DNA from: an uncultured Lachnospiraceae bacterium
GTDB taxonomy: Bacteria > Bacillota > Clostridia > Lachnospirales > Lachnospiraceae
DNA length: 59,438 nt
Direction: 5' to 3'
Assembly: GCA_947630005.1 (NCBI GenBank)
Contig: CANRGB010000003.1
Span: 1-59,438 of the forward strand
Shown here: in pieces, positions 1 to 59,438 of the stretch
Layout of the letters: each line of letters begins with the position of its first letter
Numbering within the stretch: the first letter of the stretch is position 1
The notes under the pieces: model-generated
What the model saw: the letters and a program-made list of their open reading frames with translations, nothing else
What the model was told of the DNA's origin: nothing
Databases searched by the model: none
Program-made: the position numbers and the translations under genes

Positions 1-168
1 GCGGTTCATATTGAGTGCCGCCGGTTTGCTGTCCGAAGAAGCGGGAGAAAGGCCGGCTGACGGATCCGCCGCGGCGTTCACGGAAAGCTCCGGTTCCTGT
101 GTGGCTGCTTCCGGCAGAGCGAATTTAGGGTATTCTGTCTGTTTCTGATCCGTAGTGTTTTGGTTCAA
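1..168 (-). CDS. Unknown protein, N-terminal 56 residues only (cut by window edge)
   Basis: A minus-strand reading frame opens at a TTG codon (166-168) placed 8 bases after a clean AGGAGG and stays open to the window edge. The visible residues begin MNQNTTDQKQTEYPKF and are rich in Pro, Ala, Ser and Glu with no predicted helix or membrane segment, as in a disordered cytoplasmic leader of a larger protein. The ATG seven bases upstream of the TTG is in another frame that stops after 16 codons, so the TTG is preferred. A sigma-A-like promoter lies at 327-355. Function cannot be assigned. Confidence 0.6.
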   Translation of the reverse strand, partial: MNQNTTDQKQTEYPKFALPEAATQEPELSVNAAADPSAGLSPASSDSKPAALNMNR

Positions 169-326
169 TAATCATTCCTCCTTATTGTAGCAATGTTGAT
201 GAGTAATTACAAGTGTGTTGTTGAAAAATTTCAGATAATAAACACGAAATGTAATATAAGATTTAATAGATAATAAAATAGAAATTAATTAATGATATAT
301 AATCACTTACACTGATTATCAGATAT

Positions 327-355
327 ATTGTAACATAGATTTTCGGATTTGTCTA
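327..355 (-). promoter_or_regulatory. Sigma-A-like promoter for the edge gene
   Basis: Read on the minus strand: -35 TAGACA (350-355), 17-base spacer, -10 TACAAT (327-332). It lies in an AT-rich stretch (about 170-420) and points at the TTG start at 168, giving a leader of about 155 bases. Confidence 0.5.
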
Positions 356-416
356 TAACGAATTGAATTATTTTTCATGACCTGTTAAGATATTGTGAGT
401 GGTTTATTTTCGTGTA

Positions 417-966
417 TGAAAACAGACGACAGCTAGCCGCTTCAAACTACGGTATACGATCAGTGTTTTGATTGCAGCTTTATGTAAGACGGTATACAAA
501 TCTGACCGGGATCCGGAATCTGTGCTGGCGGGCATGGTTTTGATAGCAGGGTTTAAATATTTAAAAGACAGGGAGGAACTATTAGAGATTCAGAATTCAG
601 ACAGGGGACAGTTTGAAAAGCTGGAGCAGCGGATGTGATCAAGAAAAACTTGAAAAGGAACGGACTAACACACTGCGGGAGAAAGAGCGTACGGATAAAG
701 CAGAAACCTGCGCAAGTGCGGAAAAACTCGGGTGGATACAGCAGAATAGGAACTTCGCAAGTCAAGAGAGGAGATCCGGAAACTGCGCATTCAGCTGGCT
801 GGAAGTTAAGCAGCGGTCGTCAAGAATAACTGACTTCGCTGCCGCAAGACGAACATTCCCGCAAAAAAGGCCGCCGCATTTATGATTGACCAAAATCAAC
901 CAGAATGTGTGGTTCTGTCTGACTGGAAACGACGGCCTGCTGCGGATCATCCGGTATGAATACTAA
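417..966 (+). pseudogene. Decayed coding stretch, origin unknown
   Basis: Between the edge gene and the restriction enzyme there is no intact gene, but several plus-strand fragments read like protein in shifting frames. One open frame (420-638) includes VLIAALCKTVYKSDRDPES and then a Lys/Glu-rich stretch. A second frame continues with KLEKERTNTLREKERTDKAE, and a third ends NDGLLRIIRYEY before TAA at 964-966. No start with a ribosome site was found, and stops break each frame. The pattern suggests a helical or coiled-coil gene that has lost its frame, but this could also be chance. Confidence 0.3.
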
Positions 967-1005
967 CTTGAAAGGAAAGAGAATACACGAAAAACTTTCG
1001 GCATA

Positions 1006-3792
1006 TTACGCGTCTTTCACAATTTTCTGATACATCTTCATTAATTCCGCCACACACTTGCTTTCGGTCATGCTTTTGACAGAAAAACCATACGCCTGCA
1101 TGACGGCGCGATCGTTTTCCTGATGGGCTTTTCTCAATTCCGGAGGCATGGTAACTTCATCGTAGAGGTCAGCAAGGCTGGCGTCCGGGTAGAGGGCACG
1201 GGCGTCGAGGATAGCCTGTGCGGTCTGCTCAATCTTTGCTTTCTGTGCATCTGTAGGCATGGGCCATGGGAAATTATTATAGACGATAGTGTTGGAATAA
1301 CTGTAATCACTTTTTAATCTTCCACATACTGCCCGCATCCACGCCATATGGACATTGGATGTTAAGACACCAAAATCATACAAAGATGCTCCCTGCATCA
1401 TGAATAACTTATCTCCTGGAATGACATTGTGAGACAAATAGTCCATTGGAATATAGCGCCTGTTTTCTGAGGAAACTTTCGGTATTGCTACATAATCAGA
1501 TTTGCACTCTCGCACTTCGTCAAAAAGCATTGGCGTCTCAGCTTTCTTTTTCGTAGCAGCTTTGGGACTTGCCAAACGGTATTCTCGGACTTGTTCGATA
1601 CGTTTTTTCACTTGCGGACACTTGTTAATTTGAGCAGGGCTTACGCCGACCAGCCACAGACAATATCTTGGCTTGCGCACTATAAAATCTTTTCCCATCA
1701 TATACGGACGGATAAAACTTTCTGCTTGAGGTTCTGTTTTCAGCAAATCGTTTTTTTCTTCCTCTGTAAGAATCAAGAAGCCTCCCTCTGTGGGTTTTCC
1801 ACCATTTTGCAAAAGAGAAACATCACATATTGCTTTCCCTCTTGCTTCGATGAATATATTGTGCGCGTCAACCAAATAGGCGTTTATATTGTCTGTCTCT
1901 TGAAATCTGTCGGCAGTATATATTCGTTTCGGCTCCATGTTCGGTGCAACACTGAATCCCACAATAACGCAGTGTACATGAGCTTTCAGACTGGCTTCGC
2001 TGTCCCAACGGAAAGTACGGTGGGCGAAGTCAATATGAATTCCAAAGCGGTCATAGAGTGGTTTCCACACTCCTGCAACCTGCTCCCCTTGTGTGATGGA
2101 GTTGGTGGAAACAAACGCTGTGCGGATTTGTGTTTCCTGCATCAGCTGTGCGGCCTTAAAATACCAGCCAGAGACATAGTCTATTTTCCCCGCTGTTTTA
2201 TATGGTTTTCCTTTTTCATCAACATAGATGGAAAGAATATCTTCCTTTTGTGCTTTGCTTTGCAGAGAATAACCCACAAACGGAGGGTTTCCCATGATGT
2301 AATTCAGTTTGTATTTTGGCACCACACTTTCCCAATCTATTCGCAGAGCGTTGCCCTCTACAATATACGCATTTGTTTTCAGCGGCAGGAAATCCAGATT
2401 CATCAGGATGATATCTTCCGTTTCCTTAAGCATCTGGCTTTCCGCAATCCAGAGAGCGGTTTTGGCTACTGTTACGGCGAAATCGTTTATTTCGATACCA
2501 TAAAACTGACTGATGGAAACCTGTATCGGGCTATATTCCAGAGATCCGAATGCAATCTGGCCGCCGGACAAAATGCGCAGGATGTCATTTTCCAGACGCC
2601 GCAGACTCAGGTATGTCTCTGTCAGGAAATTGCCGCTTCCACAGGCGGGATCCAAAAACGTGAGCGTACCAAGCTTCTTCTGAAATTCTTCCAGCTTTCT
2701 CTGGCGGGTTTTTTGGACAGGTATTGCCTTGATTTTCTCGAACTCTTTTTTCAAGCCGTCAAGGAACAGCGGGTCGATGACCTTATGGATATTTTCAATG
2801 GAAGTATAGTGCATTCCGCCGGAGCGGCGAGTCTCCGGGTTCAAGGTGCTTTCAAATACTGCTCCGAAAATCGTGGGGCTGATTTCTGACCAGTTGAAAT
2901 CCTCGCTGGCTTTTCTCAGCAGAAGATCCCGGATTTCATCTGTGAATCTGGGGATTTCTATGTCTTCATTCTGAAACAGACCGCCATTGACATAGGGAAA
3001 AGCAGCAAGCTCCGGCTCCAGATATGGGTCGCGCTCATCTGGTACGGTGTCCAGCACCTGAAACAATTCAATGAGCGCTTTCCGGATGTGACGGGTATCG
3101 TATCCGGCAAGATAGTCATGGAACACACCGTGGCGGCCGAAAATCCCTGCATCCTCCGCATACAGACAGAACACCAGCCGGACGCAGAGAATGTTCAGGC
3201 TGCGCAGCGTACTTTCACTGGTCGGATCTTTGTACTGCTTCAGGAAAGCATCATAGAGAAGACCGACAATCTCGCCGGCAGCAATGGAAACCTCCATCTC
3301 ACGTTTGAGATGATCGCTGCCGGTATCGACAAGGAATTGAAGCCGATAATATTCTTTTTCCAAATCAGCAAGAAGAATTTTCTCTGGCTCACCGCCCGGA
3401 CGCTCCATATCGTAAACATAGAATTCTGCAAAGTTGCAGGTCACCACCCATCGAGGGTGCTGAGAGAGCGGCAGTTCAGTGATGTATCGCTTTGCCTGCT
3501 GGAATGGGTTGAGCAGGGAGCCGTCCGACTGTTTGATGGGTTTGTTTAAATCCTTGCCCAGTCCCTTTTGCTCTATGAGGACTTTCGTAGCCGGTATCGT
3601 CCCGTCAATGAAGCTGGTGTGGTCTAAATGTACCTGTTCCTCGAAAATGATAAATTCCTCCGGGTGGTCCACTCCAAAAACATCCCGCAGGAGCGACAGC
3701 CAAAAGGCCTGGCTCTGCCCTTTCTCATAGCCTTTGTCTTTCCAGTTAGCCGCAAATCTTCTGGCGGCTTGTTTCTGTTCAGTATCTGTCAT
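1006..3792 (-). CDS. MmeI-like single-chain (type IIL) restriction-modification enzyme
   Basis: A 928-residue protein combining nuclease, N6-adenine methyltransferase and target recognition in one chain, as in the MmeI family. Near the N-terminus lies a PD-(D/E)xK-type site (D63, E74-x-K76). The methyltransferase core has motif I DPACGSGNF (about 381-389) and motif IV NPPF (502-505). The remaining C-terminal 350 residues would hold the target-recognition and spacer domains. Length matches the family (about 900-950). The ATG start follows GAGGTGATAGT. The gene is clearly AT-richer than the housekeeping genes further right, which suggests acquisition. There is no separate specificity or methylase gene beside it, as expected when one polypeptide does both jobs. 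Recognition sequence cannot be predicted. Confidence 0.9.
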   Translation of the reverse strand: MTDTEQKQAARRFAANWKDKGYEKGQSQAFWLSLLRDVFGVDHPEEFIIFEEQVHLDHTSFIDGTIPATKVLIEQKGLGKDLNKPIKQSDGSLLNPFQQAKRYITELPLSQHPRWVVTCNFAEFYVYDMERPGGEPEKILLADLEKEYYRLQFLVDTGSDHLKREMEVSIAAGEIVGLLYDAFLKQYKDPTSESTLRSLNILCVRLVFCLYAEDAGIFGRHGVFHDYLAGYDTRHIRKALIELFQVLDTVPDERDPYLEPELAAFPYVNGGLFQNEDIEIPRFTDEIRDLLLRKASEDFNWSEISPTIFGAVFESTLNPETRRSGGMHYTSIENIHKVIDPLFLDGLKKEFEKIKAIPVQKTRQRKLEEFQKKLGTLTFLDPACGSGNFLTETYLSLRRLENDILRILSGGQIAFGSLEYSPIQVSISQFYGIEINDFAVTVAKTALWIAESQMLKETEDIILMNLDFLPLKTNAYIVEGNALRIDWESVVPKYKLNYIMGNPPFVGYSLQSKAQKEDILSIYVDEKGKPYKTAGKIDYVSGWYFKAAQLMQETQIRTAFVSTNSITQGEQVAGVWKPLYDRFGIHIDFAHRTFRWDSEASLKAHVHCVIVGFSVAPNMEPKRIYTADRFQETDNINAYLVDAHNIFIEARGKAICDVSLLQNGGKPTEGGFLILTEEEKNDLLKTEPQAESFIRPYMMGKDFIVRKPRYCLWLVGVSPAQINKCPQVKKRIEQVREYRLASPKAATKKKAETPMLFDEVRECKSDYVAIPKVSSENRRYIPMDYLSHNVIPGDKLFMMQGASLYDFGVLTSNVHMAWMRAVCGRLKSDYSYSNTIVYNNFPWPMPTDAQKAKIEQTAQAILDARALYPDASLADLYDEVTMPPELRKAHQENDRAVMQAYGFSVKSMTESKCVAELMKMYQKIVKDA

Positions 3793-3939
3793 ACTATCAC
3801 CTCAGCGTTGTAATATGATTTGAAAACGTTTTGTCCCCAACATCATATCATATGAAGTATCGGATTTCTATAGAGGAGCTGAAATTTTTGGGATAAAAAC
3901 GCTGTTTGTTTTGCATTACGAAACAGAGCGGAACAGCCA

Positions 3940-3991
3940 AAAAAATATCCCGTGACGATTCAGGGATTTTAAAAACCTGAATCGCACGGGA
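3940..3991 (-). terminator. Intrinsic terminator of the secreted-protein gene
   Basis: A long stem of TCCCGTG and CGATTCAGG with its complement (3948-3964 with 3976-3991, one mismatch) is followed on the minus strand by seven Ts (3940-3946). It lies just after the stop of the 4009-4977 gene and before the restriction gene. Confidence 0.85.
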
Positions 3992-4008
3992 CAGTTTTAT
4001 AGTTCAGA

Positions 4009-4977
4009 TCAGTTTGCCGCTCCTCCAAGTACGTTCTCCACTTCGCCGATCACGTCTCCTGAGACATCACTGGATTCCGCAGCTGAGAGCGCTTCGTCCG
4101 GAACCGTGATTTCCACTGAGTCAGAGTAAGCCACAGCGGCATCGACGGAGATATCGTTCAGCACAAGCTCGACAGAAGAGCCTTCCGCCATCTCGCCCAT
4201 ACTCATGGCCAGATACTGGCTGAGTGCGGAGAGATCGCTGCCGTTCAGGTCCATATGGAGCTTGACCGGGAGATAGGTAGCTGAATCCACATAATACTCA
4301 ATATTAAGTTCGACGCCATTCAGCATGCTCATGGCCAGTGCGACGTCCTCATCCGACTCCACATCTTCTCCGGTCATTTCCTCAATCTTGTTCAGCATGG
4401 TCTCAAGAGAGGAGGAATCGATCACTGTGGACAGAAGATAGCACTCTGCTCCGTCGACCATGGATGCTTCCGGTGCGAGTTCAAAATTGATGCCCCATTC
4501 GGAATAATCGATGTTGGCAGCCTGCTCCTGCAGTTCGGCCATGTCCAGAGCGGGCATGGAGGATGTTCCGTGCTCCCAGGTTCCCGGCTCGCCGGAAGCG
4601 GAATCTTCCGTGTATACGTAGGTGTTGTATGTGCCGTCGTCAGAGGTGACTCCGTATAATTTCATGATCATGGACTGGCTCTGTCCGAAAAGCGACATGT
4701 TAAGGGTGCCGTCCATGGACACCGCAACGGGGTCCACATTTGCGGTTACATCAAAACTGCCGGAAGCGCCGATGCCGATGGAAGAAGTGGTGGTGCCGTC
4801 GCTGATATCGACGGAGACGTCCATGTTCATATCCATATCCACCTCGGCCGCGCCTGCTTCAGCGCTGGCCTGCTGCATTTTTTCCATTAAGCTTTCGGGC
4901 GTCTCAGCGCTGTCAAAACCGAAAAGCATGGATGCCGCTCCGAGTACCGCGAGACAAAACAACATTCTCTTTTTCAT
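4009..4977 (-). CDS. Secreted protein, DUF6612/LolA-like appearance
   Basis: A 322-residue protein with an N-terminal signal sequence (MKKRMLFCLAVLGAASMLFG) and no lipobox cysteine after it, so it is probably exported and cleaved rather than lipid-anchored. The mature part is acidic, Met- and Ser-rich and predicted beta-rich. It opens with TPESLMEKMQQASAEAG and an alternating VDMDMNMDVSVDIS strand, resembling the clostridial DUF6612 group that shares a LolA/LprG-type half-barrel. Family assignment is from memory of such sequences. The ATG follows AGGAGAGGG. It is monocistronic with its own terminator. Confidence 0.65.
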   Translation of the reverse strand: MKKRMLFCLAVLGAASMLFGFDSAETPESLMEKMQQASAEAGAAEVDMDMNMDVSVDISDGTTTSSIGIGASGSFDVTANVDPVAVSMDGTLNMSLFGQSQSMIMKLYGVTSDDGTYNTYVYTEDSASGEPGTWEHGTSSMPALDMAELQEQAANIDYSEWGINFELAPEASMVDGAECYLLSTVIDSSSLETMLNKIEEMTGEDVESDEDVALAMSMLNGVELNIEYYVDSATYLPVKLHMDLNGSDLSALSQYLAMSMGEMAEGSSVELVLNDISVDAAVAYSDSVEITVPDEALSAAESSDVSGDVIGEVENVLGGAAN

Positions 4978-5248
4978 AATTTAATCCCTCTCCTTTTTGT
5001 AAAATTTAATCTATCGGATATATGCTTCACAGGGATTTGCTGAAGATCCGGATCTGAAGAGACCTCCTGGAGCATCCTCCCGGTCACGCGCCGGGATCTG
5101 CGTGCGGGTCCTGAATAAATATCCGTACATCCCGATAAATCATAACGTCAGTATACCACTTTAAAAAAAATGTGTCCACAGGAATCGTCTGGGCAGCTCA
5201 AATTTTAAGGAAAGTGTGTTATTGTTCACTCCTTGACAGGGAATGCCG

Positions 5249-5402
5249 GTTACAGTTCACGCCTTCACTGTCCCGCGAGGTGATTTCTGTGCGTTCTGCA
5301 CAGAAATCCCGAGGATTGTGGCGCGAAATGCCACGAAAGTGGCATTTCTGTGCATCGCGAAGCGTTGTTACGTTCACGACCTGCAAGGGCGTGAACAGTA
5401 AC
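5249..5402 (+). mobile_element. 154-bp MITE-like palindromic element, copy 1
   Basis: Ends are inverted repeats GTTACAGTTCAC (5249-5260) and GTGAACAGTAAC (5391-5402), one mismatch in 12. Immediately outside are perfect direct repeats GAATGCCG (5241-5248 and 5403-5410), the footprint of an 8-bp target-site duplication. The element has no coding capacity but contains internal hairpins, including one around TTTCTGTGC/GCACAGAAA and one around GCCAC/GTGGC. Copy 2 (58052-58205) has the same length, about 86% identity by hand alignment, opposite orientation and its own perfect 8-bp duplication. A further GTTATTGTTCAC just left (5218-5229) resembles the end repeat. Confidence 0.9.
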
Positions 5403-5440
5403 GAATGCCGAATCTGAACAGATATTGCGAAAAATTAGGC

Positions 5441-5470
5441 TTGAATCAGGCCGGACTGCTGTTATATACT
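5441..5470 (+). promoter_or_regulatory. Sigma-A-like promoter of folC
   Basis: -35 TTGAAT (5441-5446), 18-base spacer, -10 TATACT (5465-5470), 60 bases before the folC start and 38 bases after the mobile element, so the insertion ended just upstream of the promoter. Confidence 0.7.
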
Positions 5471-5529
5471 AAGGGGGCCTGCCTGGCAGGCGCTGCCATA
5501 AATGAATACACCAGAAAGCAGGAAAGAGC

Positions 5530-6849
5530 ATGAATTATACAGAAGCGATTGCCTATATTGAAGATATACCGAAATTTACCAAAAAGAACAAACCGGAGAA
5601 TACGCTTGAGATGGTCCGAAGGCTTGGACATCCGGAGCGGAAGATGAAGGTGATCCATGTGGCGGGGACAAACGGGAAGGGATCTGTCTGCGCGTTTTTG
5701 TCTTCGATCCTGACGGGAGCGGGAAAGAGGACGGGGCTGTTTACGTCGCCGCATCTGGTCGATATCACAGAGCGTTTTCAGATCAACGGGGAACAGGTGC
5801 GCCAGGATGTTTTCGCGGAGGCGTTCACCCGCGTGAAGCAGGTGGTGGATGAGATGATCGCGGACGGGTACGCGCATCCGGCTTATTTCGAGCTGCTGTT
5901 CGGCGTGGGTCTTCTGGTTTGTGAGAGGGAGCAGGTGGAATATCTGGTGATGGAAACGGGACTTGGAGGGAGACTTGACGCTACGAATCTGGTCGAGCAT
6001 CCGATCGTGACGGTCCTCACCAGCATCAGCATGGACCACATGGAGTATCTTGGAAACACGATCGAGGAGATCGCGGGAGAAAAAGCGGGGATCATCAAGG
6101 AGGGCGTGCCTGTCATCTACGATGGGCGTGTGCCCGAGGTGGAGCGCATAATTTTGAAGGAAGCGGCCAAAAAGCATGCGAAGGCATACCCTTATTACGC
6201 GGATATGACGGAAATACTGGATAAAACGGATAAAAGCATTGATTTTATCCTGAATTACAAGTATGATGATGGCATGGGCCGGGCGTGTGTTTCCTCCATG
6301 AAAATCACAGTTCCGTATCTTGCGGAGTATCAGCTCGTGAACAGTTCCCTCGCCGTGCTGGCGATGCGGGCGGTTGATCCGGACGGCAGGGTCAGCGATG
6401 ATGAGATCGCGGAAGCGATCCTCCGGACGAGATGGCAGGGCAGGATGGAGACGGTGATGCCGGGAGTCGTGCTGGACGGAGCGCACAACGCGGACGGAAT
6501 CCGTGAGTTTATCCGGACGGTGGTCAGCGTGCAGGAGCGCATGGATGTCTCGCTGCTGTTTTCCGCGGTGTCGGACAAGGAGTATGAAAAGATGATATGC
6601 GAAATCTGCGAGGAAGCGCATTTTTCGCGGGTGACAGTGACACAGGTCGGCGGCGCGCGCATTGTGCCGGCGGAGCAGCTTGCGGAGGTATTCAGGAAAT
6701 ACACGAAAGCGCCGGTGACCGCATACGGGGATGTGGGAGAAGCGTTTGAAGCGGCGCTCGCCGGACGGGGAGACGGGATGCTGTTCTGCGCCGGATCGCT
6801 GTATCTGGTAGGGGAACTGAAAGCGGTGCTTGGCAGAACGCGCGCATGA
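5530..6849 (+). CDS. folC: Folylpolyglutamate synthase / dihydrofolate synthase
   Basis: A 439-residue Mur-ligase-family enzyme that adds glutamate to (dihydro)folate using ATP in the cytoplasm. The P-loop is VAGTNGKGSV near residue 45, followed by SSILTGAGKRTGLFTSPHL, typical of FolC. The central region has METGLGGRLDATN, and VLDGAHNADG lies in the C-terminal domain. Length is normal for the family. The ATG follows GGAAAG. The last codons form the first copy of a 64-bp tandem duplication that continues past the stop. Confidence 0.95.
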   Translation: MNYTEAIAYIEDIPKFTKKNKPENTLEMVRRLGHPERKMKVIHVAGTNGKGSVCAFLSSILTGAGKRTGLFTSPHLVDITERFQINGEQVRQDVFAEAFTRVKQVVDEMIADGYAHPAYFELLFGVGLLVCEREQVEYLVMETGLGGRLDATNLVEHPIVTVLTSISMDHMEYLGNTIEEIAGEKAGIIKEGVPVIYDGRVPEVERIILKEAAKKHAKAYPYYADMTEILDKTDKSIDFILNYKYDDGMGRACVSSMKITVPYLAEYQLVNSSLAVLAMRAVDPDGRVSDDEIAEAILRTRWQGRMETVMPGVVLDGAHNADGIREFIRTVVSVQERMDVSLLFSAVSDKEYEKMICEICEEAHFSRVTVTQVGGARIVPAEQLAEVFRKYTKAPVTAYGDVGEAFEAALAGRGDGMLFCAGSLYLVGELKAVLGRTRA

Positions 6850-6990
6850 CTGCGGCAAAGAAGAGCATCATCGCGGCGGCTGCGCCTGATGTGATGGCAG
6901 AACGCGCGCATGCCTGCGGCAAAGAAGATCATCATCGCGGCTGCTGTGCCTGATGTGATGGCAGAACGCGCGCATGCCTGCGGTAAGGAA
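6832..6990 (+). repeat. 64-bp tandem repeat, about 2.4 copies, from the folC 3' end
   Basis: Units beginning GGCAGAACGCGCGCATG start at 6832, 6896 and 6960, exactly 64 bases apart; the third is partial. The first unit overlaps the folC stop, so the duplication probably arose from the folC end and extends the spacer before the next gene. Confidence 0.9.
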
Positions 6991-7010
6991 GAGATTGGAG
7001 AGGGGTACAG

Positions 7011-7166
7011 ATGATTAATTACGAAGAAGAACTGAAAAAATTTCATCCGAGCATGGATGTAAATGAGGCGGAGGACGCAATCTACAGCCGTGACTTTACG
7101 GATGTCACGGACATTCTCAAGGAGATGCTGAAAGAAGAAAAGAAGAACAGAAAGCAGGGGGTCTGA
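7011..7166 (+). CDS. Small acidic/basic protein, unknown function
   Basis: A 51-residue frame beginning MINYEEELKKFHPSMDVNEA and ending in a Lys-rich helix (LKEMLKEEKKNRKQ). Its TGA overlaps the ATG of the next gene (stop 7164-7166, start 7166), a typical translational coupling, and GGAGAGGGG precedes its start. Charge-alternating sequence suggests a soluble helical protein. Coupling argues it is real and acts with the zinc-ribbon/TPR protein. No family recognised. Confidence 0.75.
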   Translation: MINYEEELKKFHPSMDVNEAEDAIYSRDFTDVTDILKEMLKEEKKNRKQGV

Positions 7167-8998
7167 TGAGGTGTATTTACTGTAATACCCCTCTTTCTGC
7201 GATTGATTACTGTACGGGATGCGGCGCTGACATCACGATCCAGAAGCGGATCGTGAGGATCTCCAATCTCCTGTACAATGAAGGGCTGGAAAAGGCGCTG
7301 GTTCGCGATGTTGAGGGGGCAATCGCGACTCTGAAGCGGAGCCTGAAGTTCAATAAGGAAAATATCGACGCGCGAAATCTGCTCGGGCTGTGTTATATGG
7401 AGACAGGGGAGATTGTCTCCGCGCTCTGTGAATGGGTTGTCAGCAAAAACATGAAGCCGTCGGACAACCTGGCGGACCATTATCTGAACATGCTTCAGAC
7501 AAACAAGAACAAGCTGGACTCAATCAATCAGACGATACGCAAGTACAACCAGTCGGTGCAGTACTGCCGCGATGACAATGAGGATATGGCGATCATCCAG
7601 CTCAAGAAGGTGATCGGCCAGAATCCGAAGTTTGTCAAGGCATACCAGCTTCTGGCGCTTCTGTATATGAAGCGGCAGGAATATGAGCGTGCCCGAAAAC
7701 TTCTGCGGAAGGCGGCCCATATTGACAAGACAAATACGACGACGCTGCGGTACCTTCAGGAGATCGAGGAGGCGACCGGAAAGGGGACAAATCTTGACAA
7801 GCGCCATAAACGTCTGGAGAAGGACGAGGGGGAGGATGTTTCCGGCACGCTGCGCTATATGAGCGGGACGGAGATGATCATTCAGCCGACGACCTTCAGG
7901 GACAGCTCCACGATCGCGACGTTTATCAACATTATTCTGGGAATGCTTCTCGGAGGGGCTGTCGTGTGGTTTCTGATCGTTCCGGCGAGCCGGCAGAACA
8001 CGAATGACGAGGCGAACCGCATGGTGAATGAGGCAAACACGAAGCTTGCGTCGGAGTCGGTGAAGGTTCAGGAGCTGGAGGATGAGATCTCCGGATACCA
8101 GCAGCAGGTGGAGGACGCGAACCAGGAGCGCGACGACGCCAACAGCAGGGCGGAGGGCTACGAGGATCTTCTCGCGGCCGCGAACACATTTATCACAGGG
8201 GACGAGTCAACCGCCGCAAACATGGTGGTCAAACTGGATGGAGAAGTGTTTGAAAACAACGCGCTGACGCTGTATAACAGTCTGCTCGGCGCGGTGCAGA
8301 GCAATCTGTTCCAGCAGTATTTCAGTTCGGGAACGACGGCTTATGCCCAGAATGATTTCAATACTGCGGTGACGCAGCTTACAGAGGCGGTGAAATCAGA
8401 TCCGCAGAGACAGCAGAAGCAGTACAAGGATGCACTCTGGTATCTGGCATACGCCTACTACAATCTTGGAAATCAGTCGAAGGCGGCGGAGGTATTCGGT
8501 CAGGTCGCGGAGTATTTCCCGAAATCGGAATATGGAACGCAGGCGCGGCAGTACCTGGATGCCTGGGGGATCCAGGCGGGCAGTTCCGGCGGGGGTGTAC
8601 AGGACACGACCGCCGCGGATATGAGCGGACTCGGGGCGGATGCTCCGGAGCAGACCGTCTCTCCGGGCGGCGACGGAACGGGAAATACGGGCGACGCAGG
8701 TGCAGGGGACGGCACAGGAGCCCCGGCGGGCGATGCAGGCGCAGGGGACGGCACGGGAGCCCCGGCGGGCGATGCAGGCGCGGGGGACGGCACAGGAGCC
8801 CCGGCAGGTGATACCGGAGCGGGGGACGGTACAGGAGCCCCGGCGGGCGATACTGGTGCAGGAGACGGCATAGGCGGGCAGGATGCCGGCACAGGATACG
8901 GGGACGGAACCTGGGATATGTCGGATGTCGCCTGGACGGATCCGAATACCGGGCTGATGTATGACATGTATGGAAATATGCTGCCGGGTCAGCAGTGA
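7166..8998 (+). CDS. Zinc-ribbon, TPR and single-pass membrane protein with Gly/Ala repeat tail
   Basis: A 610-residue protein. The N-terminus has a zinc ribbon (CIYC at 3-6, CTGC at 17-20), followed by tetratricopeptide-like helices, one membrane segment (around 253-273, TFINIILGMLLGGAVVWFL), a coiled coil (around 285-330) and a second TPR region outside the membrane (around 390-460). The tail is a tandem repeat of GDAGAGDGTGAPA. The architecture suggests a membrane-tethered scaffold with a cytoplasmic zinc-ribbon/TPR head and an external TPR domain. It is coupled to the small gene before it and lies between folC and the spoIIA operon. A precise role is not known. Confidence 0.85.
   Translation: MRCIYCNTPLSAIDYCTGCGADITIQKRIVRISNLLYNEGLEKALVRDVEGAIATLKRSLKFNKENIDARNLLGLCYMETGEIVSALCEWVVSKNMKPSDNLADHYLNMLQTNKNKLDSINQTIRKYNQSVQYCRDDNEDMAIIQLKKVIGQNPKFVKAYQLLALLYMKRQEYERARKLLRKAAHIDKTNTTTLRYLQEIEEATGKGTNLDKRHKRLEKDEGEDVSGTLRYMSGTEMIIQPTTFRDSSTIATFINIILGMLLGGAVVWFLIVPASRQNTNDEANRMVNEANTKLASESVKVQELEDEISGYQQQVEDANQERDDANSRAEGYEDLLAAANTFITGDESTAANMVVKLDGEVFENNALTLYNSLLGAVQSNLFQQYFSSGTTAYAQNDFNTAVTQLTEAVKSDPQRQQKQYKDALWYLAYAYYNLGNQSKAAEVFGQVAEYFPKSEYGTQARQYLDAWGIQAGSSGGGVQDTTAADMSGLGADAPEQTVSPGGDGTGNTGDAGAGDGTGAPAGDAGAGDGTGAPAGDAGAGDGTGAPAGDTGAGDGTGAPAGDTGAGDGIGGQDAGTGYGDGTWDMSDVAWTDPNTGLMYDMYGNMLPGQQ
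8690..8875 (+). repeat. 39-bp in-frame tandem repeat (13 residues)
   Basis: Units of GDAGAGDGTGAPA start at 8690, 8729, 8768, 8807 and 8846; the last is degenerate. The 39-bp period keeps frame. Third-position differences between units (for example GGC/GGT, GCA/GCG) show the array is not brand new. Confidence 0.9.
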
Positions 8999-9120
8999 CA
9001 GCGGCGGCGTGACGACGCAGGATGGCTGCCAGGGCGGCACAATTAAGAGGAATCCCGGAGCAGGGGGTATGATACCGGAAACGGACGGTACATGCCGCCT
9101 GCTTATTGTATAGGTCCAGT

Positions 9121-9446
9121 CTCACAGCAGATGCTGATGGGCTGCTTGCAGCCCTGGCAGACTCTGCTGCTGAGACGACAACAGGTATGAGGAAGCAGGC
9201 CGACAGGCCGAATTCCGAATACCTGTAGGATTGCGAGGTGCTGGACGTCCAGTGGACGTCCGTTCAGCACCGACCGAAGCGGAGCGAAGACTGCGCAAGC
9301 ACGCAGCAATCCGTGGACTTATACTTGTGGTGTTGTCCATCCTGCCCGCAGCGATCGAGCAGGAGGCGGCTTTTTCTCCTGCTCGCCCGCGCGGCCCGTG
9401 TGCTGCGTCAGCAGCTGTTTTCCTTACACGGGTCTGCGCATAAAAA
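9121..9446 (+). other. Array of consecutive hairpins before spoIIAA
   Basis: The 472-base gap 8999-9470 contains no gene but a run of inverted repeats. Hairpin 1 is CTCACAGCAGA (9121-9131) with TCTGCTGCTGAG (9163-9174), around an inner GGGCTGC/GCAGCCC. Hairpin 2 is ACAGGTAT (9181-9188) with ATACCTGT (9219-9226). Hairpin 3 is GGATTGC (9228-9234) with GCAATCC (9306-9312), enclosing GGTGCTG/CAGCACC and GACGTCC/GGACGTC. The dispersed double hairpin follows at 9353-9446. It may be a structured RNA or a nest of repeats. No clear sporulation promoter for spoIIAA was seen. Confidence 0.6.
9353..9446 (+). repeat. Dispersed double-hairpin element, copy 1
   Basis: Hairpin I is GAGCAGGAG with CTCCTGCTC around a T-rich loop. 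Hairpin II has outer stem CCCGTGT/ACACGGG around a conserved core GCTGCGTCAGCAGC, then CTGCGCATAAAA. Related copies are at 18710-18792 (plus) and 29459-29552 (minus). The outer stem of hairpin II changes between copies while pairing is kept. Confidence 0.8.
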
Positions 9447-9470
9447 TCCGGTTTAAAGGGGGAACAGGAC

Positions 9471-9821
9471 ATGGAGCAGTATTTTGACGTGAAGGGAACG
9501 ACGCTGTTTGTGAGACTGCCGTCGGAGATCGATCACCACAACGCGGAGGAGCTGAGAAAGGGCGCGGATAAGATTCTGCAGAAGAAGCTGATCCGGCTTG
9601 TGGCGTTTGATTTTGAGCAGACAGTGTTTATGGACAGTTCGGGGATCGGGATGATCATGGGACGGTATAAGATGATGCGGTTCATGGGAGGAACCGTGAT
9701 CGCGGTACATGTAAATGAGAGAATGCAGAGGATCATGAAGCTGTCGGGGATCTGCAAGCTGATCGATATCTATGAAGGGATGCCGGAACCGGATAAGGCC
9801 GTTTTGAACGGACTGCTGTGA
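9471..9821 (+). CDS. spoIIAA: Anti-sigma-F factor antagonist SpoIIAA
   Basis: A 116-residue STAS-domain protein, first gene of the spoIIA operon. In its unphosphorylated form it binds SpoIIAB and frees sigma-F in the forespore. The phosphorylation loop MDSSGIG is present; by alignment with Bacillus subtilis Ser58, the target serine is S56. The strand-turn LPSEIDHHNAEELRKG and the C-terminal helix SGICKLIDIYEG are typical. Length matches the family. Start ATG follows GGGGGAACAGG. Confidence 0.95.
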   Translation: MEQYFDVKGTTLFVRLPSEIDHHNAEELRKGADKILQKKLIRLVAFDFEQTVFMDSSGIGMIMGRYKMMRFMGGTVIAVHVNERMQRIMKLSGICKLIDIYEGMPEPDKAVLNGLL

Positions 9822-9870
9822 AGGAGCGGGATCACCGGCTGTGCCGTGAGGAAATGGAGGGGAAGCGGAT

Positions 9871-10317
9871 ATGCAGCAAAATGAGATGAAACTGGAGTTT
9901 GACAGCCGTTCGTGCAACGAGGGGTTTGCGAGAGTGGCGGTGGCGGCGTTCATGACGCAGCTGAATCCGACGCTCGAGGAGGTTGCGGATGTAAAGACGG
10001 CCGTGTCGGAGGCGGTGACGAACGCGATCATCCACGCGTACGAGGGAGCGGTGCGCAAGATTGTGATAGAATCCCGGATCGAGGAGGACGTTCTGACTGT
10101 TTCGGTGAAAGATACGGGGAAGGGCATTGCGGATGTGAAGCGGGCGATGGAGCCGATGTTTACGACAAAGGCTGAATGTGACCGCGCCGGTATGGGCTTC
10201 GCCTTCATGGAGGCGTTCATGGATTCTCTCAAGGTGGAATCCGGTCCCGGAAAGGGGACGTGCGTGACGATGACAAAGCATATCACAAGAGAACAAAACA
10301 AATATGAAAGGCAGTGA
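9871..10317 (+). CDS. spoIIAB: Anti-sigma-F factor / serine kinase SpoIIAB
   Basis: A 148-residue GHKL-type protein kinase that holds sigma-F inactive and phosphorylates SpoIIAA. The N box is AVSEAVTNAIIHAYEG, the G1 box DTGKGIADV, and the G2 region GMGFAFMEAFMDS. It lies 49 bases after spoIIAA and 9 bases before sigF, in the conserved operon order. Length is as expected. Confidence 0.95.
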   Translation: MQQNEMKLEFDSRSCNEGFARVAVAAFMTQLNPTLEEVADVKTAVSEAVTNAIIHAYEGAVRKIVIESRIEEDVLTVSVKDTGKGIADVKRAMEPMFTTKAECDRAGMGFAFMEAFMDSLKVESGPGKGTCVTMTKHITREQNKYERQ

Positions 10318-10326
10318 TCTGGGCGG

Positions 10327-11046
10327 ATGGAACATACCCTTGCGTTGATTCAGCGTGTGCACGAAGGGGATAAAGATGCCAGAGAACAGATCGTTGAGGA
10401 GAATATGGGGCTTGTGTTTACGATTGTCCGACGATTCCAGGGAAGGGGCTGCGAAAAGGAGGATCTTGTTCAGATCGGCTGCATCGGACTGCTGAAGGCG
10501 ATCGATAATTTCAATGCCGGCTTTGACGTGCGTTTTTCCACCTATGCGGTGCCGATGATAACGGGGGAGATCAGGCGGTACCTGAGGGACAACGACGGAA
10601 TGATCCATGTCAGCCGCATGCTCAAGGAATCCGCCGCGAAAGCGTACCGCGCGAAGGAACAGCTGGAGAAAAAAACAGGGACTGAGCCGACGCTTGAGGA
10701 GATTTCCCGGGAGACCGGGATCAGCAGGGAGGATCTGGTGCTTGCGATGGAGGCGGTCGCGGACGTGGAATCCTTCAGTCAGACGGTCTACAGCGGCGAC
10801 GGGACGCCGGTTCTTCTGGGGGACAGGCTGCCAGACTGTCAGGACCGGAATGAGGAGTTTCTGAACCGCATGCTGCTTGCCCAGCTGCTGGAGCTTCTCG
10901 GGGAAAAGGAGCAGGAGATCATCAGGCTGCGCTATTTTGAGGATCAGACGCAGGTGGAGGTGGCCGGAAGGCTTGGCATGACGCAGGTGCAGGTTTCGCG
11001 GGCGGAGAAACGGATCCTGAAAAAGCTCAGAGAGGCAGGGCAGTAG
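10327..11046 (+). CDS. sigF: RNA polymerase sporulation sigma factor F
   Basis: A 239-residue sigma-70-family factor that drives early forespore transcription. Region 2 is seen in ENMGLVFTIVRRF, DLVQIGCIGLLKAID and FSTYAVPMITGEIRRYLRD. Region 3 follows, and region 4 ends with QTQVEVAGRLGMTQVQVSR, the helix-turn-helix. It is the third gene of the spoIIA operon; a terminator begins inside the last codons. Confidence 0.96.
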   Translation: MEHTLALIQRVHEGDKDAREQIVEENMGLVFTIVRRFQGRGCEKEDLVQIGCIGLLKAIDNFNAGFDVRFSTYAVPMITGEIRRYLRDNDGMIHVSRMLKESAAKAYRAKEQLEKKTGTEPTLEEISRETGISREDLVLAMEAVADVESFSQTVYSGDGTPVLLGDRLPDCQDRNEEFLNRMLLAQLLELLGEKEQEIIRLRYFEDQTQVEVAGRLGMTQVQVSRAEKRILKKLREAGQ

Positions 11047-11060
11047 AAAGCCCTGCCTTT
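11034..11060 (+). terminator. Terminator of the spoIIA operon
   Basis: GGCAGGGC (11034-11041) pairs perfectly with GCCCTGCC (11050-11057), followed by TTTCT. The stem includes the sigF stop codon. Confidence 0.8.
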
Positions 11061-11170
11061 CTGCGCGGCTGTCCGGTTCCGATTTCGCGAAATCAGGAAA
11101 TCTGTGTCGCAAAATGCAGAATAACCATATTTTCTGAAGAATTTTACTTCGTCTTTTCCCGCGTAAAATC

Positions 11171-11199
11171 TTGTCATATCCTATTGTGTATGTTAAAAT
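11171..11199 (+). promoter_or_regulatory. Sigma-A-like promoter of purL
   Basis: -35 TTGTCA (11171-11176), 17-base spacer, -10 TAAAAT (11194-11199). It would give a leader of about 180 bases before purL, beginning with the inverted repeat at 11201. Confidence 0.65.
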
Positions 11200-11200
11200 C

Positions 11201-11316
11201 GTTACAGTTCATGCATTCGTGTTATATTAATGCCGGGGTTAACAGCCGCAAAGAGGGCAGGACGTCTCCGGGAAGGACATGCATTCTGTCTGACGGCATT
11301 GGGTATGAACTGTGAC
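11201..11316 (+). promoter_or_regulatory. Inverted repeat in the purL leader
   Basis: GTTACAGTTCAT (11201-11212) and ATGAACTGTGAC (11305-11316) are inverted copies with one mismatch, starting two bases after the -10. The 338-base gap before purL holds no gene. The arms resemble the ends of the 154-bp mobile element, but no target duplication flanks them, so it may be an operator, a leader fold or an old element relic. A ribosome site, GGGAGG, follows at about 11372. Confidence 0.4.
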
Positions 11317-11384
11317 ACAACGGTTACACTGCTGTTACGCCACTATTACACTACGAATGAAAGCTGATAACGGGAGGTTCTTGA

Positions 11385-14300
11385 ATGAGTAATGTGAGAA
11401 GAGTCTATGTGGAGAAGAAATCTGACTTTGCGGTTGCAGCGAAAGGGCTGACGCACGAAGTAAAGAGCTATCTTGGCGTGAATGGTCTTTCACAGATTCG
11501 CGTACTGATTCGTTATGATGTTGAGAATATTTCAGATGAGATTTACCGGACTGCGTGCCGCACCGTGTTTGCGGAGCCGCCTGTCGATGATTTGTATGAG
11601 GAGACGTTCCCGATGGAGCAGGGGGACCGGGCTTTTGCGGTCGAGTACCTGCCGGGACAGTTTGACCAGCGCGCGGATTCCGCGGTGCAGTGCGTGCGTT
11701 TCCTGAAGGAGGATGAGGAGCCGATCATCCGCTCGGCGACGACCTATGTGGTCTCGGGCGAGGTGACGGACGAGGAGTTTGAGGCGATCAGGAACCACTG
11801 CATCAATCCGGTTGATTCGAGGGAGGCGGGCTTTGAGAAGCCCGAGACGCTGGTGACGAAGTTTGACGAGCCGGCGGATGTGATTATTTTTGACGGATTT
11901 ATCGGCATGGAGGAGGAAAAGCTGAAGGAACTGTACCGTTCTCTGAATCTCGCGATGACGTTCCGGGATTTCCTCCATATTCAGAATTATTTTAAAAATG
12001 AGGAGAAGCGTGATCCGTCAATGACGGAGATCCGCGTCCTCGATACATACTGGAGCGACCACTGCCGTCATACGACGTTCTCCACGGAGCTGAAGGATGT
12101 GACATTTGAAGACGGCTATTACCGCGCGCCGATCGAGGGCACCTACCGGAAGTATCTGGCAGACCGCGCGGAGATCTATGGGGACAGGAAGGACAAGTTC
12201 GTCTGTCTGATGGATCTCGCGCTGATGGCTATGCGGAAGCTGAAAAAAGAAGGAAAGCTTCAGGATCAGGAGGAGTCCGACGAGATCAACGCCTGCAGCA
12301 TCGTCGTTCCGGTCGAAGTGGACGGAAAGACGGAGGAATGGCTTGTAAATTTCAAGAACGAGACGCACAACCATCCGACCGAGATCGAGCCGTTCGGCGG
12401 CGCGGCGACCTGTCTTGGCGGCGCGATCCGCGATCCGCTCTCGGGCCGCACCTACGTCTATCAGGCAATGCGCGTGACCGGAGCGGCCGATCCGACGGTT
12501 TCCGTTAAGGATACGCTCAAAGGCAAGCTGCCGCAGAAGAAGCTGGTGCGCGAGGCGGCGCACGGCTACAGCTCCTACGGCAACCAGATCGGCCTTGCGA
12601 CCGGCTATGTGAAGGAGATCTATCATCCGGCCTACGTCGCGAAGCGCATGGAGATCGGCGCGGTCATGGGCGCGGCGCCGAGGCGCGCGGTTATCCGCGA
12701 GAACTCCGATCCGGGCGATATCATCATCCTGCTTGGAGGAAGGACGGGCCGCGACGGAATCGGCGGCGCGACCGGTTCCTCGAAGGTACATACAGAGGCC
12801 TCGATCGAGGTCTGCGGCGCGGAGGTTCAGAAAGGAAACGCGCCGACGGAGCGCAAGATCCAGAGGCTGTTCCGCCGCGAGGAAGTCAGCAGGATCATCA
12901 AGAAGTGCAATGATTTCGGAGCGGGCGGCGTTTCCGTGGCGATCGGGGAGCTTGCGCCGGGACTTCACATAGATCTCGACAAGGTGCCGAAGAAGTACGC
13001 CGGCCTTGACGGGACGGAGCTCGCGATCTCCGAATCCCAGGAGCGCATGGCGGTCGTCGTCGATCCGAAGAACGTAAAAGAGTTCATGGGCTACGCGGCC
13101 GAGGAGAATCTTGAGGCCGTCGAAGTGGCGGTTGTGACCGAGGAGCCGCGGCTTGTGCTGTTCTGGAGAGGGAAGGAGATCGTCAATATATCGCGCGCGT
13201 TCCTCGATACGAACGGCGCGCATCAGGAGACGTCCGCGGCGGTTGAGATGCCGTCCGAGACGGAGAAATATTTTACAAGAGAGGATGTGCCGGATGTTCG
13301 CGCGAAATGGCTGGATACGCTGGCGGACCTGAACTGCTGTTCCCAGAAGGGACTCGTCGAGATGTTTGACAGTTCGATCGGCGCGGGTTCGGTGCTCATG
13401 CCGTACGGCGGGAAATATCAGCTCACGGAGACGCAGACGATGGCCGCGAAGCTTCCGGTTCTGAACGGGAAGACCGATACGGTCACAATGATGAGCTATG
13501 GCTTCGATCCGTATCTCTCGAGCTGGAGTCCGTACCACGGCGCGCAGTACGCGGTGCTGGAGTCCGTGGCGAGGATCGTATCGAGCGGCGGCGATTACCG
13601 GAAGATCCGCTTTACGTTCCAGGAGTATTTCCGCAGGATGACCGAGGATCCGAAGCGCTGGAGCCAGCCGGTGGCGGCGCTGCTCGGCGCGTATGAGGCG
13701 CAGCTTGGGTTCGGCCTTCCGTCGATCGGCGGCAAGGACAGTATGTCGGGCAGCTTCAACGAGATCGACGTGCCCCCGACGCTCGTATCCTTCGCGGTGG
13801 ATATTGCAGACGGAAAAGAGATCATCACGCCGGAACTCAAACGCCCGGGCAGCAGGCTCGTGCTTGTGAAGGCGCCCAGGGACGCGTATGACCTTCCGGT
13901 TTACGGCGGGATCATGGAGCAGTACGGGAAATTCCATGAGGATATCCTTGCGGGCCGGATCATTTCCGCCTACGCGCTGGACGGCAGGGGACTTGCGGCG
14001 GCGCTCTCGAAGATGGCGTTCGGCAACGGACTTGGATTTAAGATAGAGCATAATATAGATGAGCGCGATCTGTTCACGGCAGGCTTCGGCGATCTTGTCG
14101 CGGAGGTGTCGGACGGGCAGGTCGGGAACCTGGCGGTCACTTACACGGTGGTCGGCGAGGTGACAGACAAGGGGTTATTTGAGTATAAGAATGTATCGAT
14201 TCCGATCGGTGAGGCGCTTGCGGCGTGGAAGGGGACGCTGGAGCGCGTGTTCCGCACAGATTCCGGAATTCCGACGGTCGGCGGCGGACTTGGCCTGGAC

Positions 14301-15350
14301 GGAAAGCCGGCGGCGGGCGGCGCTGTTTCGGATGAAAAGCCGGCGGCAGGAACCGGTTCCGGTACGGAGGGAAACGCGGCAGGGTCCGGCGCAGAGCCGG
14401 ACAGAAAATCCGCGGCGGATGGAACCGGAGCGGAAAATGGAACCGCGGATCCGATGGCGTATATTTTCGCGGCAGAAAGGGAGGCGGCCGCTTACGAAAA
14501 CGGCTGCTATATCCCGGATAAACTGTATGTGTGCAGAAACAAAGTGGCGAAGCCGCGCGTGTTTATCCCGGTATTTCCGGGCACGAACTGCGAGTACGAC
14601 AGCACGAAGGCGTTTGAGCGTGCGGGCGCGGAGGTTGACGTCAAAGTCTTCCGCAGCCTGACGGCCGAGGATATCCGCGATTCCGTGGAAGTCTTTGAGA
14701 AGGCGATCGGACAGGCGCAGATCATCATGTTCCCCGGAGGCTTTTCCGCGGGCGACGAGCCGGACGGTTCCGCAAAATTCTTCGCGACGGCCTTCCAGAA
14801 CGAGAAGATCAAAGAGGCGGTCATGAAGCTGCTGAACGAGCGCGACGGTCTTGCGCTCGGCATCTGCAACGGCTTCCAGGCGCTGATCAAACTCGGGCTT
14901 GTGCCGTACGGCGAGATCACGGGGCAGACGGCGGATTCCCCGACGCTGACCTTTAATACAATCGGACGTCACATTTCCAAAATGGTATATTTGAAAGTGG
15001 TATCAAAAAAATCGCCGTGGCTTGCAAAGGCGGCGGCAGGAGGGGTTTACACGAATCCGGCTTCTCACGGGGAAGGGCGCTTCGTGGCAAATGAGGAGTG
15101 GCTGCAAAAGCTGTTCGCGAACGGTCAGGTAGCTACACAGTACTGCGATGTGGATGGAAACATCTGCGTCGGTGAAGAGGAATGGAATGTCAACGGATCT
15201 TATCTTGCGATTGAGGGAATCACAAGTCCGGACGGGCGTGTGTTTGGCAAGATGGCTCATTCAGAGAGACGCGGCGGTCTTGTCGCGGTGAATATTTACG
15301 GAGAGCAGGATCTGAAGATTTTTGAGTCGGGAGTATCATACTTTAAATAA
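11385..15350 (+). CDS. purL: Phosphoribosylformylglycinamidine synthase, fused PurL-PurQ
   Basis: A 1321-residue single-chain FGAM synthase that converts FGAR to FGAM using ATP and glutamine in purine synthesis. The core shows LDTYWSDHCRHTTF, FKNETHNHPTEIEPFGGAAT and ATGSSKVHTEAS. The C-terminal class I glutaminase has PVFPGTNCEYD and nucleophile Cys1161 in LGICNGFQAL, with ASHGEGRF towards the end. Between the synthetase and glutaminase lies an unusual low-complexity linker (about residues 961-1023, Gly/Ala/Asp/Lys) with degenerate repeats around PAAG. The stop TAA shares its last A with the ATG of the next gene. Confidence 0.95.
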   Translation: MSNVRRVYVEKKSDFAVAAKGLTHEVKSYLGVNGLSQIRVLIRYDVENISDEIYRTACRTVFAEPPVDDLYEETFPMEQGDRAFAVEYLPGQFDQRADSAVQCVRFLKEDEEPIIRSATTYVVSGEVTDEEFEAIRNHCINPVDSREAGFEKPETLVTKFDEPADVIIFDGFIGMEEEKLKELYRSLNLAMTFRDFLHIQNYFKNEEKRDPSMTEIRVLDTYWSDHCRHTTFSTELKDVTFEDGYYRAPIEGTYRKYLADRAEIYGDRKDKFVCLMDLALMAMRKLKKEGKLQDQEESDEINACSIVVPVEVDGKTEEWLVNFKNETHNHPTEIEPFGGAATCLGGAIRDPLSGRTYVYQAMRVTGAADPTVSVKDTLKGKLPQKKLVREAAHGYSSYGNQIGLATGYVKEIYHPAYVAKRMEIGAVMGAAPRRAVIRENSDPGDIIILLGGRTGRDGIGGATGSSKVHTEASIEVCGAEVQKGNAPTERKIQRLFRREEVSRIIKKCNDFGAGGVSVAIGELAPGLHIDLDKVPKKYAGLDGTELAISESQERMAVVVDPKNVKEFMGYAAEENLEAVEVAVVTEEPRLVLFWRGKEIVNISRAFLDTNGAHQETSAAVEMPSETEKYFTREDVPDVRAKWLDTLADLNCCSQKGLVEMFDSSIGAGSVLMPYGGKYQLTETQTMAAKLPVLNGKTDTVTMMSYGFDPYLSSWSPYHGAQYAVLESVARIVSSGGDYRKIRFTFQEYFRRMTEDPKRWSQPVAALLGAYEAQLGFGLPSIGGKDSMSGSFNEIDVPPTLVSFAVDIADGKEIITPELKRPGSRLVLVKAPRDAYDLPVYGGIMEQYGKFHEDILAGRIISAYALDGRGLAAALSKMAFGNGLGFKIEHNIDERDLFTAGFGDLVAEVSDGQVGNLAVTYTVVGEVTDKGLFEYKNVSIPIGEALAAWKGTLERVFRTDSGIPTVGGGLGLDGKPAAGGAVSDEKPAAGTGSGTEGNAAGSGAEPDRKSAADGTGAENGTADPMAYIFAAEREAAAYENGCYIPDKLYVCRNKVAKPRVFIPVFPGTNCEYDSTKAFERAGAEVDVKVFRSLTAEDIRDSVEVFEKAIGQAQIIMFPGGFSAGDEPDGSAKFFATAFQNEKIKEAVMKLLNERDGLALGICNGFQALIKLGLVPYGEITGQTADSPTLTFNTIGRHISKMVYLKVVSKKSPWLAKAAAGGVYTNPASHGEGRFVANEEWLQKLFANGQVATQYCDVDGNICVGEEEWNVNGSYLAIEGITSPDGRVFGKMAHSERRGGLVAVNIYGEQDLKIFESGVSYFK

Positions 15351-18300
15351 TGGATAAGAAAAAATTAAAGGCAGACAGTGTCGATGAACTGATGGAGATT
15401 GTGCGGGCCGTCCAGAACGGAGAGGATCCGGACATGAATAAAATCAGGGAAGAACAAAGGAAAAAAAGAGAAGAACAGATACTGGAAAGACGAAGAAAAA
15501 GGAGCGGAGGCTCTGCAGATTCTGCAGGGCCTGTCCGTGCGTCCGGAAAAGGAAGAAAAAGAGAAGAGAAGGACCGGGAAGAGGAGCAGGAAGAAGAGCG
15601 GAAAGAAACTGCCCGGGAACCGGACGATCAGAAAAAGGGAGACGCGCAGGAGGACGCGGCAAAAGAAGAGGAACAGGAAACGGAAGCTGCCGCCGAGGAT
15701 TTTTCCTGGCCTCAGTTCGACCCGCGGAAGATGCTTGCGGAGAGAAACGCAAAAGAGGACGCGAAAGAAAGCGCGAAGCCGGACGAGAAGGAAGAGCCGG
15801 AGCCGGATGACGGCGCGTGGGAGGAAGAAGAGGAAGAGGAGCCGGAGAAAGAGAAATCCGGACACTGGAAGGGCTTCAGGGAGTTCTGGAACCGTTCGTC
15901 GGACGAAGGAGGCGTATGGGACGAGGACGATGAGGACGACGAGCCGGATGAGGATGAAGAGTCAGAGGATGACGAGTCAGACGGCGAAGAATCCCGGGAC
16001 GGGGAGAAGACACGCGAAGAGATCATCCGGGAGAAGGAAGAGGAGTTTGACGACGATGAGTTTGAGCGCTTCCTGAATGAAGATAATACGGAAGCGGAAT
16101 TTATAAAAGGCAGGGAAACGGCGGAGGCGCTTGCCTCAAAGGTTGCCGGACTGTTCGGAAAACTGCACAGGAAGGCGGAGCGGCCGGCTGCCGGGAAAGG
16201 AAAGACCGCTCCAAAGAAGGAGATGTGGATCGATGAATTTCCGGACAGAGCGGATGAAGAAGATTCCAGGGAGGAAGCCGGGGCAGGGGATCCGGGCAGA
16301 GCTCCGGTTTTCGACCGTGCCCAGATGCGCCGGATGGAGCAGTCGCTTATAGAACGCCGCAGAGAGTCCGAGGATTCGGAGGACGATTTCACATACAGAG
16401 AAATGCCGGAAGACCGGGAAGAGCGAGAAGACCGGAAGAAGCCGGAGGCAGGAAACCGGGAGAGATACCGGGCCTCGGATGAGGAAGACCGGAAGAAGCC
16501 GGAAGCGGGAAACCGGGAAAGGTTCCGGGATCCGGATGAGGAAACCCGAAAAGAGCGAGCCGGCCGGAGCCGGCCGGAGCCGGAACAGGAGGCAAAAGGA
16601 CGGAGACGGGAACCGGATCCGACCGAAGAAAAGCAGGACGGAAAGTCCCGCAAAGAGGAAAGAACGGGCAGAAAGACTTCCGGGAAAGAGCGGCAGAACA
16701 GAAGCCGCTCCGGGGGAGGCCGGAATCAAAAAGGGTCTCGGAGCACCCGGAAACAGCCGGCCCGCCGCGGCGCGAAGACGCGTCTGCCGGACGGCGTATC
16801 GGGCCTGCTTGGCGAGGCAAAAGGCCGTATCCAGGACGGATGGCACGCCCTGAACCAGCGCGGCATACATAAACGGGAAATGGCAATGCTTCTGATCGTA
16901 CTGCTGTTTATCGTGCTGATCCTGTTCTTTACCGTGACCGCGATACGGAATTTTTTCAGCCAGAAACAGAAAAGCCGGAATGTGACGGCGGACGCCGGCC
17001 TGGTGATCACCGTGGAGGATGAGCCGAAACAGTGGACGTCTTCTTATCCGGTGCGGCTGAGGATATCCTGCAGAACCGGCGGGATATCTTCCGTGATGAT
17101 CAACGGCACATCCTGTACTCCGGATGAGAACGGGATGATTACCCTGGAGACGGGCAACTGGCGCCTCCAGGCACAGGTTGAGACGGACGACGGCGTGAAG
17201 ACGGCCAGGATCGAGATTCCCATGCTCGACGGGGAAGCGCCGGTGCTGGATATAAAGCAGGAGGGAGATTCAATCAGCCTGTCCGCGGCCGACATGCGCT
17301 CCCAGGTGGAAGGGATTTACTATGCGTCCGAGGATCCGGACCAGTATCCTCAGCTGCCTCTGTACAAAGAATACAAGGAACCGATCAAATATGAAAAAGG
17401 CCTGGTCTACCGCTTCTTCGCGAAAGACAAGGCAGGAAATATTTCAACGCCGGTCGTGACCACGCTGGAGGACGCGGAATCTTTTACGCTCGGACAGACG
17501 CGGATGTCGCTGTTTCCGGACGAGACAGGCAGCCTGAGCGTGGAGGCGTCTCCGGCAGGAGCGCTGCTTCGGAATCTGGAGTTTAAATCGACAGACACAG
17601 CGGTGGCGTCCGTGGAGAAGAACGGCAAGATCACGGCGGTCGGAGAGGGAACCGCGGAGATCCTTGTCAGCGCCGACGGGATGGAAAGCCAGACCTGTAC
17701 GGTTGACGTCAGCACGGAGCGGTCGGTTCTTGTCAGCGCCATCGGGGACTGTACGCTCGGCACGGATGAATCGTTCAATGCTTCGACCAGTTTCAACGCG
17801 TTCGACGCGGTGAACGGACATGAGTACTTCTTCCGGAATGTGAAGGATATTTTTGAAGAGGACGATGTGACGTTCGCGAATTTTGAGGGAACCCTGACAG
17901 ATTCGACGGAAAGAGAGGCGAAACAGTTCGCGTTTAAAGGGGATCCGTCTTATACGGAGATCCTGAAGGACGGTTCCGTGGAGGTTGTGACTTTGGCGAA
18001 CAATCACAGCAAAGATTATGGGGAACAGAGTCTTGAAGACACAAAAGAAGCGCTTAAGGAGGCGGGAATTGATTACTGTATCGGCGATGAGATCGTCATT
18101 CGCGAGGTTAACGGCGTGAAGACGGCATTTATCGGAATTTATGTGCTGGATATAGGGCTGGAGGTTCAGAGCCAGGTGGCCGAGACGATCATAAAGGCGC
18201 GTCAGATGGGCGCGCAGATCGTGATCGTCGCGTTTCACTGGGGCAGTGAGAAAGAGACCGTTCCGGATGAGACTCAGAGGTCTCTGGCGCATACCGCGAT

Positions 18301-18649
18301 CGACAGAGGAGCGGATCTGGTTGTAGGACATCATCCCCATGTGCTTCAGGGGATCGAGCTGTACAATGGTAAGTATATTGTTTACAGTCTCGCGAATTTC
18401 TGCTTCGGCGGGAACAGTTCTCCCTCGGACATGGATACGATCATATTCCAGCAGAATTTTACGGTGGATCAGGACGGAACGGTGAACAGCGGGGAACCGG
18501 CTGTTATTCCATGCAGGATAAGTTCGGAGAGCGGATACAACAATTACCAGCCTACTCCTGTGTCCGGGGCGGAAGCGGAGAGGATCATCGGACGTCTGAA
18601 CGAATACAGCAGGGAGTTTGGACAGACCTATACGGCCGCCCTCCGGTAA
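15350..18649 (+). CDS. Membrane-anchored CapA-family protein with very long charged cytoplasmic head
   Basis: A 1099-residue protein. Residues 1-505 are extremely rich in Glu, Asp, Lys and Arg and look disordered. One membrane segment follows (around 509-535, AMLLIVLLFIVLILFFTV), then an Ig-like region, a BIG2-type domain (SVEKNGKITAVGEGTAEILV, about 745-775) and a C-terminal CapA/PgsA-like metallophosphatase domain (from about 792; GDCTLG, NFEGTL, ANNHSKDYG, FHWGSE, GHHPHVLQG). CapA proteins act in poly-gamma-glutamate capsule export or related surface processes, so the catalytic part is outside. No capB/capC partners are seen. Start overlaps the purL stop. Confidence 0.85.
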   Translation: MDKKKLKADSVDELMEIVRAVQNGEDPDMNKIREEQRKKREEQILERRRKRSGGSADSAGPVRASGKGRKREEKDREEEQEEERKETAREPDDQKKGDAQEDAAKEEEQETEAAAEDFSWPQFDPRKMLAERNAKEDAKESAKPDEKEEPEPDDGAWEEEEEEEPEKEKSGHWKGFREFWNRSSDEGGVWDEDDEDDEPDEDEESEDDESDGEESRDGEKTREEIIREKEEEFDDDEFERFLNEDNTEAEFIKGRETAEALASKVAGLFGKLHRKAERPAAGKGKTAPKKEMWIDEFPDRADEEDSREEAGAGDPGRAPVFDRAQMRRMEQSLIERRRESEDSEDDFTYREMPEDREEREDRKKPEAGNRERYRASDEEDRKKPEAGNRERFRDPDEETRKERAGRSRPEPEQEAKGRRREPDPTEEKQDGKSRKEERTGRKTSGKERQNRSRSGGGRNQKGSRSTRKQPARRGAKTRLPDGVSGLLGEAKGRIQDGWHALNQRGIHKREMAMLLIVLLFIVLILFFTVTAIRNFFSQKQKSRNVTADAGLVITVEDEPKQWTSSYPVRLRISCRTGGISSVMINGTSCTPDENGMITLETGNWRLQAQVETDDGVKTARIEIPMLDGEAPVLDIKQEGDSISLSAADMRSQVEGIYYASEDPDQYPQLPLYKEYKEPIKYEKGLVYRFFAKDKAGNISTPVVTTLEDAESFTLGQTRMSLFPDETGSLSVEASPAGALLRNLEFKSTDTAVASVEKNGKITAVGEGTAEILVSADGMESQTCTVDVSTERSVLVSAIGDCTLGTDESFNASTSFNAFDAVNGHEYFFRNVKDIFEEDDVTFANFEGTLTDSTEREAKQFAFKGDPSYTEILKDGSVEVVTLANNHSKDYGEQSLEDTKEALKEAGIDYCIGDEIVIREVNGVKTAFIGIYVLDIGLEVQSQVAETIIKARQMGAQIVIVAFHWGSEKETVPDETQRSLAHTAIDRGADLVVGHHPHVLQGIELYNGKYIVYSLANFCFGGNSSPSDMDTIIFQQNFTVDQDGTVNSGEPAVIPCRISSESGYNNYQPTPVSGAEAERIIGRLNEYSREFGQTYTAALR
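16427..16540 (+). repeat. 57-bp in-frame tandem duplication (19 residues)
   Basis: EDRKKPEAGNRERYRASDE is followed directly by EDRKKPEAGNRERFRDPDE. Units start at 16427 and 16484. It lies in the charged head of the CapA-like protein. Confidence 0.85.
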
Positions 18650-18709
18650 CGGAACAGACAATGGGCCGGAGCATGCTGCGCGGGATCCATCCGGTGTGCG
18701 ATCGAGTAG

Positions 18710-18792
18710 GAGGCGGTTTTTCCTCCTGCTCGTCTGTGCGGCCCAGGTGCTGCGTCAGCAGCTGGTTTCCCTGCCTGGGCCTGCGCATAAAA
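18710..18792 (+). repeat. Dispersed double-hairpin element, copy 2
   Basis: Hairpin I is GAGTAGGAGG with CCTCCTGCTC around a T-loop. Hairpin II has outer stem CCCAGG/CCTGGG around GCTGCGTCAGCAGC, then CCTGCGCATAAAA. It shares a further upstream CCATCC with copy 1. It lies 60 bases after the CapA-like gene and about 220 bases before the transposase-like gene. Confidence 0.8.
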
Positions 18793-18793
18793 A

Positions 18794-18836
18794 ACAGGAG
18801 AAGATGCAACAAAACGTTGCGTTTTCTCCTGTTTTT
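18794..18836 (+). terminator. Intrinsic terminator after the CapA-like gene
   Basis: ACAGGAGAA (18794-18802) pairs with TTCTCCTGT (18824-18832), enclosing GCAAC/GTTGC, followed by TTTTT. It directly follows the double-hairpin element and closes the purL-capA transcript. Confidence 0.88.
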
Positions 18837-19013
18837 ACTCTCAAAAGAAATGAAAAGCGCATACAAAAAGGTGCCAGTAATATATAAAATAAAATGACAC
18901 TAAATGATGCTTATGATTGAAAAAAATATGTAAATATGCTATCCTTTATCTCGACCGGGGATGGTACAGGTAATGCGAGTTTCGCAAGTTTCATTTTGAG
19001 GGGGGATTCCGGT

Positions 19014-19556
19014 ATGGCACATCTTGCAGGGCAGCTGCCTTTCTATTATTATGTTTTACAGGGGCGTCCGAATGTTCTTGCTGATGAACGGGACAAAAAA
19101 AAGTTGCTTGATATTGTCCTCGGTGTACAGCAGGCGCATGAGCTTGAGCTATACGCCTTCTGTATCACCAATGAGGAAATCTGCCTTATGCTGGGCGCTG
19201 ATACCCAGGCAGAGATTAATAGGGGAGTTCGCCAGCTGATCTCAGAGTTTGCGCTTCGGCCGATTGATGGCCGCAAAGCGGCCGGATCACGCAAATCTGA
19301 AGAAAAGCTGGCAGTCGTACAAAAGAGGAAGCTGAGATCTCAACAAGAGGTCAGGATCCAGTGTCGGGCAATTCATACGTTACCTGTGTCGAAAGGGTAT
19401 GTGACACAGGTAAAGGATTACTGGTGGAGCAGCTATCAGACTTATCTCGGGCATTACGACTGGAAACAGGTAAACTGCAGCGCAGTGCTTCGGATGTTTT
19501 CTGATGATGCGACAGCCGCCCGGAGGCAGCTGCGGCGCTTCCATGGGTTTGCGTGA
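19014..19556 (+). CDS. REP-associated tyrosine transposase-like (Y1/IS200-type) protein lacking the HUH motif
   Basis: A 180-residue protein related to RAYT/Y1 transposases. The N-terminal pattern YYYVLQGRPNVLADERDKKK and the C-terminal AIHTLPVSKGYV, then DYWWSSYQTYLG, match the family's RG/NR start and HNNPVKAGLV...DYxWSSYxxYLG end. Where active members have PNHVHLLL, this protein has TNEEICLML (about 52-60), so both metal-binding histidines are gone; no clear catalytic tyrosine is seen either. It is therefore probably not a working nickase. The ATG at 19014 follows GAGGGGGG at good spacing and is preferred over an ATG at 18936. A double-hairpin repeat lies just upstream. Confidence 0.75.
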   Translation: MAHLAGQLPFYYYVLQGRPNVLADERDKKKLLDIVLGVQQAHELELYAFCITNEEICLMLGADTQAEINRGVRQLISEFALRPIDGRKAAGSRKSEEKLAVVQKRKLRSQQEVRIQCRAIHTLPVSKGYVTQVKDYWWSSYQTYLGHYDWKQVNCSAVLRMFSDDATAARRQLRRFHGFA

Positions 19557-19882
19557 TAAAAGTATTCGGCCAGAAGTTTGAAATGTCTTCAAATAATTGC
19601 CCTGACATCTATTAATAACGTAGCAGAAACGAAAATATGACGCAGAGAAAACAAATTTCTTAAAAAAATCGAAATATCATGACAAAGTAAGAGAAAGGTG
19701 CTAAAATGTGTCTGACTCGGAGGAAGAGGAAATTTGTACATGCCTGCCGGGTCAGTCGTTACTGTTAATATTTTGGAGCGGACAGTAAGACAGCCGCATT
19801 TTGGAAACGTCGGGTATATTTTTTCTGAAATGCGGTATGCTGTAATCAGAAATTTTAAATAGCTATGCCGGGGAGTAATGAA
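19557..19882. other. Intergenic region before the PAP2 gene
   Basis: AT-rich gap without a gene. An imperfect hairpin, CTGACTCGG (19712-19720) with CCGGGTCAG (19747-19755), is followed by GTTACTG; it lacks a T-tract. No convincing promoter box pair was found. Confidence 0.4.
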
Positions 19883-20599
19883 ATGAAAGAAGGAAATCTG
19901 GAAGCGAAGCTGATAAGGATTAAGGACTGGTTCAGGAAATATCCGATTATGATTGCGGTTGTGTACACGGCCTTTTATCTTTTAGCTTTTGCGTGGCTGG
20001 AAGCAAATGTTGTACCCAAGTATATCATTCACTGCAGACTGGATGAGATGATCCCGTTTTGTGAGGAGTTCATCATACCGTACGTATTCTGGTTCGCCTA
20101 TATACCGTTTGCGTTTATCTGGTTCCTGCACCGGGGCTGGGAAGATTACTCCAGGCTGTGCCTGATGGTATTTTCAGGACTTACGATCTGCCTTGGAATT
20201 TACTATGTATTTCCGACAGGACTGAATCTCCGCCTTGCGAACAGCGCGCATGAGACAGGATTTCTCTATAATATGGTGAGCTATCTGCGCGCGATTGATA
20301 CGCCTACGAATGTCTGTCCGTCGATTCACGTTATGAATACGGTCATGGTATTTCAGGCGGTCTGCAGTCTCAGAGATCTGAAATACAGAAAACTTACGAT
20401 CGCCGTTCATTTTGTGATTATGGTGTCCATCTGCGCTTCCACCGTATTCCTGGATCAGCATTCGCTTGTGGATGTCGTCTGCGGCATTATGATGAGCGTC
20501 GTCATACATGGTCTGGTCTATCAGGTAGAGTGGAAAGAAGAGCTGGCGCGCAGGAGAGCAAAGGGCAAGGCCAAGGCAAATATCGGCCGTGCTTCCTGA
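19883..20599 (+). CDS. PAP2-superfamily membrane phosphatase/transferase
   Basis: A 238-residue integral membrane protein with about six hydrophobic segments (for example MIAVVYTAFYLLAFAWL, VFWFAYIPFAFIWFL, ICLGIYYVFPTGL). The PAP2-type active-site pieces are PSIHVMN and, further on, FLDQHSLVDVVCG. This is the arrangement of the lipid-phosphatase / inositolphosphoceramide-synthase-like branch acting on lipid phosphates at the membrane. The ATG at 19883 is preferred over 19865 because GGGGAG sits seven bases before it. Substrate unknown. Confidence 0.85.
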   Translation: MKEGNLEAKLIRIKDWFRKYPIMIAVVYTAFYLLAFAWLEANVVPKYIIHCRLDEMIPFCEEFIIPYVFWFAYIPFAFIWFLHRGWEDYSRLCLMVFSGLTICLGIYYVFPTGLNLRLANSAHETGFLYNMVSYLRAIDTPTNVCPSIHVMNTVMVFQAVCSLRDLKYRKLTIAVHFVIMVSICASTVFLDQHSLVDVVCGIMMSVVIHGLVYQVEWKEELARRRAKGKAKANIGRAS

Positions 20600-20644
20600 T
20601 AAAAAGCGGCAGAAAAAATTTTTTTCAAAATTTAAAAAAAGTAC

Positions 20645-20673
20645 TTGCAATTTTCCATGCGATGGGTTATAAT
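20645..20673 (+). promoter_or_regulatory. Promoter of tRNA-Gln
   Basis: -35 TTGCAA (20645-20650), 17-base spacer, -10 TATAAT (20668-20673), 19 bases before the tRNA. Confidence 0.85.
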
Positions 20674-20692
20674 TCCTCTTGCGTGTGAATAA

Positions 20693-20764
20693 AGGGCTAT
20701 CGCCAAACGGTAAGGCAACGGACTCTGACTCCGTCATTTCAAGGTTCGAATCCTTGTAGCCCTG
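20693..20764 (+). tRNA. tRNA-Gln (anticodon CUG)
   Basis: Acceptor stem AGGGCTA/TAGCCCT pairs perfectly, with discriminator G at 20764. The D arm is GCC...GGC, the anticodon stem ACGGA/TCCGT with loop CTCTGAC, giving anticodon CUG for CAG. The T arm is CAAGG TTCGAAT CCTTG. CCA is not encoded. Length is 72 bases. Confidence 0.95.
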
Positions 20765-20769
20765 CTCAG

Positions 20770-20797
20770 AGAGTACCCGGAAGGGTGCTCTTTCTTT
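20770..20797 (+). terminator. Terminator of tRNA-Gln
   Basis: AGAGTACCC (20770-20778), loop GGAA, GGGTGCTCT (20783-20791, one G-T pair), then TTTCTTT. Confidence 0.85.
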
Positions 20798-20926
20798 ATG
20801 TAAACAGGCCGGGATACGGATCTGTTTCGGCAGATAGCTTTCTCCGGGTGAAAGACACCGGGCGGATCCGGCCCGCTGTCCCGGATTTTCCTGTCTGCGG
20901 AAAGTTTTCGGAAGGACGGATGAACG

Positions 20927-21649
20927 ATGAGTTATGAGTTTAAGAGCAGGATCCGGTACAGCGAGACCGGGAGGGACAGGAAGCTGACCCTGGTGTCTAT
21001 GGTCGATTATTTTCAGGACTGTACGACGTTTCACTCGGAAGCCTGCGGACATGGTATGGATTTCACAGAGCAGCAGGGATATGCGTGGATGATTCTCTCA
21101 TGGCAGATCGATATAGCGCGGTATCCGGTGCTGGGCGAGACTGTCCGGATATGGACCGCGCCGTATGCGTTCCGTGGTTTTTACGGATACAGAAATTTTG
21201 CCCTGCTCAGTGAGGACGGAACCTATCTGGCGAAAGCGAACAGCGTATGGGTTTTCATGGACAAAAAGGCGGGAAGGCCGGGCAGGCTGCTGCCGGAGCA
21301 TATCGCGGGATACGGACAGGATCCGAAACTGGAGATGGAGTATTTGTCGAGGAAGATCGGGATTCCGTCCGGCGGGGAGAAAAAAGAGGCTTTTCAAGTT
21401 CACAGATACCAGATTGACACGAACAATCATGTAAACAACGGGCAGTATATCCGGATGGCCGAGGAATATCTGCCGGAAGGGGTTCATCCGGCAAGGCTGC
21501 GGGTGGAATACAGAAGGCAGGCGTATGTGAACGATACGATCGTGCCGGTGGTGCTGTCCCGGGACGGGGAAATGCTGGTCTCGCTGTGCGGTCTGGATGA
21601 GAAGCCGTACGCGGTGGTGGCCTTTGATTTTGAGACTGCAGATAAATAA
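20927..21649 (+). CDS. Acyl-ACP thioesterase
   Basis: A 240-residue double-hotdog enzyme of the FatA/FatB-like family, which releases fatty acids from acyl carrier protein. The first hotdog starts KSRIRYSETGRDRKLTLVSM and includes YAWMILSWQIDIARYP and GYRNFALL. The second has the catalytic-type NNHVNNGQYI and VEYRRQAYVND. Length is normal for bacterial members. It is followed after 28 bases by cvfB, so they are likely co-transcribed. Confidence 0.9.
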   Translation: MSYEFKSRIRYSETGRDRKLTLVSMVDYFQDCTTFHSEACGHGMDFTEQQGYAWMILSWQIDIARYPVLGETVRIWTAPYAFRGFYGYRNFALLSEDGTYLAKANSVWVFMDKKAGRPGRLLPEHIAGYGQDPKLEMEYLSRKIGIPSGGEKKEAFQVHRYQIDTNNHVNNGQYIRMAEEYLPEGVHPARLRVEYRRQAYVNDTIVPVVLSRDGEMLVSLCGLDEKPYAVVAFDFETADK

Positions 21650-21677
21650 AAAACATAGGATCATATGAGGAGAATGT

Positions 21678-22514
21678 ATGCTGCTATTAGGAGAAAAACA
21701 GGAATTGGTCGTAGTAAAGACGGTGGCGTTCGGAGTCTATCTCTCAGACGGGCCGGACGGGGATGAGCGTGTTCTGCTCCCGAAAAAGGAAGTGCCGGAG
21801 GATACGAAGCCGGGAGATGTCCTGCGCGTGTTTTTGTATAAGGATTCGCGGGACAGGCTGATCGCTACCACGAGGGAGCCGGCCCTGACGCTTGGCAAGA
21901 CCGCTGTGCTGACGGTCAGAGAGCTTTCCAGGATCGGCGCGTTTCTGGACTGGGGGCTCGAGAAGGATCTTCTTCTCCCGTTCCGGGAGCAGACGGCGCA
22001 GCTTAAAGAGGGAGACAGCTGCCTGGCGGCCTTATACATAGACAAGAGCGGCCGTCTGTGCGCGACGATGAAGGTGTATCATTATCTGGAGACCGGTTCT
22101 CCCTACCACGCGGGAGACCAGGTGGACGGACGCGTGTACGAGGTCAGCAGAAATTTCGGCGCGTTTGTCGCCGTGGACGACAGGTATACGGCGCTGATCC
22201 CGGCAAGGGAAGTTCCGGCCGGAATCCGGGCGGGCGATCTCATTCACGCGCGCGTGACCGGCGTGAAAGAGGACGGGAAGCTCGATCTGAGCATTCGTGA
22301 GAAGGCCTATCTGCAGATTGACGAGGACGCGGAGAATATCATGCAGGTGATCGATGAGTTTGAAGGCGTGCTTCCGTTTAACGACAAGGTATCGCCCGAG
22401 ATCATCAAGCGGGAGTTCGGCCTGAGCAAAAACGCGTTCAAGCGGGCGGTCGGAAGACTGCTCAAGCAGGGGCGGATCGAGATTACGGAAAACCGGATAC
22501 GCAGGATAAAATAA
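21678..22514 (+). CDS. cvfB: CvfB-type S1 RNA-binding protein
   Basis: A 278-residue protein of the CvfB/YitL family: S1-like RNA-binding domains followed by a winged helix. Domain 1 starts QELVVVKTVAFGVYL, domain 2 VRELSRIGAFLDWGLEKDLL, domain 3 GRVYEVSRNFGAFVAVDD. The winged helix is VSPEIIKREFGLSKNAFKRA. In Staphylococcus the family affects virulence gene expression; here a general RNA-binding regulatory role is inferred. ATG follows AGGAG. Confidence 0.9.
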   Translation: MLLLGEKQELVVVKTVAFGVYLSDGPDGDERVLLPKKEVPEDTKPGDVLRVFLYKDSRDRLIATTREPALTLGKTAVLTVRELSRIGAFLDWGLEKDLLLPFREQTAQLKEGDSCLAALYIDKSGRLCATMKVYHYLETGSPYHAGDQVDGRVYEVSRNFGAFVAVDDRYTALIPAREVPAGIRAGDLIHARVTGVKEDGKLDLSIREKAYLQIDEDAENIMQVIDEFEGVLPFNDKVSPEIIKREFGLSKNAFKRAVGRLLKQGRIEITENRIRRIK

Positions 22515-22736
22515 CGGAGCGGCCTTTGTGCCCTGCGGGCGGCCGGAGAGGATTTGCTGCGGGAGATCCCAAAAAGTTCAGAAGAAGAATAAAGGATGCG
22601 GCTTTTGCAGATACTGAAATCAGTGATACAGTATTTGCGGAGCCGCGTTTTTGGCTGCAGGAAACGTTTGTGTCCGCGCCGCGGGCAGCGTCAGGAATAA
22701 AAACCCTGCAGACTGCTCCGCCGCTGTCTGAAAGGA

Positions 22737-22931
22737 GTGAGAATTCTGAACCGAAGATTTGTTTTGCGGTATCTGATCCTGATCGCGGTTCTGGCGCTTT
22801 GCGCCGGGCTGGTCTGGTACAGAACGAATACGCCGGGCGTGCATGCCGCGGATACGGTGCTTGCGGGAAGAGAGAGAGGCGCGGGGAGATACGCCGTGCC
22901 GGGGGGAAATCCGGGAGGCGGACTGCTGTGA
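22737..22931 (+). CDS. Small membrane/secreted protein upstream of spoVAA
   Basis: A 64-residue frame with one hydrophobic segment (FVLRYLILIAVLALCAGLVW) and a Gly/Arg-rich tail, ending in a TGA that overlaps the GTG start of spoVAA. The start is uncertain: a GTG at 22737 touches the AAAGGA, while a CTG at 22746 has ideal spacing from AAAGGAG. The overlap suggests translational coupling with spoVAA. No family recognised, and it could be a mere coupling leader. Confidence 0.5.
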   Translation: MRILNRRFVLRYLILIAVLALCAGLVWYRTNTPGVHAADTVLAGRERGAGRYAVPGGNPGGGLL

Positions 22932-23548
22932 GTGCGGAAACTCTTTATCTGAAAATTGACAAAAATGTGCGGTCGAAAGGGAGACAGGTATATATAAGAG
23001 ATATCGCGGCCGTCTGCTGCGCGCAGAAAGCCATCGAGAATAAGGTGAAAACCCTGCGCCTCCCCACGGAGATCATCAAGGGACCGGGGCGCTACGTGTT
23101 TTCCGTGTTTGATGTGATCGAGGTGATTCAGCAGGAATATCCGAATCTGGAGATCAATAATCTGGGCGAGGCGGATTTTATTATTACCGTGGAGAAGGAA
23201 CAGAACATGCCGGATGTCTGGACCTGGTGCAAGACGGTTTTCGTCTGCTTTCTCTCGTTTTTCGGAGCTGCCTTCTCGATTATGGCCTTCAACAACGATG
23301 TCGGAATCACGACGCTGTTCGGACAGCTCTATGAGCAGTTTACCGGCGGCGCGTCGAACGGCTTTACGATCCTCGAGGTGACATATTCCGCCGGGGTCGG
23401 GATGGGAATCCTGCTGTTTTTCCACCATTTCGCGCGGAACAGAGGGAAGGCCGATCCGACGCCGCTTGAGATTGAGATGCGGACCTACGAGGATGATGTG
23501 GACACGACGCTGATCGAGTCGGGGAACCGGAAGGAGAAGAAGCCATAG
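22928..23548 (+). CDS. spoVAA: Stage V sporulation protein AA
   Basis: A 206-residue SpoVAA. The N-terminal soluble domain begins VSAETLYLKIDKNVRSKG, followed by two membrane helices (TVFVCFLSFFGAAFSIMAF and YSAGVGMGILLFFHHFA). SpoVA proteins form the inner-membrane channel that moves dipicolinic acid in and out of the spore. A GTG start at 22928 gives the family length; the same frame extends further upstream but without family similarity. It is paired with spoVAB. Confidence 0.88.
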   Translation: MSAETLYLKIDKNVRSKGRQVYIRDIAAVCCAQKAIENKVKTLRLPTEIIKGPGRYVFSVFDVIEVIQQEYPNLEINNLGEADFIITVEKEQNMPDVWTWCKTVFVCFLSFFGAAFSIMAFNNDVGITTLFGQLYEQFTGGASNGFTILEVTYSAGVGMGILLFFHHFARNRGKADPTPLEIEMRTYEDDVDTTLIESGNRKEKKP

Positions 23549-23580
23549 GGCTGGAGCTCACGCAGAAAGGGGACAAATAA

Positions 23581-24021
23581 ATGGCAGCACATATTTTTCT
23601 GGGGATTGTGGGATTTTCCTCCGGTTTTCTGGTCGCGGGAGGCGTCGTCGCGCTGATGATCGGTCTCGGCATCATCACGCGGTTTGTCGGAATCACGCAT
23701 ACGGCGGCCAGGACCGCGCTGTATGAGAACGCGATCCTGGCCGGAGCGGCTGCGGGCACGGTTCTGACTGTGTTCGATATAAAGCCTTATATGCTGATAC
23801 CGGGCATTGCCGGCTCAGCCGCGCTGGCTCTGTCCGGAGTTTTCATGGGTATATTTGTCGGAGGCTGGATCATGGCGCTCGCCGAGGTCGTCAATGTGTT
23901 CCCTGTATTCTGCCGCAGGTTCGGCATTGTCAAAGGGATGAGCTGGATCGTGATCGCTCTGGCGCTCGGAAAGACGGCGGGCAGCCTGATGCATTTCTAT
24001 ATGCGGTGGGGGAAGGGATAA
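23581..24021 (+). CDS. spoVAB: Stage V sporulation protein AB
   Basis: A 146-residue protein with about four membrane helices (HIFLGIVGFSSGFLVAGGVVA, AILAGAAAGTVLTVF, LALSGVFMGIFVGGWIM, WIVIALALGKTAGSL), typical of SpoVAB. It lies 32 bases after spoVAA. spoVAC-D-E do not follow; a new promoter and unrelated gene come next. Confidence 0.9.
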   Translation: MAAHIFLGIVGFSSGFLVAGGVVALMIGLGIITRFVGITHTAARTALYENAILAGAAAGTVLTVFDIKPYMLIPGIAGSAALALSGVFMGIFVGGWIMALAEVVNVFPVFCRRFGIVKGMSWIVIALALGKTAGSLMHFYMRWGKG

Positions 24022-24056
24022 AAAAGAATGAAATTTGCGCGGAACGCCCCGCTTCG

Positions 24057-24085
24057 TTGAAAAATGCAGAATAAAATGCTATACT
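24057..24085 (+). promoter_or_regulatory. Sigma-A-like promoter of the ABC-class ATPase gene
   Basis: -35 TTGAAA (24057-24062), 17-base spacer, -10 TATACT (24080-24085). It separates the following vegetative genes from the spoVA genes. Confidence 0.8.
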
Positions 24086-24154
24086 TTTCTGAGCGGACGT
24101 CCGCGCTTTACGGGCGGGGCGTTATCATGGATAAAGGAGAGGAAGAAGCAGATC

Positions 24155-25825
24155 ATGAAGACAAAGGAAGAACTGAAACGGCATCTTGCGCAGATCGATC
24201 ACAAGAGCTACAAGGCGTACCGGGAACTTGAAGGGGCGTATGAGTTCGGCGCGTACCAGTTGAGCATCGACCATGTGCAGGGGGATCCTTTCGCGACGCC
24301 GTCGAGAGTTCGGATTCTGTACAGGAATACCGGAAACATAGAAGAAAAATTTTTTGAGACAAAGGCCCGGAAAGCGGCCGCGGAGGATTTTCTTCTGCGC
24401 AGGCTGCACCGGAGCCTTCGCGCATCTTCCGGGGACGGGCGGAAGGGTTCCGGAAAGAGCGGACTGATCACGGCCTGCAGGGCAGGGCAGGAGGTGCTTG
24501 AGCGCACGGCCGTCCTGCTTTCGCGCGACGTCATAGAGGTGCGGATCGAGGTCGGTTTCCCGGCCTACGGGCGCACGATCGCCGCGCGGGAGCTGGAAGA
24601 GATCCTGTTCCGTGTGCTTCCGGAAGCGGCAGAGCAGGCGTTTGCCGCATGTCCGGATCTTCTGCGCGGGCTGACGAGGGCTGTGGAGCTGGCGGACGAT
24701 CAGGAATATCTGCGCGGCGAGCTGGAAAAGCGCGGACTGGTATCCTTTGTGGCGGACGGATCGATACTGCCGCGTGAGAGCGGGATTTCGCAGCGGCCGA
24801 TGAAGGACGCGGTGAAATTCAGAAGTCCGGACAGCCTGGCGGTGACGATGACGCTGCCTCACAGAGGAAAGCTCAGGGGAATGGGGATCCGACGCGGCGT
24901 CACGGTGATCGTGGGAGGCGGCTACCACGGCAAGTCCACGCTGCTGAAAGCCATTGAGCGCGGCGTGTACGATCATATCAGCGGCGACGGCCGGGAATAT
25001 GTGGTTACGGACAGAACCGCGTTCAAGCTGCGCGCGGAGGAAGGCCGGTGTATTCATCAGGAAGACATTTCCTTGTTTATCAGTCATCTTCCGAGCGGTA
25101 CGGATACGGTGCGCTTCGGGACGGAAAACGCGAGCGGCAGCACTTCCCAGGCCGCGAATACCGTGGAAGCGCTTGCCTGCGGCACACGCGTGCTCCTGAT
25201 CGACGAGGACACTTCCGCGACCAATTTCATGGTCAGGGATGAGCTGATGGCCCGTCTGGTCGCCGATGAGAAGGAGCCGATCACGCCGTTTATCCGCAAG
25301 GTGCGCGCACTGTACCAGGAGATTGGCGTGTCGACGGTACTGGTCGTGGGAAGTTCGGGCGCTTACCTGTCGGTGGCGGATACGGTCGTGCAGATGGACT
25401 GCTACGAGGCGAAGGACGTGACGGAGAAGGCGAAAGAACTCGCGCTGGAGCAGCCGGAGATTCCGGATGAAAAAGTAGGGAAGAAGGACTGGATCAGGTA
25501 TCCGGTACACAGAAAGAAAATCGAGAAAATGCGCGTCCACGGGTGGGACACGCTTTCGCTCGACCGGTCGGAGATCGATCTGCGCTATCTGGAGCAGATC
25601 ACGGACGAGACGCAGACAGCCGCGCTCGGCTACATTCTTCAGTATGTGCTTGAGCGGCTGGCCGACGGGAAAAAGAGCGCGGCCGCGCTTGCGCGCGAGG
25701 CCGCCGCGATACAGGAGAAAGACGGCCTTGCGGCCATGGTTCCGAAAAATTACGGGGCGGGAGCGCCGGCGGCCGTACGTGAGCAGGAGATACTCGCGGG
25801 GCTTGTGCGGTACCGGCAGCTGTAG
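24155..25825 (+). CDS. Predicted ATPase of the ABC class (PF09818-like)
   Basis: A 556-residue cytoplasmic protein of the single-chain ABC-class ATPase family. The N-terminal domain begins KEELKRHLAQIDHKSYKAYR. The P-loop is VGGGYHGKSTLLKAI, the signature-like part NASGSTSQAANTVEA, and Walker B RVLLIDEDTSATNFM. The family has no membrane domain; its function is poorly known. The ATG at 24155 is preferred to an upstream in-frame ATG (24035) because the promoter lies between them and conservation starts here. A purine-rich GGAGAGGAAG lies somewhat far upstream. Confidence 0.88.
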   Translation: MKTKEELKRHLAQIDHKSYKAYRELEGAYEFGAYQLSIDHVQGDPFATPSRVRILYRNTGNIEEKFFETKARKAAAEDFLLRRLHRSLRASSGDGRKGSGKSGLITACRAGQEVLERTAVLLSRDVIEVRIEVGFPAYGRTIAARELEEILFRVLPEAAEQAFAACPDLLRGLTRAVELADDQEYLRGELEKRGLVSFVADGSILPRESGISQRPMKDAVKFRSPDSLAVTMTLPHRGKLRGMGIRRGVTVIVGGGYHGKSTLLKAIERGVYDHISGDGREYVVTDRTAFKLRAEEGRCIHQEDISLFISHLPSGTDTVRFGTENASGSTSQAANTVEALACGTRVLLIDEDTSATNFMVRDELMARLVADEKEPITPFIRKVRALYQEIGVSTVLVVGSSGAYLSVADTVVQMDCYEAKDVTEKAKELALEQPEIPDEKVGKKDWIRYPVHRKKIEKMRVHGWDTLSLDRSEIDLRYLEQITDETQTAALGYILQYVLERLADGKKSAAALAREAAAIQEKDGLAAMVPKNYGAGAPAAVREQEILAGLVRYRQL

Positions 25826-25852
25826 GGTTTTTGTCAGGAAGGAGGGCGGAGC

Positions 25853-26905
25853 ATGCGTTTTCTGCATATAGCCGACGTACACCTCGGGGCTGCGCCGGAC
25901 GCGGGATTTGCCTGGGCGAAGGACAGGGGACGGGAGATCTGGGAGACTTTCCGAAGATGTATTGAAAAAGCGAATGAGGAGAAAACGGATCTGCTGCTGA
26001 TCGCGGGAGATCTGTTTCACCGTCAGCCGACCGCGCAGGAACTGAAAGAAGTCAACTATCTGTTTTCCACGCTGAAAAGGACCATGGTTGTCCTGATCGC
26101 CGGCAATCACGATTATCTGAGGCCGTCGTCCCCGTACCAGAGTTTTCCCTGGGGAAAGAATGTGGTCTGCCTGTTCTCCGGGGAATGTGAGAAGGTGCGT
26201 TTTCCGGAGCTGAAGACCGAGGTTTACGGGCTGAGCTATCATCAGCAGGAGATCACGGAGCCGCTCTATGACAGGATACAGGCGGAAAAAAACGACTATT
26301 TTAAGATCCTGCTCGCGCACGGCGGCGACGCAGGCCATATTCCGATTTCCAAAGAAGCGCTGGAGAAATCAGGATTTGACTACATCGCGCTGGGACATAT
26401 CCACAAACCGCAGGAGCTGATCCCGGGACTTGCGCGCTTTGCCGGGGCGCCGGAGCCGATTGACTGCAATGACGTCGGACCGCACGGCTGTATTCTCGGC
26501 GAGGTGCAGCGCAGGAAGGTGAAGCTGTCGTTCCTTGATCTGTGCTCCCGGATGTATCTGCACGAAGATGTGGAAGTCACGGAAGAGGATACGGCCTACT
26601 CCCTTCGCGAAAAGACGGCCGGCCTTGTTTTCCGGAAGGGACAGCAGAACATGTATAAGATCAGGCTGGTCGGGCAGAGGGATCCGCGTCTGCTGCCGGA
26701 TCTGCGCGAGTATAAGAAGTGCGGCAGGATCGTGGAGATCGAGGATGAAACGACGCCGGCTTTTCATATCGAGGAGCTCAGGGAACAGTACCGCGGGCAG
26801 CTGATCGGAAACTTTATCGAGAGCTTCGGCGAGGAACCGAGGGGAATCGTGGAGGAAAAGGCGCTGCGCTACGGTCTGGAAGCTTTGCTTTACGGAAAAC
26901 CATGA
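25853..26905 (+). CDS. SbcD/YhaO-like DNA-repair metallophosphoesterase
   Basis: A 350-residue calcineurin-like phosphoesterase. Metal-binding motifs are HIADVHLG, IAGDLFHR, AGNHDYL, LLAHGG and LGHIHKPQ. It probably forms an Mre11/Rad50-like nuclease complex with the next gene. The C-terminal 100 residues would be the cap/partner-binding region. AGGAGG precedes the ATG. Confidence 0.9.
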   Translation: MRFLHIADVHLGAAPDAGFAWAKDRGREIWETFRRCIEKANEEKTDLLLIAGDLFHRQPTAQELKEVNYLFSTLKRTMVVLIAGNHDYLRPSSPYQSFPWGKNVVCLFSGECEKVRFPELKTEVYGLSYHQQEITEPLYDRIQAEKNDYFKILLAHGGDAGHIPISKEALEKSGFDYIALGHIHKPQELIPGLARFAGAPEPIDCNDVGPHGCILGEVQRRKVKLSFLDLCSRMYLHEDVEVTEEDTAYSLREKTAGLVFRKGQQNMYKIRLVGQRDPRLLPDLREYKKCGRIVEIEDETTPAFHIEELREQYRGQLIGNFIESFGEEPRGIVEEKALRYGLEALLYGKP

Positions 26906-26973
26906 TACATAAGGTGCCGGGGCCGGATTTTCTCTGACTTCGGCACTGCTGCATACAGGTATGGGGGAACTGG

Positions 26974-28482
26974 ATGGAGATACAGGAATTACATCTGAAG
27001 CATTACGGTAAATTTAAAGATCACCGGATCACGCTGCAGCCGGGGATCAATATCATATACGGAAAGAACGAGACGGGAAAGACCACGATTCACTCTTTCA
27101 TCCGCGCGATGCTGTTCGGCTTTCCAGGGGGGCGCGGCCGCCAGCCGAAAACGGATGAGTACAGCCTGCGCCGGCCGTGGGAGGATCCGGCGTATTTCGC
27201 GGGAAGCATGACGGTTCTGGAAGAGGAGGAAACGTACCAGATTGACCGGAATTTTAACCGGGAACAGCCGTCCTGCACGGTGGTGAACCGCTCGCGTGCC
27301 CAGGAAGTCCCGGACGGGGAGAAGGAGATCCGCCGGTTTCTGGGAGGGATGAGCGAGGCGGCTTTTGGCAGCACGCTGTTTGTCCGGCAGGCCCGCGCGG
27401 AGACCGGCGAGGCGCTGGCGGAAGAACTGCGCGGATTCCTGGTGAATTATGACACGTCGCTTGATCTGCAGACGGATGTCTCAAAAGCGCTGCAGAGCCT
27501 TCAGAAGAAAAAGAAGCAGTTTGCCCGGCAGAGGAAGGCGGAAGAGGAACTGCTGGAGGAACAGATCGGACGGCGCCAGGCGGAGGCGGATTATGTCCGC
27601 AGGGAGATCAGCGCTCTGAAGGAGAAAGAACAGGAACTGCTTGACTCTCTGGCCCGGCAGTTTCCGCAGGAGGATCTTCCGGACGGGGAGACAAAAGAAA
27701 AAGACAGGAACTACCGGATCATGACAGAGGCGGTTCTGGTGGCGGCCGCCCTGCTCGCGTTCGCGATGGCATGGCTGTTCCGCATACCGCAGCTGCGCTT
27801 TTTTCTCTGTATGTTTGCCGCCGTGTTTCTCGCCCTGGTGTTTCCGGTACATAAGCTTTTGTCCGTCAGCGAGGACGACGGATGGGACGACCGGACGGAG
27901 GAGCAGGACCGTCAGATGGAGCCGGTCAGAGAACAGCTGCAGAGCCGGGAGGAGAAATATCAGCAGCTTCAGAACGAGCTGGAAGCGCTTTATCAGGAAC
28001 ATATGAAGACGGAGGGAACCGCGCTTGAGATCGAGGCGCTGAATCTGGCGATCGACCGGATCGCCGGCCTCTCGGCGTCCGTCTTTCAGGAGTCAGGCGG
28101 CGATCTGGCGCGGAAAATGTCCGGGATACTGGCGCAGATCACGGGAGGAAGATACAAAAGAGTGTCGCTGAACGAGTCGCTGGAGATCCGGGTCCAGTCA
28201 AAAGGCAGGCTGCTCGGACTGCAGGAATTAAGCTTTGGGACAATCCAGCAGGTTTATTTCGCGCTGCGGGCCGCGGCCGGGGAGCTGCTGGCAAAGGGGA
28301 AACCGCTTCCTCTGATTCTTGACGAGCCGTTCGCGATGTACGACGACGCGCGGCTTACGGCGGTGCTGAAGTGGCTGTATCACAGCGGCCGTCAGGTGAT
28401 CCTCTTTACCTGTCAGGACAGGGAGCTCAGGATTCTTGAGAAAATAAAGGCCGCGGCACAGGACGCGGACGAAGGTTCGTGA
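26974..28482 (+). CDS. Short SbcC/YhaN-like ATPase with membrane segments
   Basis: A 502-residue Rad50-type ATPase, much shorter than Bacillus YhaN (over 900). The N-lobe has HLKHYGKF and P-loop YGKNETGKTTIHSF. The C-lobe has the signature-like ELSFGTIQQVYFALRAAAG and Walker B PLPLILDEPFAMYDD. Between them are only short coiled coils broken by two hydrophobic helices (around 245-285, VLVAAALLAFAMAWLF and FFLCMFAAVFLALVFPV), so the protein may be membrane-anchored instead of carrying a long arm. It follows the SbcD-like gene. Confidence 0.85.
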   Translation: MEIQELHLKHYGKFKDHRITLQPGINIIYGKNETGKTTIHSFIRAMLFGFPGGRGRQPKTDEYSLRRPWEDPAYFAGSMTVLEEEETYQIDRNFNREQPSCTVVNRSRAQEVPDGEKEIRRFLGGMSEAAFGSTLFVRQARAETGEALAEELRGFLVNYDTSLDLQTDVSKALQSLQKKKKQFARQRKAEEELLEEQIGRRQAEADYVRREISALKEKEQELLDSLARQFPQEDLPDGETKEKDRNYRIMTEAVLVAAALLAFAMAWLFRIPQLRFFLCMFAAVFLALVFPVHKLLSVSEDDGWDDRTEEQDRQMEPVREQLQSREEKYQQLQNELEALYQEHMKTEGTALEIEALNLAIDRIAGLSASVFQESGGDLARKMSGILAQITGGRYKRVSLNESLEIRVQSKGRLLGLQELSFGTIQQVYFALRAAAGELLAKGKPLPLILDEPFAMYDDARLTAVLKWLYHSGRQVILFTCQDRELRILEKIKAAAQDADEGS

Positions 28483-28497
28483 TTTTGGGAGGAAGCT

Positions 28498-29331
28498 ATG
28501 GCAGAACATGTATATCTGGGGTGTCATCTCTCCTGCGCGAAGGGATTTTTACATATGGGAAAAGAGGCGGTCTCGATCGGGGCCGACACGTTCCAGTTTT
28601 TCACGAGGAATCCCAGAGGAAGCAGGGCGAAGGAACTAAAAGAAAAAGATGTGGAGGCGTATCTGGCGTACGCCGCGGAACACGGAATCGGTACGATTGT
28701 GGCGCATGCCCCGTATACGCTGAATCCCTGCTCGGCGGACGAGCACGTGAGAGAATTCGCCCGGATGACGATGAAGGATGATCTGGAACGTATGGAGTAT
28801 CTTCCGGGCAATGTCTATAATTTTCATCCGGGAAGCCATGTGGGACAGGGGATCGGGCAGGGGATCATACAGATTGCGGATATGCTGAATGAGATTCTGA
28901 GGCCGGGTCAGCGCACGACGGTGCTGCTTGAGACGATGTCGGGGAAAGGAAGCGAGGTGGGAAGCCGTTTTGAGGAGCTGGCGGCGATCCTGGAGCGTGT
29001 GAATCTGAGCGAGTACATGGGCGTATGCCTGGACACCTGTCATGTTTATGACGCGGGGTACGATATTGTCGGCCATCTGGACGAGGTTCTCGACGAATTT
29101 GACCGGGTGATCGGGCTTGACCGGCTGCGGGCCGTTCACGTCAACGACAGCAAAAATCCTTTCGCGAGCCACAAAGACCGCCATGAGAAGATCGGACAGG
29201 GAGCGCTGGGGTTCGAGGCTCTTTACCGCGTGGTTCATCATCCGAGGCTTGCGCATCTGCCGTTCTGTCTGGAGACCCCGAACGAACTGCCGGGCTATGA
29301 AGCGGAGATCCGGATGCTGCGGGGAGTCTGA
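28498..29331 (+). CDS. nfo: Endonuclease IV (AP endonuclease)
   Basis: A 277-residue TIM-barrel, zinc-dependent enzyme that cuts DNA at abasic sites. Signatures: [58 protein letters not shown] and VHVNDSKN. Length is normal. It sits 15 bases after the SbcC-like gene, completing a DNA-repair operon. Confidence 0.95.
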
Positions 29332-29348
29332 CTGCCCGGAGGCAAAAA

Positions 29349-29372
29349 AGCCGGACCTGCGGAAAAGTCCGG
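29349..29372 (-). terminator. Hairpin terminating leftward transcription (prs)
   Basis: GCCGGAC pairs with GTCCGGC around a 10-base loop. The plus strand has AAAAAA before it, so the T-tract is on the minus strand. It closes the prs transcript beyond the double-hairpin element and may also stall nfo readthrough. Confidence 0.7.
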
Positions 29373-29458
29373 CGGCATACCGCGCTTCATTTTCATAATT
29401 TTCGAAAATTTCAGGGATAGAAAGAACCCGTCCGGGTTCCATCTGTCCCTGTTGTCTG

Positions 29459-29552
29459 TTTTATGCGCAGGCCCGCATATGGAGATTAGCTGCTGACGCA
29501 GCATGCGGGCCGCGCAGACGGGCAGGAGGGAAAAACCGCCTCCTGCCCGATT
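29459..29552 (-). repeat. Dispersed double-hairpin element, copy 3
   Basis: On the minus strand: hairpin I GGGCAGGAGG with CCTCCTGCCC, then hairpin II with outer stem CCCGCAT/ATGCGGG around GCTGCGTCAGCAGC, then CCTGCGCATAAAA. It begins 7 bases after the prs stop. Confidence 0.8.
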
Positions 29553-29558
29553 GGAATC

Positions 29559-30737
29559 TTATTTCACCTTTTTTCTTTTCTCAAGGAAGTGATTGATACG
29601 CGCCGTCGGATTCAGCAGTTCGCTGACGGATCCGTCGTGATTCAGCGTGTCGATCAGGAGCGCGATATACTTGCTCAGATCGCAGCCCGTATAGTAGGGT
29701 TTCTCCAGAAGCTCCGGCGACTGATAGACAAGGTTGGTCGTGAGCAGCGCGTAGAACTGCCCCTGCAGGTAGGCTTTGTCGAATTTCTCCAGACCGTTGG
29801 TAAACAGTCCGAATGTGGAGCAGAGGAAGATACGGTCGGCCTTGCGCTTCTTAAGTTCCACCGCGACCTCCAGCATACTGTCGCCGGACGAGATCATATC
29901 GTCCAGGATCACGACATCCTTGCCCGTGACGTCCGCGCCGAGAAATTCATGCGCCACGATGGGATTCCGGCCGTTCACAATGTGCGTGTAATCACGACGT
30001 TTGTAGAACATACCCATATCGACGCCAAGGACGTTGGCCATGTAGATTGCGCGTCCCGCGGCTCCTTCATCGGGGCTGATGATCATCAGGCGGTCCGGCG
30101 AGATCTCCAGATCCGGGGCCGCGCGGAACAGCCCTTTGATAAACTGGTAGATGGGCTGGATCGTCTCGAACCCGTGAAGCGGGATCGCGTTCTGGACTCT
30201 CGGGTCATGGGCGTCGAAGGTGAGGATATTGTCGACCCCCATCTTTTCAAGTTCCTGAAGCGCAAGCGCGCAGTCGAGAGATTCCCGGCCGGTGCGCTTA
30301 TGCTGACGGCTCTCGTACAGATACGGCATGATGACGTTGATCCGCCGCGCTTTGCCGCCGACAGCCGCGATGATACGTTTTAAATCCTGAAAATGGTCGT
30401 CCGGAGACATGCGGTTCGTGTGTCCGAACAGAGAGTAGGTCAGACTGTAATTGCAGACATCCACCAGAATAAAAAGATCGCAGCCGCGGACCGTATCGTT
30501 GATCAGTCCTTTTGCCTCGCCGGATCCGAATCGCGGCACTTTTGTGTCGATCAGGTAGGAGTCTCTGGAATAAGTCTGAAGAAGAGGGTTTCCTTTGTGT
30601 TCGTGTTCGCGTTCCCTGCGCCACTGTACGATATGGGCATCAATTTTCTTTCCGAGCATCTCACAGCTTTGCAGCGCAATGATGCCAAGTTCACCGACAG
30701 GGATCGTCTCGAGATTTCGTTCGAATGCAGACTGCAT
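29559..30737 (-). CDS. prs: Ribose-phosphate pyrophosphokinase
   Basis: A 392-residue PRPP synthetase, making PRPP for purine, pyrimidine, His and Trp synthesis. Visible motifs: MPYLYESRQHKRTGRESL, DAHDPRVQNA, ISPDEGAAGRA and the PRPP loop VVILDDMISSGDSM. It is about 75 residues longer than the classical enzyme, as in the clostridial long form. The ATG follows ACGGAGG. Confidence 0.93.
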   Translation of the reverse strand: MQSAFERNLETIPVGELGIIALQSCEMLGKKIDAHIVQWRREREHEHKGNPLLQTYSRDSYLIDTKVPRFGSGEAKGLINDTVRGCDLFILVDVCNYSLTYSLFGHTNRMSPDDHFQDLKRIIAAVGGKARRINVIMPYLYESRQHKRTGRESLDCALALQELEKMGVDNILTFDAHDPRVQNAIPLHGFETIQPIYQFIKGLFRAAPDLEISPDRLMIISPDEGAAGRAIYMANVLGVDMGMFYKRRDYTHIVNGRNPIVAHEFLGADVTGKDVVILDDMISSGDSMLEVAVELKKRKADRIFLCSTFGLFTNGLEKFDKAYLQGQFYALLTTNLVYQSPELLEKPYYTGCDLSKYIALLIDTLNHDGSVSELLNPTARINHFLEKRKKVK

Positions 30738-30842
30738 ATAGTAATCCTCCGTAAAAAAACAGCAGATAATACTGCCTTATAAGTGATGACGTCAGATAAT
30801 TAAATTGCCTGCTTTGTATTACCATAAAAAACCTACAGTTTC

Positions 30843-30870
30843 ATTCTATCATAAATCAGTCGGCGGTCAA
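30843..30870 (-). promoter_or_regulatory. Promoter of prs
   Basis: On the minus strand: -35 TTGACC (30865-30870), 16-base spacer, -10 TAGAAT (30843-30848), giving a leader of about 100 bases. The rest of the 331-base divergent gap is AT-rich, with a perfect palindrome ATGATATCAT near 30959-30968 on the side of the five-gene operon; no clear promoter for that operon was found. Confidence 0.65.
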
Positions 30871-31068
30871 GTATCGGATTGTATTTATTTCAATAATTAT
30901 CGACGGCACGGAACTATGGGTATGACTCGGAAAATTTTTATAGATGTTTTTCACAAATTATGATATCATGGCAGTGGGTAAATTCAGAAAAAGCAACAGA
31001 ACAAAAGAGGCTGTCGGCTTCCCGTGATATTGACGCGCTGACGGCCGGCAGAACAGGAGAGAAGCGAT

Positions 31069-32310
31069 ATGTTTAAATACTCAAAGAACGATCTGCTGAG
31101 AGCTTCCTGTATCGGCCAGCAGACGACCGTTACGGCGGCGGATCACAGCGAGGTGACGGGCGTGCTCAGGCAGATCGATATCAGCGGGCTGACTGTGGCG
31201 GAGTACAAAACCGGCCTTGAGATCAAAATACGGTTTGACGACATAGAGACGGCGGCTTTCGGGAACGCGTCGGCCAGACGGCAGATGGATCATCTTGAAC
31301 TGGCACGTTTTCAGAAACAGTGCGAGCGGACCGCGGAGCAGGCGAATCTTACGCTGTCCCGCATGTTTAAGACGGAGCTGGCCGCTCTGGCGCAAAGCTG
31401 CGGCGACTGGGACATAAAAGAATATCTGGAGGCGGAGATCGGCAATACGGCTTCCCTGTATTCGGCGGAGGAATGTGAGAATTTATATGATTTTCACTTT
31501 AAGGATGAGCGCTTTTGTTCCCGACCGGAATTTGCCGCCGCCGTGGCGGAAGCGATGGTACTGTACAGGATGAGAAGGTTTGACAAAGCGGCGGCCCTGA
31601 TCCTCGGGTCGTCAGGAACAGCGAAACCGACGGACACGGCGCTGGCAATGGCATGCCTGGCGTCGCAGATGAGGAACAGGACAGGAGCGCTGTACTGGCT
31701 TGAACGGTACTATCTGAAAGGGCTGGAGACGAAGATCTCCCTGGACAATGTCTGGTGGCTTTATCTCAGGCTCTGCGGAAGGTATTCCGCCTATGAGGGC
31801 GCATGCCGGATGCTGGAGGCCGTCACGCAGGATAATCCCGGACTGGCGGTCAGAAGTCTGGCGTATCTGCTGCTGATAAACAACAACAGCGGTTTTGCCA
31901 TGCAGCTTCTGGATTACGCGGACGACGTTCTGAACGCGAACGAGGCGCTTGAACTGGTCGAGCGCAACTCGGTATATCTGATATCGGACCGGGACAACAA
32001 TTACCGCCGGTATGTGAAATGCGCCGGCAAGATAATCCGGGAAGGAGAACTGCGCATCTACGGGGATGAGGAAGATATCTGCGGCTATGTGTACGATTAT
32101 GTCCCGGACAGAGAATTCGGCTTTATCGTGGGGTGTGATCTGATCAGTTATTTCTTCCGCCGTGAGTCCGTCATGTCGGACAATGTAAACGAACGGATAA
32201 AAAGCAATATCTGTTCGTTCCGGTCTGTGGAAGAGGAAGAGCCGGTCATGGTGACCTTCAAAAGAACGCCGGAAAGCAAGCGCTCTTACAATGCGGTGAA
32301 TATTGTTTAA
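31069..32310 (+). CDS. Sm-like / helical / cold-shock-like protein, first gene of the five-gene operon
   Basis: A 413-residue protein of no known named family. Residues about 10-62 (TVTAADHSEVTGVLRQID, then LEIKIRFDDIE) look like a small Sm/LSm beta barrel. The middle (about 70-330) is helical with TPR-like pairs (YRMRRFDKAAALIL, GALYWLERYY). The C-terminus (about 337-413) fits a cold-shock/OB pattern: GYVYDYVPDREFGFI, YFFRRES and a final KRSYNAVNIV. Both ends are RNA-binding-type folds by pattern; this is inference. Start ATG follows AGGAGAG. It probably binds RNA and feeds into the downstream Hsp70 and HEPN-STAND proteins. Confidence 0.75.
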   Translation: MFKYSKNDLLRASCIGQQTTVTAADHSEVTGVLRQIDISGLTVAEYKTGLEIKIRFDDIETAAFGNASARRQMDHLELARFQKQCERTAEQANLTLSRMFKTELAALAQSCGDWDIKEYLEAEIGNTASLYSAEECENLYDFHFKDERFCSRPEFAAAVAEAMVLYRMRRFDKAAALILGSSGTAKPTDTALAMACLASQMRNRTGALYWLERYYLKGLETKISLDNVWWLYLRLCGRYSAYEGACRMLEAVTQDNPGLAVRSLAYLLLINNNSGFAMQLLDYADDVLNANEALELVERNSVYLISDRDNNYRRYVKCAGKIIREGELRIYGDEEDICGYVYDYVPDREFGFIVGCDLISYFFRRESVMSDNVNERIKSNICSFRSVEEEEPVMVTFKRTPESKRSYNAVNIV

Positions 32311-32374
32311 AAACAGCGGTTCCGCGCGGGCGGCGGCGCCTTCCGAAGCGGAATCGGTATGAAGGAGGAAAAGA

Positions 32375-34303
32375 GTGGATTCATTACGCAGCAGCAGGAG
32401 ATATGCGGAACCCGACGCATTGTTTCCTAGTATAAAAAACCGGGAAGATATCCGTGATTTTATCATACGGCTGGATCTGCTGGCAGGTCTGGCGTGTGTG
32501 AAAAAAACGCGGATCGATTTGTTTATGAGAACCATGTGGCCGCGGTTTATACCGAATGTGCGGTATACTTCCGACGTGGAAGACGACTGCTGGAATTATT
32601 TTGATGAGTACCGGCTCGGACTGAAGATTTTAAGCAGCGGGAGCAGCGTGCAGAAGCGCTCGATCCTGATGCGGAGCTTGGTTCCTGTCGCGATTTTGCT
32701 GAAACTGTCCCAGGCGGAGACCGAGACGATCGATCGTGTGCAGCTGGAAAATGACCTGATCTCCGAATTAAGGGAGATTGAGAGGGAGGAGCAGCTGATC
32801 CGCTCAAGAGTAAAGGAAAACTGTTACTGGTATTTTGACAGGTCCTACAGACTTTCGCCGCAGACCGCGGCGCTGTTGCGGCAGAATCAGGACAGTTTGC
32901 TGAGCCTGTACGATACCATGTACAGAGTCCTGAACCGTGGAAAAGGTCCGGCGGTTTCTCCGGTGAAGAGGACGGCGGTTCCGGCAGGGAGCACGGAGGC
33001 TTCGGCAGGAAGAACGCCAGTTCCGGCAGGGAGCACGGAAGCACCGGCAGAAAAAGCGGCAGTTCCGGCAGGGAGCGCGGAGACTTCGGGCATGAATACG
33101 ACAGTTCCGACCGGAGGCGCGGAAGCTTCGGCAGAAAAAGCGGTGGTTCCGACCGGGAGTTCACCGGTTTCATCCGGGATTTCGTCCGCTTCTGCCAGGG
33201 GTTCGGAAGCCGTGGGGCAGACTCCGACCGCTTCCGTTAAGGTACCGGGAGCCGCAGGGCAGGCTTCGTCCGCCTCAGCCAGGGCTTCGGAATCATCGGC
33301 CGTAAATCCCGCCTCCTCCCGCCCGGACAGAGAGCGCGCGGGAAACAAGCCGCTTTTGTTTATGAAAGTCATGTGTCTGCTGTACGCCGCCCTGACAGAC
33401 CAGGACCGCGGGACGGCAGCGCGGGAGGAACTTCTGAAAAAACACTGGAAGAAGATATTCAAAGATGTTCCATTCTCTCAGATCGCGCTGGGCAGGGCGG
33501 ACGCCATGATCGCGGCCGACCAGGATCTGAAAGCGGTCGATATGCTGTTTAAATATCCGCTGAAGGAGATCCGGAGCGGAAGACTCGTGCGGCGGGTCGT
33601 CGTCTGCCTCTGCGTTCATCAGGTGATCGCGCGTCTGCCTCATAATTCTTCGAAGGATCTGGTGATTGATGAAGCGCTCTCGCTGTTCGCGCGTTTTGCC
33701 ACTCTGAGCGTCGGAAAAGAAGAAGAAGACATAGAAACGTATCTGAAAAAATTCATCACGCCGGCCGGTACGGTCGACGAGAGGATCTCGGAGCTGCTCT
33801 GGGAAAACTCGGAGGCGGTTTCAAGTCTGCTGAAAGCATCCATGGAAGATGTGACCGCGACGGACGGCGCGCGGAAGCGTTCCTGGTGGGAGGAGATTCT
33901 CAGCAAAAAAGATCAGGAGATGAATCAGCTTCAGAACCAGATCGATATGACAAAGATCACGACGGTCTATAATATGGTAGAACTGCTGTGCGGTTCTTCT
34001 TATAATTTTGTGCTCAGCAGACTGTACCGCTGTGCTTACGATTATGATTCGCTGTCCTCCGGGGAGATAAAGGCCCTGCTGAAAACACTGATCCAGGTGC
34101 TCCGGCTGTTCGGAGTTCAGACAAGCGGGGAGGATCTGATCGGGACAAAGATCCCGGCCGGATCGGAAGAGGCGAAGGGGACTGTTTCTGAAATTGTCCC
34201 TGATATGGAAGAAGACTGTGTGGTCTTTCCGGGATGGAATGTCGCCGGCGATGCGGCTGTTCTCCCGGTTGTATGCAGAAGATCGGAGGAGGAGAAAAGA
34301 TGA
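32375..34303 (+). CDS. Helical protein with GrpE-like C-terminus, second gene of the operon
   Basis: A 642-residue protein. Residues 1-185 are helical, 200-320 a repetitive Pro/Ala/Ser/Thr/Gly linker, and 325-500 helical again. The end resembles the Hsp70 exchange factor GrpE: a coiled coil (about 505-530), a helical hairpin ending LLKTLIQVLRLFGVQ (568-582), then a short beta region with FPGWNVAGDAAVLPVV (618-633), like GrpE's GY...LRPA.V.V. The next gene is an Hsp70, which supports a nucleotide-exchange or co-chaperone role; similarity is weak and inferred. A GTG start follows AAGGAGG. Its TGA overlaps the ATG of the Hsp70 gene. Confidence 0.72.
   Translation: MDSLRSSRRYAEPDALFPSIKNREDIRDFIIRLDLLAGLACVKKTRIDLFMRTMWPRFIPNVRYTSDVEDDCWNYFDEYRLGLKILSSGSSVQKRSILMRSLVPVAILLKLSQAETETIDRVQLENDLISELREIEREEQLIRSRVKENCYWYFDRSYRLSPQTAALLRQNQDSLLSLYDTMYRVLNRGKGPAVSPVKRTAVPAGSTEASAGRTPVPAGSTEAPAEKAAVPAGSAETSGMNTTVPTGGAEASAEKAVVPTGSSPVSSGISSASARGSEAVGQTPTASVKVPGAAGQASSASARASESSAVNPASSRPDRERAGNKPLLFMKVMCLLYAALTDQDRGTAAREELLKKHWKKIFKDVPFSQIALGRADAMIAADQDLKAVDMLFKYPLKEIRSGRLVRRVVVCLCVHQVIARLPHNSSKDLVIDEALSLFARFATLSVGKEEEDIETYLKKFITPAGTVDERISELLWENSEAVSSLLKASMEDVTATDGARKRSWWEEILSKKDQEMNQLQNQIDMTKITTVYNMVELLCGSSYNFVLSRLYRCAYDYDSLSSGEIKALLKTLIQVLRLFGVQTSGEDLIGTKIPAGSEEAKGTVSEIVPDMEEDCVVFPGWNVAGDAAVLPVVCRRSEEEKR
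32975..33199 (+). repeat. 42-bp-type in-frame linker repeat (about 14 residues, five units)
   Basis: Degenerate units around VPAGSTEASAGRTP, VPAGSTEAPAEKAA, VPAGSAETSGMNTT, VPTGGAEASAEKAV and VPTGSSPVSSG form the flexible linker of the GrpE-like protein. Confidence 0.8.
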
Positions 34304-36024
34304 GAAGATTTGGAATAGATCTCGGGACGACGAACACCTGTATTTATTACGCGAGTTTTCCCGTAGGCGGCGACAGGGAGGATTTTAACATTGATTCGGT
34401 GAACATCTATTATGAGAACAAAGGGGACAGCGTCAATCCGCCCCTGCTGAAGCAGATGCCCTCCGCAATCTACGGACGGCAGAAGAATGACGGCTCCGGA
34501 TATGAGTTCTTCCTGGGAGAGATCGCGGTCCGGGAGGCAAGGAACGACGGCGCGCCGGAAATCATCAACACAAAAAGGCTGCTCTGCCAGGAGGATCCGA
34601 CGAGGGAGATCGCGTACGGCCTGACCGCGCAGGATATCGCGCAGAAGCTTCTGGAAGGCTGTTGTTACAGTCTGAAACAGAGGTTCAATGAGCGAGTACG
34701 GAACACCGCGCAGTACTGCATCACGCAGCCCGCGGCGTTCGGGCTGTTTGCCAGCAGAAGCATTCAGGACGCCGCGGGCCCGGCGGGCTTTGCGAATGCG
34801 GAGGCACAGAAAGAGCCGATCGCTGCTCTGCTGAGTTTTCTGTATAGGCGTCTGGAGGATCCGGAGAAAGCCCGGGAGATGTTTGATATTCAGAAGCGAA
34901 AGAACGGAAGGCTTCTGACGATCGTCGTTGACATAGGCGGCGGGACCACCGACGTGACGATCCAGGAGATCTCGGTCGGCGGGACGGAGGAGCCGGAACA
35001 GGGATCCCTGATGTGTACCGGCTATAAGATAAAGTTCCTGAACCAGGCAAAAGACGGCGGCAGAAGGGAAGTGGCGGCGGCGAATCTGGAGCCTGCGTTC
35101 GGGGGATATGATTTTGACAAGATGATCGTGCGGCATGTCGTCGAAAAACTGAACAGCCAGTACTCTGACCAGATGGGCAGAGACTACAACTGGAACAGCA
35201 TGGAGGGAAGAAATGAAATTTCCGGGCTGTTTCAGAGGATGCAGGATTATAAAATACGTCTGTCTTCCAATGGCCAGCCACCTTATGAGGAAAACGTCTT
35301 TCTGGACGGCTGTCATCTGTCCTGCAGTGTAAGCGCGGAGGAAGTATACAGCTGGACGCGGGAGCTGTGCGAGGCTCCGCTTGGGCAGGAAGGAAGCCGG
35401 AAAACGGTCTGCGGTATCATCGAGGATACGATCCGCCGGTCTGGCTACCGCGTCGGCGATATTGATTATTTCTTCGTGACAGGGGGAATGTCAAGCTTTA
35501 AGCCGATCCGCGACATGCTGAAAAGAAGATTTAAAGGCCTGTATGAGAGCGGGCGGCTGATGTTTTCGGATTCGCCGCTGGAGGATATCGCCAGGGGCGC
35601 CGCCGTGTGCAACTGCTATTTCAGCGTTGAGATGCCGCAGAGCGTGCTGTACGCGGATCTGATGATCGACAACCCCTGCGGGGAACCGCAGGTTCTTGCC
35701 GAAAAGAATCAGGCGCTGCCGGTGGAGAATACGACGGAGCGCTTCATGAAATTGTCGAATCCCGCGTATCTGTATCTGGATATTCTGTGGGGACTTGGAT
35801 GGAAGGACAGTCTGCTAAAGAGGCTGCGGAGGCTGAGGAAGCCTCTGCCGAACGGGAAAGTGACGCCGATCGGGACGGATATTTCCGTTCACTACAAAAT
35901 CGACAAGCACCAGGCGATGGATATCGAGCTGATCGTGCATGATCCGAGAGGGGAATATAAAGTTACTCTGCTGAACCTTATAAAAGATGTGAATCTGAGT
36001 GGAGGAGATACGGAAAATGCCTAG
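34300..36024 (+). CDS. Divergent Hsp70 (DnaK-like) chaperone ATPase without lid
   Basis: A 574-residue Hsp70-family protein. The nucleotide-binding domain shows phosphate-1 FGIDLGTTNTCIYY (4-17), phosphate-2 VVDIGGGTTDVTI (209-221) and adenosine motif FFVTGGMSSFKPI (391-403). From about 445 a beta-rich substrate-binding-like region follows, but the DnaK linker and C-terminal helical lid are missing, so it is not the housekeeping DnaK. It follows the GrpE-like gene with an ATGA overlap, and its stop overlaps the start of the next gene. Start ATG at 34300 follows GGAGGAG. It probably acts as the ATP-driven switch or sensor of the operon. Confidence 0.88.
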   Translation: MRRFGIDLGTTNTCIYYASFPVGGDREDFNIDSVNIYYENKGDSVNPPLLKQMPSAIYGRQKNDGSGYEFFLGEIAVREARNDGAPEIINTKRLLCQEDPTREIAYGLTAQDIAQKLLEGCCYSLKQRFNERVRNTAQYCITQPAAFGLFASRSIQDAAGPAGFANAEAQKEPIAALLSFLYRRLEDPEKAREMFDIQKRKNGRLLTIVVDIGGGTTDVTIQEISVGGTEEPEQGSLMCTGYKIKFLNQAKDGGRREVAAANLEPAFGGYDFDKMIVRHVVEKLNSQYSDQMGRDYNWNSMEGRNEISGLFQRMQDYKIRLSSNGQPPYEENVFLDGCHLSCSVSAEEVYSWTRELCEAPLGQEGSRKTVCGIIEDTIRRSGYRVGDIDYFFVTGGMSSFKPIRDMLKRRFKGLYESGRLMFSDSPLEDIARGAAVCNCYFSVEMPQSVLYADLMIDNPCGEPQVLAEKNQALPVENTTERFMKLSNPAYLYLDILWGLGWKDSLLKRLRRLRKPLPNGKVTPIGTDISVHYKIDKHQAMDIELIVHDPRGEYKVTLLNLIKDVNLSGGDTENA

Positions 36025-37681
36025 AACAATACATAATTTCGAGAATTTAAGAGACCTTATCGATGTCAGCGCGCTGCCCAAGGACAGCGCCCCGGCTTAT
36101 ACCACGATTTCTATCCCGGATATGTACGGCGTGCTGCTGGAAGAGGATTCCGGCATCACGGAGACCCGGGTGTTCGTGACAGAATTTTCCCCGGGTGACG
36201 TGGAGTATTTTATGGAACTGCTTTCCTCCACGCCGCCGCAGCAGCACCGCTATGATCTGGAAAATATTCTGGCGCGGGATCTGAAGGACTGGTGCTGGCA
36301 TCATGACCAGCAGTGTCCCTATGAGCCGTTTCTGTTAGCCCTGAAGGCGACGGACGGTTTTCTGGGATCTCTGACAGGGGAGCTGAATACCCGGGCCCTG
36401 AGAGCGGTGGGAGGCGCGCTGTATCAGGTGTGGGACGATGAGGATCCGCTGTATCGGAAGGTGCTGCGCAATGTGCTGACAAACTGGGACTGGTATCAGC
36501 CGGCGCACGCGATGCTGGCCCTGTACGAAAATCTTACATCCGTAAATGAGGATGAGATCGATCAGGTCATCCGCGAGAAATGGCTGTACCGTGCGCTCTA
36601 CAGTATAACGGCATATTACTGTCTGTGCCGGAAAAGAAAGAGCACGGAGAATATCCGCGCGCTCATGAACTTTGTCAGCCAGGATTCCCAGAGAGATATG
36701 AACCGGACCGAAATAACGGTCGGGAACAAGCTTCAGGGGGAAATGAAACCGTATTTTGAGAACGCCTCCGAGGAAGAATTCGCCGTGGGGAAAACCTTCT
36801 ACACGGACGCGCTGTACAACTGTTCCAGAAACGCGCGGAGGATCTTTGACGAGATATTCGGACCCGGCGGCAGTGGAGAGGTTGACAAGATTATCAGTGA
36901 GTGGAAACAGGCGGACACGGACGGGAAGAAGATTCTGCACCGGAGCTTAAGGGCAATGTTTCAAAAAGACTCCAATACCGCATCCGAGATAATCGACAAG
37001 GCAGGACATTCAGATATGCCGGATCTGATCCGCGCCGCAGTGGAGATCACGGAGCAGCAGGAGTTCTCTTTTGAGACGCAGTTTTATCTGAGGGAAATGG
37101 CAAAATACGCGGGTTTCTGCGAAGCGTACGCGCAGTATGTTACAAGAAAGCATGAGGAGTGCAGGGGGGAAATAAAAGACGACGAAAGCTTTGTCTATGG
37201 ATGCGCGTTCTGCCTGATGGGACATCCGGAGATGATAAGCGGGCTGTTTGAGGCTCTGTTCCTGAATTCCCTCGGCCAGACAAACGGAAGGTACATATTT
37301 TTTAGTATCCGCAATGTTTATCTGAACCAGTTTACGGAGCAGGTTGAGGCTCTGGTCTCCCAGTGTCTGGAAGATAATGAGAAGGCGCTGTCTCTGGTGC
37401 TTGCCTGCTCGAAGATTTACAGTTCCAGGAATGCGGTAGCCTATCCGGCTTCCTTTGACAGAGTCTGCGAACAGCTTCTGAGCCTGGTAAAGCTGGAGAA
37501 TACGGACTCGCCCCGCTGCGCGTCCGCGCTTATGGATCTGTATGAGCGGATCGTGAACTATCAGAACAGAAGCCGGTATGAGCGGTCGCTGCAGGCGATC
37601 ATCGGGACAGAAGCGCCTTCGCTTCACACGGCGAGACAGAGAGCCGCGGGAAAAGTCAGAGCGGTATACGGATCGCTGTAA
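36017..37681 (+). CDS. Helical protein of unknown function, fourth gene of the operon
   Basis: A 554-residue protein with no recognised family. An N-terminal beta-like part (YTTISIPDMYGVLLEEDSG, about 30-50) is followed by almost continuous helices, including pairs such as YQPAHAMLALYENLT and ALYSITAYYCLCRKR that suggest HEAT/ARM-like or TPR-like packing. It has no membrane segment or enzyme motif. The ATG at 36017 sits inside the end of the Hsp70 gene after GGAGGAG, a strong coupling. A scaffold or adaptor between chaperone and ATPase is a reasonable guess only. Confidence 0.75.
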   Translation: MPRTIHNFENLRDLIDVSALPKDSAPAYTTISIPDMYGVLLEEDSGITETRVFVTEFSPGDVEYFMELLSSTPPQQHRYDLENILARDLKDWCWHHDQQCPYEPFLLALKATDGFLGSLTGELNTRALRAVGGALYQVWDDEDPLYRKVLRNVLTNWDWYQPAHAMLALYENLTSVNEDEIDQVIREKWLYRALYSITAYYCLCRKRKSTENIRALMNFVSQDSQRDMNRTEITVGNKLQGEMKPYFENASEEEFAVGKTFYTDALYNCSRNARRIFDEIFGPGGSGEVDKIISEWKQADTDGKKILHRSLRAMFQKDSNTASEIIDKAGHSDMPDLIRAAVEITEQQEFSFETQFYLREMAKYAGFCEAYAQYVTRKHEECRGEIKDDESFVYGCAFCLMGHPEMISGLFEALFLNSLGQTNGRYIFFSIRNVYLNQFTEQVEALVSQCLEDNEKALSLVLACSKIYSSRNAVAYPASFDRVCEQLLSLVKLENTDSPRCASALMDLYERIVNYQNRSRYERSLQAIIGTEAPSLHTARQRAAGKVRAVYGSL

Positions 37682-37713
37682 AACGCGGTCCGCTTCACAG
37701 ACAGGAGGAGAAA

Positions 37714-40182
37714 ATGGAAGAAGAGCTTATAAATGATTATGAGATAAACATGCTTCTGGACAGCCGCGATCATTTTCGGAGCAGGAGGAGGACGGAACTC
37801 GCGTACTTTTACACGCGTTCCGTCATCCGGTATATGACCAGGCTTGTTTTTGCCATCGGCTGGGATAAGATCCGGGCGAGGGCCACGTGGGAGGTAAGCA
37901 AAAAAATCTATTCAGAGCTGTTCATATACGGGAATGATCAGATCGAACCGGGGAAGTTTGCCAGTCTTTTAATCTCCGGCGCGAGAAGACTGGGGATGGA
38001 AGCTGCGGTACAGAAGGAGACTGCCGTTTTGTGCAGGCTCCGCGATGTGAGGAATAACAACGCGCATTTTATCAACACGGTTGATTTTTCTGCTTTTTAT
38101 GATGACGCGGATGAAGCGTTCCGGCTGTTCGGGGAAATGTTTTCCGGCAAAATCTGCTCCTATATCGTTCCTGTAGAGAATGACGGAAACGGCCGGATCA
38201 TCTGCGAGCAGTTCAGGAAGGGCGCTTCCTACTCGGAAGAAATTTCGCTGGCGGGGGATTCCTTTTGCTGGTCAAAAAAAGGCAATCGGCTGTTTTATTC
38301 CGTCATGGATACAAACAGCGGACTGGTCCGGTATTACTGCCTGAGCCCGTTTCTGGGAGTTCCGGACTTTCTGGAGGGCAAGGAACCGCATTTTCTTGTA
38401 TACGGCTGCACGGAGGATCACGGATACGGATCCGAATTTGATCTGCTGCATTACGACGGCGTGATTCCGGGAAATATACGGGAAGCCGGAGGGGAGCTGA
38501 CGGCGGATTTTGAAGAAAAGCGCGCGGAATACCGGCGTACGGAACTGTTCGGAGAGAACGCAATGATCTTTCCGGAGTCTTCCGGATGGGTGCGGTCGGC
38601 CAGCAGCGACGTTTTTATCAATATTTCCTCGTACCCCGGGTTTGGCGAAGTGCTGAGGAGCAGCTACAAATACTGTTTTGAGATCTGCCCGGTCAGAGAG
38701 AATGTGGTTGAGTTCTGCCGGGACTGGAACATGCAGATGATCCAGATCACGGGAAACGGAGGCGTCGGAAAGACTGCGCTGGTTTTGTCGATCTTGAGCG
38801 AGCTGCTGATGCGGAGAGACCGGTACGGTTATTCAAACCTGATATTCCTGTCCGCCAAAAAAAGCTTTTACGCGTCTGATTTTGCGGACTATCATCCGCA
38901 GGACCATGAAAAGGAAGCGGATATCCACAGTTACGGAGAGCTGATCAGAAAACTTGCCGGTCTGCTGGAGATCGGAGTTTTGGAAGACGACCTGTCCGGA
39001 ACCGAGGATAAGATAGTCAGACAGATAAATGAGAACAGTGAGGATACCGGAAAGAGAAAGAGATTCCTGCTGGTTATCGACGACATGGATTCTCTGGACA
39101 GGAACGATCAGGACCGCATAAAGAAATTTGTTTACCGGTTTGACGCCCGGGTATTCAAGACGATCCTGACGACGCGGGATATCGTGGAGAGTTCGCCGGT
39201 CAGCTGCCGGCTGGAGGAATTAAGCGCCGATCAGAGTCTGGCTTACGGGAAATGGTATTTGGAGACGGTTCTGGGGATTCCCTCCTGGGACGGATGGGGC
39301 AGAAAAAAGGCCGCCAGTGACTGGATTTCTCAGTACGGCGAGGGAAATCCCCTTACGATCCAGATGCTGCTGGCCCTGACCAGAGAGGGAAGGGAAGCAA
39401 ACTATTGCCTGCCTGCAACGCAGAATGAGCGGATGGCGTATCTGTACAATACCGTCCAGAATCTGCTTTCCGACGAGGAAAAGGAAGTGTTTGACCTGTG
39501 CAGAAGGCTGTACCTGGCGCTGCCAAAGGAGGAGAGAACCCAGGAAATGCTTCTGACCGTACCGTATTATCTGTCCGCGGGAAAAGAGATCGGAAAAGAA
39601 ACGTTTGACAGAGCGGTCAAAAAATTTTACCGGCTGCATCTGCTGCAGCCCAGCGGAAACGGACTGCAGTTCCGCCCTTATTCTTCTCTTATTTTGTCCG
39701 ACGAGATCATTCATATGGGTGCAGGCGGGGAAGACGGGATGTACTGTCTGATATGGAAGGCCGTAAAGGAAGATCCGGGGAGATGGCTGGCGATCGGAGA
39801 CGTTGAGAGAGCGCTGATTGACGTTATCATCTCATCGGAGGGGGACAGGCTGTTCGATACGTGGACTGCGCGAACGATCCTGGAGCGGATTCAGGAGGAG
39901 GGCAGTATCAACGGGGAGCTGCGGAGGAGGATCAGCGCATGGCTGAGCAAACACTCGGTCGTTGAGAATGAAAGCGCGGTCAGAACGAGACTGATCGAGG
40001 AGATCGAGAGGACCTGGAAAGACTATAAGCAGATACTAGACAAAGGGACGGACAACATAGAAACAGAGACGAAACTGAATGACGACATACGGAAACTGAG
40101 GGAACTGCTTGGGAATGAAGCAGATAAAGAGATTTCCGGAAGATTAAAGGCGGTAAGGGAGGAAATCAGGGAATATTACTGA
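37714..40182 (+). CDS. HEPN-like domain fused to STAND-type P-loop ATPase, fifth gene of the operon
   Basis: An 822-residue protein. Residues about 15-145 are helical and end in LRDVRNNNAHF, where R113-N-N-N-A-H118 fits the R-x4-H catalytic motif of HEPN ribonucleases. A beta-rich middle (about 150-330) follows. The ATPase core has Walker A GNGGVGKTAL (347-356), Walker B RFLLVIDDMDSL (450-461) and a sensor-like FKTILTTRDI (481-490), then winged-helix and helical regions to the end, as in NB-ARC/STAND switches. STAND proteins with such effectors act in defence or cell death. The HEPN call rests on motif and fold pattern. Start ATG follows AGGAGG. Confidence 0.8.
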   Translation: MEEELINDYEINMLLDSRDHFRSRRRTELAYFYTRSVIRYMTRLVFAIGWDKIRARATWEVSKKIYSELFIYGNDQIEPGKFASLLISGARRLGMEAAVQKETAVLCRLRDVRNNNAHFINTVDFSAFYDDADEAFRLFGEMFSGKICSYIVPVENDGNGRIICEQFRKGASYSEEISLAGDSFCWSKKGNRLFYSVMDTNSGLVRYYCLSPFLGVPDFLEGKEPHFLVYGCTEDHGYGSEFDLLHYDGVIPGNIREAGGELTADFEEKRAEYRRTELFGENAMIFPESSGWVRSASSDVFINISSYPGFGEVLRSSYKYCFEICPVRENVVEFCRDWNMQMIQITGNGGVGKTALVLSILSELLMRRDRYGYSNLIFLSAKKSFYASDFADYHPQDHEKEADIHSYGELIRKLAGLLEIGVLEDDLSGTEDKIVRQINENSEDTGKRKRFLLVIDDMDSLDRNDQDRIKKFVYRFDARVFKTILTTRDIVESSPVSCRLEELSADQSLAYGKWYLETVLGIPSWDGWGRKKAASDWISQYGEGNPLTIQMLLALTREGREANYCLPATQNERMAYLYNTVQNLLSDEEKEVFDLCRRLYLALPKEERTQEMLLTVPYYLSAGKEIGKETFDRAVKKFYRLHLLQPSGNGLQFRPYSSLILSDEIIHMGAGGEDGMYCLIWKAVKEDPGRWLAIGDVERALIDVIISSEGDRLFDTWTARTILERIQEEGSINGELRRRISAWLSKHSVVENESAVRTRLIEEIERTWKDYKQILDKGTDNIETETKLNDDIRKLRELLGNEADKEISGRLKAVREEIREYY

Positions 40183-40215
40183 TCAGGGAATACCTGCCGC
40201 GCGTTTTTCGGAACA

Positions 40216-40298
40216 GCAAAAGCGCTTTTCAGATTCAGGGAGGATAATCCGGGCGGTCATGCCCGGATACCTGTCCGGAAAATGAAAGGCGCTTTTGC
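40216..40298. terminator. Bidirectional terminator between the operon and dnaC-like gene
   Basis: GCAAAAGCGCTTTTC (40216-40230) and GAAAGGCGCTTTTGC (40284-40298) are inverted copies with one mismatch, around an inner perfect ATCCGGGC/GCCCGGAT hairpin (40247-40268). It lies between convergent genes. Confidence 0.65.
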
Positions 40299-40306
40299 CT
40301 TGCCGT

Positions 40307-41500
40307 TCAGCCGTTTTTCAGCTTTTTCCGGATCCGGATGTCGTCTCCGATCAGCTTCAGCATGGTGTAGGAGCTTGAGATCCTGGAAAACACCCGCTCC
40401 GAGTAGGTATCCGCGAACGTACCGAGCGAGAGATTGGTCGAGATCAGCGTGCTCCTGCGCCGCAGAATGCGCTCGTTGAGGATGAGGAACAGCTGGGAGG
40501 AGACAAACGTGTTCGTCAGTTCCGTACCGAGATCGTCAATGATCAGAAAATCGCAGTCGAAAATATGCTGTTCCAGATCCGGGGGAACCTCCCCGTTCCG
40601 CCCGAACGTCGCGTCCGCGAACAGCTCAAACAGGCGGAAGGCGGAGAAATAAATCACGGAGTGGGTGGTATCGAGCAGTTCCCGCGCGATACAGTGCGAG
40701 AGGAATGTCTTCCCAAGTCCGGTATCCCCGTACAGAAACAGATTCCCGAAGGAAGTGTCAAACGTTTCCACGAACTTTCGGCATTCGTCGAGCGCGCGTT
40801 TGGCGGTCTGTCTGGCGTTCAGGCCCGTCACGCGGTCAACGATGCGGGTCGGATAGTAATCGAGTGAAAATTCCGAAAAATTTTCCCTGTCCAGAAACTC
40901 TTTCAGGTTCGACTGTGTGTAGAGAAGGTCAATGACCGCCTGCCGGAAGCAGTGGCATTTTTGCGTCCCGATATAGCCGGTGTCCTGGCAGTCGGGGCAG
41001 TAAAAATGCGGTTCCAGGTAATCTTTCGGATACCCCGCTTCCGCGAGCAGGGCCGTCTTTTTCGCGGACAGACTGCGGATGTAGCCGCGCAGGGCCGCCG
41101 CCGAAGGCGTTCCGGTCTTTCTGTCCAGCCAGACTTCTGGCGGGACAGCGCGGCCGTCCTCCGTCTTTTCGTTTTCAGGAGCGGACAGGGCGCCGCCGGA
41201 CCCGATCTGTCTGTCCGGGTTTGCCTTTTCGCCTGGTTCGATCTGCCCGGTTGGGTCTGCCTTTTCGTATGGTCCGGTTTGTCTGTCCGGGGCTGTCTTT
41301 TCGCCGGATCCGTCCGGAGCAAGCAGCATCGCGCGCGCGCAGGCCGTGCTTGCCGCGGCGATCTTCTCGTCGATCCGGGCAAACTCGGGAAACCGCCCGT
41401 AAATTTCTCTGCGGCGGTTCTCAAGCTGGTGCCGGCCGTCAGACTGCCGCTGCTCATAGCTGCGCATGATCCTGTTATACTGTGAATTGGTTATTCCCAT
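40307..41500 (-). CDS. DnaC/DnaI-like helicase-loader ATPase
   Basis: A 397-residue AAA+ protein of the DnaC family, loading replicative helicase. A zinc site CPDCQDTGYIGTQKCHC lies about 168-184, P-loop LYGDTGLGKTFLSH about 256-269, then Walker B DFLIIDDLGTE and SRISSSYTMLKLIGDDIR with the arginine-finger region. An unusual repetitive insert (about 65-105, around PDRQTGPYEKADPTGQIEPG) separates the N-terminal and zinc regions. The gene follows the DnaD-like gene by 56 bases. Confidence 0.88.
   Translation of the reverse strand: MGITNSQYNRIMRSYEQRQSDGRHQLENRRREIYGRFPEFARIDEKIAAASTACARAMLLAPDGSGEKTAPDRQTGPYEKADPTGQIEPGEKANPDRQIGSGGALSAPENEKTEDGRAVPPEVWLDRKTGTPSAAALRGYIRSLSAKKTALLAEAGYPKDYLEPHFYCPDCQDTGYIGTQKCHCFRQAVIDLLYTQSNLKEFLDRENFSEFSLDYYPTRIVDRVTGLNARQTAKRALDECRKFVETFDTSFGNLFLYGDTGLGKTFLSHCIARELLDTTHSVIYFSAFRLFELFADATFGRNGEVPPDLEQHIFDCDFLIIDDLGTELTNTFVSSQLFLILNERILRRRSTLISTNLSLGTFADTYSERVFSRISSSYTMLKLIGDDIRIRKKLKNG
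41186..41308 (-). repeat. Degenerate in-frame linker repeat in the dnaC-like gene
   Basis: The insert cycles through variants of (P)DRQTGPYEKA, GQIEPGEKAN and PDRQIGSG, about 10-15 residues each, Gly/Lys/Pro/Asp-rich. Probably a flexible spacer. Confidence 0.7.
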
Positions 41501-41556
41501 GTCGTCCTCACATTTCTATCGGGATGGTCCGGCTGCAGTCCGCACGCCGCTGCCTC

Positions 41557-42594
41557 TCAGGAATTCAGAAGCCGCCGTTCGAGCTGACTGTAATCGTATT
41601 CTCTCTGATTAAAATTATTGAAACGGTTGCCGCTGCCGGGTTTTGCCTGCGGCTGCCGGCGTTCCTTTGCTTCTTTTTGCTGTTCCTTTTTCTGTTCTTC
41701 CTGCTCCGCCTTGTATTTCCTGTCAAGCATCTCGATATCGGAGGATGAGCGGACGCCCTGCTTCTTCCACTGTTCCAGAATCGAGTTCGCGTACTGGAAG
41801 TTCGGCTGGTGCGTCTGGCGGATCGTGCGGTGGCAGGCCTCCAGGATGATATCGATCGGGCAGCCGAGCTCGTTGATCCAGTGGGACATGATCTTTAGCT
41901 CAGGCGCGGCCGGGTTCCGCCCTTTGAGGCCGAACGCGTTCATGATCGCGAAATAATTCTTGTTGTACAGATTGGTATCTTCCTTTGCCTGAGAGACCGT
42001 CGTGATCCCGGCCTCCGCCCAGGCGAGCGCGACTTTGCGCATATAGTGCCGGCTGGCGGAGCCTTTGGAAATGCAGTACTCCAGCAGATACTCGATCAGG
42101 TCGGCCGAAAAATGCAGGGAATCGTAATAGTACAGCAGTTCCTCCTGCTCGGAGGAGGAAAGGGTGCGCTGAAGGTACTGCTCCGCGACGAAAAAGAGCT
42201 GACGGATATCGTCTTTTTCTCTGAGCGTGTCCATCCGGCCCCGGTCCGGCGCGAAGGAACGGCCGTCCGCCTGCTCCGGAAAGGCGGCGGGCTTTGGCGC
42301 GGCGGAAACCGGAGGACTGTCGAACGTGATGTCCTGGATCGTGCCGTCGGGCGCGCAGCGCATCTGCAGAAGATTCATTTTTTCCCAGTAGGACAGCGCG
42401 CGGCGCAGATCTTTTTCGGTGTACTCCAGCGCGTCCGCGACAGAGGAGAGAGTCAGGTCCATATTTCCCGCGGCGCAGCGCAGAAGGTAAAGGTAGACTT
42501 TGACGTATTCTCCGTTTGCCTGCAGCATATAGTGGTCAATAAAGGTGTTCTGAACCAGGGTAGCTCCGGAGGGAGCAGTCGTATGTAGTCTCAT
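41557..42594 (-). CDS. DnaD-domain replication protein
   Basis: A 345-residue protein. The N-terminal winged helix is seen in NTFIDHYMLQANGEYVKVYL, and LSSVADALEYTEKDLRRALSYWEKM, as in DnaD/DnaB of Firmicutes. The DnaD-like domain (about 180-270) has YYDSLHFSADLIEYLLEYC and ends in a Lys/Gln-rich tail with NRFNNFNQREYDY. It works with the DnaC-like protein in restarting or initiating replication. ATG follows GGGAGG. Extended -10 TGTTATACT lies at 42756-42764 on the minus strand, and a DnaA-box cluster lies further upstream. Confidence 0.88.
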   Translation of the reverse strand: MRLHTTAPSGATLVQNTFIDHYMLQANGEYVKVYLYLLRCAAGNMDLTLSSVADALEYTEKDLRRALSYWEKMNLLQMRCAPDGTIQDITFDSPPVSAAPKPAAFPEQADGRSFAPDRGRMDTLREKDDIRQLFFVAEQYLQRTLSSSEQEELLYYYDSLHFSADLIEYLLEYCISKGSASRHYMRKVALAWAEAGITTVSQAKEDTNLYNKNYFAIMNAFGLKGRNPAAPELKIMSHWINELGCPIDIILEACHRTIRQTHQPNFQYANSILEQWKKQGVRSSSDIEMLDRKYKAEQEEQKKEQQKEAKERRQPQAKPGSGNRFNNFNQREYDYSQLERRLLNS

Positions 42595-42865
42595 GATCAG
42601 CCTCCCAAAAACCGCCGCGGCATCCGTTTTCGCCAGGCGAAATGACGCCGCATGAGAAACGCGGCGGCAAAACTTTCATGCCCGCGCTGCGGGCAGCCCC
42701 ATGTTTCCGTTGAAACTCCGTGCGCTCTCCGTCTGAGAACCGCTCCGTGAACCTGAGTATAACATATTCGGACGAAAAAGAGAACAGGATGTTTTTGTAC
42801 CTTGTGCGGGGATTTTACGGCCGGTCCGTGTTTTTCCTTCTGCCGGCCGGGAACAGCAGTCTTTC

Positions 42866-43082
42866 TGTGGATAATGTGGATAAGAAGTTGACAATAAAAA
42901 GACCGGTGCGCGTAAAACGGCGGCAAAAGGCGGAAAATGTTGAAATATTATGTAAATCAGATTATCCACCGGGTAATCCACCGGATGTGGAAAGAAAAAT
43001 GTGTATAAGTATGTGGATAATGTGGATAACTTTACAGAGAAGCGCGTTTACAGGGGGATTCGGCGGGATATCATGTGGATAA
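42866..43082 (+). promoter_or_regulatory. DnaA-box cluster upstream of dnaD
   Basis: Five perfect boxes TGTGGATAA (reverse of TTATCCACA) at 42866-42874, 42875-42883, 43012-43020, 43021-43029 and 43074-43082. The first two and the next two form the same end-to-end pair TGTGGATAATGTGGATAA. Near matches lie at 43000-43008 (TGTGTATAA) and, opposite strand, at 42962-42970 (TTATCCACC). The 628-base gap between dnaD and murC holds no gene. It may be an origin-like site or a DnaA-controlled promoter region for dnaD-dnaC. Confidence 0.82.
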
Positions 43083-43106
43083 ACAGGTGAGAAACGGGCG
43101 GATCAG

Positions 43107-43139
43107 AAAAATAAAAAAGAATGTGCCAAAGGCACATTC
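43107..43139 (-). terminator. Terminator of murC
   Basis: On the minus strand GAATGTGCC (43131-43139) pairs with GGCACATTC (43119-43127), followed by TTTTTTATTTTT. It lies about 84 bases after the murC stop. Confidence 0.9.
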
Positions 43140-43222
43140 TCGCGCCGAGCGCGGCTGCGAAAGCAGCATTTTCCGCGCACGCGCTCGTGCGCATCCTGTC
43201 AGCCGTCCGAACGTGTGTCCGC

Positions 43223-44599
43223 CTATCTTTTCAGAAGTTCTTCGCCGACTTTTACGATATCGCCGGCTCCCATGGTGATGACCAGATCGCCCGGCGCGCA
43301 GTTTTCCATGAGGAAATCTTCGATCTCACGGAAGGTGGGGAAATACCAGACGTCTTTCCCTTTGGCGGCGAGTTTTTCGCGGAGCATGTCGGAACTGACG
43401 CTGTGATCGTCGGTCTCTCGCGCCGCGTAGATATCGGCGAGGACGACTTTGTCGGCCAGAGAGAGCGCCTTTACGAAATCGTCCATCAAAGACCTGGTGC
43501 GGCTGTAAGTATGCGGCTGAAACACGCACCAGATGGTATTTCCGGGATAATGTCCGGCCGCCCGCAGCGTCGCTTCGATCTCAGTCGGATGATGCGCGTA
43601 GTCGTCCACGACCGTGATTCCGGAAACCTCCCCCTTTTTCTCAAAACGGCGGTCGGTGCCCTCAAAACTGAGCAGTCCCTCGGCCATTTTTTCATAGGGG
43701 ATGGATAGAAGGCTGCCCGCGGCGAGAGCGGCGACCGCGTTGGAGACGTTGTGCTCTCCCGGAACGGACAGGCGGTACCGCCCTGCGGGGACGCCGTCTT
43801 TTACGAACGTAAAGGAGGCAAATCCCTGCGCGTCATAGGAGATATCCGCCGCATGGCAGCCGCCTTCGTGAAGACCGTAGGTCACGACCCGGCAGGGAAG
43901 ACCGTCGGTGAAAAAATCCAGGCCGGGGATGCCGCTTTCGATGATCAGCGTCCCGTCCGCCGGTATTTTCCCGGCAAAAAGCCGGAAAGAATGCCGGATA
44001 TCGTCGAGGTCCTTGAAAAAATCAAGATGATCGGCTTCAATGTTCAGAATGATCCCGATCTTCGGGGCAAGTTCGAGGAAACTGTTGGTATATTCGCATG
44101 CCTCCGTCAGAAATACTTCGGAGGAGCCGAGCCGGATATTTCCGCCGATGGAGCGAAGGATGCCGCCTACGGAGATCGTGGGGTCAAGTTCTCCCGCCAT
44201 CATCAGATGGGTGAGCATGGAAGTCGTGGTGGTTTTGCCGTGCGTTCCCGCGACCGCCACCGGCATGCTGTAATTGCGCATAAGCTGCCCTAAAAGCTCC
44301 GCGCGGGAGAGCATGGGAAGCCCTTTTTCCCTCGCGGCGGCGAACTCCGGATTGTCGGGGTGGATTGCCGCGGTATAGACGACGACGTCGATGTCTTCCG
44401 TAATATTTGAAGCGGTCTGTCCGTAAGCGATGGAAGCGCCGAGTCCTGCCAGCCAGGTGGTCAGTGAAGATTCCTTCGCGTCGGAGCCGCTGACGGTAAA
44501 GCCTTCTTTCAGGAGAACAGCCGCGAGACCGCTCATGCTGATTCCTCCGATACCGATAAAGTGGACATGCACGGGCTGATTATAATTTATTTGATACAT
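43223..44599 (-). CDS. murC: UDP-N-acetylmuramate-L-alanine ligase
   Basis: A 458-residue Mur ligase adding L-Ala to UDP-MurNAc in peptidoglycan synthesis. The N-terminal motif is HFIGIGGISMSGLA, the P-loop VAGTHGKTTTTSML, followed by EACEYTNSFL and, in the last domain, VVDDYAHHPTEI. Length is normal. AAGGAG precedes the ATG. Promoter at 44634-44662. Confidence 0.96.
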   Translation of the reverse strand: MYQINYNQPVHVHFIGIGGISMSGLAAVLLKEGFTVSGSDAKESSLTTWLAGLGASIAYGQTASNITEDIDVVVYTAAIHPDNPEFAAAREKGLPMLSRAELLGQLMRNYSMPVAVAGTHGKTTTTSMLTHLMMAGELDPTISVGGILRSIGGNIRLGSSEVFLTEACEYTNSFLELAPKIGIILNIEADHLDFFKDLDDIRHSFRLFAGKIPADGTLIIESGIPGLDFFTDGLPCRVVTYGLHEGGCHAADISYDAQGFASFTFVKDGVPAGRYRLSVPGEHNVSNAVAALAAGSLLSIPYEKMAEGLLSFEGTDRRFEKKGEVSGITVVDDYAHHPTEIEATLRAAGHYPGNTIWCVFQPHTYSRTRSLMDDFVKALSLADKVVLADIYAARETDDHSVSSDMLREKLAAKGKDVWYFPTFREIEDFLMENCAPGDLVITMGAGDIVKVGEELLKR

Positions 44600-44633
44600 T
44601 CTGCAAATCTCCTTATCTATTGGTGTATAATCT

Positions 44634-44662
44634 ATTATACGCTCACCTTTTCAAAAATCCAA
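44634..44662 (-). promoter_or_regulatory. Promoter of murC
   Basis: On the minus strand: -35 TTGGAT (44657-44662), 17-base spacer, -10 TATAAT (44634-44639). Confidence 0.7.
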
Positions 44663-44882
44663 GAACTTTTATGTGTCGAAAATAGTAAATTTATACAAAA
44701 ATAAATAAATGATTTACTGCATAATTCCAGTGCAAAAGGGGAAGAAATGGAACTTATGCAAAAGAATTACGTTATTTATGATAAAAACCTTCCGCTTTTC
44801 CGGGAAAATTTGTAATATATGTTTATTATTTTGGGGAAGTATGGTATACTATTTGCGAATAACTGCATGCAGAGGTGATAAT

Positions 44883-46157
44883 GTGATCAAGAAAGAAATG
44901 ATAGCCATGCTTCTGGCCGGAGGCCAGGGCAGCCGTCTCGGAGTGCTGACTTCAAAGGTCGCGAAGCCGGCGGTGGCGTTTGGAGGAAAGTACCGCATTA
45001 TTGATTTTCCGCTGAGCAACTGCATTAATTCCGGGATCGATACAGTCGGGGTGCTGACGCAGTACCAGCCCCTCCGGCTGAACACGCATATCGGCATCGG
45101 GATTCCATGGGATCTGGATAAGAACGTCGGCGGCGTTACCGTGCTCCCGCCGTACGAGAAGACAGGAAAGACCGAGTGGTATACGGGAACGGCGAACGCG
45201 ATCTATCAGAATCTGGCTTATATGGAGTCGTTCCATCCGGATTATGTGCTGATCCTTTCCGGCGACCATATCTATAAGATGGATTATGAGATCATGCTGG
45301 ATTATCATAAAGCGCACCACGCGGATGTCACGATCGCGGTCATGCCTGTGCCGATGGAGGAGGCGAGCCGTTTTGGCATTGTTGTGACGGACCCGGACGG
45401 CAGGATCGTCGAATTCCAGGAGAAACCCGACGCGCCGAAGAGCAATCTGGCCTCCATGGGCATTTATATCTTTTCCTGGCAGGCCTTAAAGGAGGCCCTG
45501 ATCGCGCTGTCCGACCAGAGCAGCTGTGATTTTGGAAAGCATGTCATCCCCTACTGCCATGGGAAAGGGGAAAAGCTGGCGGCCTACGAATTCAACGGGT
45601 ACTGGCGGGACGTCGGGACGCTCGGATCTTACTGGGAGGCGAACATGGGGCTGACCGCGATCGTCCCTGAGTTCAACCTGTATGAGGAATTCTGGAATAT
45701 CTATACGAAGAATGATATTCTGCCTCCGCAGTATATCGGGTCGGAAGCGTTTATACTGGACAGCCTGATCGGGGACGGGACGGAGATATACGGCAAGGTC
45801 TACAAGTCGGTGATCAGTCCGGGCGTGATCATAGAGCCGGGCGCTCTCGTCCGGGACTCGATCATTATGCAGAACGCGGTTATCAAAGCGGGCGCGCTGG
45901 TCGACAAAGCCATCATCGCGGAGAACGCGGTGATCGGCGAGCGGTCGCAGGTCGGGGTGGGCGTGGAGCTTCCGAACCGGGTAAAGCCGGCCGTTTACTC
46001 GTTCGGTCTCGCGGTGATCGGCGAGAACGCCGTAATCCCGCCGGATGTCAGCATAGGAAGGAACACGGCGGTGACCGGCGTGACCGTGAAGGAGGATTAT
46101 CCGGGCGGTATGCTTGGCAGCGGAGAAATTCTGGACAAGGCAGGTGATATTGTATGA
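44883..46157 (+). CDS. glgC: Glucose-1-phosphate adenylyltransferase, catalytic subunit
   Basis: A 424-residue enzyme making ADP-glucose for glycogen. The nucleotide-binding start is [20 protein letters not shown], followed by [36 protein letters not shown] and a left-handed beta helix at the C-terminus. GTG start at 44883 with AGAGGTG before it gives the family start; longer in-frame extension upstream has no similarity. Its TGA overlaps the glgD ATG. A likely -10 TATACT with an upstream TG is at 44845-44850. Confidence 0.95.
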
Positions 46158-47272
46158 GGGCGGTAGGAATGATCCTGGCCGGGGGGAACAGCTGCCGGAT
46201 GAGAGAACTTTCAAACAAGCGGGCAATCGCGGCGATGCCGATCGCGGGCAGCTTCCGGAGCATCGACTTTCCGCTGAGCAGCATGTCCAATTCGGGGATA
46301 CAGAAGGTGGCCGTTCTGACGCAGTATAATTCCCGGTCGCTGAACGAGCACCTCAGCTCTTCCAAATGGTGGGATTTCGGGCGCAAACAGGGCGGACTGT
46401 TCGTCTTTCCGCCGATGGTGACGCCGGAGAACAGCTTCTGGTACCGGGGGACCGCGGACGCCATTTACCAGAATCTGGATTTTCTGCGCGAGTGCCATGA
46501 GCCGTACGTGGTGATCGCGTCCGGCGACGGGATCTACAAACTGGATTACGAGAAAGTTCTGGAATACCATGTCAGGAAAAACGCGGATATCACGGTGATC
46601 TGCAAGGACATTGCCGGCACGGACGACGCGACGCGGTTCGGCGTGCTCCGCCTGGACGAGGACGACCGCATCGTGCAGTTTGACGAGAAGCCGATGACGG
46701 CCTCCTCCCAGACGATCTCCTGCGGAATCTATATTATCCGCAGACGCCAGCTGATCGAGATGATTGAAAAGTCGGTCGGGGAAGGCAGGTACGATCTTGT
46801 AAAGGATGTGCTGATCCGCTGCAGGGACAAGCGGCGCGTTTACGGTTACAGACTTGAATCCTACTGGAGCAATATCGCGTCGGTGGAATCCTATTACAGG
46901 ACAAACATGGATTTTCTGAAGAAGGAAGTCCGGGATTACTTCTTCCGCGAGTACCCGGACGTACATTCAAAGGTGGACGACAATCCGCCTGCGAAGTATA
47001 ATCCGGGGAGCGTTGTGAAAAACAGCCTGGTCGCGGGAGGCTCCATCATCAACGGCTACATTGAAAATTCTCTGATTTTCAAAAAAGTGTTTGTCGGAAA
47101 CAACTGTGTGATTAAAAATTCCATTGTGCTCAACGATGTATATCTTGGCAGCAGCGTGTATCTTGAGAACTGCATCGTCGAGAGCCGGGATACGATCCGG
47201 GCCGGGTCCCGCTATGTCGGAGAAGACGGGATCAGGATCGTAGTGGAATCGGATAAGAGATACGAAATGTAA
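46154..47272 (+). CDS. glgD: GlgC-like regulatory subunit
   Basis: A 372-residue paralogue of GlgC. It keeps [14 protein letters not shown] and [12 protein letters not shown] but alters the residues around the nucleotide loop and has [11 protein letters not shown] in place of SGDHIYK. As in Bacillus and Clostridium, GlgC and GlgD probably form a heteromer, GlgD tuning activity. Start overlaps the glgC stop by ATGA. Confidence 0.93.
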
Positions 47273-47317
47273 CATGCCGCGCGGATCGGTCCGCGTAGCA
47301 GACGGGGGAAAATGTGT

Positions 47318-47605
47318 ATGACTATAACAGATGTAAGAGTCAGAAAAGTGACAAAAGAGGGAAAAATGAAAGCGGTCGTCTCTATCACGCTGGACGACGA
47401 ATTTGTGGTGCATGATATCAAAGTCATCGAAGGAGAGAAAGGACTGTTCATCGCGATGCCGAGCAGGAAAGCCTCGGACGGAGAATACCGCGACATCGCG
47501 CATCCGATCAACTCGAAGACGCGCGGGAAGATCCAGGAGCTGATCCTCGCGGAGTATGAGAAGGCGGCGGCGTCCGGAATACAGGATGCCGGAGACGCTT
47601 CCTGA
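47318..47605 (+). CDS. spoVG: SpoVG, RNA-binding regulator
   Basis: A 95-residue protein that aligns with SpoVG along its length ([49 protein letters not shown]). SpoVG affects septation in sporulation and binds RNA/DNA. Start chosen at 47318 (MTITDVR) because it matches the family and sits nine bases after GGGGG; an ATG six bases earlier is possible. Confidence 0.96.
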
Positions 47606-47612
47606 AAACAGA

Positions 47613-47650
47613 CGAGCAGGAGGAAAAAACGCCTCCTGCTCGATTTTTTT
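47613..47650 (+). terminator. Terminator of spoVG
   Basis: CGAGCAGGAGG (47613-47623) pairs perfectly with CCTCCTGCTCG (47632-47642), then ATTTTTTT. Its stem is nearly the same as hairpin I of the dispersed double-hairpin elements. Confidence 0.92.
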
Positions 47651-47698
47651 GCGAAGCGGCGGGGCCGCGTCCTGTTTACGGCAGTATCCGCGAAGCGG

Positions 47699-48466
47699 TC
47701 AGGAATGTTTACCTTTTTTGCCGTCGTCCAGCAGCTTCCGGTTCTTTTTCAGCATTTCCAGCAGTTCTTCCTGCACTTTTTTTCCGATAAATTTCTGCTC
47801 CGCCCGCGGCAGCTTCGCCGGTTCGATCGGTCTGCCGTATTCGATGATCACGTCTGCCCGTTTTACGCGGGGAAGGTGATCCTCAAACATTGCCGACGAG
47901 TTTGTGATGGCGACCGGGATGATCGGACACCCGGATTTGGTCGCGATCTTAAAGGAACCTTCGTGGAACGGCAGCATCTCGAGCTCGGAAGCGCCCGTGC
48001 CGCGCGTTCCTTCCGGAAAGATCATGATCGAGACGCCGCTTTTGATCTTTTCGATCGCCGCGAGGATGGTCTTCAGCCCTTCCCGGATATCCGAGCGGTC
48101 GAGGAAAAGGCAGTGTACGTACTTCATCCAGGTCGAGAGAAGCGGAATCTTCAGCATCTCTTTTTTGGCGACGTAGCCGGTCAGATTCGGGCAGCGCGCG
48201 TAAGTCAGCACGATATCATAGTAGCTTCGGTGGTTGCCGATGTAAAGGACGGCCTGGTCCTTCGGCACGTTCTCCTCTCCGAGTACGGTCAGCCGCACGC
48301 CGGAGATCCGGATACAGATCCGGAATCCCCACTGGACGATCCGGAGCGAGCTGCGGTCCCTCAGCGCGGGACTGCGTTTCCCGATCAGCCATTCCACGAA
48401 AAAGACGGGAATGGAAAGAACGAGGAAGAAAAACAGGAAGACGGCCGTCGCTGTAAAACGGATCAT
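47699..48466 (-). CDS. plsC: 1-acyl-sn-glycerol-3-phosphate acyltransferase
   Basis: A 255-residue membrane-associated enzyme making phosphatidic acid. An N-terminal hydrophobic helix (FLFFFLVLSIPVFFVEWL) is followed by the catalytic NHRSYYD (H-x4-D) and the glycerol-phosphate motif FPEGTRG. The Lys-rich C-terminus is usual. It lies 31 bases after malQ on the same strand. Confidence 0.93.
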   Translation of the reverse strand: MIRFTATAVFLFFFLVLSIPVFFVEWLIGKRSPALRDRSSLRIVQWGFRICIRISGVRLTVLGEENVPKDQAVLYIGNHRSYYDIVLTYARCPNLTGYVAKKEMLKIPLLSTWMKYVHCLFLDRSDIREGLKTILAAIEKIKSGVSIMIFPEGTRGTGASELEMLPFHEGSFKIATKSGCPIIPVAITNSSAMFEDHLPRVKRADVIIEYGRPIEPAKLPRAEQKFIGKKVQEELLEMLKKNRKLLDDGKKGKHS

Positions 48467-48497
48467 AAATCGGATCCCTCCTGTCAGATACGGACGG

Positions 48498-50054
48498 TCA
48501 GTCCCGTCCGAACAGCTGCGTCGTCATAAGCAGCCACTCGGCGCGGTCAGGAGTCAGGTCCTCTTTTGTGTAGCGGAACGCCCAGTTGGCGGCGGCGACG
48601 CCCGGGGTGTTCATCCGCGCTTCGCTTCCGAGAACCAGGAGATCCTGGATCGGAAAGATCGCGTACCTGGCGATCGAGGAGAAGCAGATGCGGATAAAGT
48701 CGAGACTCACATAGTCGCCGGAGGTATTTCCGTAGCGGCGGATCCTGTCCTTGACCTTTTCCGGCTGCGTCTGATACCAGCCCATCGTCGTGTCGTTGTC
48801 GTGCGTGCCGGTGTAGCAGATGCAGTTCGTCGTCTTGTAGAAATGCGGGATATAGTTGTCGTCCTTCATGTTCTCAAAACCGAACTGCAGCACCTTCATG
48901 CCGGGGAAGCCGAGCGAATCGCGCAGATGTTCGACCTCGGGCGTGATGATGCCGAGATCCTCGGCCATGATCGGGAGATCATCCCCGAGCTCTTTTTCGA
49001 TCGCGCGGAACAGATCCTCGCCGGGGCCCTTGATCCAGGAACCGTTGATGGCGGTCTCCTCGCCGGCCGGCACGGCCCAGAACGCCTCGAAGCCGCGGAA
49101 GTGGTCGATCCGCAGATAGTCGGTGAATTTCAGCTGGCGGCGGATCCGGTCGATCCACCACTGGTATCCGGTCTTTTTGTGGTATTCCCAGTCATAGAGC
49201 GGATTCCCCCAGAGCTGTCCGGTCGCGCTGAAATAATCGGGCGGAACTCCGGCGACACAGAGCGGATGCCCTGTCGGATCGAGCTGGAACAGCTTCTGAT
49301 TTCCCCAGACGTCGCAGCTGTCCGGGGAGACAAAGATCGGGATATCGCCGATGATCTCAATGTCCTTCTCATGCGCGTATTCGCGCAGTTCCATCCACTG
49401 TTTTTCGAAAATAAACTGCAGGAAGGAGTAGTACCGGATCTGCCCGGCGAGTTTGCCGCGCCATTTATCCTTTAATTCCGGATCCGGGTCGACCAGATCT
49501 TCCTCCCATTCAAGCCAGGGGCGTCCCTCGTGGTAATCCTTGCATGCCATGAAGAGCGCGTAGTCGTCCAGCCAGCCGGCTTCCTCCAGGCAGTATGCCT
49601 CAAATTCCTCGATCAGGGTTTTGTCCGGCGTGTGGGCAAAATTGGCCCATGCTTTTCTGAGCAGTTTTGTCTTGTACTGGATCGCGGGGCCGTAATCGAC
49701 CTTGCGGGGATCCCAGGCGGGGTTGTCCGCGACGTCCTCTTTTGTCAGCAGCTTCTGTTCGATCAGCTTGTCCGGGCTGATGATCAGCGGCTGTCCGGCA
49801 AAGGCGGAAAATCCCTGGTAGGGAGAATCGCCGAAGCCGGTCGGACCGAGCGGAAGCACCTGCCAGAGATGCTGGCCGGATTTTTCCAGAAAATCAATAA
49901 AGTCGTAAGCGCCCGGGCCAAGGTCTCCGATCCCGTACGGGGACGGAAACGAGGTGGGGTGCACGAGGATTCCGGAGAAACGTTCGCGCACCGGCTTTGC
50001 GGGCTGCGTCGGCTCCGGGATCATGGTGGTGATAGTAGTTTTTGTGGTGTTCAT
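48498..50054 (-). CDS. malQ: 4-alpha-glucanotransferase
   Basis: A 518-residue GH77 enzyme that moves alpha-1,4-glucan segments, with the glycogen genes nearby. Motifs include GILVHPTSFPSPYGIGDLG, DSPYQGFSAFAGQPL, LRIDHFRGFEAFW (nucleophile Asp), PIMAEDLGIITP and TGTHDNDTTMGWY. Start at 50054 (MNTTKTT) follows AAAGGAG; an upstream in-frame ATG lacks this. Confidence 0.95.
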   Translation of the reverse strand: MNTTKTTITTMIPEPTQPAKPVRERFSGILVHPTSFPSPYGIGDLGPGAYDFIDFLEKSGQHLWQVLPLGPTGFGDSPYQGFSAFAGQPLIISPDKLIEQKLLTKEDVADNPAWDPRKVDYGPAIQYKTKLLRKAWANFAHTPDKTLIEEFEAYCLEEAGWLDDYALFMACKDYHEGRPWLEWEEDLVDPDPELKDKWRGKLAGQIRYYSFLQFIFEKQWMELREYAHEKDIEIIGDIPIFVSPDSCDVWGNQKLFQLDPTGHPLCVAGVPPDYFSATGQLWGNPLYDWEYHKKTGYQWWIDRIRRQLKFTDYLRIDHFRGFEAFWAVPAGEETAINGSWIKGPGEDLFRAIEKELGDDLPIMAEDLGIITPEVEHLRDSLGFPGMKVLQFGFENMKDDNYIPHFYKTTNCICYTGTHDNDTTMGWYQTQPEKVKDRIRRYGNTSGDYVSLDFIRICFSSIARYAIFPIQDLLVLGSEARMNTPGVAAANWAFRYTKEDLTPDRAEWLLMTTQLFGRD

Positions 50055-50094
50055 GGGTTCTCCTTTGATGTAAGTGAATAGTAATAACTTATTC

Positions 50095-50123
50095 ATTATA
50101 CTGAATCAGAGAAGGGATGGCAA
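50095..50123 (-). promoter_or_regulatory. Promoter of malQ
   Basis: On the minus strand: -35 TTGCCA (50118-50123), 17-base spacer, -10 TATAAT (50095-50100). Confidence 0.78.
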
Positions 50124-50137
50124 CCGAAAGTGACCAG

Positions 50138-50155
50138 GAATTTTTATAAAAATTC
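50138..50155. promoter_or_regulatory. Perfect 18-bp palindrome between malQ and the PrcB-like gene
   Basis: GAATTTTTATAAAAATTC is self-complementary, lying 15 bases upstream of the malQ -35 in a divergent region. It could be an operator for either gene. Confidence 0.4.
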
Positions 50156-50214
50156 ATATTTGACCCGATCTTCCAATAAGATAGGAATAAAGCGCGGTGA
50201 TGCAGGTGACGGAT

Positions 50215-50625
50215 GTGAAAAGATGGATCTGGCTGTGCCTGGCGGCGTGCGTGGCGCTGATCGGGCTTGCGGGATGTCAGAAAAAAGAAGCGAAGGACAG
50301 TCAGAGAAGCGAAGTGGAATTTACGGTCGTGGCAAAGGAAGAAATTCCGGAAGAGCTGGCGGCCGAGATCGAGAAAAACAAACAGGGCGAGATACGCATG
50401 GCCTATACGGACGGGGGAAACCAGTACCTGATCCGGGGATACGGGGAGCAGAAAACGGGAGGCTACAGCATTTCCGTGACCGAGTGTACGGAGGATGAAA
50501 CGACGGTCTACCTGGACACGCGGCTTCTGGGGCCGGCGAACGAGGAGCAGATCACGAAAGAGCCCTCGTATCCTTATATCGTGCTGAAGATCGAGGCGCG
50601 CGAAAAAGAGGTCATGATACAGTAA
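50215..50625 (+). CDS. PrcB-like lipoprotein
   Basis: A 136-residue protein with a lipoprotein signal (VKRWIWLCLAACVALIGLAGC, lipobox LAGC). The mature part (VEFTVVAKEEIPEELAAEI, then YLIRGYGEQKTGGYSISV) resembles the PrcB C-terminal domain. In oral spirochaetes PrcB is part of a protease complex; here the role is unknown. GTG at 50215 is chosen because AGGTGA precedes it by five bases. Confidence 0.75.
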   Translation: MKRWIWLCLAACVALIGLAGCQKKEAKDSQRSEVEFTVVAKEEIPEELAAEIEKNKQGEIRMAYTDGGNQYLIRGYGEQKTGGYSISVTECTEDETTVYLDTRLLGPANEEQITKEPSYPYIVLKIEAREKEVMIQ

Positions 50626-50658
50626 GCCTGCGCGTTTTTACAGGAAAGGAGATGCGTC

Positions 50659-52230
50659 ATGGATTTATTGATGAAAAATATTCATATGTGCCGGCAGGTC
50701 AGGAATGCCCATGCACAGATCACGCTGGATGAGGATTTTAACGTGCCGGACGCCTGCCCGGACGTGGAGATGATCATCCAGAGCAAGGAACGGGTCGTCC
50801 TGGAGAATGTGAGGACCGAGAACGGAAAGGTGTTTGTCGACGGGTTTATGGAAGTGGGGATCCTGTACATGGACAGTACGAAAGAACGCCAGATACACAG
50901 ACTGGACCGGAAGCTGCCGTTTGAAGAGTCTTTTCCGATGGAAGGGGCAAAGGCCGGCGAGAATATCAGGCTTCGCCATGAGACAGAGGACCTGAGCGTG
51001 TCCATGATCAATTCGCGCAAACTGGCGGTCCGCAGTATTCTGGGCTTTTCCGCCGCGTCAGACGAGATCTACGACCTGTCCGCCGCGGTTGAAACGCAGA
51101 CGCCGGTGCGGACATGTGAAAAGAGGAAAAAACTGGAGCTGATGCAGCTGCAGGTGCAGAACAAAGATATTTTCCGGCTGAAAGAGGAGGTGCCTCTTGC
51201 GCCGAACAAGCCGAATATCCGCGAGATTCTCTGGGAAACGGTGCAGCTGAGAAGCTGCCGGACGAAACTGCTTGACGGCGAGATCGAGATACAGGGCAGA
51301 CTGTTTCTTTTTGTTCTTTACCGGGCGGAGGATGAGACAGAGTCGGCGCAGTGGATGGAGTATACGATCCCGTTTGAGGGGAAGCTTCTGTGCTCCGGCT
51401 GCAGGCAGGGACTTGTTCCGGATATTGAGACGGTGCTCTCGCAGGCGGAGCTTACCGCGAAGGAAGATACGGACGGCGAACTGCGGCTTCTGCATCTGGA
51501 GGGAGTGCTGGAGCTTGAGCTCAGGCTGTACGGGAATGAGGAGGCGGAAATCCTGGAGGACGTGTTTTCGCCGGATATGGAGCTTGCGGTGACGGCCAGG
51601 GACGAGGTCTACGAGAGCCTGATCATGCGCAACGAATCGAAATGCAAGGCGGGAGGGAGGATAAAAATACAGCCGTCGAGGCCGAGGATCCTCCAGATCT
51701 GCAACTGCAGCGGGAGTGTCAAGACAGATCAGCTCCGGATCGTGGAAGGCGGAATCCAGGCGGAGGGGGCTGTCCCGGTCTCCATCCTGTATATCACTTC
51801 GGATGATTCCATGCCGTTTGCGATCCTTGAAGGCGTGATCCCGTTTTCCTATCTTATCGAGATACAGGGGCTGGACCGGAACTGCCGCTTTACGCTGAAC
51901 GCCGGACTGGAGCAGCTCTCAGCCACAATGTCAGACAGCGAGGAAATTGAAGTCCGTGCGGTCGTCAGCCTGAATGTGTTTGCGGTCCGCCCCGTGAAGC
52001 AGACCTGCATACAGAAAATTGAAGAGAAAGAATATGATATGCGGAAGCTGGAAGCGATCCCCGGGATCACCGGCTATATCGTGCAGCCCGGCGATTCCCT
52101 TTGGGATATCGCGAAGGAATACTGCCTGATGCCGGAGCAGATTCTCGAAATGAACGGTCTGGAATCCCCGGATCTGAAGGCAGGCGAGCGTATCGTGCTT
52201 ATGAAGAGCATACAGGCCGGAAACCGGTAA
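50659..52230 (+). CDS. sipL: SipL-like DUF3794/LysM spore-coat morphogenesis protein
   Basis: A 523-residue protein with three SPOCS/DUF3794 units (for example ACPDVEMIIQSKERVVLENV and GRLFLFVLYRAEDE) and a C-terminal LysM domain (GYIVQPGDSLWDIAKEYCL, then MNGLESPDLKAGERIVL). In Clostridioides difficile, SipL with this layout binds SpoIVA and is needed for coat assembly around the forespore. AGGAGAT precedes the ATG. Confidence 0.88.
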   Translation: MDLLMKNIHMCRQVRNAHAQITLDEDFNVPDACPDVEMIIQSKERVVLENVRTENGKVFVDGFMEVGILYMDSTKERQIHRLDRKLPFEESFPMEGAKAGENIRLRHETEDLSVSMINSRKLAVRSILGFSAASDEIYDLSAAVETQTPVRTCEKRKKLELMQLQVQNKDIFRLKEEVPLAPNKPNIREILWETVQLRSCRTKLLDGEIEIQGRLFLFVLYRAEDETESAQWMEYTIPFEGKLLCSGCRQGLVPDIETVLSQAELTAKEDTDGELRLLHLEGVLELELRLYGNEEAEILEDVFSPDMELAVTARDEVYESLIMRNESKCKAGGRIKIQPSRPRILQICNCSGSVKTDQLRIVEGGIQAEGAVPVSILYITSDDSMPFAILEGVIPFSYLIEIQGLDRNCRFTLNAGLEQLSATMSDSEEIEVRAVVSLNVFAVRPVKQTCIQKIEEKEYDMRKLEAIPGITGYIVQPGDSLWDIAKEYCLMPEQILEMNGLESPDLKAGERIVLMKSIQAGNR

Positions 52231-52292
52231 CGGATCCGCCGCGGCCGTCACTTATTCCATGTTAAATTTGGGTAAAAAAGCGCGGTTTTATA

Positions 52293-52321
52293 TTGACAGG
52301 AAGGGGAGAAGATTGTACAAT
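52293..52321 (+). promoter_or_regulatory. Promoter of ispE
   Basis: -35 TTGACA (52293-52298), 17-base spacer, -10 TACAAT (52316-52321). Confidence 0.85.
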
Positions 52322-52330
52322 ACAGTTACA

Positions 52331-52340
52331 TTGTATACAA
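52331..52340. promoter_or_regulatory. TTGTATACAA palindrome, possible GntR operator
   Basis: A perfect palindrome 10 bases after the ispE -10, at or near the start of transcription, with further TTGTAC and GTACAA pieces on both sides. A FadR-type GntR regulator is encoded downstream, so it may bind here. Inference only. Confidence 0.45.
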
Positions 52341-52385
52341 AGTACAAAGGAGTACAAACCAGTGTTTTCTGGTGAGGGGAGGATC

Positions 52386-53249
52386 ATGGAAAGACTGAGG
52401 ATAAAAGCACAGGCCAAGATTAATCTTGGCCTTGATGTTCTTGCGAAACGGCCGGACGGCTATCACGAACTTCGCATGATTATGCAAAGTGTAAGTTTGC
52501 ATGACGAGATTTATCTGACGGCGGAGAGCGAACCGGGAATCCGGCTCTGGACAGACGCGCCGGGACTTCCGGCAGACGAGAGGAATCTTGCGTACCGGGC
52601 GGCGGCTCTGCTGATGGAGGAATTTAAGATCGGGCGGGGGCTGCGGATCGATCTGTACAAAAAAATCCCGATCGCGGCCGGACTTGCGGGGGGAAGCACC
52701 GACGCGGCGGCAGTTCTCAAAGGCGTCAGCCGGATGTTTGATCTGGGGCTTTCCGAGGAGGAACTGCAGAAGCGGGGCGTGCGGCTGGGCGCGGACATTC
52801 CGTACTGCATTATGATGGGAACCGCTCTGGCGGAAGGGATCGGAGAGAAGCTGAGCCGCCTTCCCGCCGCGCCGCGCTGCCATGTGCTGCTCGTGAAGCC
52901 TCCGGTTGATGTGTCCACAGGATTTGTCTACGGGAATCTGAAAGCGGACAGGCTGAAGGAACATCCGGACATTGACAGACAGATCGCGGCCATTCGAAGC
53001 GGGGATTTAAAAAAGATGGCGGATCTGATGGGAAATGTCCTTGAGACGGTCACGATACCGGCGCATCCTGTGATTCAGGAACTGAAGGATGAGATGAGAC
53101 GTCTCGGGGCGGCCGGGGCCATGATGAGCGGAAGCGGACCGACAGTGTTCGGACTATTCGGCGATGAAGCCCGGGCCAAAGAAGCGTACGGCCGGATGAA
53201 GCGCGGCAGAGGAAAAGACTGCGCGGTGATCCTGACGGAACTGCTGTGA
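52386..53249 (+). CDS. ispE: 4-diphosphocytidyl-2-C-methyl-D-erythritol kinase
   Basis: A 287-residue GHMP kinase of the MEP isoprenoid pathway. The start MERLRIKAQAKINLGLDV follows GGGGAGG. The ATP loop is PIAAGLAGGSTDAAAVLKG, the C-terminal motif GAAGAMMSGSGPTVFGLF. Length is normal. Confidence 0.95.
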   Translation: MERLRIKAQAKINLGLDVLAKRPDGYHELRMIMQSVSLHDEIYLTAESEPGIRLWTDAPGLPADERNLAYRAAALLMEEFKIGRGLRIDLYKKIPIAAGLAGGSTDAAAVLKGVSRMFDLGLSEEELQKRGVRLGADIPYCIMMGTALAEGIGEKLSRLPAAPRCHVLLVKPPVDVSTGFVYGNLKADRLKEHPDIDRQIAAIRSGDLKKMADLMGNVLETVTIPAHPVIQELKDEMRRLGAAGAMMSGSGPTVFGLFGDEARAKEAYGRMKRGRGKDCAVILTELL

Positions 53250-53263
53250 GACCCCGAGGCGGT

Positions 53264-53390
53264 CTGCGGCAGAATGACTGCGGCCGATCGGACGGGCAGT
53301 ACGGGGCAGGATCTGCGGGGATCGCAGCCTGCGGCAGAATGACTGCGGCCGATCGAATGGGCAGTACGGGACAGGATCCGGGGGTGACCG
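53264..53390 (+). repeat. 65-bp tandem repeat after ispE, two copies
   Basis: Units starting CTGCGGCAGAATGACTGCGG at 53264 and 53329, 65 bases apart; the second has a few changes and a ragged end. It fills most of the 195-base gap between ispE and the GntR gene. Confidence 0.9.
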
Positions 53391-53444
53391 CGGGGGCGTG
53401 GACAGCAGGATCTGCATAATCAAGAAATACGGAGGAGAAATCAT

Positions 53445-54122
53445 ATGGATGCATTCCAATTACAGATGAACGAATATCTGCCGCTGCGGGACGTCGTATT
53501 CCAGACGCTGAGACAGGCAATTCTGAAGGGAGAATTGGAGCCGGGCGAAAGGCTGATGGAGATTCACCTTGCGCAGAAGCTGGGGGTGAGCCGCACTCCG
53601 GTCAGGGAAGCTATCCGCAAGCTTGAACTGGAGGGGCTGGTCATCATGATTCCGAGGAAAGGGGCAATCGTGGCGGAGATCACGGTATCCGAGCTGGAGG
53701 ATGTGCTGGAGGTGCGGCTTGCGCTTGAGGAGCTGGCAGTCAAGCGCGCGTGCCGGAAACATACGGGAGAACAGATTGAGAAACTGCAGAAAGCGGCGGC
53801 GGAATTCAAAAGGGTTCTGCACGGTTCCGATATTGCAGCGTACGCGCAGGCGGATGAAGAATTTCACGAGATCATTTACAGAATGACGGAAAACAAGAAG
53901 CTCATGCAGATTCTGAGCAATCTGAGAGAGCAGATGTACCGCTACCGCCTGGAGTATCTTAAAGATAAATCGACACATTCTCAGCTTGTCCGGGAGCATG
54001 ACGAGATTGTCAGCGCGCTGGAAAAAGGCGATGAGGAGAAGGTTCTGAAAGTCATGTCGCAGCATGTGGAGCGGCAGAAAGAATATATTATGCAGAGACT
54101 GACGCAGAAAGAGGAAGTGTGA
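53445..54122 (+). CDS. GntR-family regulator, FCD (FadR-like) subgroup
   Basis: A 225-residue repressor. The N-terminal winged helix has LRDVVFQTLRQAILKGELEP and KLGVSRTPVREAIRKLELEG. The C-terminal FCD domain has LEDVLEVRLALEELAVKRAC and ADEEFHEIIYRMTENKK, with a metal/ligand pocket. It probably controls the downstream kinase genes or ispE. GGAGGAG precedes the ATG. Confidence 0.92.
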   Translation: MDAFQLQMNEYLPLRDVVFQTLRQAILKGELEPGERLMEIHLAQKLGVSRTPVREAIRKLELEGLVIMIPRKGAIVAEITVSELEDVLEVRLALEELAVKRACRKHTGEQIEKLQKAAAEFKRVLHGSDIAAYAQADEEFHEIIYRMTENKKLMQILSNLREQMYRYRLEYLKDKSTHSQLVREHDEIVSALEKGDEEKVLKVMSQHVERQKEYIMQRLTQKEEV

Positions 54123-54126
54123 GAAG

Positions 54127-55110
54127 ATGTCAAAAGGCGAAGGCAGACGGCCTGTGGACGTGCTGTGCATTGGAATGGCCGTGACGGACATCATGGCGAT
54201 GCCGGTGGGAAAAAATGAGGACTGGCTGGAAAAGCAGAGGATATCCGATATTCAGATCCGGATCGGGGGCGACGCGGTCAATCAGGCAGTCCGGCTTGCG
54301 GATCTGGGACTGCACGCGGCGGTTGTTGGCGGGATCGGAGAGGATCAGAACGGGGATTTCCTGAGAAGCGCGCTGATAAGAAGAGGCGTGGATACGGATT
54401 TTTTGGCGCTGAAGAAGGATGTGAGAACCGGAACTTCCCTGGTTCTGGTGGACGCGAAAGGGGAGCGGCACACGTTCTCGGTCAGGGGAGCACACAGCTG
54501 TCTGACGCGTGAGGATCTGGAATGTACGCGGACGGAAAATATCCGTGCGGTCTCTCTTGCGAGCCTGTTTTCGATGCCGTTTCTGGAGAAGGACGGACTC
54601 TTTGAGTATCTGACAGAGATGAAAAAGAAAGGCGCGGTCGTGCTGGGAGATCTCGCCTATGACAAGGAAAAACTGGGTCTGAACGGAATCCGGAAAGTTC
54701 TTCCTCTGATCGATTATTTTCTTCCAAGCCTGTACGACGTGCTCGGGATGACCGGAACAAAGACGGCGGAGGAGGCCGCGAAAGTCTATCATGAAAACGG
54801 AGTGGCCAACGTTATCATCAAATGCGGGGAAAAAGGCTGCTATTACAGCGTAAAGGAAAGCGGGAGAAGCGGATACGTTCCGGCCGTGAAGGTACAGCCG
54901 GCGGACACGACAGGTGCGGGAGACTGCATGAACGCGCTGTTTATCAGCCGTATCCTCGCGGGCGATGATATAGAGGAGGCCTGCCGCTATGCCTGCGCCG
55001 GAGCTTCCTGCAGCACGCTGTTTCCGGGCGCGAACGGAGGAGAACTGACGCCGGCGTATCTGGAAGAGTGGATCAGAGCCGCCGGATCAGGAAGAAGCGG
55101 AGCTTTCTGA
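54127..55110 (+). CDS. PfkB-family sugar or nucleoside kinase
   Basis: A 327-residue ribokinase-fold enzyme. It begins DVLCIGMAVTDIMAMPV and carries IRIGGDAVNQAVRLADLG; the C-terminal signature ADTTGAGDCMNALFIS holds the catalytic Asp. The substrate cannot be named from sequence. It follows the GntR gene by four bases, so it is likely under that regulator. Confidence 0.92.
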   Translation: MSKGEGRRPVDVLCIGMAVTDIMAMPVGKNEDWLEKQRISDIQIRIGGDAVNQAVRLADLGLHAAVVGGIGEDQNGDFLRSALIRRGVDTDFLALKKDVRTGTSLVLVDAKGERHTFSVRGAHSCLTREDLECTRTENIRAVSLASLFSMPFLEKDGLFEYLTEMKKKGAVVLGDLAYDKEKLGLNGIRKVLPLIDYFLPSLYDVLGMTGTKTAEEAAKVYHENGVANVIIKCGEKGCYYSVKESGRSGYVPAVKVQPADTTGAGDCMNALFISRILAGDDIEEACRYACAGASCSTLFPGANGGELTPAYLEEWIRAAGSGRSGAF

Positions 55111-55159
55111 CCGGATGACACGGAAATGTGTGAAAAAACAGAAGAAGGAGGATTTAGGT

Positions 55160-55795
55160 ATGGAGCGTTTTGTGATTGCGATTACAAGAACATGCGGAAG
55201 CGGGGCCACGTCGATCGGGACGATCCTCGCGAAGGATTACGGGATCGATCTGTATGACAGGAAGATTCTGCGCCTCGCGTCGGAGCAGAGCGGGATCAAC
55301 GAAGAACTGTTTGCGACGGCGGACGAGCATGTGAAGAACAGCCTGCTGTACCGCGTTTCGAGAAAAGTCTACAAAGGCGAACTGATCCCGCCGGAGAGCG
55401 GCAATTTCATATCAGACCAGAACCTGTTCAATTATCAGGCGAAAGTACTGAAAGAGCTTGCGGAACGGGAATCCTTCATCGGGATCGGACGCGGCTGTAC
55501 GTATGTGCTGAAAGACGTGCCGAACATGCTCCGGGTATTCGTCTATGCTTCGAAAGAATGCTGCATCAGCCGTGAAGCGGCCCGCCAGGGCATCTCGGAA
55601 AAAGACGCGGCCCGCCATGTCCAGCGGATGGACAAGTACCGGAGCGAATATCACAGATATCATACGGGACTTGAATGGAAAGATCCGTACAATTATGACC
55701 TGTGCCTGAATACGGAACTTCTGACTTATGAAAAATGCGCGAAGCTGATCGAGTACCATATGTGGGTGCGGTTCGGAATTGAGATGCCAAAGTAG
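55160..55795 (+). CDS. Cytidylate kinase-like protein
   Basis: A 211-residue P-loop protein of the cytidylate-kinase-like (AAA_26) group: VIAITRTCGSGATSIGTILA, then YDRKILRLASEQSGI, IGIGRGCTYVL and DMKYRSEYHRYHTG-like (seen as DKYRSEYHRYHTG). These are distinct from true Cmk and of unknown substrate. Start at 55160 follows AAGGAGG; an in-frame ATG 15 codons earlier lacks one. Confidence 0.88.
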   Translation: MERFVIAITRTCGSGATSIGTILAKDYGIDLYDRKILRLASEQSGINEELFATADEHVKNSLLYRVSRKVYKGELIPPESGNFISDQNLFNYQAKVLKELAERESFIGIGRGCTYVLKDVPNMLRVFVYASKECCISREAARQGISEKDAARHVQRMDKYRSEYHRYHTGLEWKDPYNYDLCLNTELLTYEKCAKLIEYHMWVRFGIEMPK

Positions 55796-56147
55796 AGGAC
55801 TGCCCGGCTGACTGACGACAACGCAGTACTGGCGGAAACAGCTGGTGCAGAATTCACCGTTAATTGCGCAGGGCAGTACTGGTACTGCGCGGAGGGAGCT
55901 GTGAGCACCCGCGGGACTGCAGGAAAGAGGCCGGGAAATTGCGAAGCTCTGCGGGACTGAAAAGGGGAGGCGTGAAGCCGTAAAGCACTGCGGAACCGTG
56001 AGGAAGAGACCAGGAAGCGGAAGATTCGCGAAACAGCGAGGAAGAAGCCGGTGAGCGGAAGGTCCGCAGAACTGCAGGCGAGAAGGCCGTAATATTTCAC
56101 GCCGCACCGTGGGAGAACATCAGGAAAGAAAGGTTCAGGAGATAAAA
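55796..56147. repeat. Gap with 38-40-bp degenerate tandem repeat
   Basis: Five units start at 55911, 55951, 55990, 56028 and 56066, each beginning close to GCGGGACTG or GCGGAACCG followed by a Gly/Ala-like AGGAAGAGGCCGG stretch. The period (40, 39, 38, 38) is not a multiple of three and no start or frame persists, so it is probably non-coding. The part before 55911 shows related but weaker repeats. Confidence 0.75.
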
Positions 56148-57059
56148 ATGAAGATAGAAAAGACAGCAGTCATAGGAATGGGAGCGCTCGGCATGCTCTT
56201 TGGAACGTGTATTCTGGATGGCGCAGGTCCTGACGGAATGTGCTGTGTGATGGATGAAGAACGCGTCAGAAAATATAAAGACCGGACTTTTTATGAAAAC
56301 GGAAAGCCGCGCCATATGCCGATTGTGGCGGATGACCAGGCAGAACCGGCGGATCTTGTCATCGTGGCGGTCAAGTACAACGGCCTGCCATCCGCGCTCG
56401 ATACGATGAAAAACTGTGTCGGAGAACACACGATTATTCTGTCCGTGATGAACGGCATCACAAGCGAGGAGATCATTGCGTCCCGCTATGGAAAAGAACG
56501 CCTCGTCTATACGGTGGCGCAGGGAATGGATGCAATGAAATTCGGGGATGAGCTCACTTACACAAAAAGGGGCGAGCTGCGCCTCGGCGCGAAAGAAGCC
56601 TGCCAGGAAGCGAATGTAAACGCCGTCTGTGAGTATTTTGACCGGGTCGGAGTTCCTTATACAAAAGACGCGGATATTATGAGACGGCTCTGGGGGAAAT
56701 TCATGCTGAACGTCGGCGTCAATCAGACCTGCATGGTCTATGAGACGACTTATCACGGCTGTCTGATCCCCGGCGAGCCGAACCGGACGATGATCGCCGC
56801 GATGCGTGAGGTGATCGCTCTTGCCCGGTGCGAGGGAATTCCGATCGGAGAGGAAGATCTGAATGAGTACATTGACATCCTCGGGACGCTTTCTCCGGAC
56901 GGTATGCCGTCCATGCGCCAGGACGGCGTGGCAAAACGCCCGTCCGAGGTGGAGATGTTCGCGGGGACAGTGCGCGAACTGGCCAGGAAGCGTGGGATCT
57001 ATGTGCCGGCGAATGATTTCCTTTATGAGCGGGTGAAGGAGATGGAGGCAAAGTATTAA
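56148..57059 (+). CDS. panE: 2-dehydropantoate 2-reductase
   Basis: A 303-residue NADPH-dependent ketopantoate reductase family enzyme (pantothenate pathway). It has the nucleotide motif VIGMGALGMLFG, VIVAVKYNGLPSAL, SVMNGITSEE, LWGKFMLNVGVNQ with the catalytic Lys, and PSMRQDG near the end. Start at 56148 follows AGGAGAT. Related paralogues with other substrates exist. Confidence 0.88.
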   Translation: MKIEKTAVIGMGALGMLFGTCILDGAGPDGMCCVMDEERVRKYKDRTFYENGKPRHMPIVADDQAEPADLVIVAVKYNGLPSALDTMKNCVGEHTIILSVMNGITSEEIIASRYGKERLVYTVAQGMDAMKFGDELTYTKRGELRLGAKEACQEANVNAVCEYFDRVGVPYTKDADIMRRLWGKFMLNVGVNQTCMVYETTYHGCLIPGEPNRTMIAAMREVIALARCEGIPIGEEDLNEYIDILGTLSPDGMPSMRQDGVAKRPSEVEMFAGTVRELARKRGIYVPANDFLYERVKEMEAKY

Positions 57060-57197
57060 AACAGGGAGCGCAAAGCAGCGGAGCAATCGGCTTTCACCTG
57101 TGGTAATGTCCGCAGCGCAGGCATGGTCGTTTAGCAAGAATGGGCTGTGAAAAAACGGATCTGTTCATGGCCCCATGAGGTCGCTCTGCGGAAAATA

Positions 57198-57761
57198 TCA
57201 AAGATTCAGCAGGCGGGAAATTTCAGCAAAGTCGATATACAGGTCATCATATATGTTGACTTTAATAATGGAGTCAAAGGAATACTGGACGTTTAAAATA
57301 TTATCTGCGAAATAATTGACCGTTACGATTTTTCTGCGGGGATCTACAATCCAGTATTCACGTACTCCATAATTTTGATAATAAAATAATTTTCTGATGT
57401 AATCACTGGATGCAGATGCAGGGGAGACGATCTCAATAATGAAATCCGGAGCGCCGCTGCAGCGTTTTCCATCCAGTTTGTTTCGATCACAGATAATCAT
57501 GATATCCGGCTGGACAATGGTAAGCGGAGAACTGGAAAGCATCACACCGAACGGAGCAGGAAATACCTGACAGCTGCCGTTCTTCTGTTTGAGATATCCG
57601 CGGATACTGACGAGCAGTTCCGTAAGTATTGTCTGATGGATCTGCGATGGGCTGGCCATATTGTAAGGGATTCCGTCAAAAACTTCCATTCTTATGTCTT
57701 CCGGGAGCGCTTCATACTTCTCCAGAGAGATGACAGATGACTGCTGCTGTAATGCTGACAT
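57198..57761 (-). CDS. Uma2-family (DUF820) PD-(D/E)xK-fold protein
   Basis: A 187-residue protein with Uma2 features: EKYEALPEDIRMEVFDGIPY, QPDIMIIC, then PDFIIEIVSPASASSDYIRK and REYWIVDPRRK. The PD...EIVSP core fits a nuclease-like fold, though activity of this family is unclear. Start at 57761 (MSALQQQSS) follows AAAGGA; the longer frame upstream is less likely. AT-richer than the genes to its left. Confidence 0.88.
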   Translation of the reverse strand: MSALQQQSSVISLEKYEALPEDIRMEVFDGIPYNMASPSQIHQTILTELLVSIRGYLKQKNGSCQVFPAPFGVMLSSSPLTIVQPDIMIICDRNKLDGKRCSGAPDFIIEIVSPASASSDYIRKLFYYQNYGVREYWIVDPRRKIVTVNYFADNILNVQYSFDSIIKVNIYDDLYIDFAEISRLLNL

Positions 57762-58051
57762 GGCAGATATTTCCTTTCTTGATTCATTTATGGATGTTCT
57801 GATTATGAAAGTTATTCCTTTATTGTTTTGTTCTGAATTCATAAAATGAAATTTTTTGAAAAGCAGGTATCGGTGAAGCTGCCTTAAGTAAGAGCAGGCA
57901 GCTCCGGTACCTGTTTTATCCTATTCATTCTTTCAATCCACAAAATTCCGTTTCCAATTTGAAAACGAAATAATGACTGATTTATTATATAAGATTTGTT
58001 CTGCAATTACAACACCTTTAAATTCTGCAGAAAAGCTGCGCAAAAAATAAG

Positions 58052-58205
58052 GTTACTGTTCACTCCCTTTCAGGTCGTGAACGTAACAGCGCTTCGCAAT
58101 GCACAGAAATACCACTTTCGTGGCATTTCGCGCCGCAATTCTCGGAATTTCCGGTCATTCTGCCCGGAAATTACCTCGCGGGACAGCTGAGGCGTGAACT
58201 GTAAC
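58052..58205 (-). mobile_element. 154-bp MITE-like palindromic element, copy 2
   Basis: Inverted relative to copy 1. Ends GTTACTGTTCAC (58052-58063) and GTGAACTGTAAC (58194-58205). Direct repeats AAAATAAG flank it (58044-58051 and 58206-58213), a perfect 8-bp target-site duplication. Its inner stem (TTTCCGG/CCGGAAA) differs from copy 1 by compensatory changes. Confidence 0.9.
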
Positions 58206-58262
58206 AAAATAAGTTCAATGAATAGAATAAAATGATTGCTTCAATGATTAGTTAAAAACCGG

Positions 58263-58291
58263 TTGACATACATAAAGAATGGTGATATGCT
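58263..58291 (+). promoter_or_regulatory. Promoter of the cas operon
   Basis: -35 TTGACA (58263-58268), 17-base spacer, -10 TATGCT (58286-58291), giving a leader of about 145 bases before cas3. Confidence 0.78.
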
Positions 58292-58440
58292 TGTTAAAAC
58301 CAAAGCACAGCTGCAGGCAATGAAGCATCAAATTTGCAGCTTATTAAATATCTACAGACATGTGATGGTTCATTGTCTGCGGGAATAAATATTCTGTCAG
58401 TTTTGAATCGGATAAATACAAGTTAATTTGAGGAGTACTT

Positions 58441-59438
58441 ATGAAATTATTTGCACATTTATTGAACGATAATGGGATCCGCCGTGAACAGTTTTTACGA
58501 GATCACTGTATTCAGACCGCGAAATATGCAGCGGAGAGTCTTGAGAATACGGGATTCTGTCATATGGCATATCTTACGGGATTGATTCATGATATGGGGA
58601 AAGCCTCCTGCAGATATAACGATTATATTGAACGTGCTTTCCGCGGGGAGGATGTAGTGAGAGGTTCCGTGAATCATACTTTTGCGGGCGTTATCTGGCT
58701 GATGGAAAAATATCATACAGATACAGCGTCTCCATATCAGAGATTGACCTGTGAGATCATTGCTTTCGCCGCGGGTTCTCACCATGGAATGTTTGACTGC
58801 ATAGACCTGGATGGAGAGAATGGGTTTAAGCATCGTCTGGAGAAGGAGCGTGAAGAAATCTGTTATGAAGAAGCCATTCGCAATTATTTCACTCAGGTAA
58901 CTTCAGAACAGGAGATAGATACGTATTTTGCCAGAGCAGTGAAAGAGGTTCAGGATTTTTTTGATTCGGCTAAGAGTATTTTCAAAAATGGAGATAAGGT
59001 GTTCTTTGCGATTGGAATGCTGGCCAGGCTGGTGCTTGCCTCAGTGATTTACGGAGACAGAAGAGATACCAGAGAATTTATGAGCCAGAAATTAGATTCC
59101 GGGTCAGATTACAAAATAAAAAGTGAGGACTCAGGTTGGGGAGATCTGAAAAATAATGAATCAAAAGACAAAGATATTGACAGTGAGGACTGGAGCAGCT
59201 GGAGAGCGTATTTTGAAGAGAAAGCGTCAGGACTGGATTCCTCCACAGAGATGAATCAGATCAGGCAGAAGATTTCTGATCAGTGTCTGGCGGCCGCAGA
59301 CAGACCTTGCGGGATTTATCGTCTCAATGTGCCGACCGGTGGCGGGAAAACGCTTTCGGCTTTGCGCTATGCCCTGGCCCATGCGGAAAAATATAAAAAG
59401 AAGCGGATTATCTTTATCATTCCTTTGCTCAGCGTACT
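58441..59438 (+). CDS. cas3: CRISPR-associated helicase/HD nuclease Cas3 (N-terminal part, cut by window edge)
   Basis: An open frame of 332 codons to the window end. The HD domain has GLIHDMGKAS (H50, D51), NHTFAG (H79) and AAGSHHGMFD (H114, H115), the metal ligands of Cas3's nuclease. The superfamily 2 helicase begins with LNVPTGGGKTLSAL (motif I) and RIIFIIPLLSV. HD-helicase fusion marks a type I CRISPR-Cas system; subtype, the remaining cas genes and array would lie to the right. GAGGAG precedes the ATG. AT-richer than the core genes. Confidence 0.93.
   Translation, partial: MKLFAHLLNDNGIRREQFLRDHCIQTAKYAAESLENTGFCHMAYLTGLIHDMGKASCRYNDYIERAFRGEDVVRGSVNHTFAGVIWLMEKYHTDTASPYQRLTCEIIAFAAGSHHGMFDCIDLDGENGFKHRLEKEREEICYEEAIRNYFTQVTSEQEIDTYFARAVKEVQDFFDSAKSIFKNGDKVFFAIGMLARLVLASVIYGDRRDTREFMSQKLDSGSDYKIKSEDSGWGDLKNNESKDKDIDSEDWSSWRAYFEEKASGLDSSTEMNQIRQKISDQCLAAADRPCGIYRLNVPTGGGKTLSALRYALAHAEKYKKKRIIFIIPLLSV

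Follow-up and report, generated by a model that had tools for sequence, protein, structure and literature searches.

Chaperones help immune sensors, and we know of no bacterial immune system, also after a literature search, in which an Hsp70 machine of its own is constant while the nuclease is exchangeable. In the part of PMC12169576 used here, the bacterial NLR-related protein bNACHT25 is described as requiring DnaJ, which is a precedent for a chaperone need. CoCoNuTs of types II and III-A have HEPN RNases and are predicted to target RNA, according to the part of PMC11090510 used here. A subset of the GAP1-N2 GTPase-centric conflict systems has a second HSP70 without a peptide-binding domain (PMC7159879); the words 'MBL' and 'lactamase' are absent from the main text of that paper.

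The window, by which we mean the whole stretch of 59,438 nucleotides that was analysed, contains five plus-strand open reading frames at 31069-40182 (W1-W5, Table 1). We consider, with a probability of about one half, that they form a chaperone-gated RNase system which was gained by horizontal transfer, is most likely antiviral in role and is a variant of a wider Hsp70 module. This interpretation is supported by the insertion of the operon, the homology of its core in profile comparisons, the gene order, intact ATP motifs and a HEPN motif. The best evidence on the function of the operon is the Hsp70 core that it has in common with a group of metallo-beta-lactamase (MBL) operons.

Table 1. Positions in the window of the operon genes, their domains and the surrounding insertion site
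Feature	Coordinates	Strand	Description
prs	29559-30737	-	left neighbour of insert
Accessory insert	30897..40306	.	between prs and dnaI-like gene; right edge provisional
W1, 413 aa	31069..32310	+	weak Sm-like start, middle without Pfam match, cold-shock-like end
Cold-shock-like end of W1	~32065-32307	+	CSD profile by hhalign
W2, 642 aa, GTG start	32375..34303	+	last 150 aa match coiled-coil partner family
W3, 574 aa, lidless Hsp70	34300..36024	+	Pfam Hsp70 E 7e-13; GGMS signature
W4, ~554 aa, HEAT-repeat family partner	36017..37681	+	3′ of Hsp70 gene; profile comparison
W5, 822 aa	37714..40182	+	HEPN-motif N-terminus, NB-ARC/STAND ATPase; middle and C-terminus without Pfam match
Putative HEPN RNase region of W5	37714..38208	+	R113-NNNA-H118 (38050-38067), upstream E60-x3-K64
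NB-ARC domain of W5	38722..39375	+	34.4 bits; Pfam cut-off 23.5
dnaI-like gene	40307-41500	-	right neighbour of insert

The five genes have the single-strand operon arrangement, with overlaps and ribosome sites, that an earlier note on this DNA had described. W2 and W3 overlap by 4 bp (ATGA) and W3 and W4 by 8 bp, W4 and W5 do not overlap, and Shine-Dalgarno-like purine-rich sites are present at all five starts. The ATG of W3 lies behind GGAGGAGG and that of W4 behind GGAGGA, with an alternative GTG start for W4 possible at 35999. The left edge of the insert is directly 3′ of the conserved intergenic ATTTATTTCAATAA (30883-30896) in a by-eye comparison with three congeners. All 29 congeneric loci that were fetched have prs next to dnaI, without the insert, at a spacing of 32-315 bp measured between match ends rather than gene ends, and W3 was found in one of 397 family genomes, its own. 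The operon therefore looks acquired rather than housekeeping, and the long-held housekeeping regulator that the note had put forward as an alternative is contradicted by this comparison. Despite this acquired look, the GC content and codon use of W1-W5 resemble those of the neighbouring genes, as had been claimed, the 'core' set used for codon use including an MmeI gene that is itself perhaps acquired. As in the note, no named defence system was recognised: W1-W5 gave no convincing match to PADLOC or NCBIfam models, and the Avs4 (AVAST) model reached 10.7 bits where its cut-off is 1500. Pfam, NCBIfam and PHROG matches that were weak or below cut-off were set aside.

In W3 the GG-motif of the nucleotide-binding domain is followed by 180 residues, compared with 273-317 for nine rows of DnaK and phage DnaK-like proteins; W3 is therefore lidless, as first proposed. 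Its phosphate loops GIDLGTTN and DIGGGT are intact, and it has GGMS where DnaK has GGS[ST]; thus neither the lid nor the GGS[ST] motif of DnaK was found in W3. In a tree of rows cut to 640 residues, from which the Klebsiella Hsp70 was left out, the nine Hsp70s of the module formed one side of a branch with support 100/100, and the branch of W3 itself was very long (4.73) and odd in make-up. Comparisons read W3 from 34303, one residue short and with the first letter set to M. The PADLOC model PDC-M61B matched W3 at E 0.015 and the Priestia Hsp70 at E 8.9e-8, over 66 residues.

The genes on either side of W3 were compared with the partners of related Hsp70s. The last 150 residues of W2 (33851-34300) scored 37.7 by hhalign against the coiled-coil (CC) partner family of the MBL-Hsp70 operons, the best of 100 shuffles scoring 20.2, and W4, read from the GTG at 35999, scored 34.7 against the HEAT profile, with 25.8 for the next best of 90 proteins and 23.8 for the best of 60 shuffles. 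Plain HMM searches were weak, giving E 3e-4 to 7e-4 for W2 in a small set and E 0.0066 for W4, where a decoy reached 0.011. Neither the CC nor the HEAT profile matched the window at E 1e-4 by plain HMM, so the kinship of W2 and W4 to the module partners is drawn from the hhalign scores. The end of W2 is predicted to belong to the conserved CC partner family and to be GrpE-like in outline only. Pfam GrpE did not match W2, W2 alone ranked 39th of 128 against the GrpE profile, and the CC family with W2 aligned along GrpE with a score of 21.9 and a probability of only 3.4; the own-genome CC protein scored 24.6, against 22.4 for the best of 60 shuffles. In the decoy set the Monoglobus GrpE occurs twice, the second time under the row name Fuso_GrpE, and there are several near-duplicates. 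The end of gene 2 previously called GrpE-like is predicted to be a conserved partner domain, possibly of GrpE kinship, and the 'helical unknown' of gene 4 aligns as a probable HEAT-repeat partner like that of the related operons. By profile comparison W2-W3-W4 are predicted to be a divergent form of the wider Hsp70 core, a relationship that is new here and that the note, made without relatives, could not show.

The wider module was found at 13 other loci, which are not independent (five come from family f74, two near-identical ones from f92 and one, L055, from the genome of the window) and some of which also served to build the MBL, CC, HEAT and Hsp70 profiles. All 13 combine an Hsp70 of the same branch with a coiled-coil partner and an MBL protein, 12 of the 13 Hsp70s have GGM[ST] in place of the GGS[ST] of DnaK, and a HEAT protein is present in nine. 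Of five MBL proteins scanned, three were over the Pfam cut-off for RMMBL, two of them also for Beta-Casp. The window has the GGM-branch Hsp70, the CC end of W2 and the HEAT protein W4, but a profile search detected no MBL protein in its reading frames; it is therefore a variant of the module rather than an ordinary member. The order CC-Hsp70-HEAT is the same in the window, in Klebsiella and Priestia plasmids and in loci L015 and L016. The class search used a cut-off of E 1e-60, so that weaker members may be missed, and two of its matches, G796 and G853, were left unclassified; for the f92 Hsp70, 255 plasmid records match, of which three were examined. The PADLOC model HEAT-ARM_XIII matched the Priestia HEAT protein at E 1.2e-6. 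The C-terminus of the second Hsp70 in the window's genome was tried as a HEAT homologue and was not supported (score 16.8).

The surroundings of these loci bear on whether such a core serves defence or a mobile form of RNA and protein quality control, in which, under stress, it would direct an RNase to aberrant RNA or stalled ribosomes, W1 and W5 replacing the MBL protein here. In favour of quality control, MBL/beta-CASP RNases and cold-shock domains have roles in RNA turnover. In L012-L014 (f74) the order is different, MBL-Hsp70-HEAT-CC, and the module occupies one seemingly fixed chromosomal place, which fits housekeeping there; L055 lies beside what look like ordinary chromosomal genes. Against this, the distribution is patchy, a second type being found in 3 of 150 in addition to the single occurrence of W3, some module loci are on plasmids, and STAND switches that carry a HEPN motif are characteristic of conflict systems. 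An annotated integrase and a protein annotated as HNH, which had no Pfam match at E 1e-5, lie near L022; annotated HNH and DprA lie near L023; L015 is flanked on each side by CRISPR arrays and accompanied by Cas7 and TM1802 genes; and L073 has a D12 methylase as neighbour. Such surroundings, mobile or defence-like, speak for a role in defence, which we favour; quality control we regard as rather unlikely.

The remaining two genes would provide the parts that differ from the MBL operons. Support for a cold-shock-like end of W1 is moderate: this end scored 21.1 against the CSD profile by hhalign, above all 120 other proteins and the best of 100 shuffles (14.8), and cold-shock domains made up three of seven matches in a PDB search of W1, at E 0.7-1.1. 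It gave no Pfam match and ranked third at E 3.5 by plain HMM; this claim of the earlier note is supported by the profile alignment and not by the simpler searches. The Sm-like start is no more than suggestive, the one indication being a weak Pfam SM-ATX match at E 0.18. W1 was also considered as a remnant of the N-terminal region of the MBL protein, a reading that was rejected since W1 ranked 88th of 90. No relatives of W1 were found in plasmids, and among 200 family genomes it matched itself only.

W5 carries the nucleotide-binding motifs that had been noticed at the outset, Walker A GNGGVGKT at 347 and Walker B LLVIDD at 452, and a single RNNNAH at 113, which fits R-x4-6-H with a polar residue after the R. 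The N-terminus is thus a putative HEPN RNase, the motif being what points to this fold. The HEPN-like start might instead be a helical adaptor, the system acting by assembly alone, and the profiles leave room for this: Pfam HEPN_Cthe2314 matched weakly (E 0.11), and with a HEPN profile built from four loci W5 came 16th of 125, which does not speak for it. A polar residue after the R and an upstream E-x3-K, both present in W5, are however features of HEPN families in the part of PMC3710099 used here, and we think an adaptor unlikely. The combination that the note had emphasised, a chaperone core with a HEPN-motif STAND ATPase, is supported by the Hsp70, NB-ARC and RNNNAH found here, and the rarity of W3 adds a patchiness like that of defence systems.

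A single operon showed the HEPN-STAND variant, and it is through that operon that W1 and W5 are linked to the core. Three scans of viral contigs gave no relatives of W1, W3 or W5, and genome contigs none of W3 or W1, near-own-genome records being perhaps left out of both; W5 had two partial matches in plasmids, to the NB-ARC region. Among the best 80 of 541 Hsp70-encoding stretches from viral contigs, none matched the MBL, CC or HEAT profiles at a threshold of E 1e-3, and a close copy of the Klebsiella cluster was looked for in E. coli genomes and not found. W5 could be an independent HEPN-STAND defence protein that is co-transcribed with the Hsp70 module and does not work with it, as no second locus pairing the two was found, W4 and W5 do not overlap, and Table 1 of PMC3710099 has HEPN combined with STAND ATPase, TPR and S1. 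All five genes nevertheless share strand, spacing, start signals and one insert, and the MBL protein of the other 13 loci went undetected exactly here; independence is in our judgement improbable.

If the operon is a chaperone-gated RNase system, its constant core would be the own-branch Hsp70 (W3) with the coiled-coil, GrpE-like partner (W2) and the HEAT partner (W4), and the place of the MBL RNase-like protein would be taken by the RNA-binding-like W1 and the HEPN-motif STAND ATPase W5. We infer a complex in which the Hsp70 core with W1 monitors RNA, ribonucleoprotein or a misfolded phage product, and in which W2 controls the nucleotide state that the Hsp70 adopts, this state keeping W5 inactive. 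On encountering its trigger W5 would exchange ADP for ATP and oligomerise, and its paired HEPN domains would cut RNA, leading to growth stop or death of the infected cell and hence to defence. The exchanged cutter in the window suggests chaperone-controlled systems with an exchangeable RNA cutter. We tentatively propose that these may be a mobile immune class not described before, with the Hsp70 machine as constant sensor-gate and interchangeable RNA cutters, an MBL/beta-CASP-type RNase in most and HEPN-STAND in the window; infection would then be sensed by the chaperone cycle itself. The window would then be a natural experiment in exchange, with a related core and a different cutter, on which the detection of infection by an Hsp70 cycle could be studied. 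A GGM[ST] Hsp70 with an MBL or STAND gene as its neighbour provides a search signature, which reaches genes labelled 'Hsp70 family protein', 'hypothetical' or 'MBL fold metallo-hydrolase'.

Compared with known systems, the operon resembles type III CoCoNuTs in Hsp70 nucleotide- and substrate-binding, HEAT and coiled-coil parts and in a possible cold-shock part, and type III-A also in a putative HEPN part, but a reduced CoCoNuT (type IV restriction) system is a most improbable reading of it, since in the part of PMC11090510 used here CoCoNuTs have a McrB-type GTPase, a McrC homologue and a helicase, none of which was over cut-off in a Pfam scan of W1-W5, and the Walker A-like motif of CnuD is described as degenerate, whereas both phosphate loops of W3 are kept. 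The GAP1-N2 systems resemble it in HSP70 and perhaps in GrpE, and differ in their GAP1-type GTPase core, no GTPase family being over cut-off in family scans of the operon (PMC7159879). The likeness to bNACHT25 would be that of a STAND-type protein needing a chaperone to detect phage, the chaperone there being host DnaJ rather than an operon partner, as given in the part of PMC12169576 used here. Like W5 with its putative HEPN part, the HEPN-STAND proteins in Table 1 of PMC3710099 combine HEPN with a STAND ATPase, and are listed there with TPR and S1; unlike them, W5 has an Hsp70 core as its partner. The MBL-CC-Hsp70-HEAT operons, for which we found no name, resemble the window in Hsp70 branch, GGM motif and CC and HEAT partners, and differ in carrying the MBL protein where the window adds W1 and W5.

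The five genes W1-W5, of which W3 encodes a lidless Hsp70 and W5 an NB-ARC/STAND protein with a HEPN motif, together occupy 31069-40182 of the window, which is contig C3 of a source genome of 222 contigs (3.2 Mb, completeness 82.8%). W2 and W3 overlap by ATGA, W3 and W4 by 8 bp, and a Shine-Dalgarno-like site precedes every start. W2 contains a degenerate tandem repeat (42/84 bp) coding for an Ala/Pro/Gly/Ser/Thr-rich stretch. Judged from sequence, the neighbours of the operon look chromosomal in character; we take them to be sbcD, sbcC, nfo and prs on the left, and a dnaI-like gene, a dnaD-like gene, murC and glgC on the right.

Positions of the window genes and of features in the compared loci
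Feature	Sequence	Positions	Strand
W1	window	31069-32310	+
W2	window	32375-34303	+
W3	window	34300-36024	+
W4	window	36017-37681	+
W5	window	37714-40182	+
Tandem repeat in W2	window	32968-33159	
MmeI-type gene	window	1006-3792	-
f92 module region	L015	3600-16000	
CRISPR arrays	L015	~4100-5660, 14460-15040	
f92 module region	L016	1500-13500	
PP2C, radical-SAM, Clp-type AAA genes	L016	13250-16887	
Klebsiella Hsp70	L022	9995-11778	
Priestia Hsp70 and HEAT genes	L023	9974-13475	
Rhodococcus Hsp70 cluster	L024	7989-13977	
Compact module	L055 (G000:C6:18001-38000)	3837-9096	

The dnaI-like gene was found in 46 of 47 genomes of the genus, and only 32-315 bp separate the prs match from the dnaI match in all 29 retrieved congeneric loci other than that of the source genome (30 loci with the latter included; 16 further dnaI-bearing genomes fell outside the count). 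On visual comparison, intergenic DNA in the window tracks three congeners as far as ATTTATTTCAATAA (30883-30896) and diverges beyond. Because of this spacing and divergence, approximately 9.4 kb was either gained in the window lineage or lost in the others, gain being the simpler account. Beyond their own genome, W5 had no match among 150 family genomes or 47 genus genomes, W3 none among 397 family genomes (E 1e-13) and W1 none among 200 genomes. Codon distances of W1-W5 (0.063-0.083) fall inside the range of 15 comparison genes (0.053-0.146), and their GC is 0.515-0.55, which suggests an old transfer or a donor of similar composition. The earlier note had taken core-like codon use as a possible sign of a housekeeping regulator. 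The resemblance is real, yet the operon appears to be an insert of patchy distribution; core-like codon use was therefore no mark of core genes here. An MmeI-type restriction-modification protein with five MmeI domains is encoded some 27 kb away from the operon; its gene has a lower GC (0.469) and was perhaps acquired too.

When W3 was used as query against 398 genomes of the phylum, seven other genomes were matched, five in family f74 and two in f92. The Hsp70 genes in these matches were accompanied by a HEAT-repeat or helical-repeat protein, a coiled-coil (CC) protein and a metallo-beta-lactamase (MBL) protein. A plasmid search with the f92 Hsp70 gave 255 records; among those listed, identities and labels mostly pointed to ordinary Hsp70s. 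The best two, Klebsiella grimontii pNY3A and Priestia megaterium pNCT2_2, bear the same operon, and a third record examined had no such operon. One further locus (L198) came from a class search. The source genome has a second, compact module comprising MBL, CC and an Hsp70 with a long extension; this type occurs in 2 of 149 other family genomes (its Hsp70 in 3 of 150, own included). At E 1e-4, profiles matched an MBL protein and a CC protein in all 13 module loci outside the window (the latter in 8 via a profile with a W2-like end and in 5 via the f74 profile), and a separate HEAT protein in 9. No partner profile matched at this threshold in three comparison loci with an ordinary Hsp70. GGM[ST] stands at the position of DnaK's GGS[ST] in 12 of the 13 module Hsp70s, the thirteenth (Klebsiella), in two frames, being left out of the scoring; W3 has GGMS. 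Annotation splits the Klebsiella gene into two reading frames that overlap, through either a break or a programmed shift. Beta-Casp and RMMBL domains, marks of RNA-processing MBL nucleases, both exceed Pfam cut-offs in the Klebsiella and Priestia MBL proteins. The f92 protein has RMMBL over and Beta-Casp below the cut-off, the own-genome protein has RMMBL below it, and the one f74 protein scanned has the MBL domain only.

W3 matched the f74 Hsp70 by blastp with an E value of 5e-37, and both its phosphate loops are intact. A tree built from 19 Hsp70s separates the nine module sequences from the rest by a branch with support 100/100; W3 is placed beside f92 (90/84), inside the f92-f74 group (96/97), on a very long branch and with odd composition. 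At E 1e-4 the MBL, CC and HEAT profiles had no matches in the window, indicating for the last two that W2 and W4 are too distant for plain HMMs. The last 150 residues of W2 scored 33.7 against a CC profile built from four proteins (121 other proteins, at most 16.3) and 37.7 in a repeat comparison (100 shuffles, at most 20.2). W4 scored 34.7 over 336 columns of the HEAT-partner profile, with the runner-up of 90 proteins at 25.8 and the best of 60 shuffles at 23.8. It matched the f92 partner by blastp (9e-5) and has C-P-x-E-P and W-x-W-Y in common with it; a plain HMM (E 0.0066, decoy at 0.011) was not convincing alone. The order CC-Hsp70-HEAT is common to the window, both plasmids and both f92 loci, and that of f74 is MBL-Hsp70-HEAT-CC.

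W1 and W5 are the parts setting the window operon apart from the module. The end of W1, previously described as cold-shock-like, aligned over the whole cold-shock domain with an hhalign score of 18.2 (next of 120 others, 9.4); repeating the comparison gave 21.1, while none of 100 shuffles exceeded 14.8. However, Pfam gave no cold-shock domain in W1, plain HMM search an E value of 3.5, and a PDB search non-significant cold-shock matches only. The start of W1 weakly resembles Sm. W5 has an NB-ARC ATPase, and in the N-terminal part before it the R-x4-H motif of the earlier note was found as RNNNAH, together with E-x3-K; the HEPN identity of this region is putative. A HEPN survey (PMC3710099) predicts R-x4-6-H to be the active site, typically with a polar residue (in most cases N, D or H) following the R, and Ex3[KR] occurs in many HEPN families.

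The module is plasmid-borne in Priestia, with annotated DprA and HNH genes downstream. In Klebsiella an annotated site-specific integrase lies upstream and an annotated HNH endonuclease, which had no Pfam matches, downstream. CRISPR arrays with a 30-nt repeat flank one f92 module (L015), with Cas7 and TM1802-family genes beyond them; the other (L016) has an array on one side, within the stretch searched. A D12 adenine methylase adjoins the module in L073. In the three f74 copies compared, out of five (L012-L014), the module lies between the same genes, presumably a dihydroxyacetone-kinase-like gene and a pair encoding a BadF-type ATPase and a division-like protein, as if fixed in place, which counts against a mobile or defence reading. 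These f74 modules carry extra genes, for a 498-501 aa protein without Pfam match and, in L012, for a membrane protein of the Lit family to which blast found relatives in L013 and L014. PP2C phosphatase, radical-SAM and Clp-type AAA genes lie in a row upstream of the L016 module. Two candidate-defence models of PADLOC, PDC-M61B and HEAT-ARM_XIII, gave weak and partial matches to the Hsp70 and HEAT proteins of Priestia. A Rhodococcus plasmid has a different Hsp70 cluster, in which genes for an ordinary GGST Hsp70, a TPR protein and GrpE and an FtsK-like gene follow one another downstream of a recombinase gene.

Hsp70, a potential exchange factor as its partner, and a HEAT scaffold or extension would make up the constant part. 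What varies should be an RNA cutter, MBL/beta-CASP-like elsewhere and bearing a HEPN motif in the window. A chaperone machine gating an RNase would be the simplest account. As is established for their class, STAND proteins oligomerise and work as nucleotide switches, and the lack of Pfam matches in W5 after NB-ARC (residues 583-822) fits sensing by its partners. From patchy distribution and gene company we infer an antiviral purpose. A precedent is bNACHT25 (PMC12169576), an NLR-related protein of bacteria that depends on DnaJ to detect phage coat protein.

W1, W2 and W4 could not be named convincingly from Pfam, NCBIfam or PADLOC. By titles and abstract starts, no MBL-Hsp70-HEAT system was described among the papers listed in searches of open-licence literature, most subscription papers and preprints being outside this scope. 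The nearest described systems appear to be CoCoNuTs and GAP1-N2 systems. CoCoNuTs (PMC11090510) have domain vocabulary in common with the window operon, but at their base is a McrB-type GTPase, none of which was found in it, and GAP1-N2 systems (PMC7159879) have HSP70 and GrpE. Both have GTPases, whereas none was detected in the window operon. An MBL protein belongs to the definition of the MBL-CC-Hsp70-HEAT module, and none was detected in the window operon. Because of these two absences, we file the operon as a new variant of the module to which it is kin, rather than as an ordinary member.
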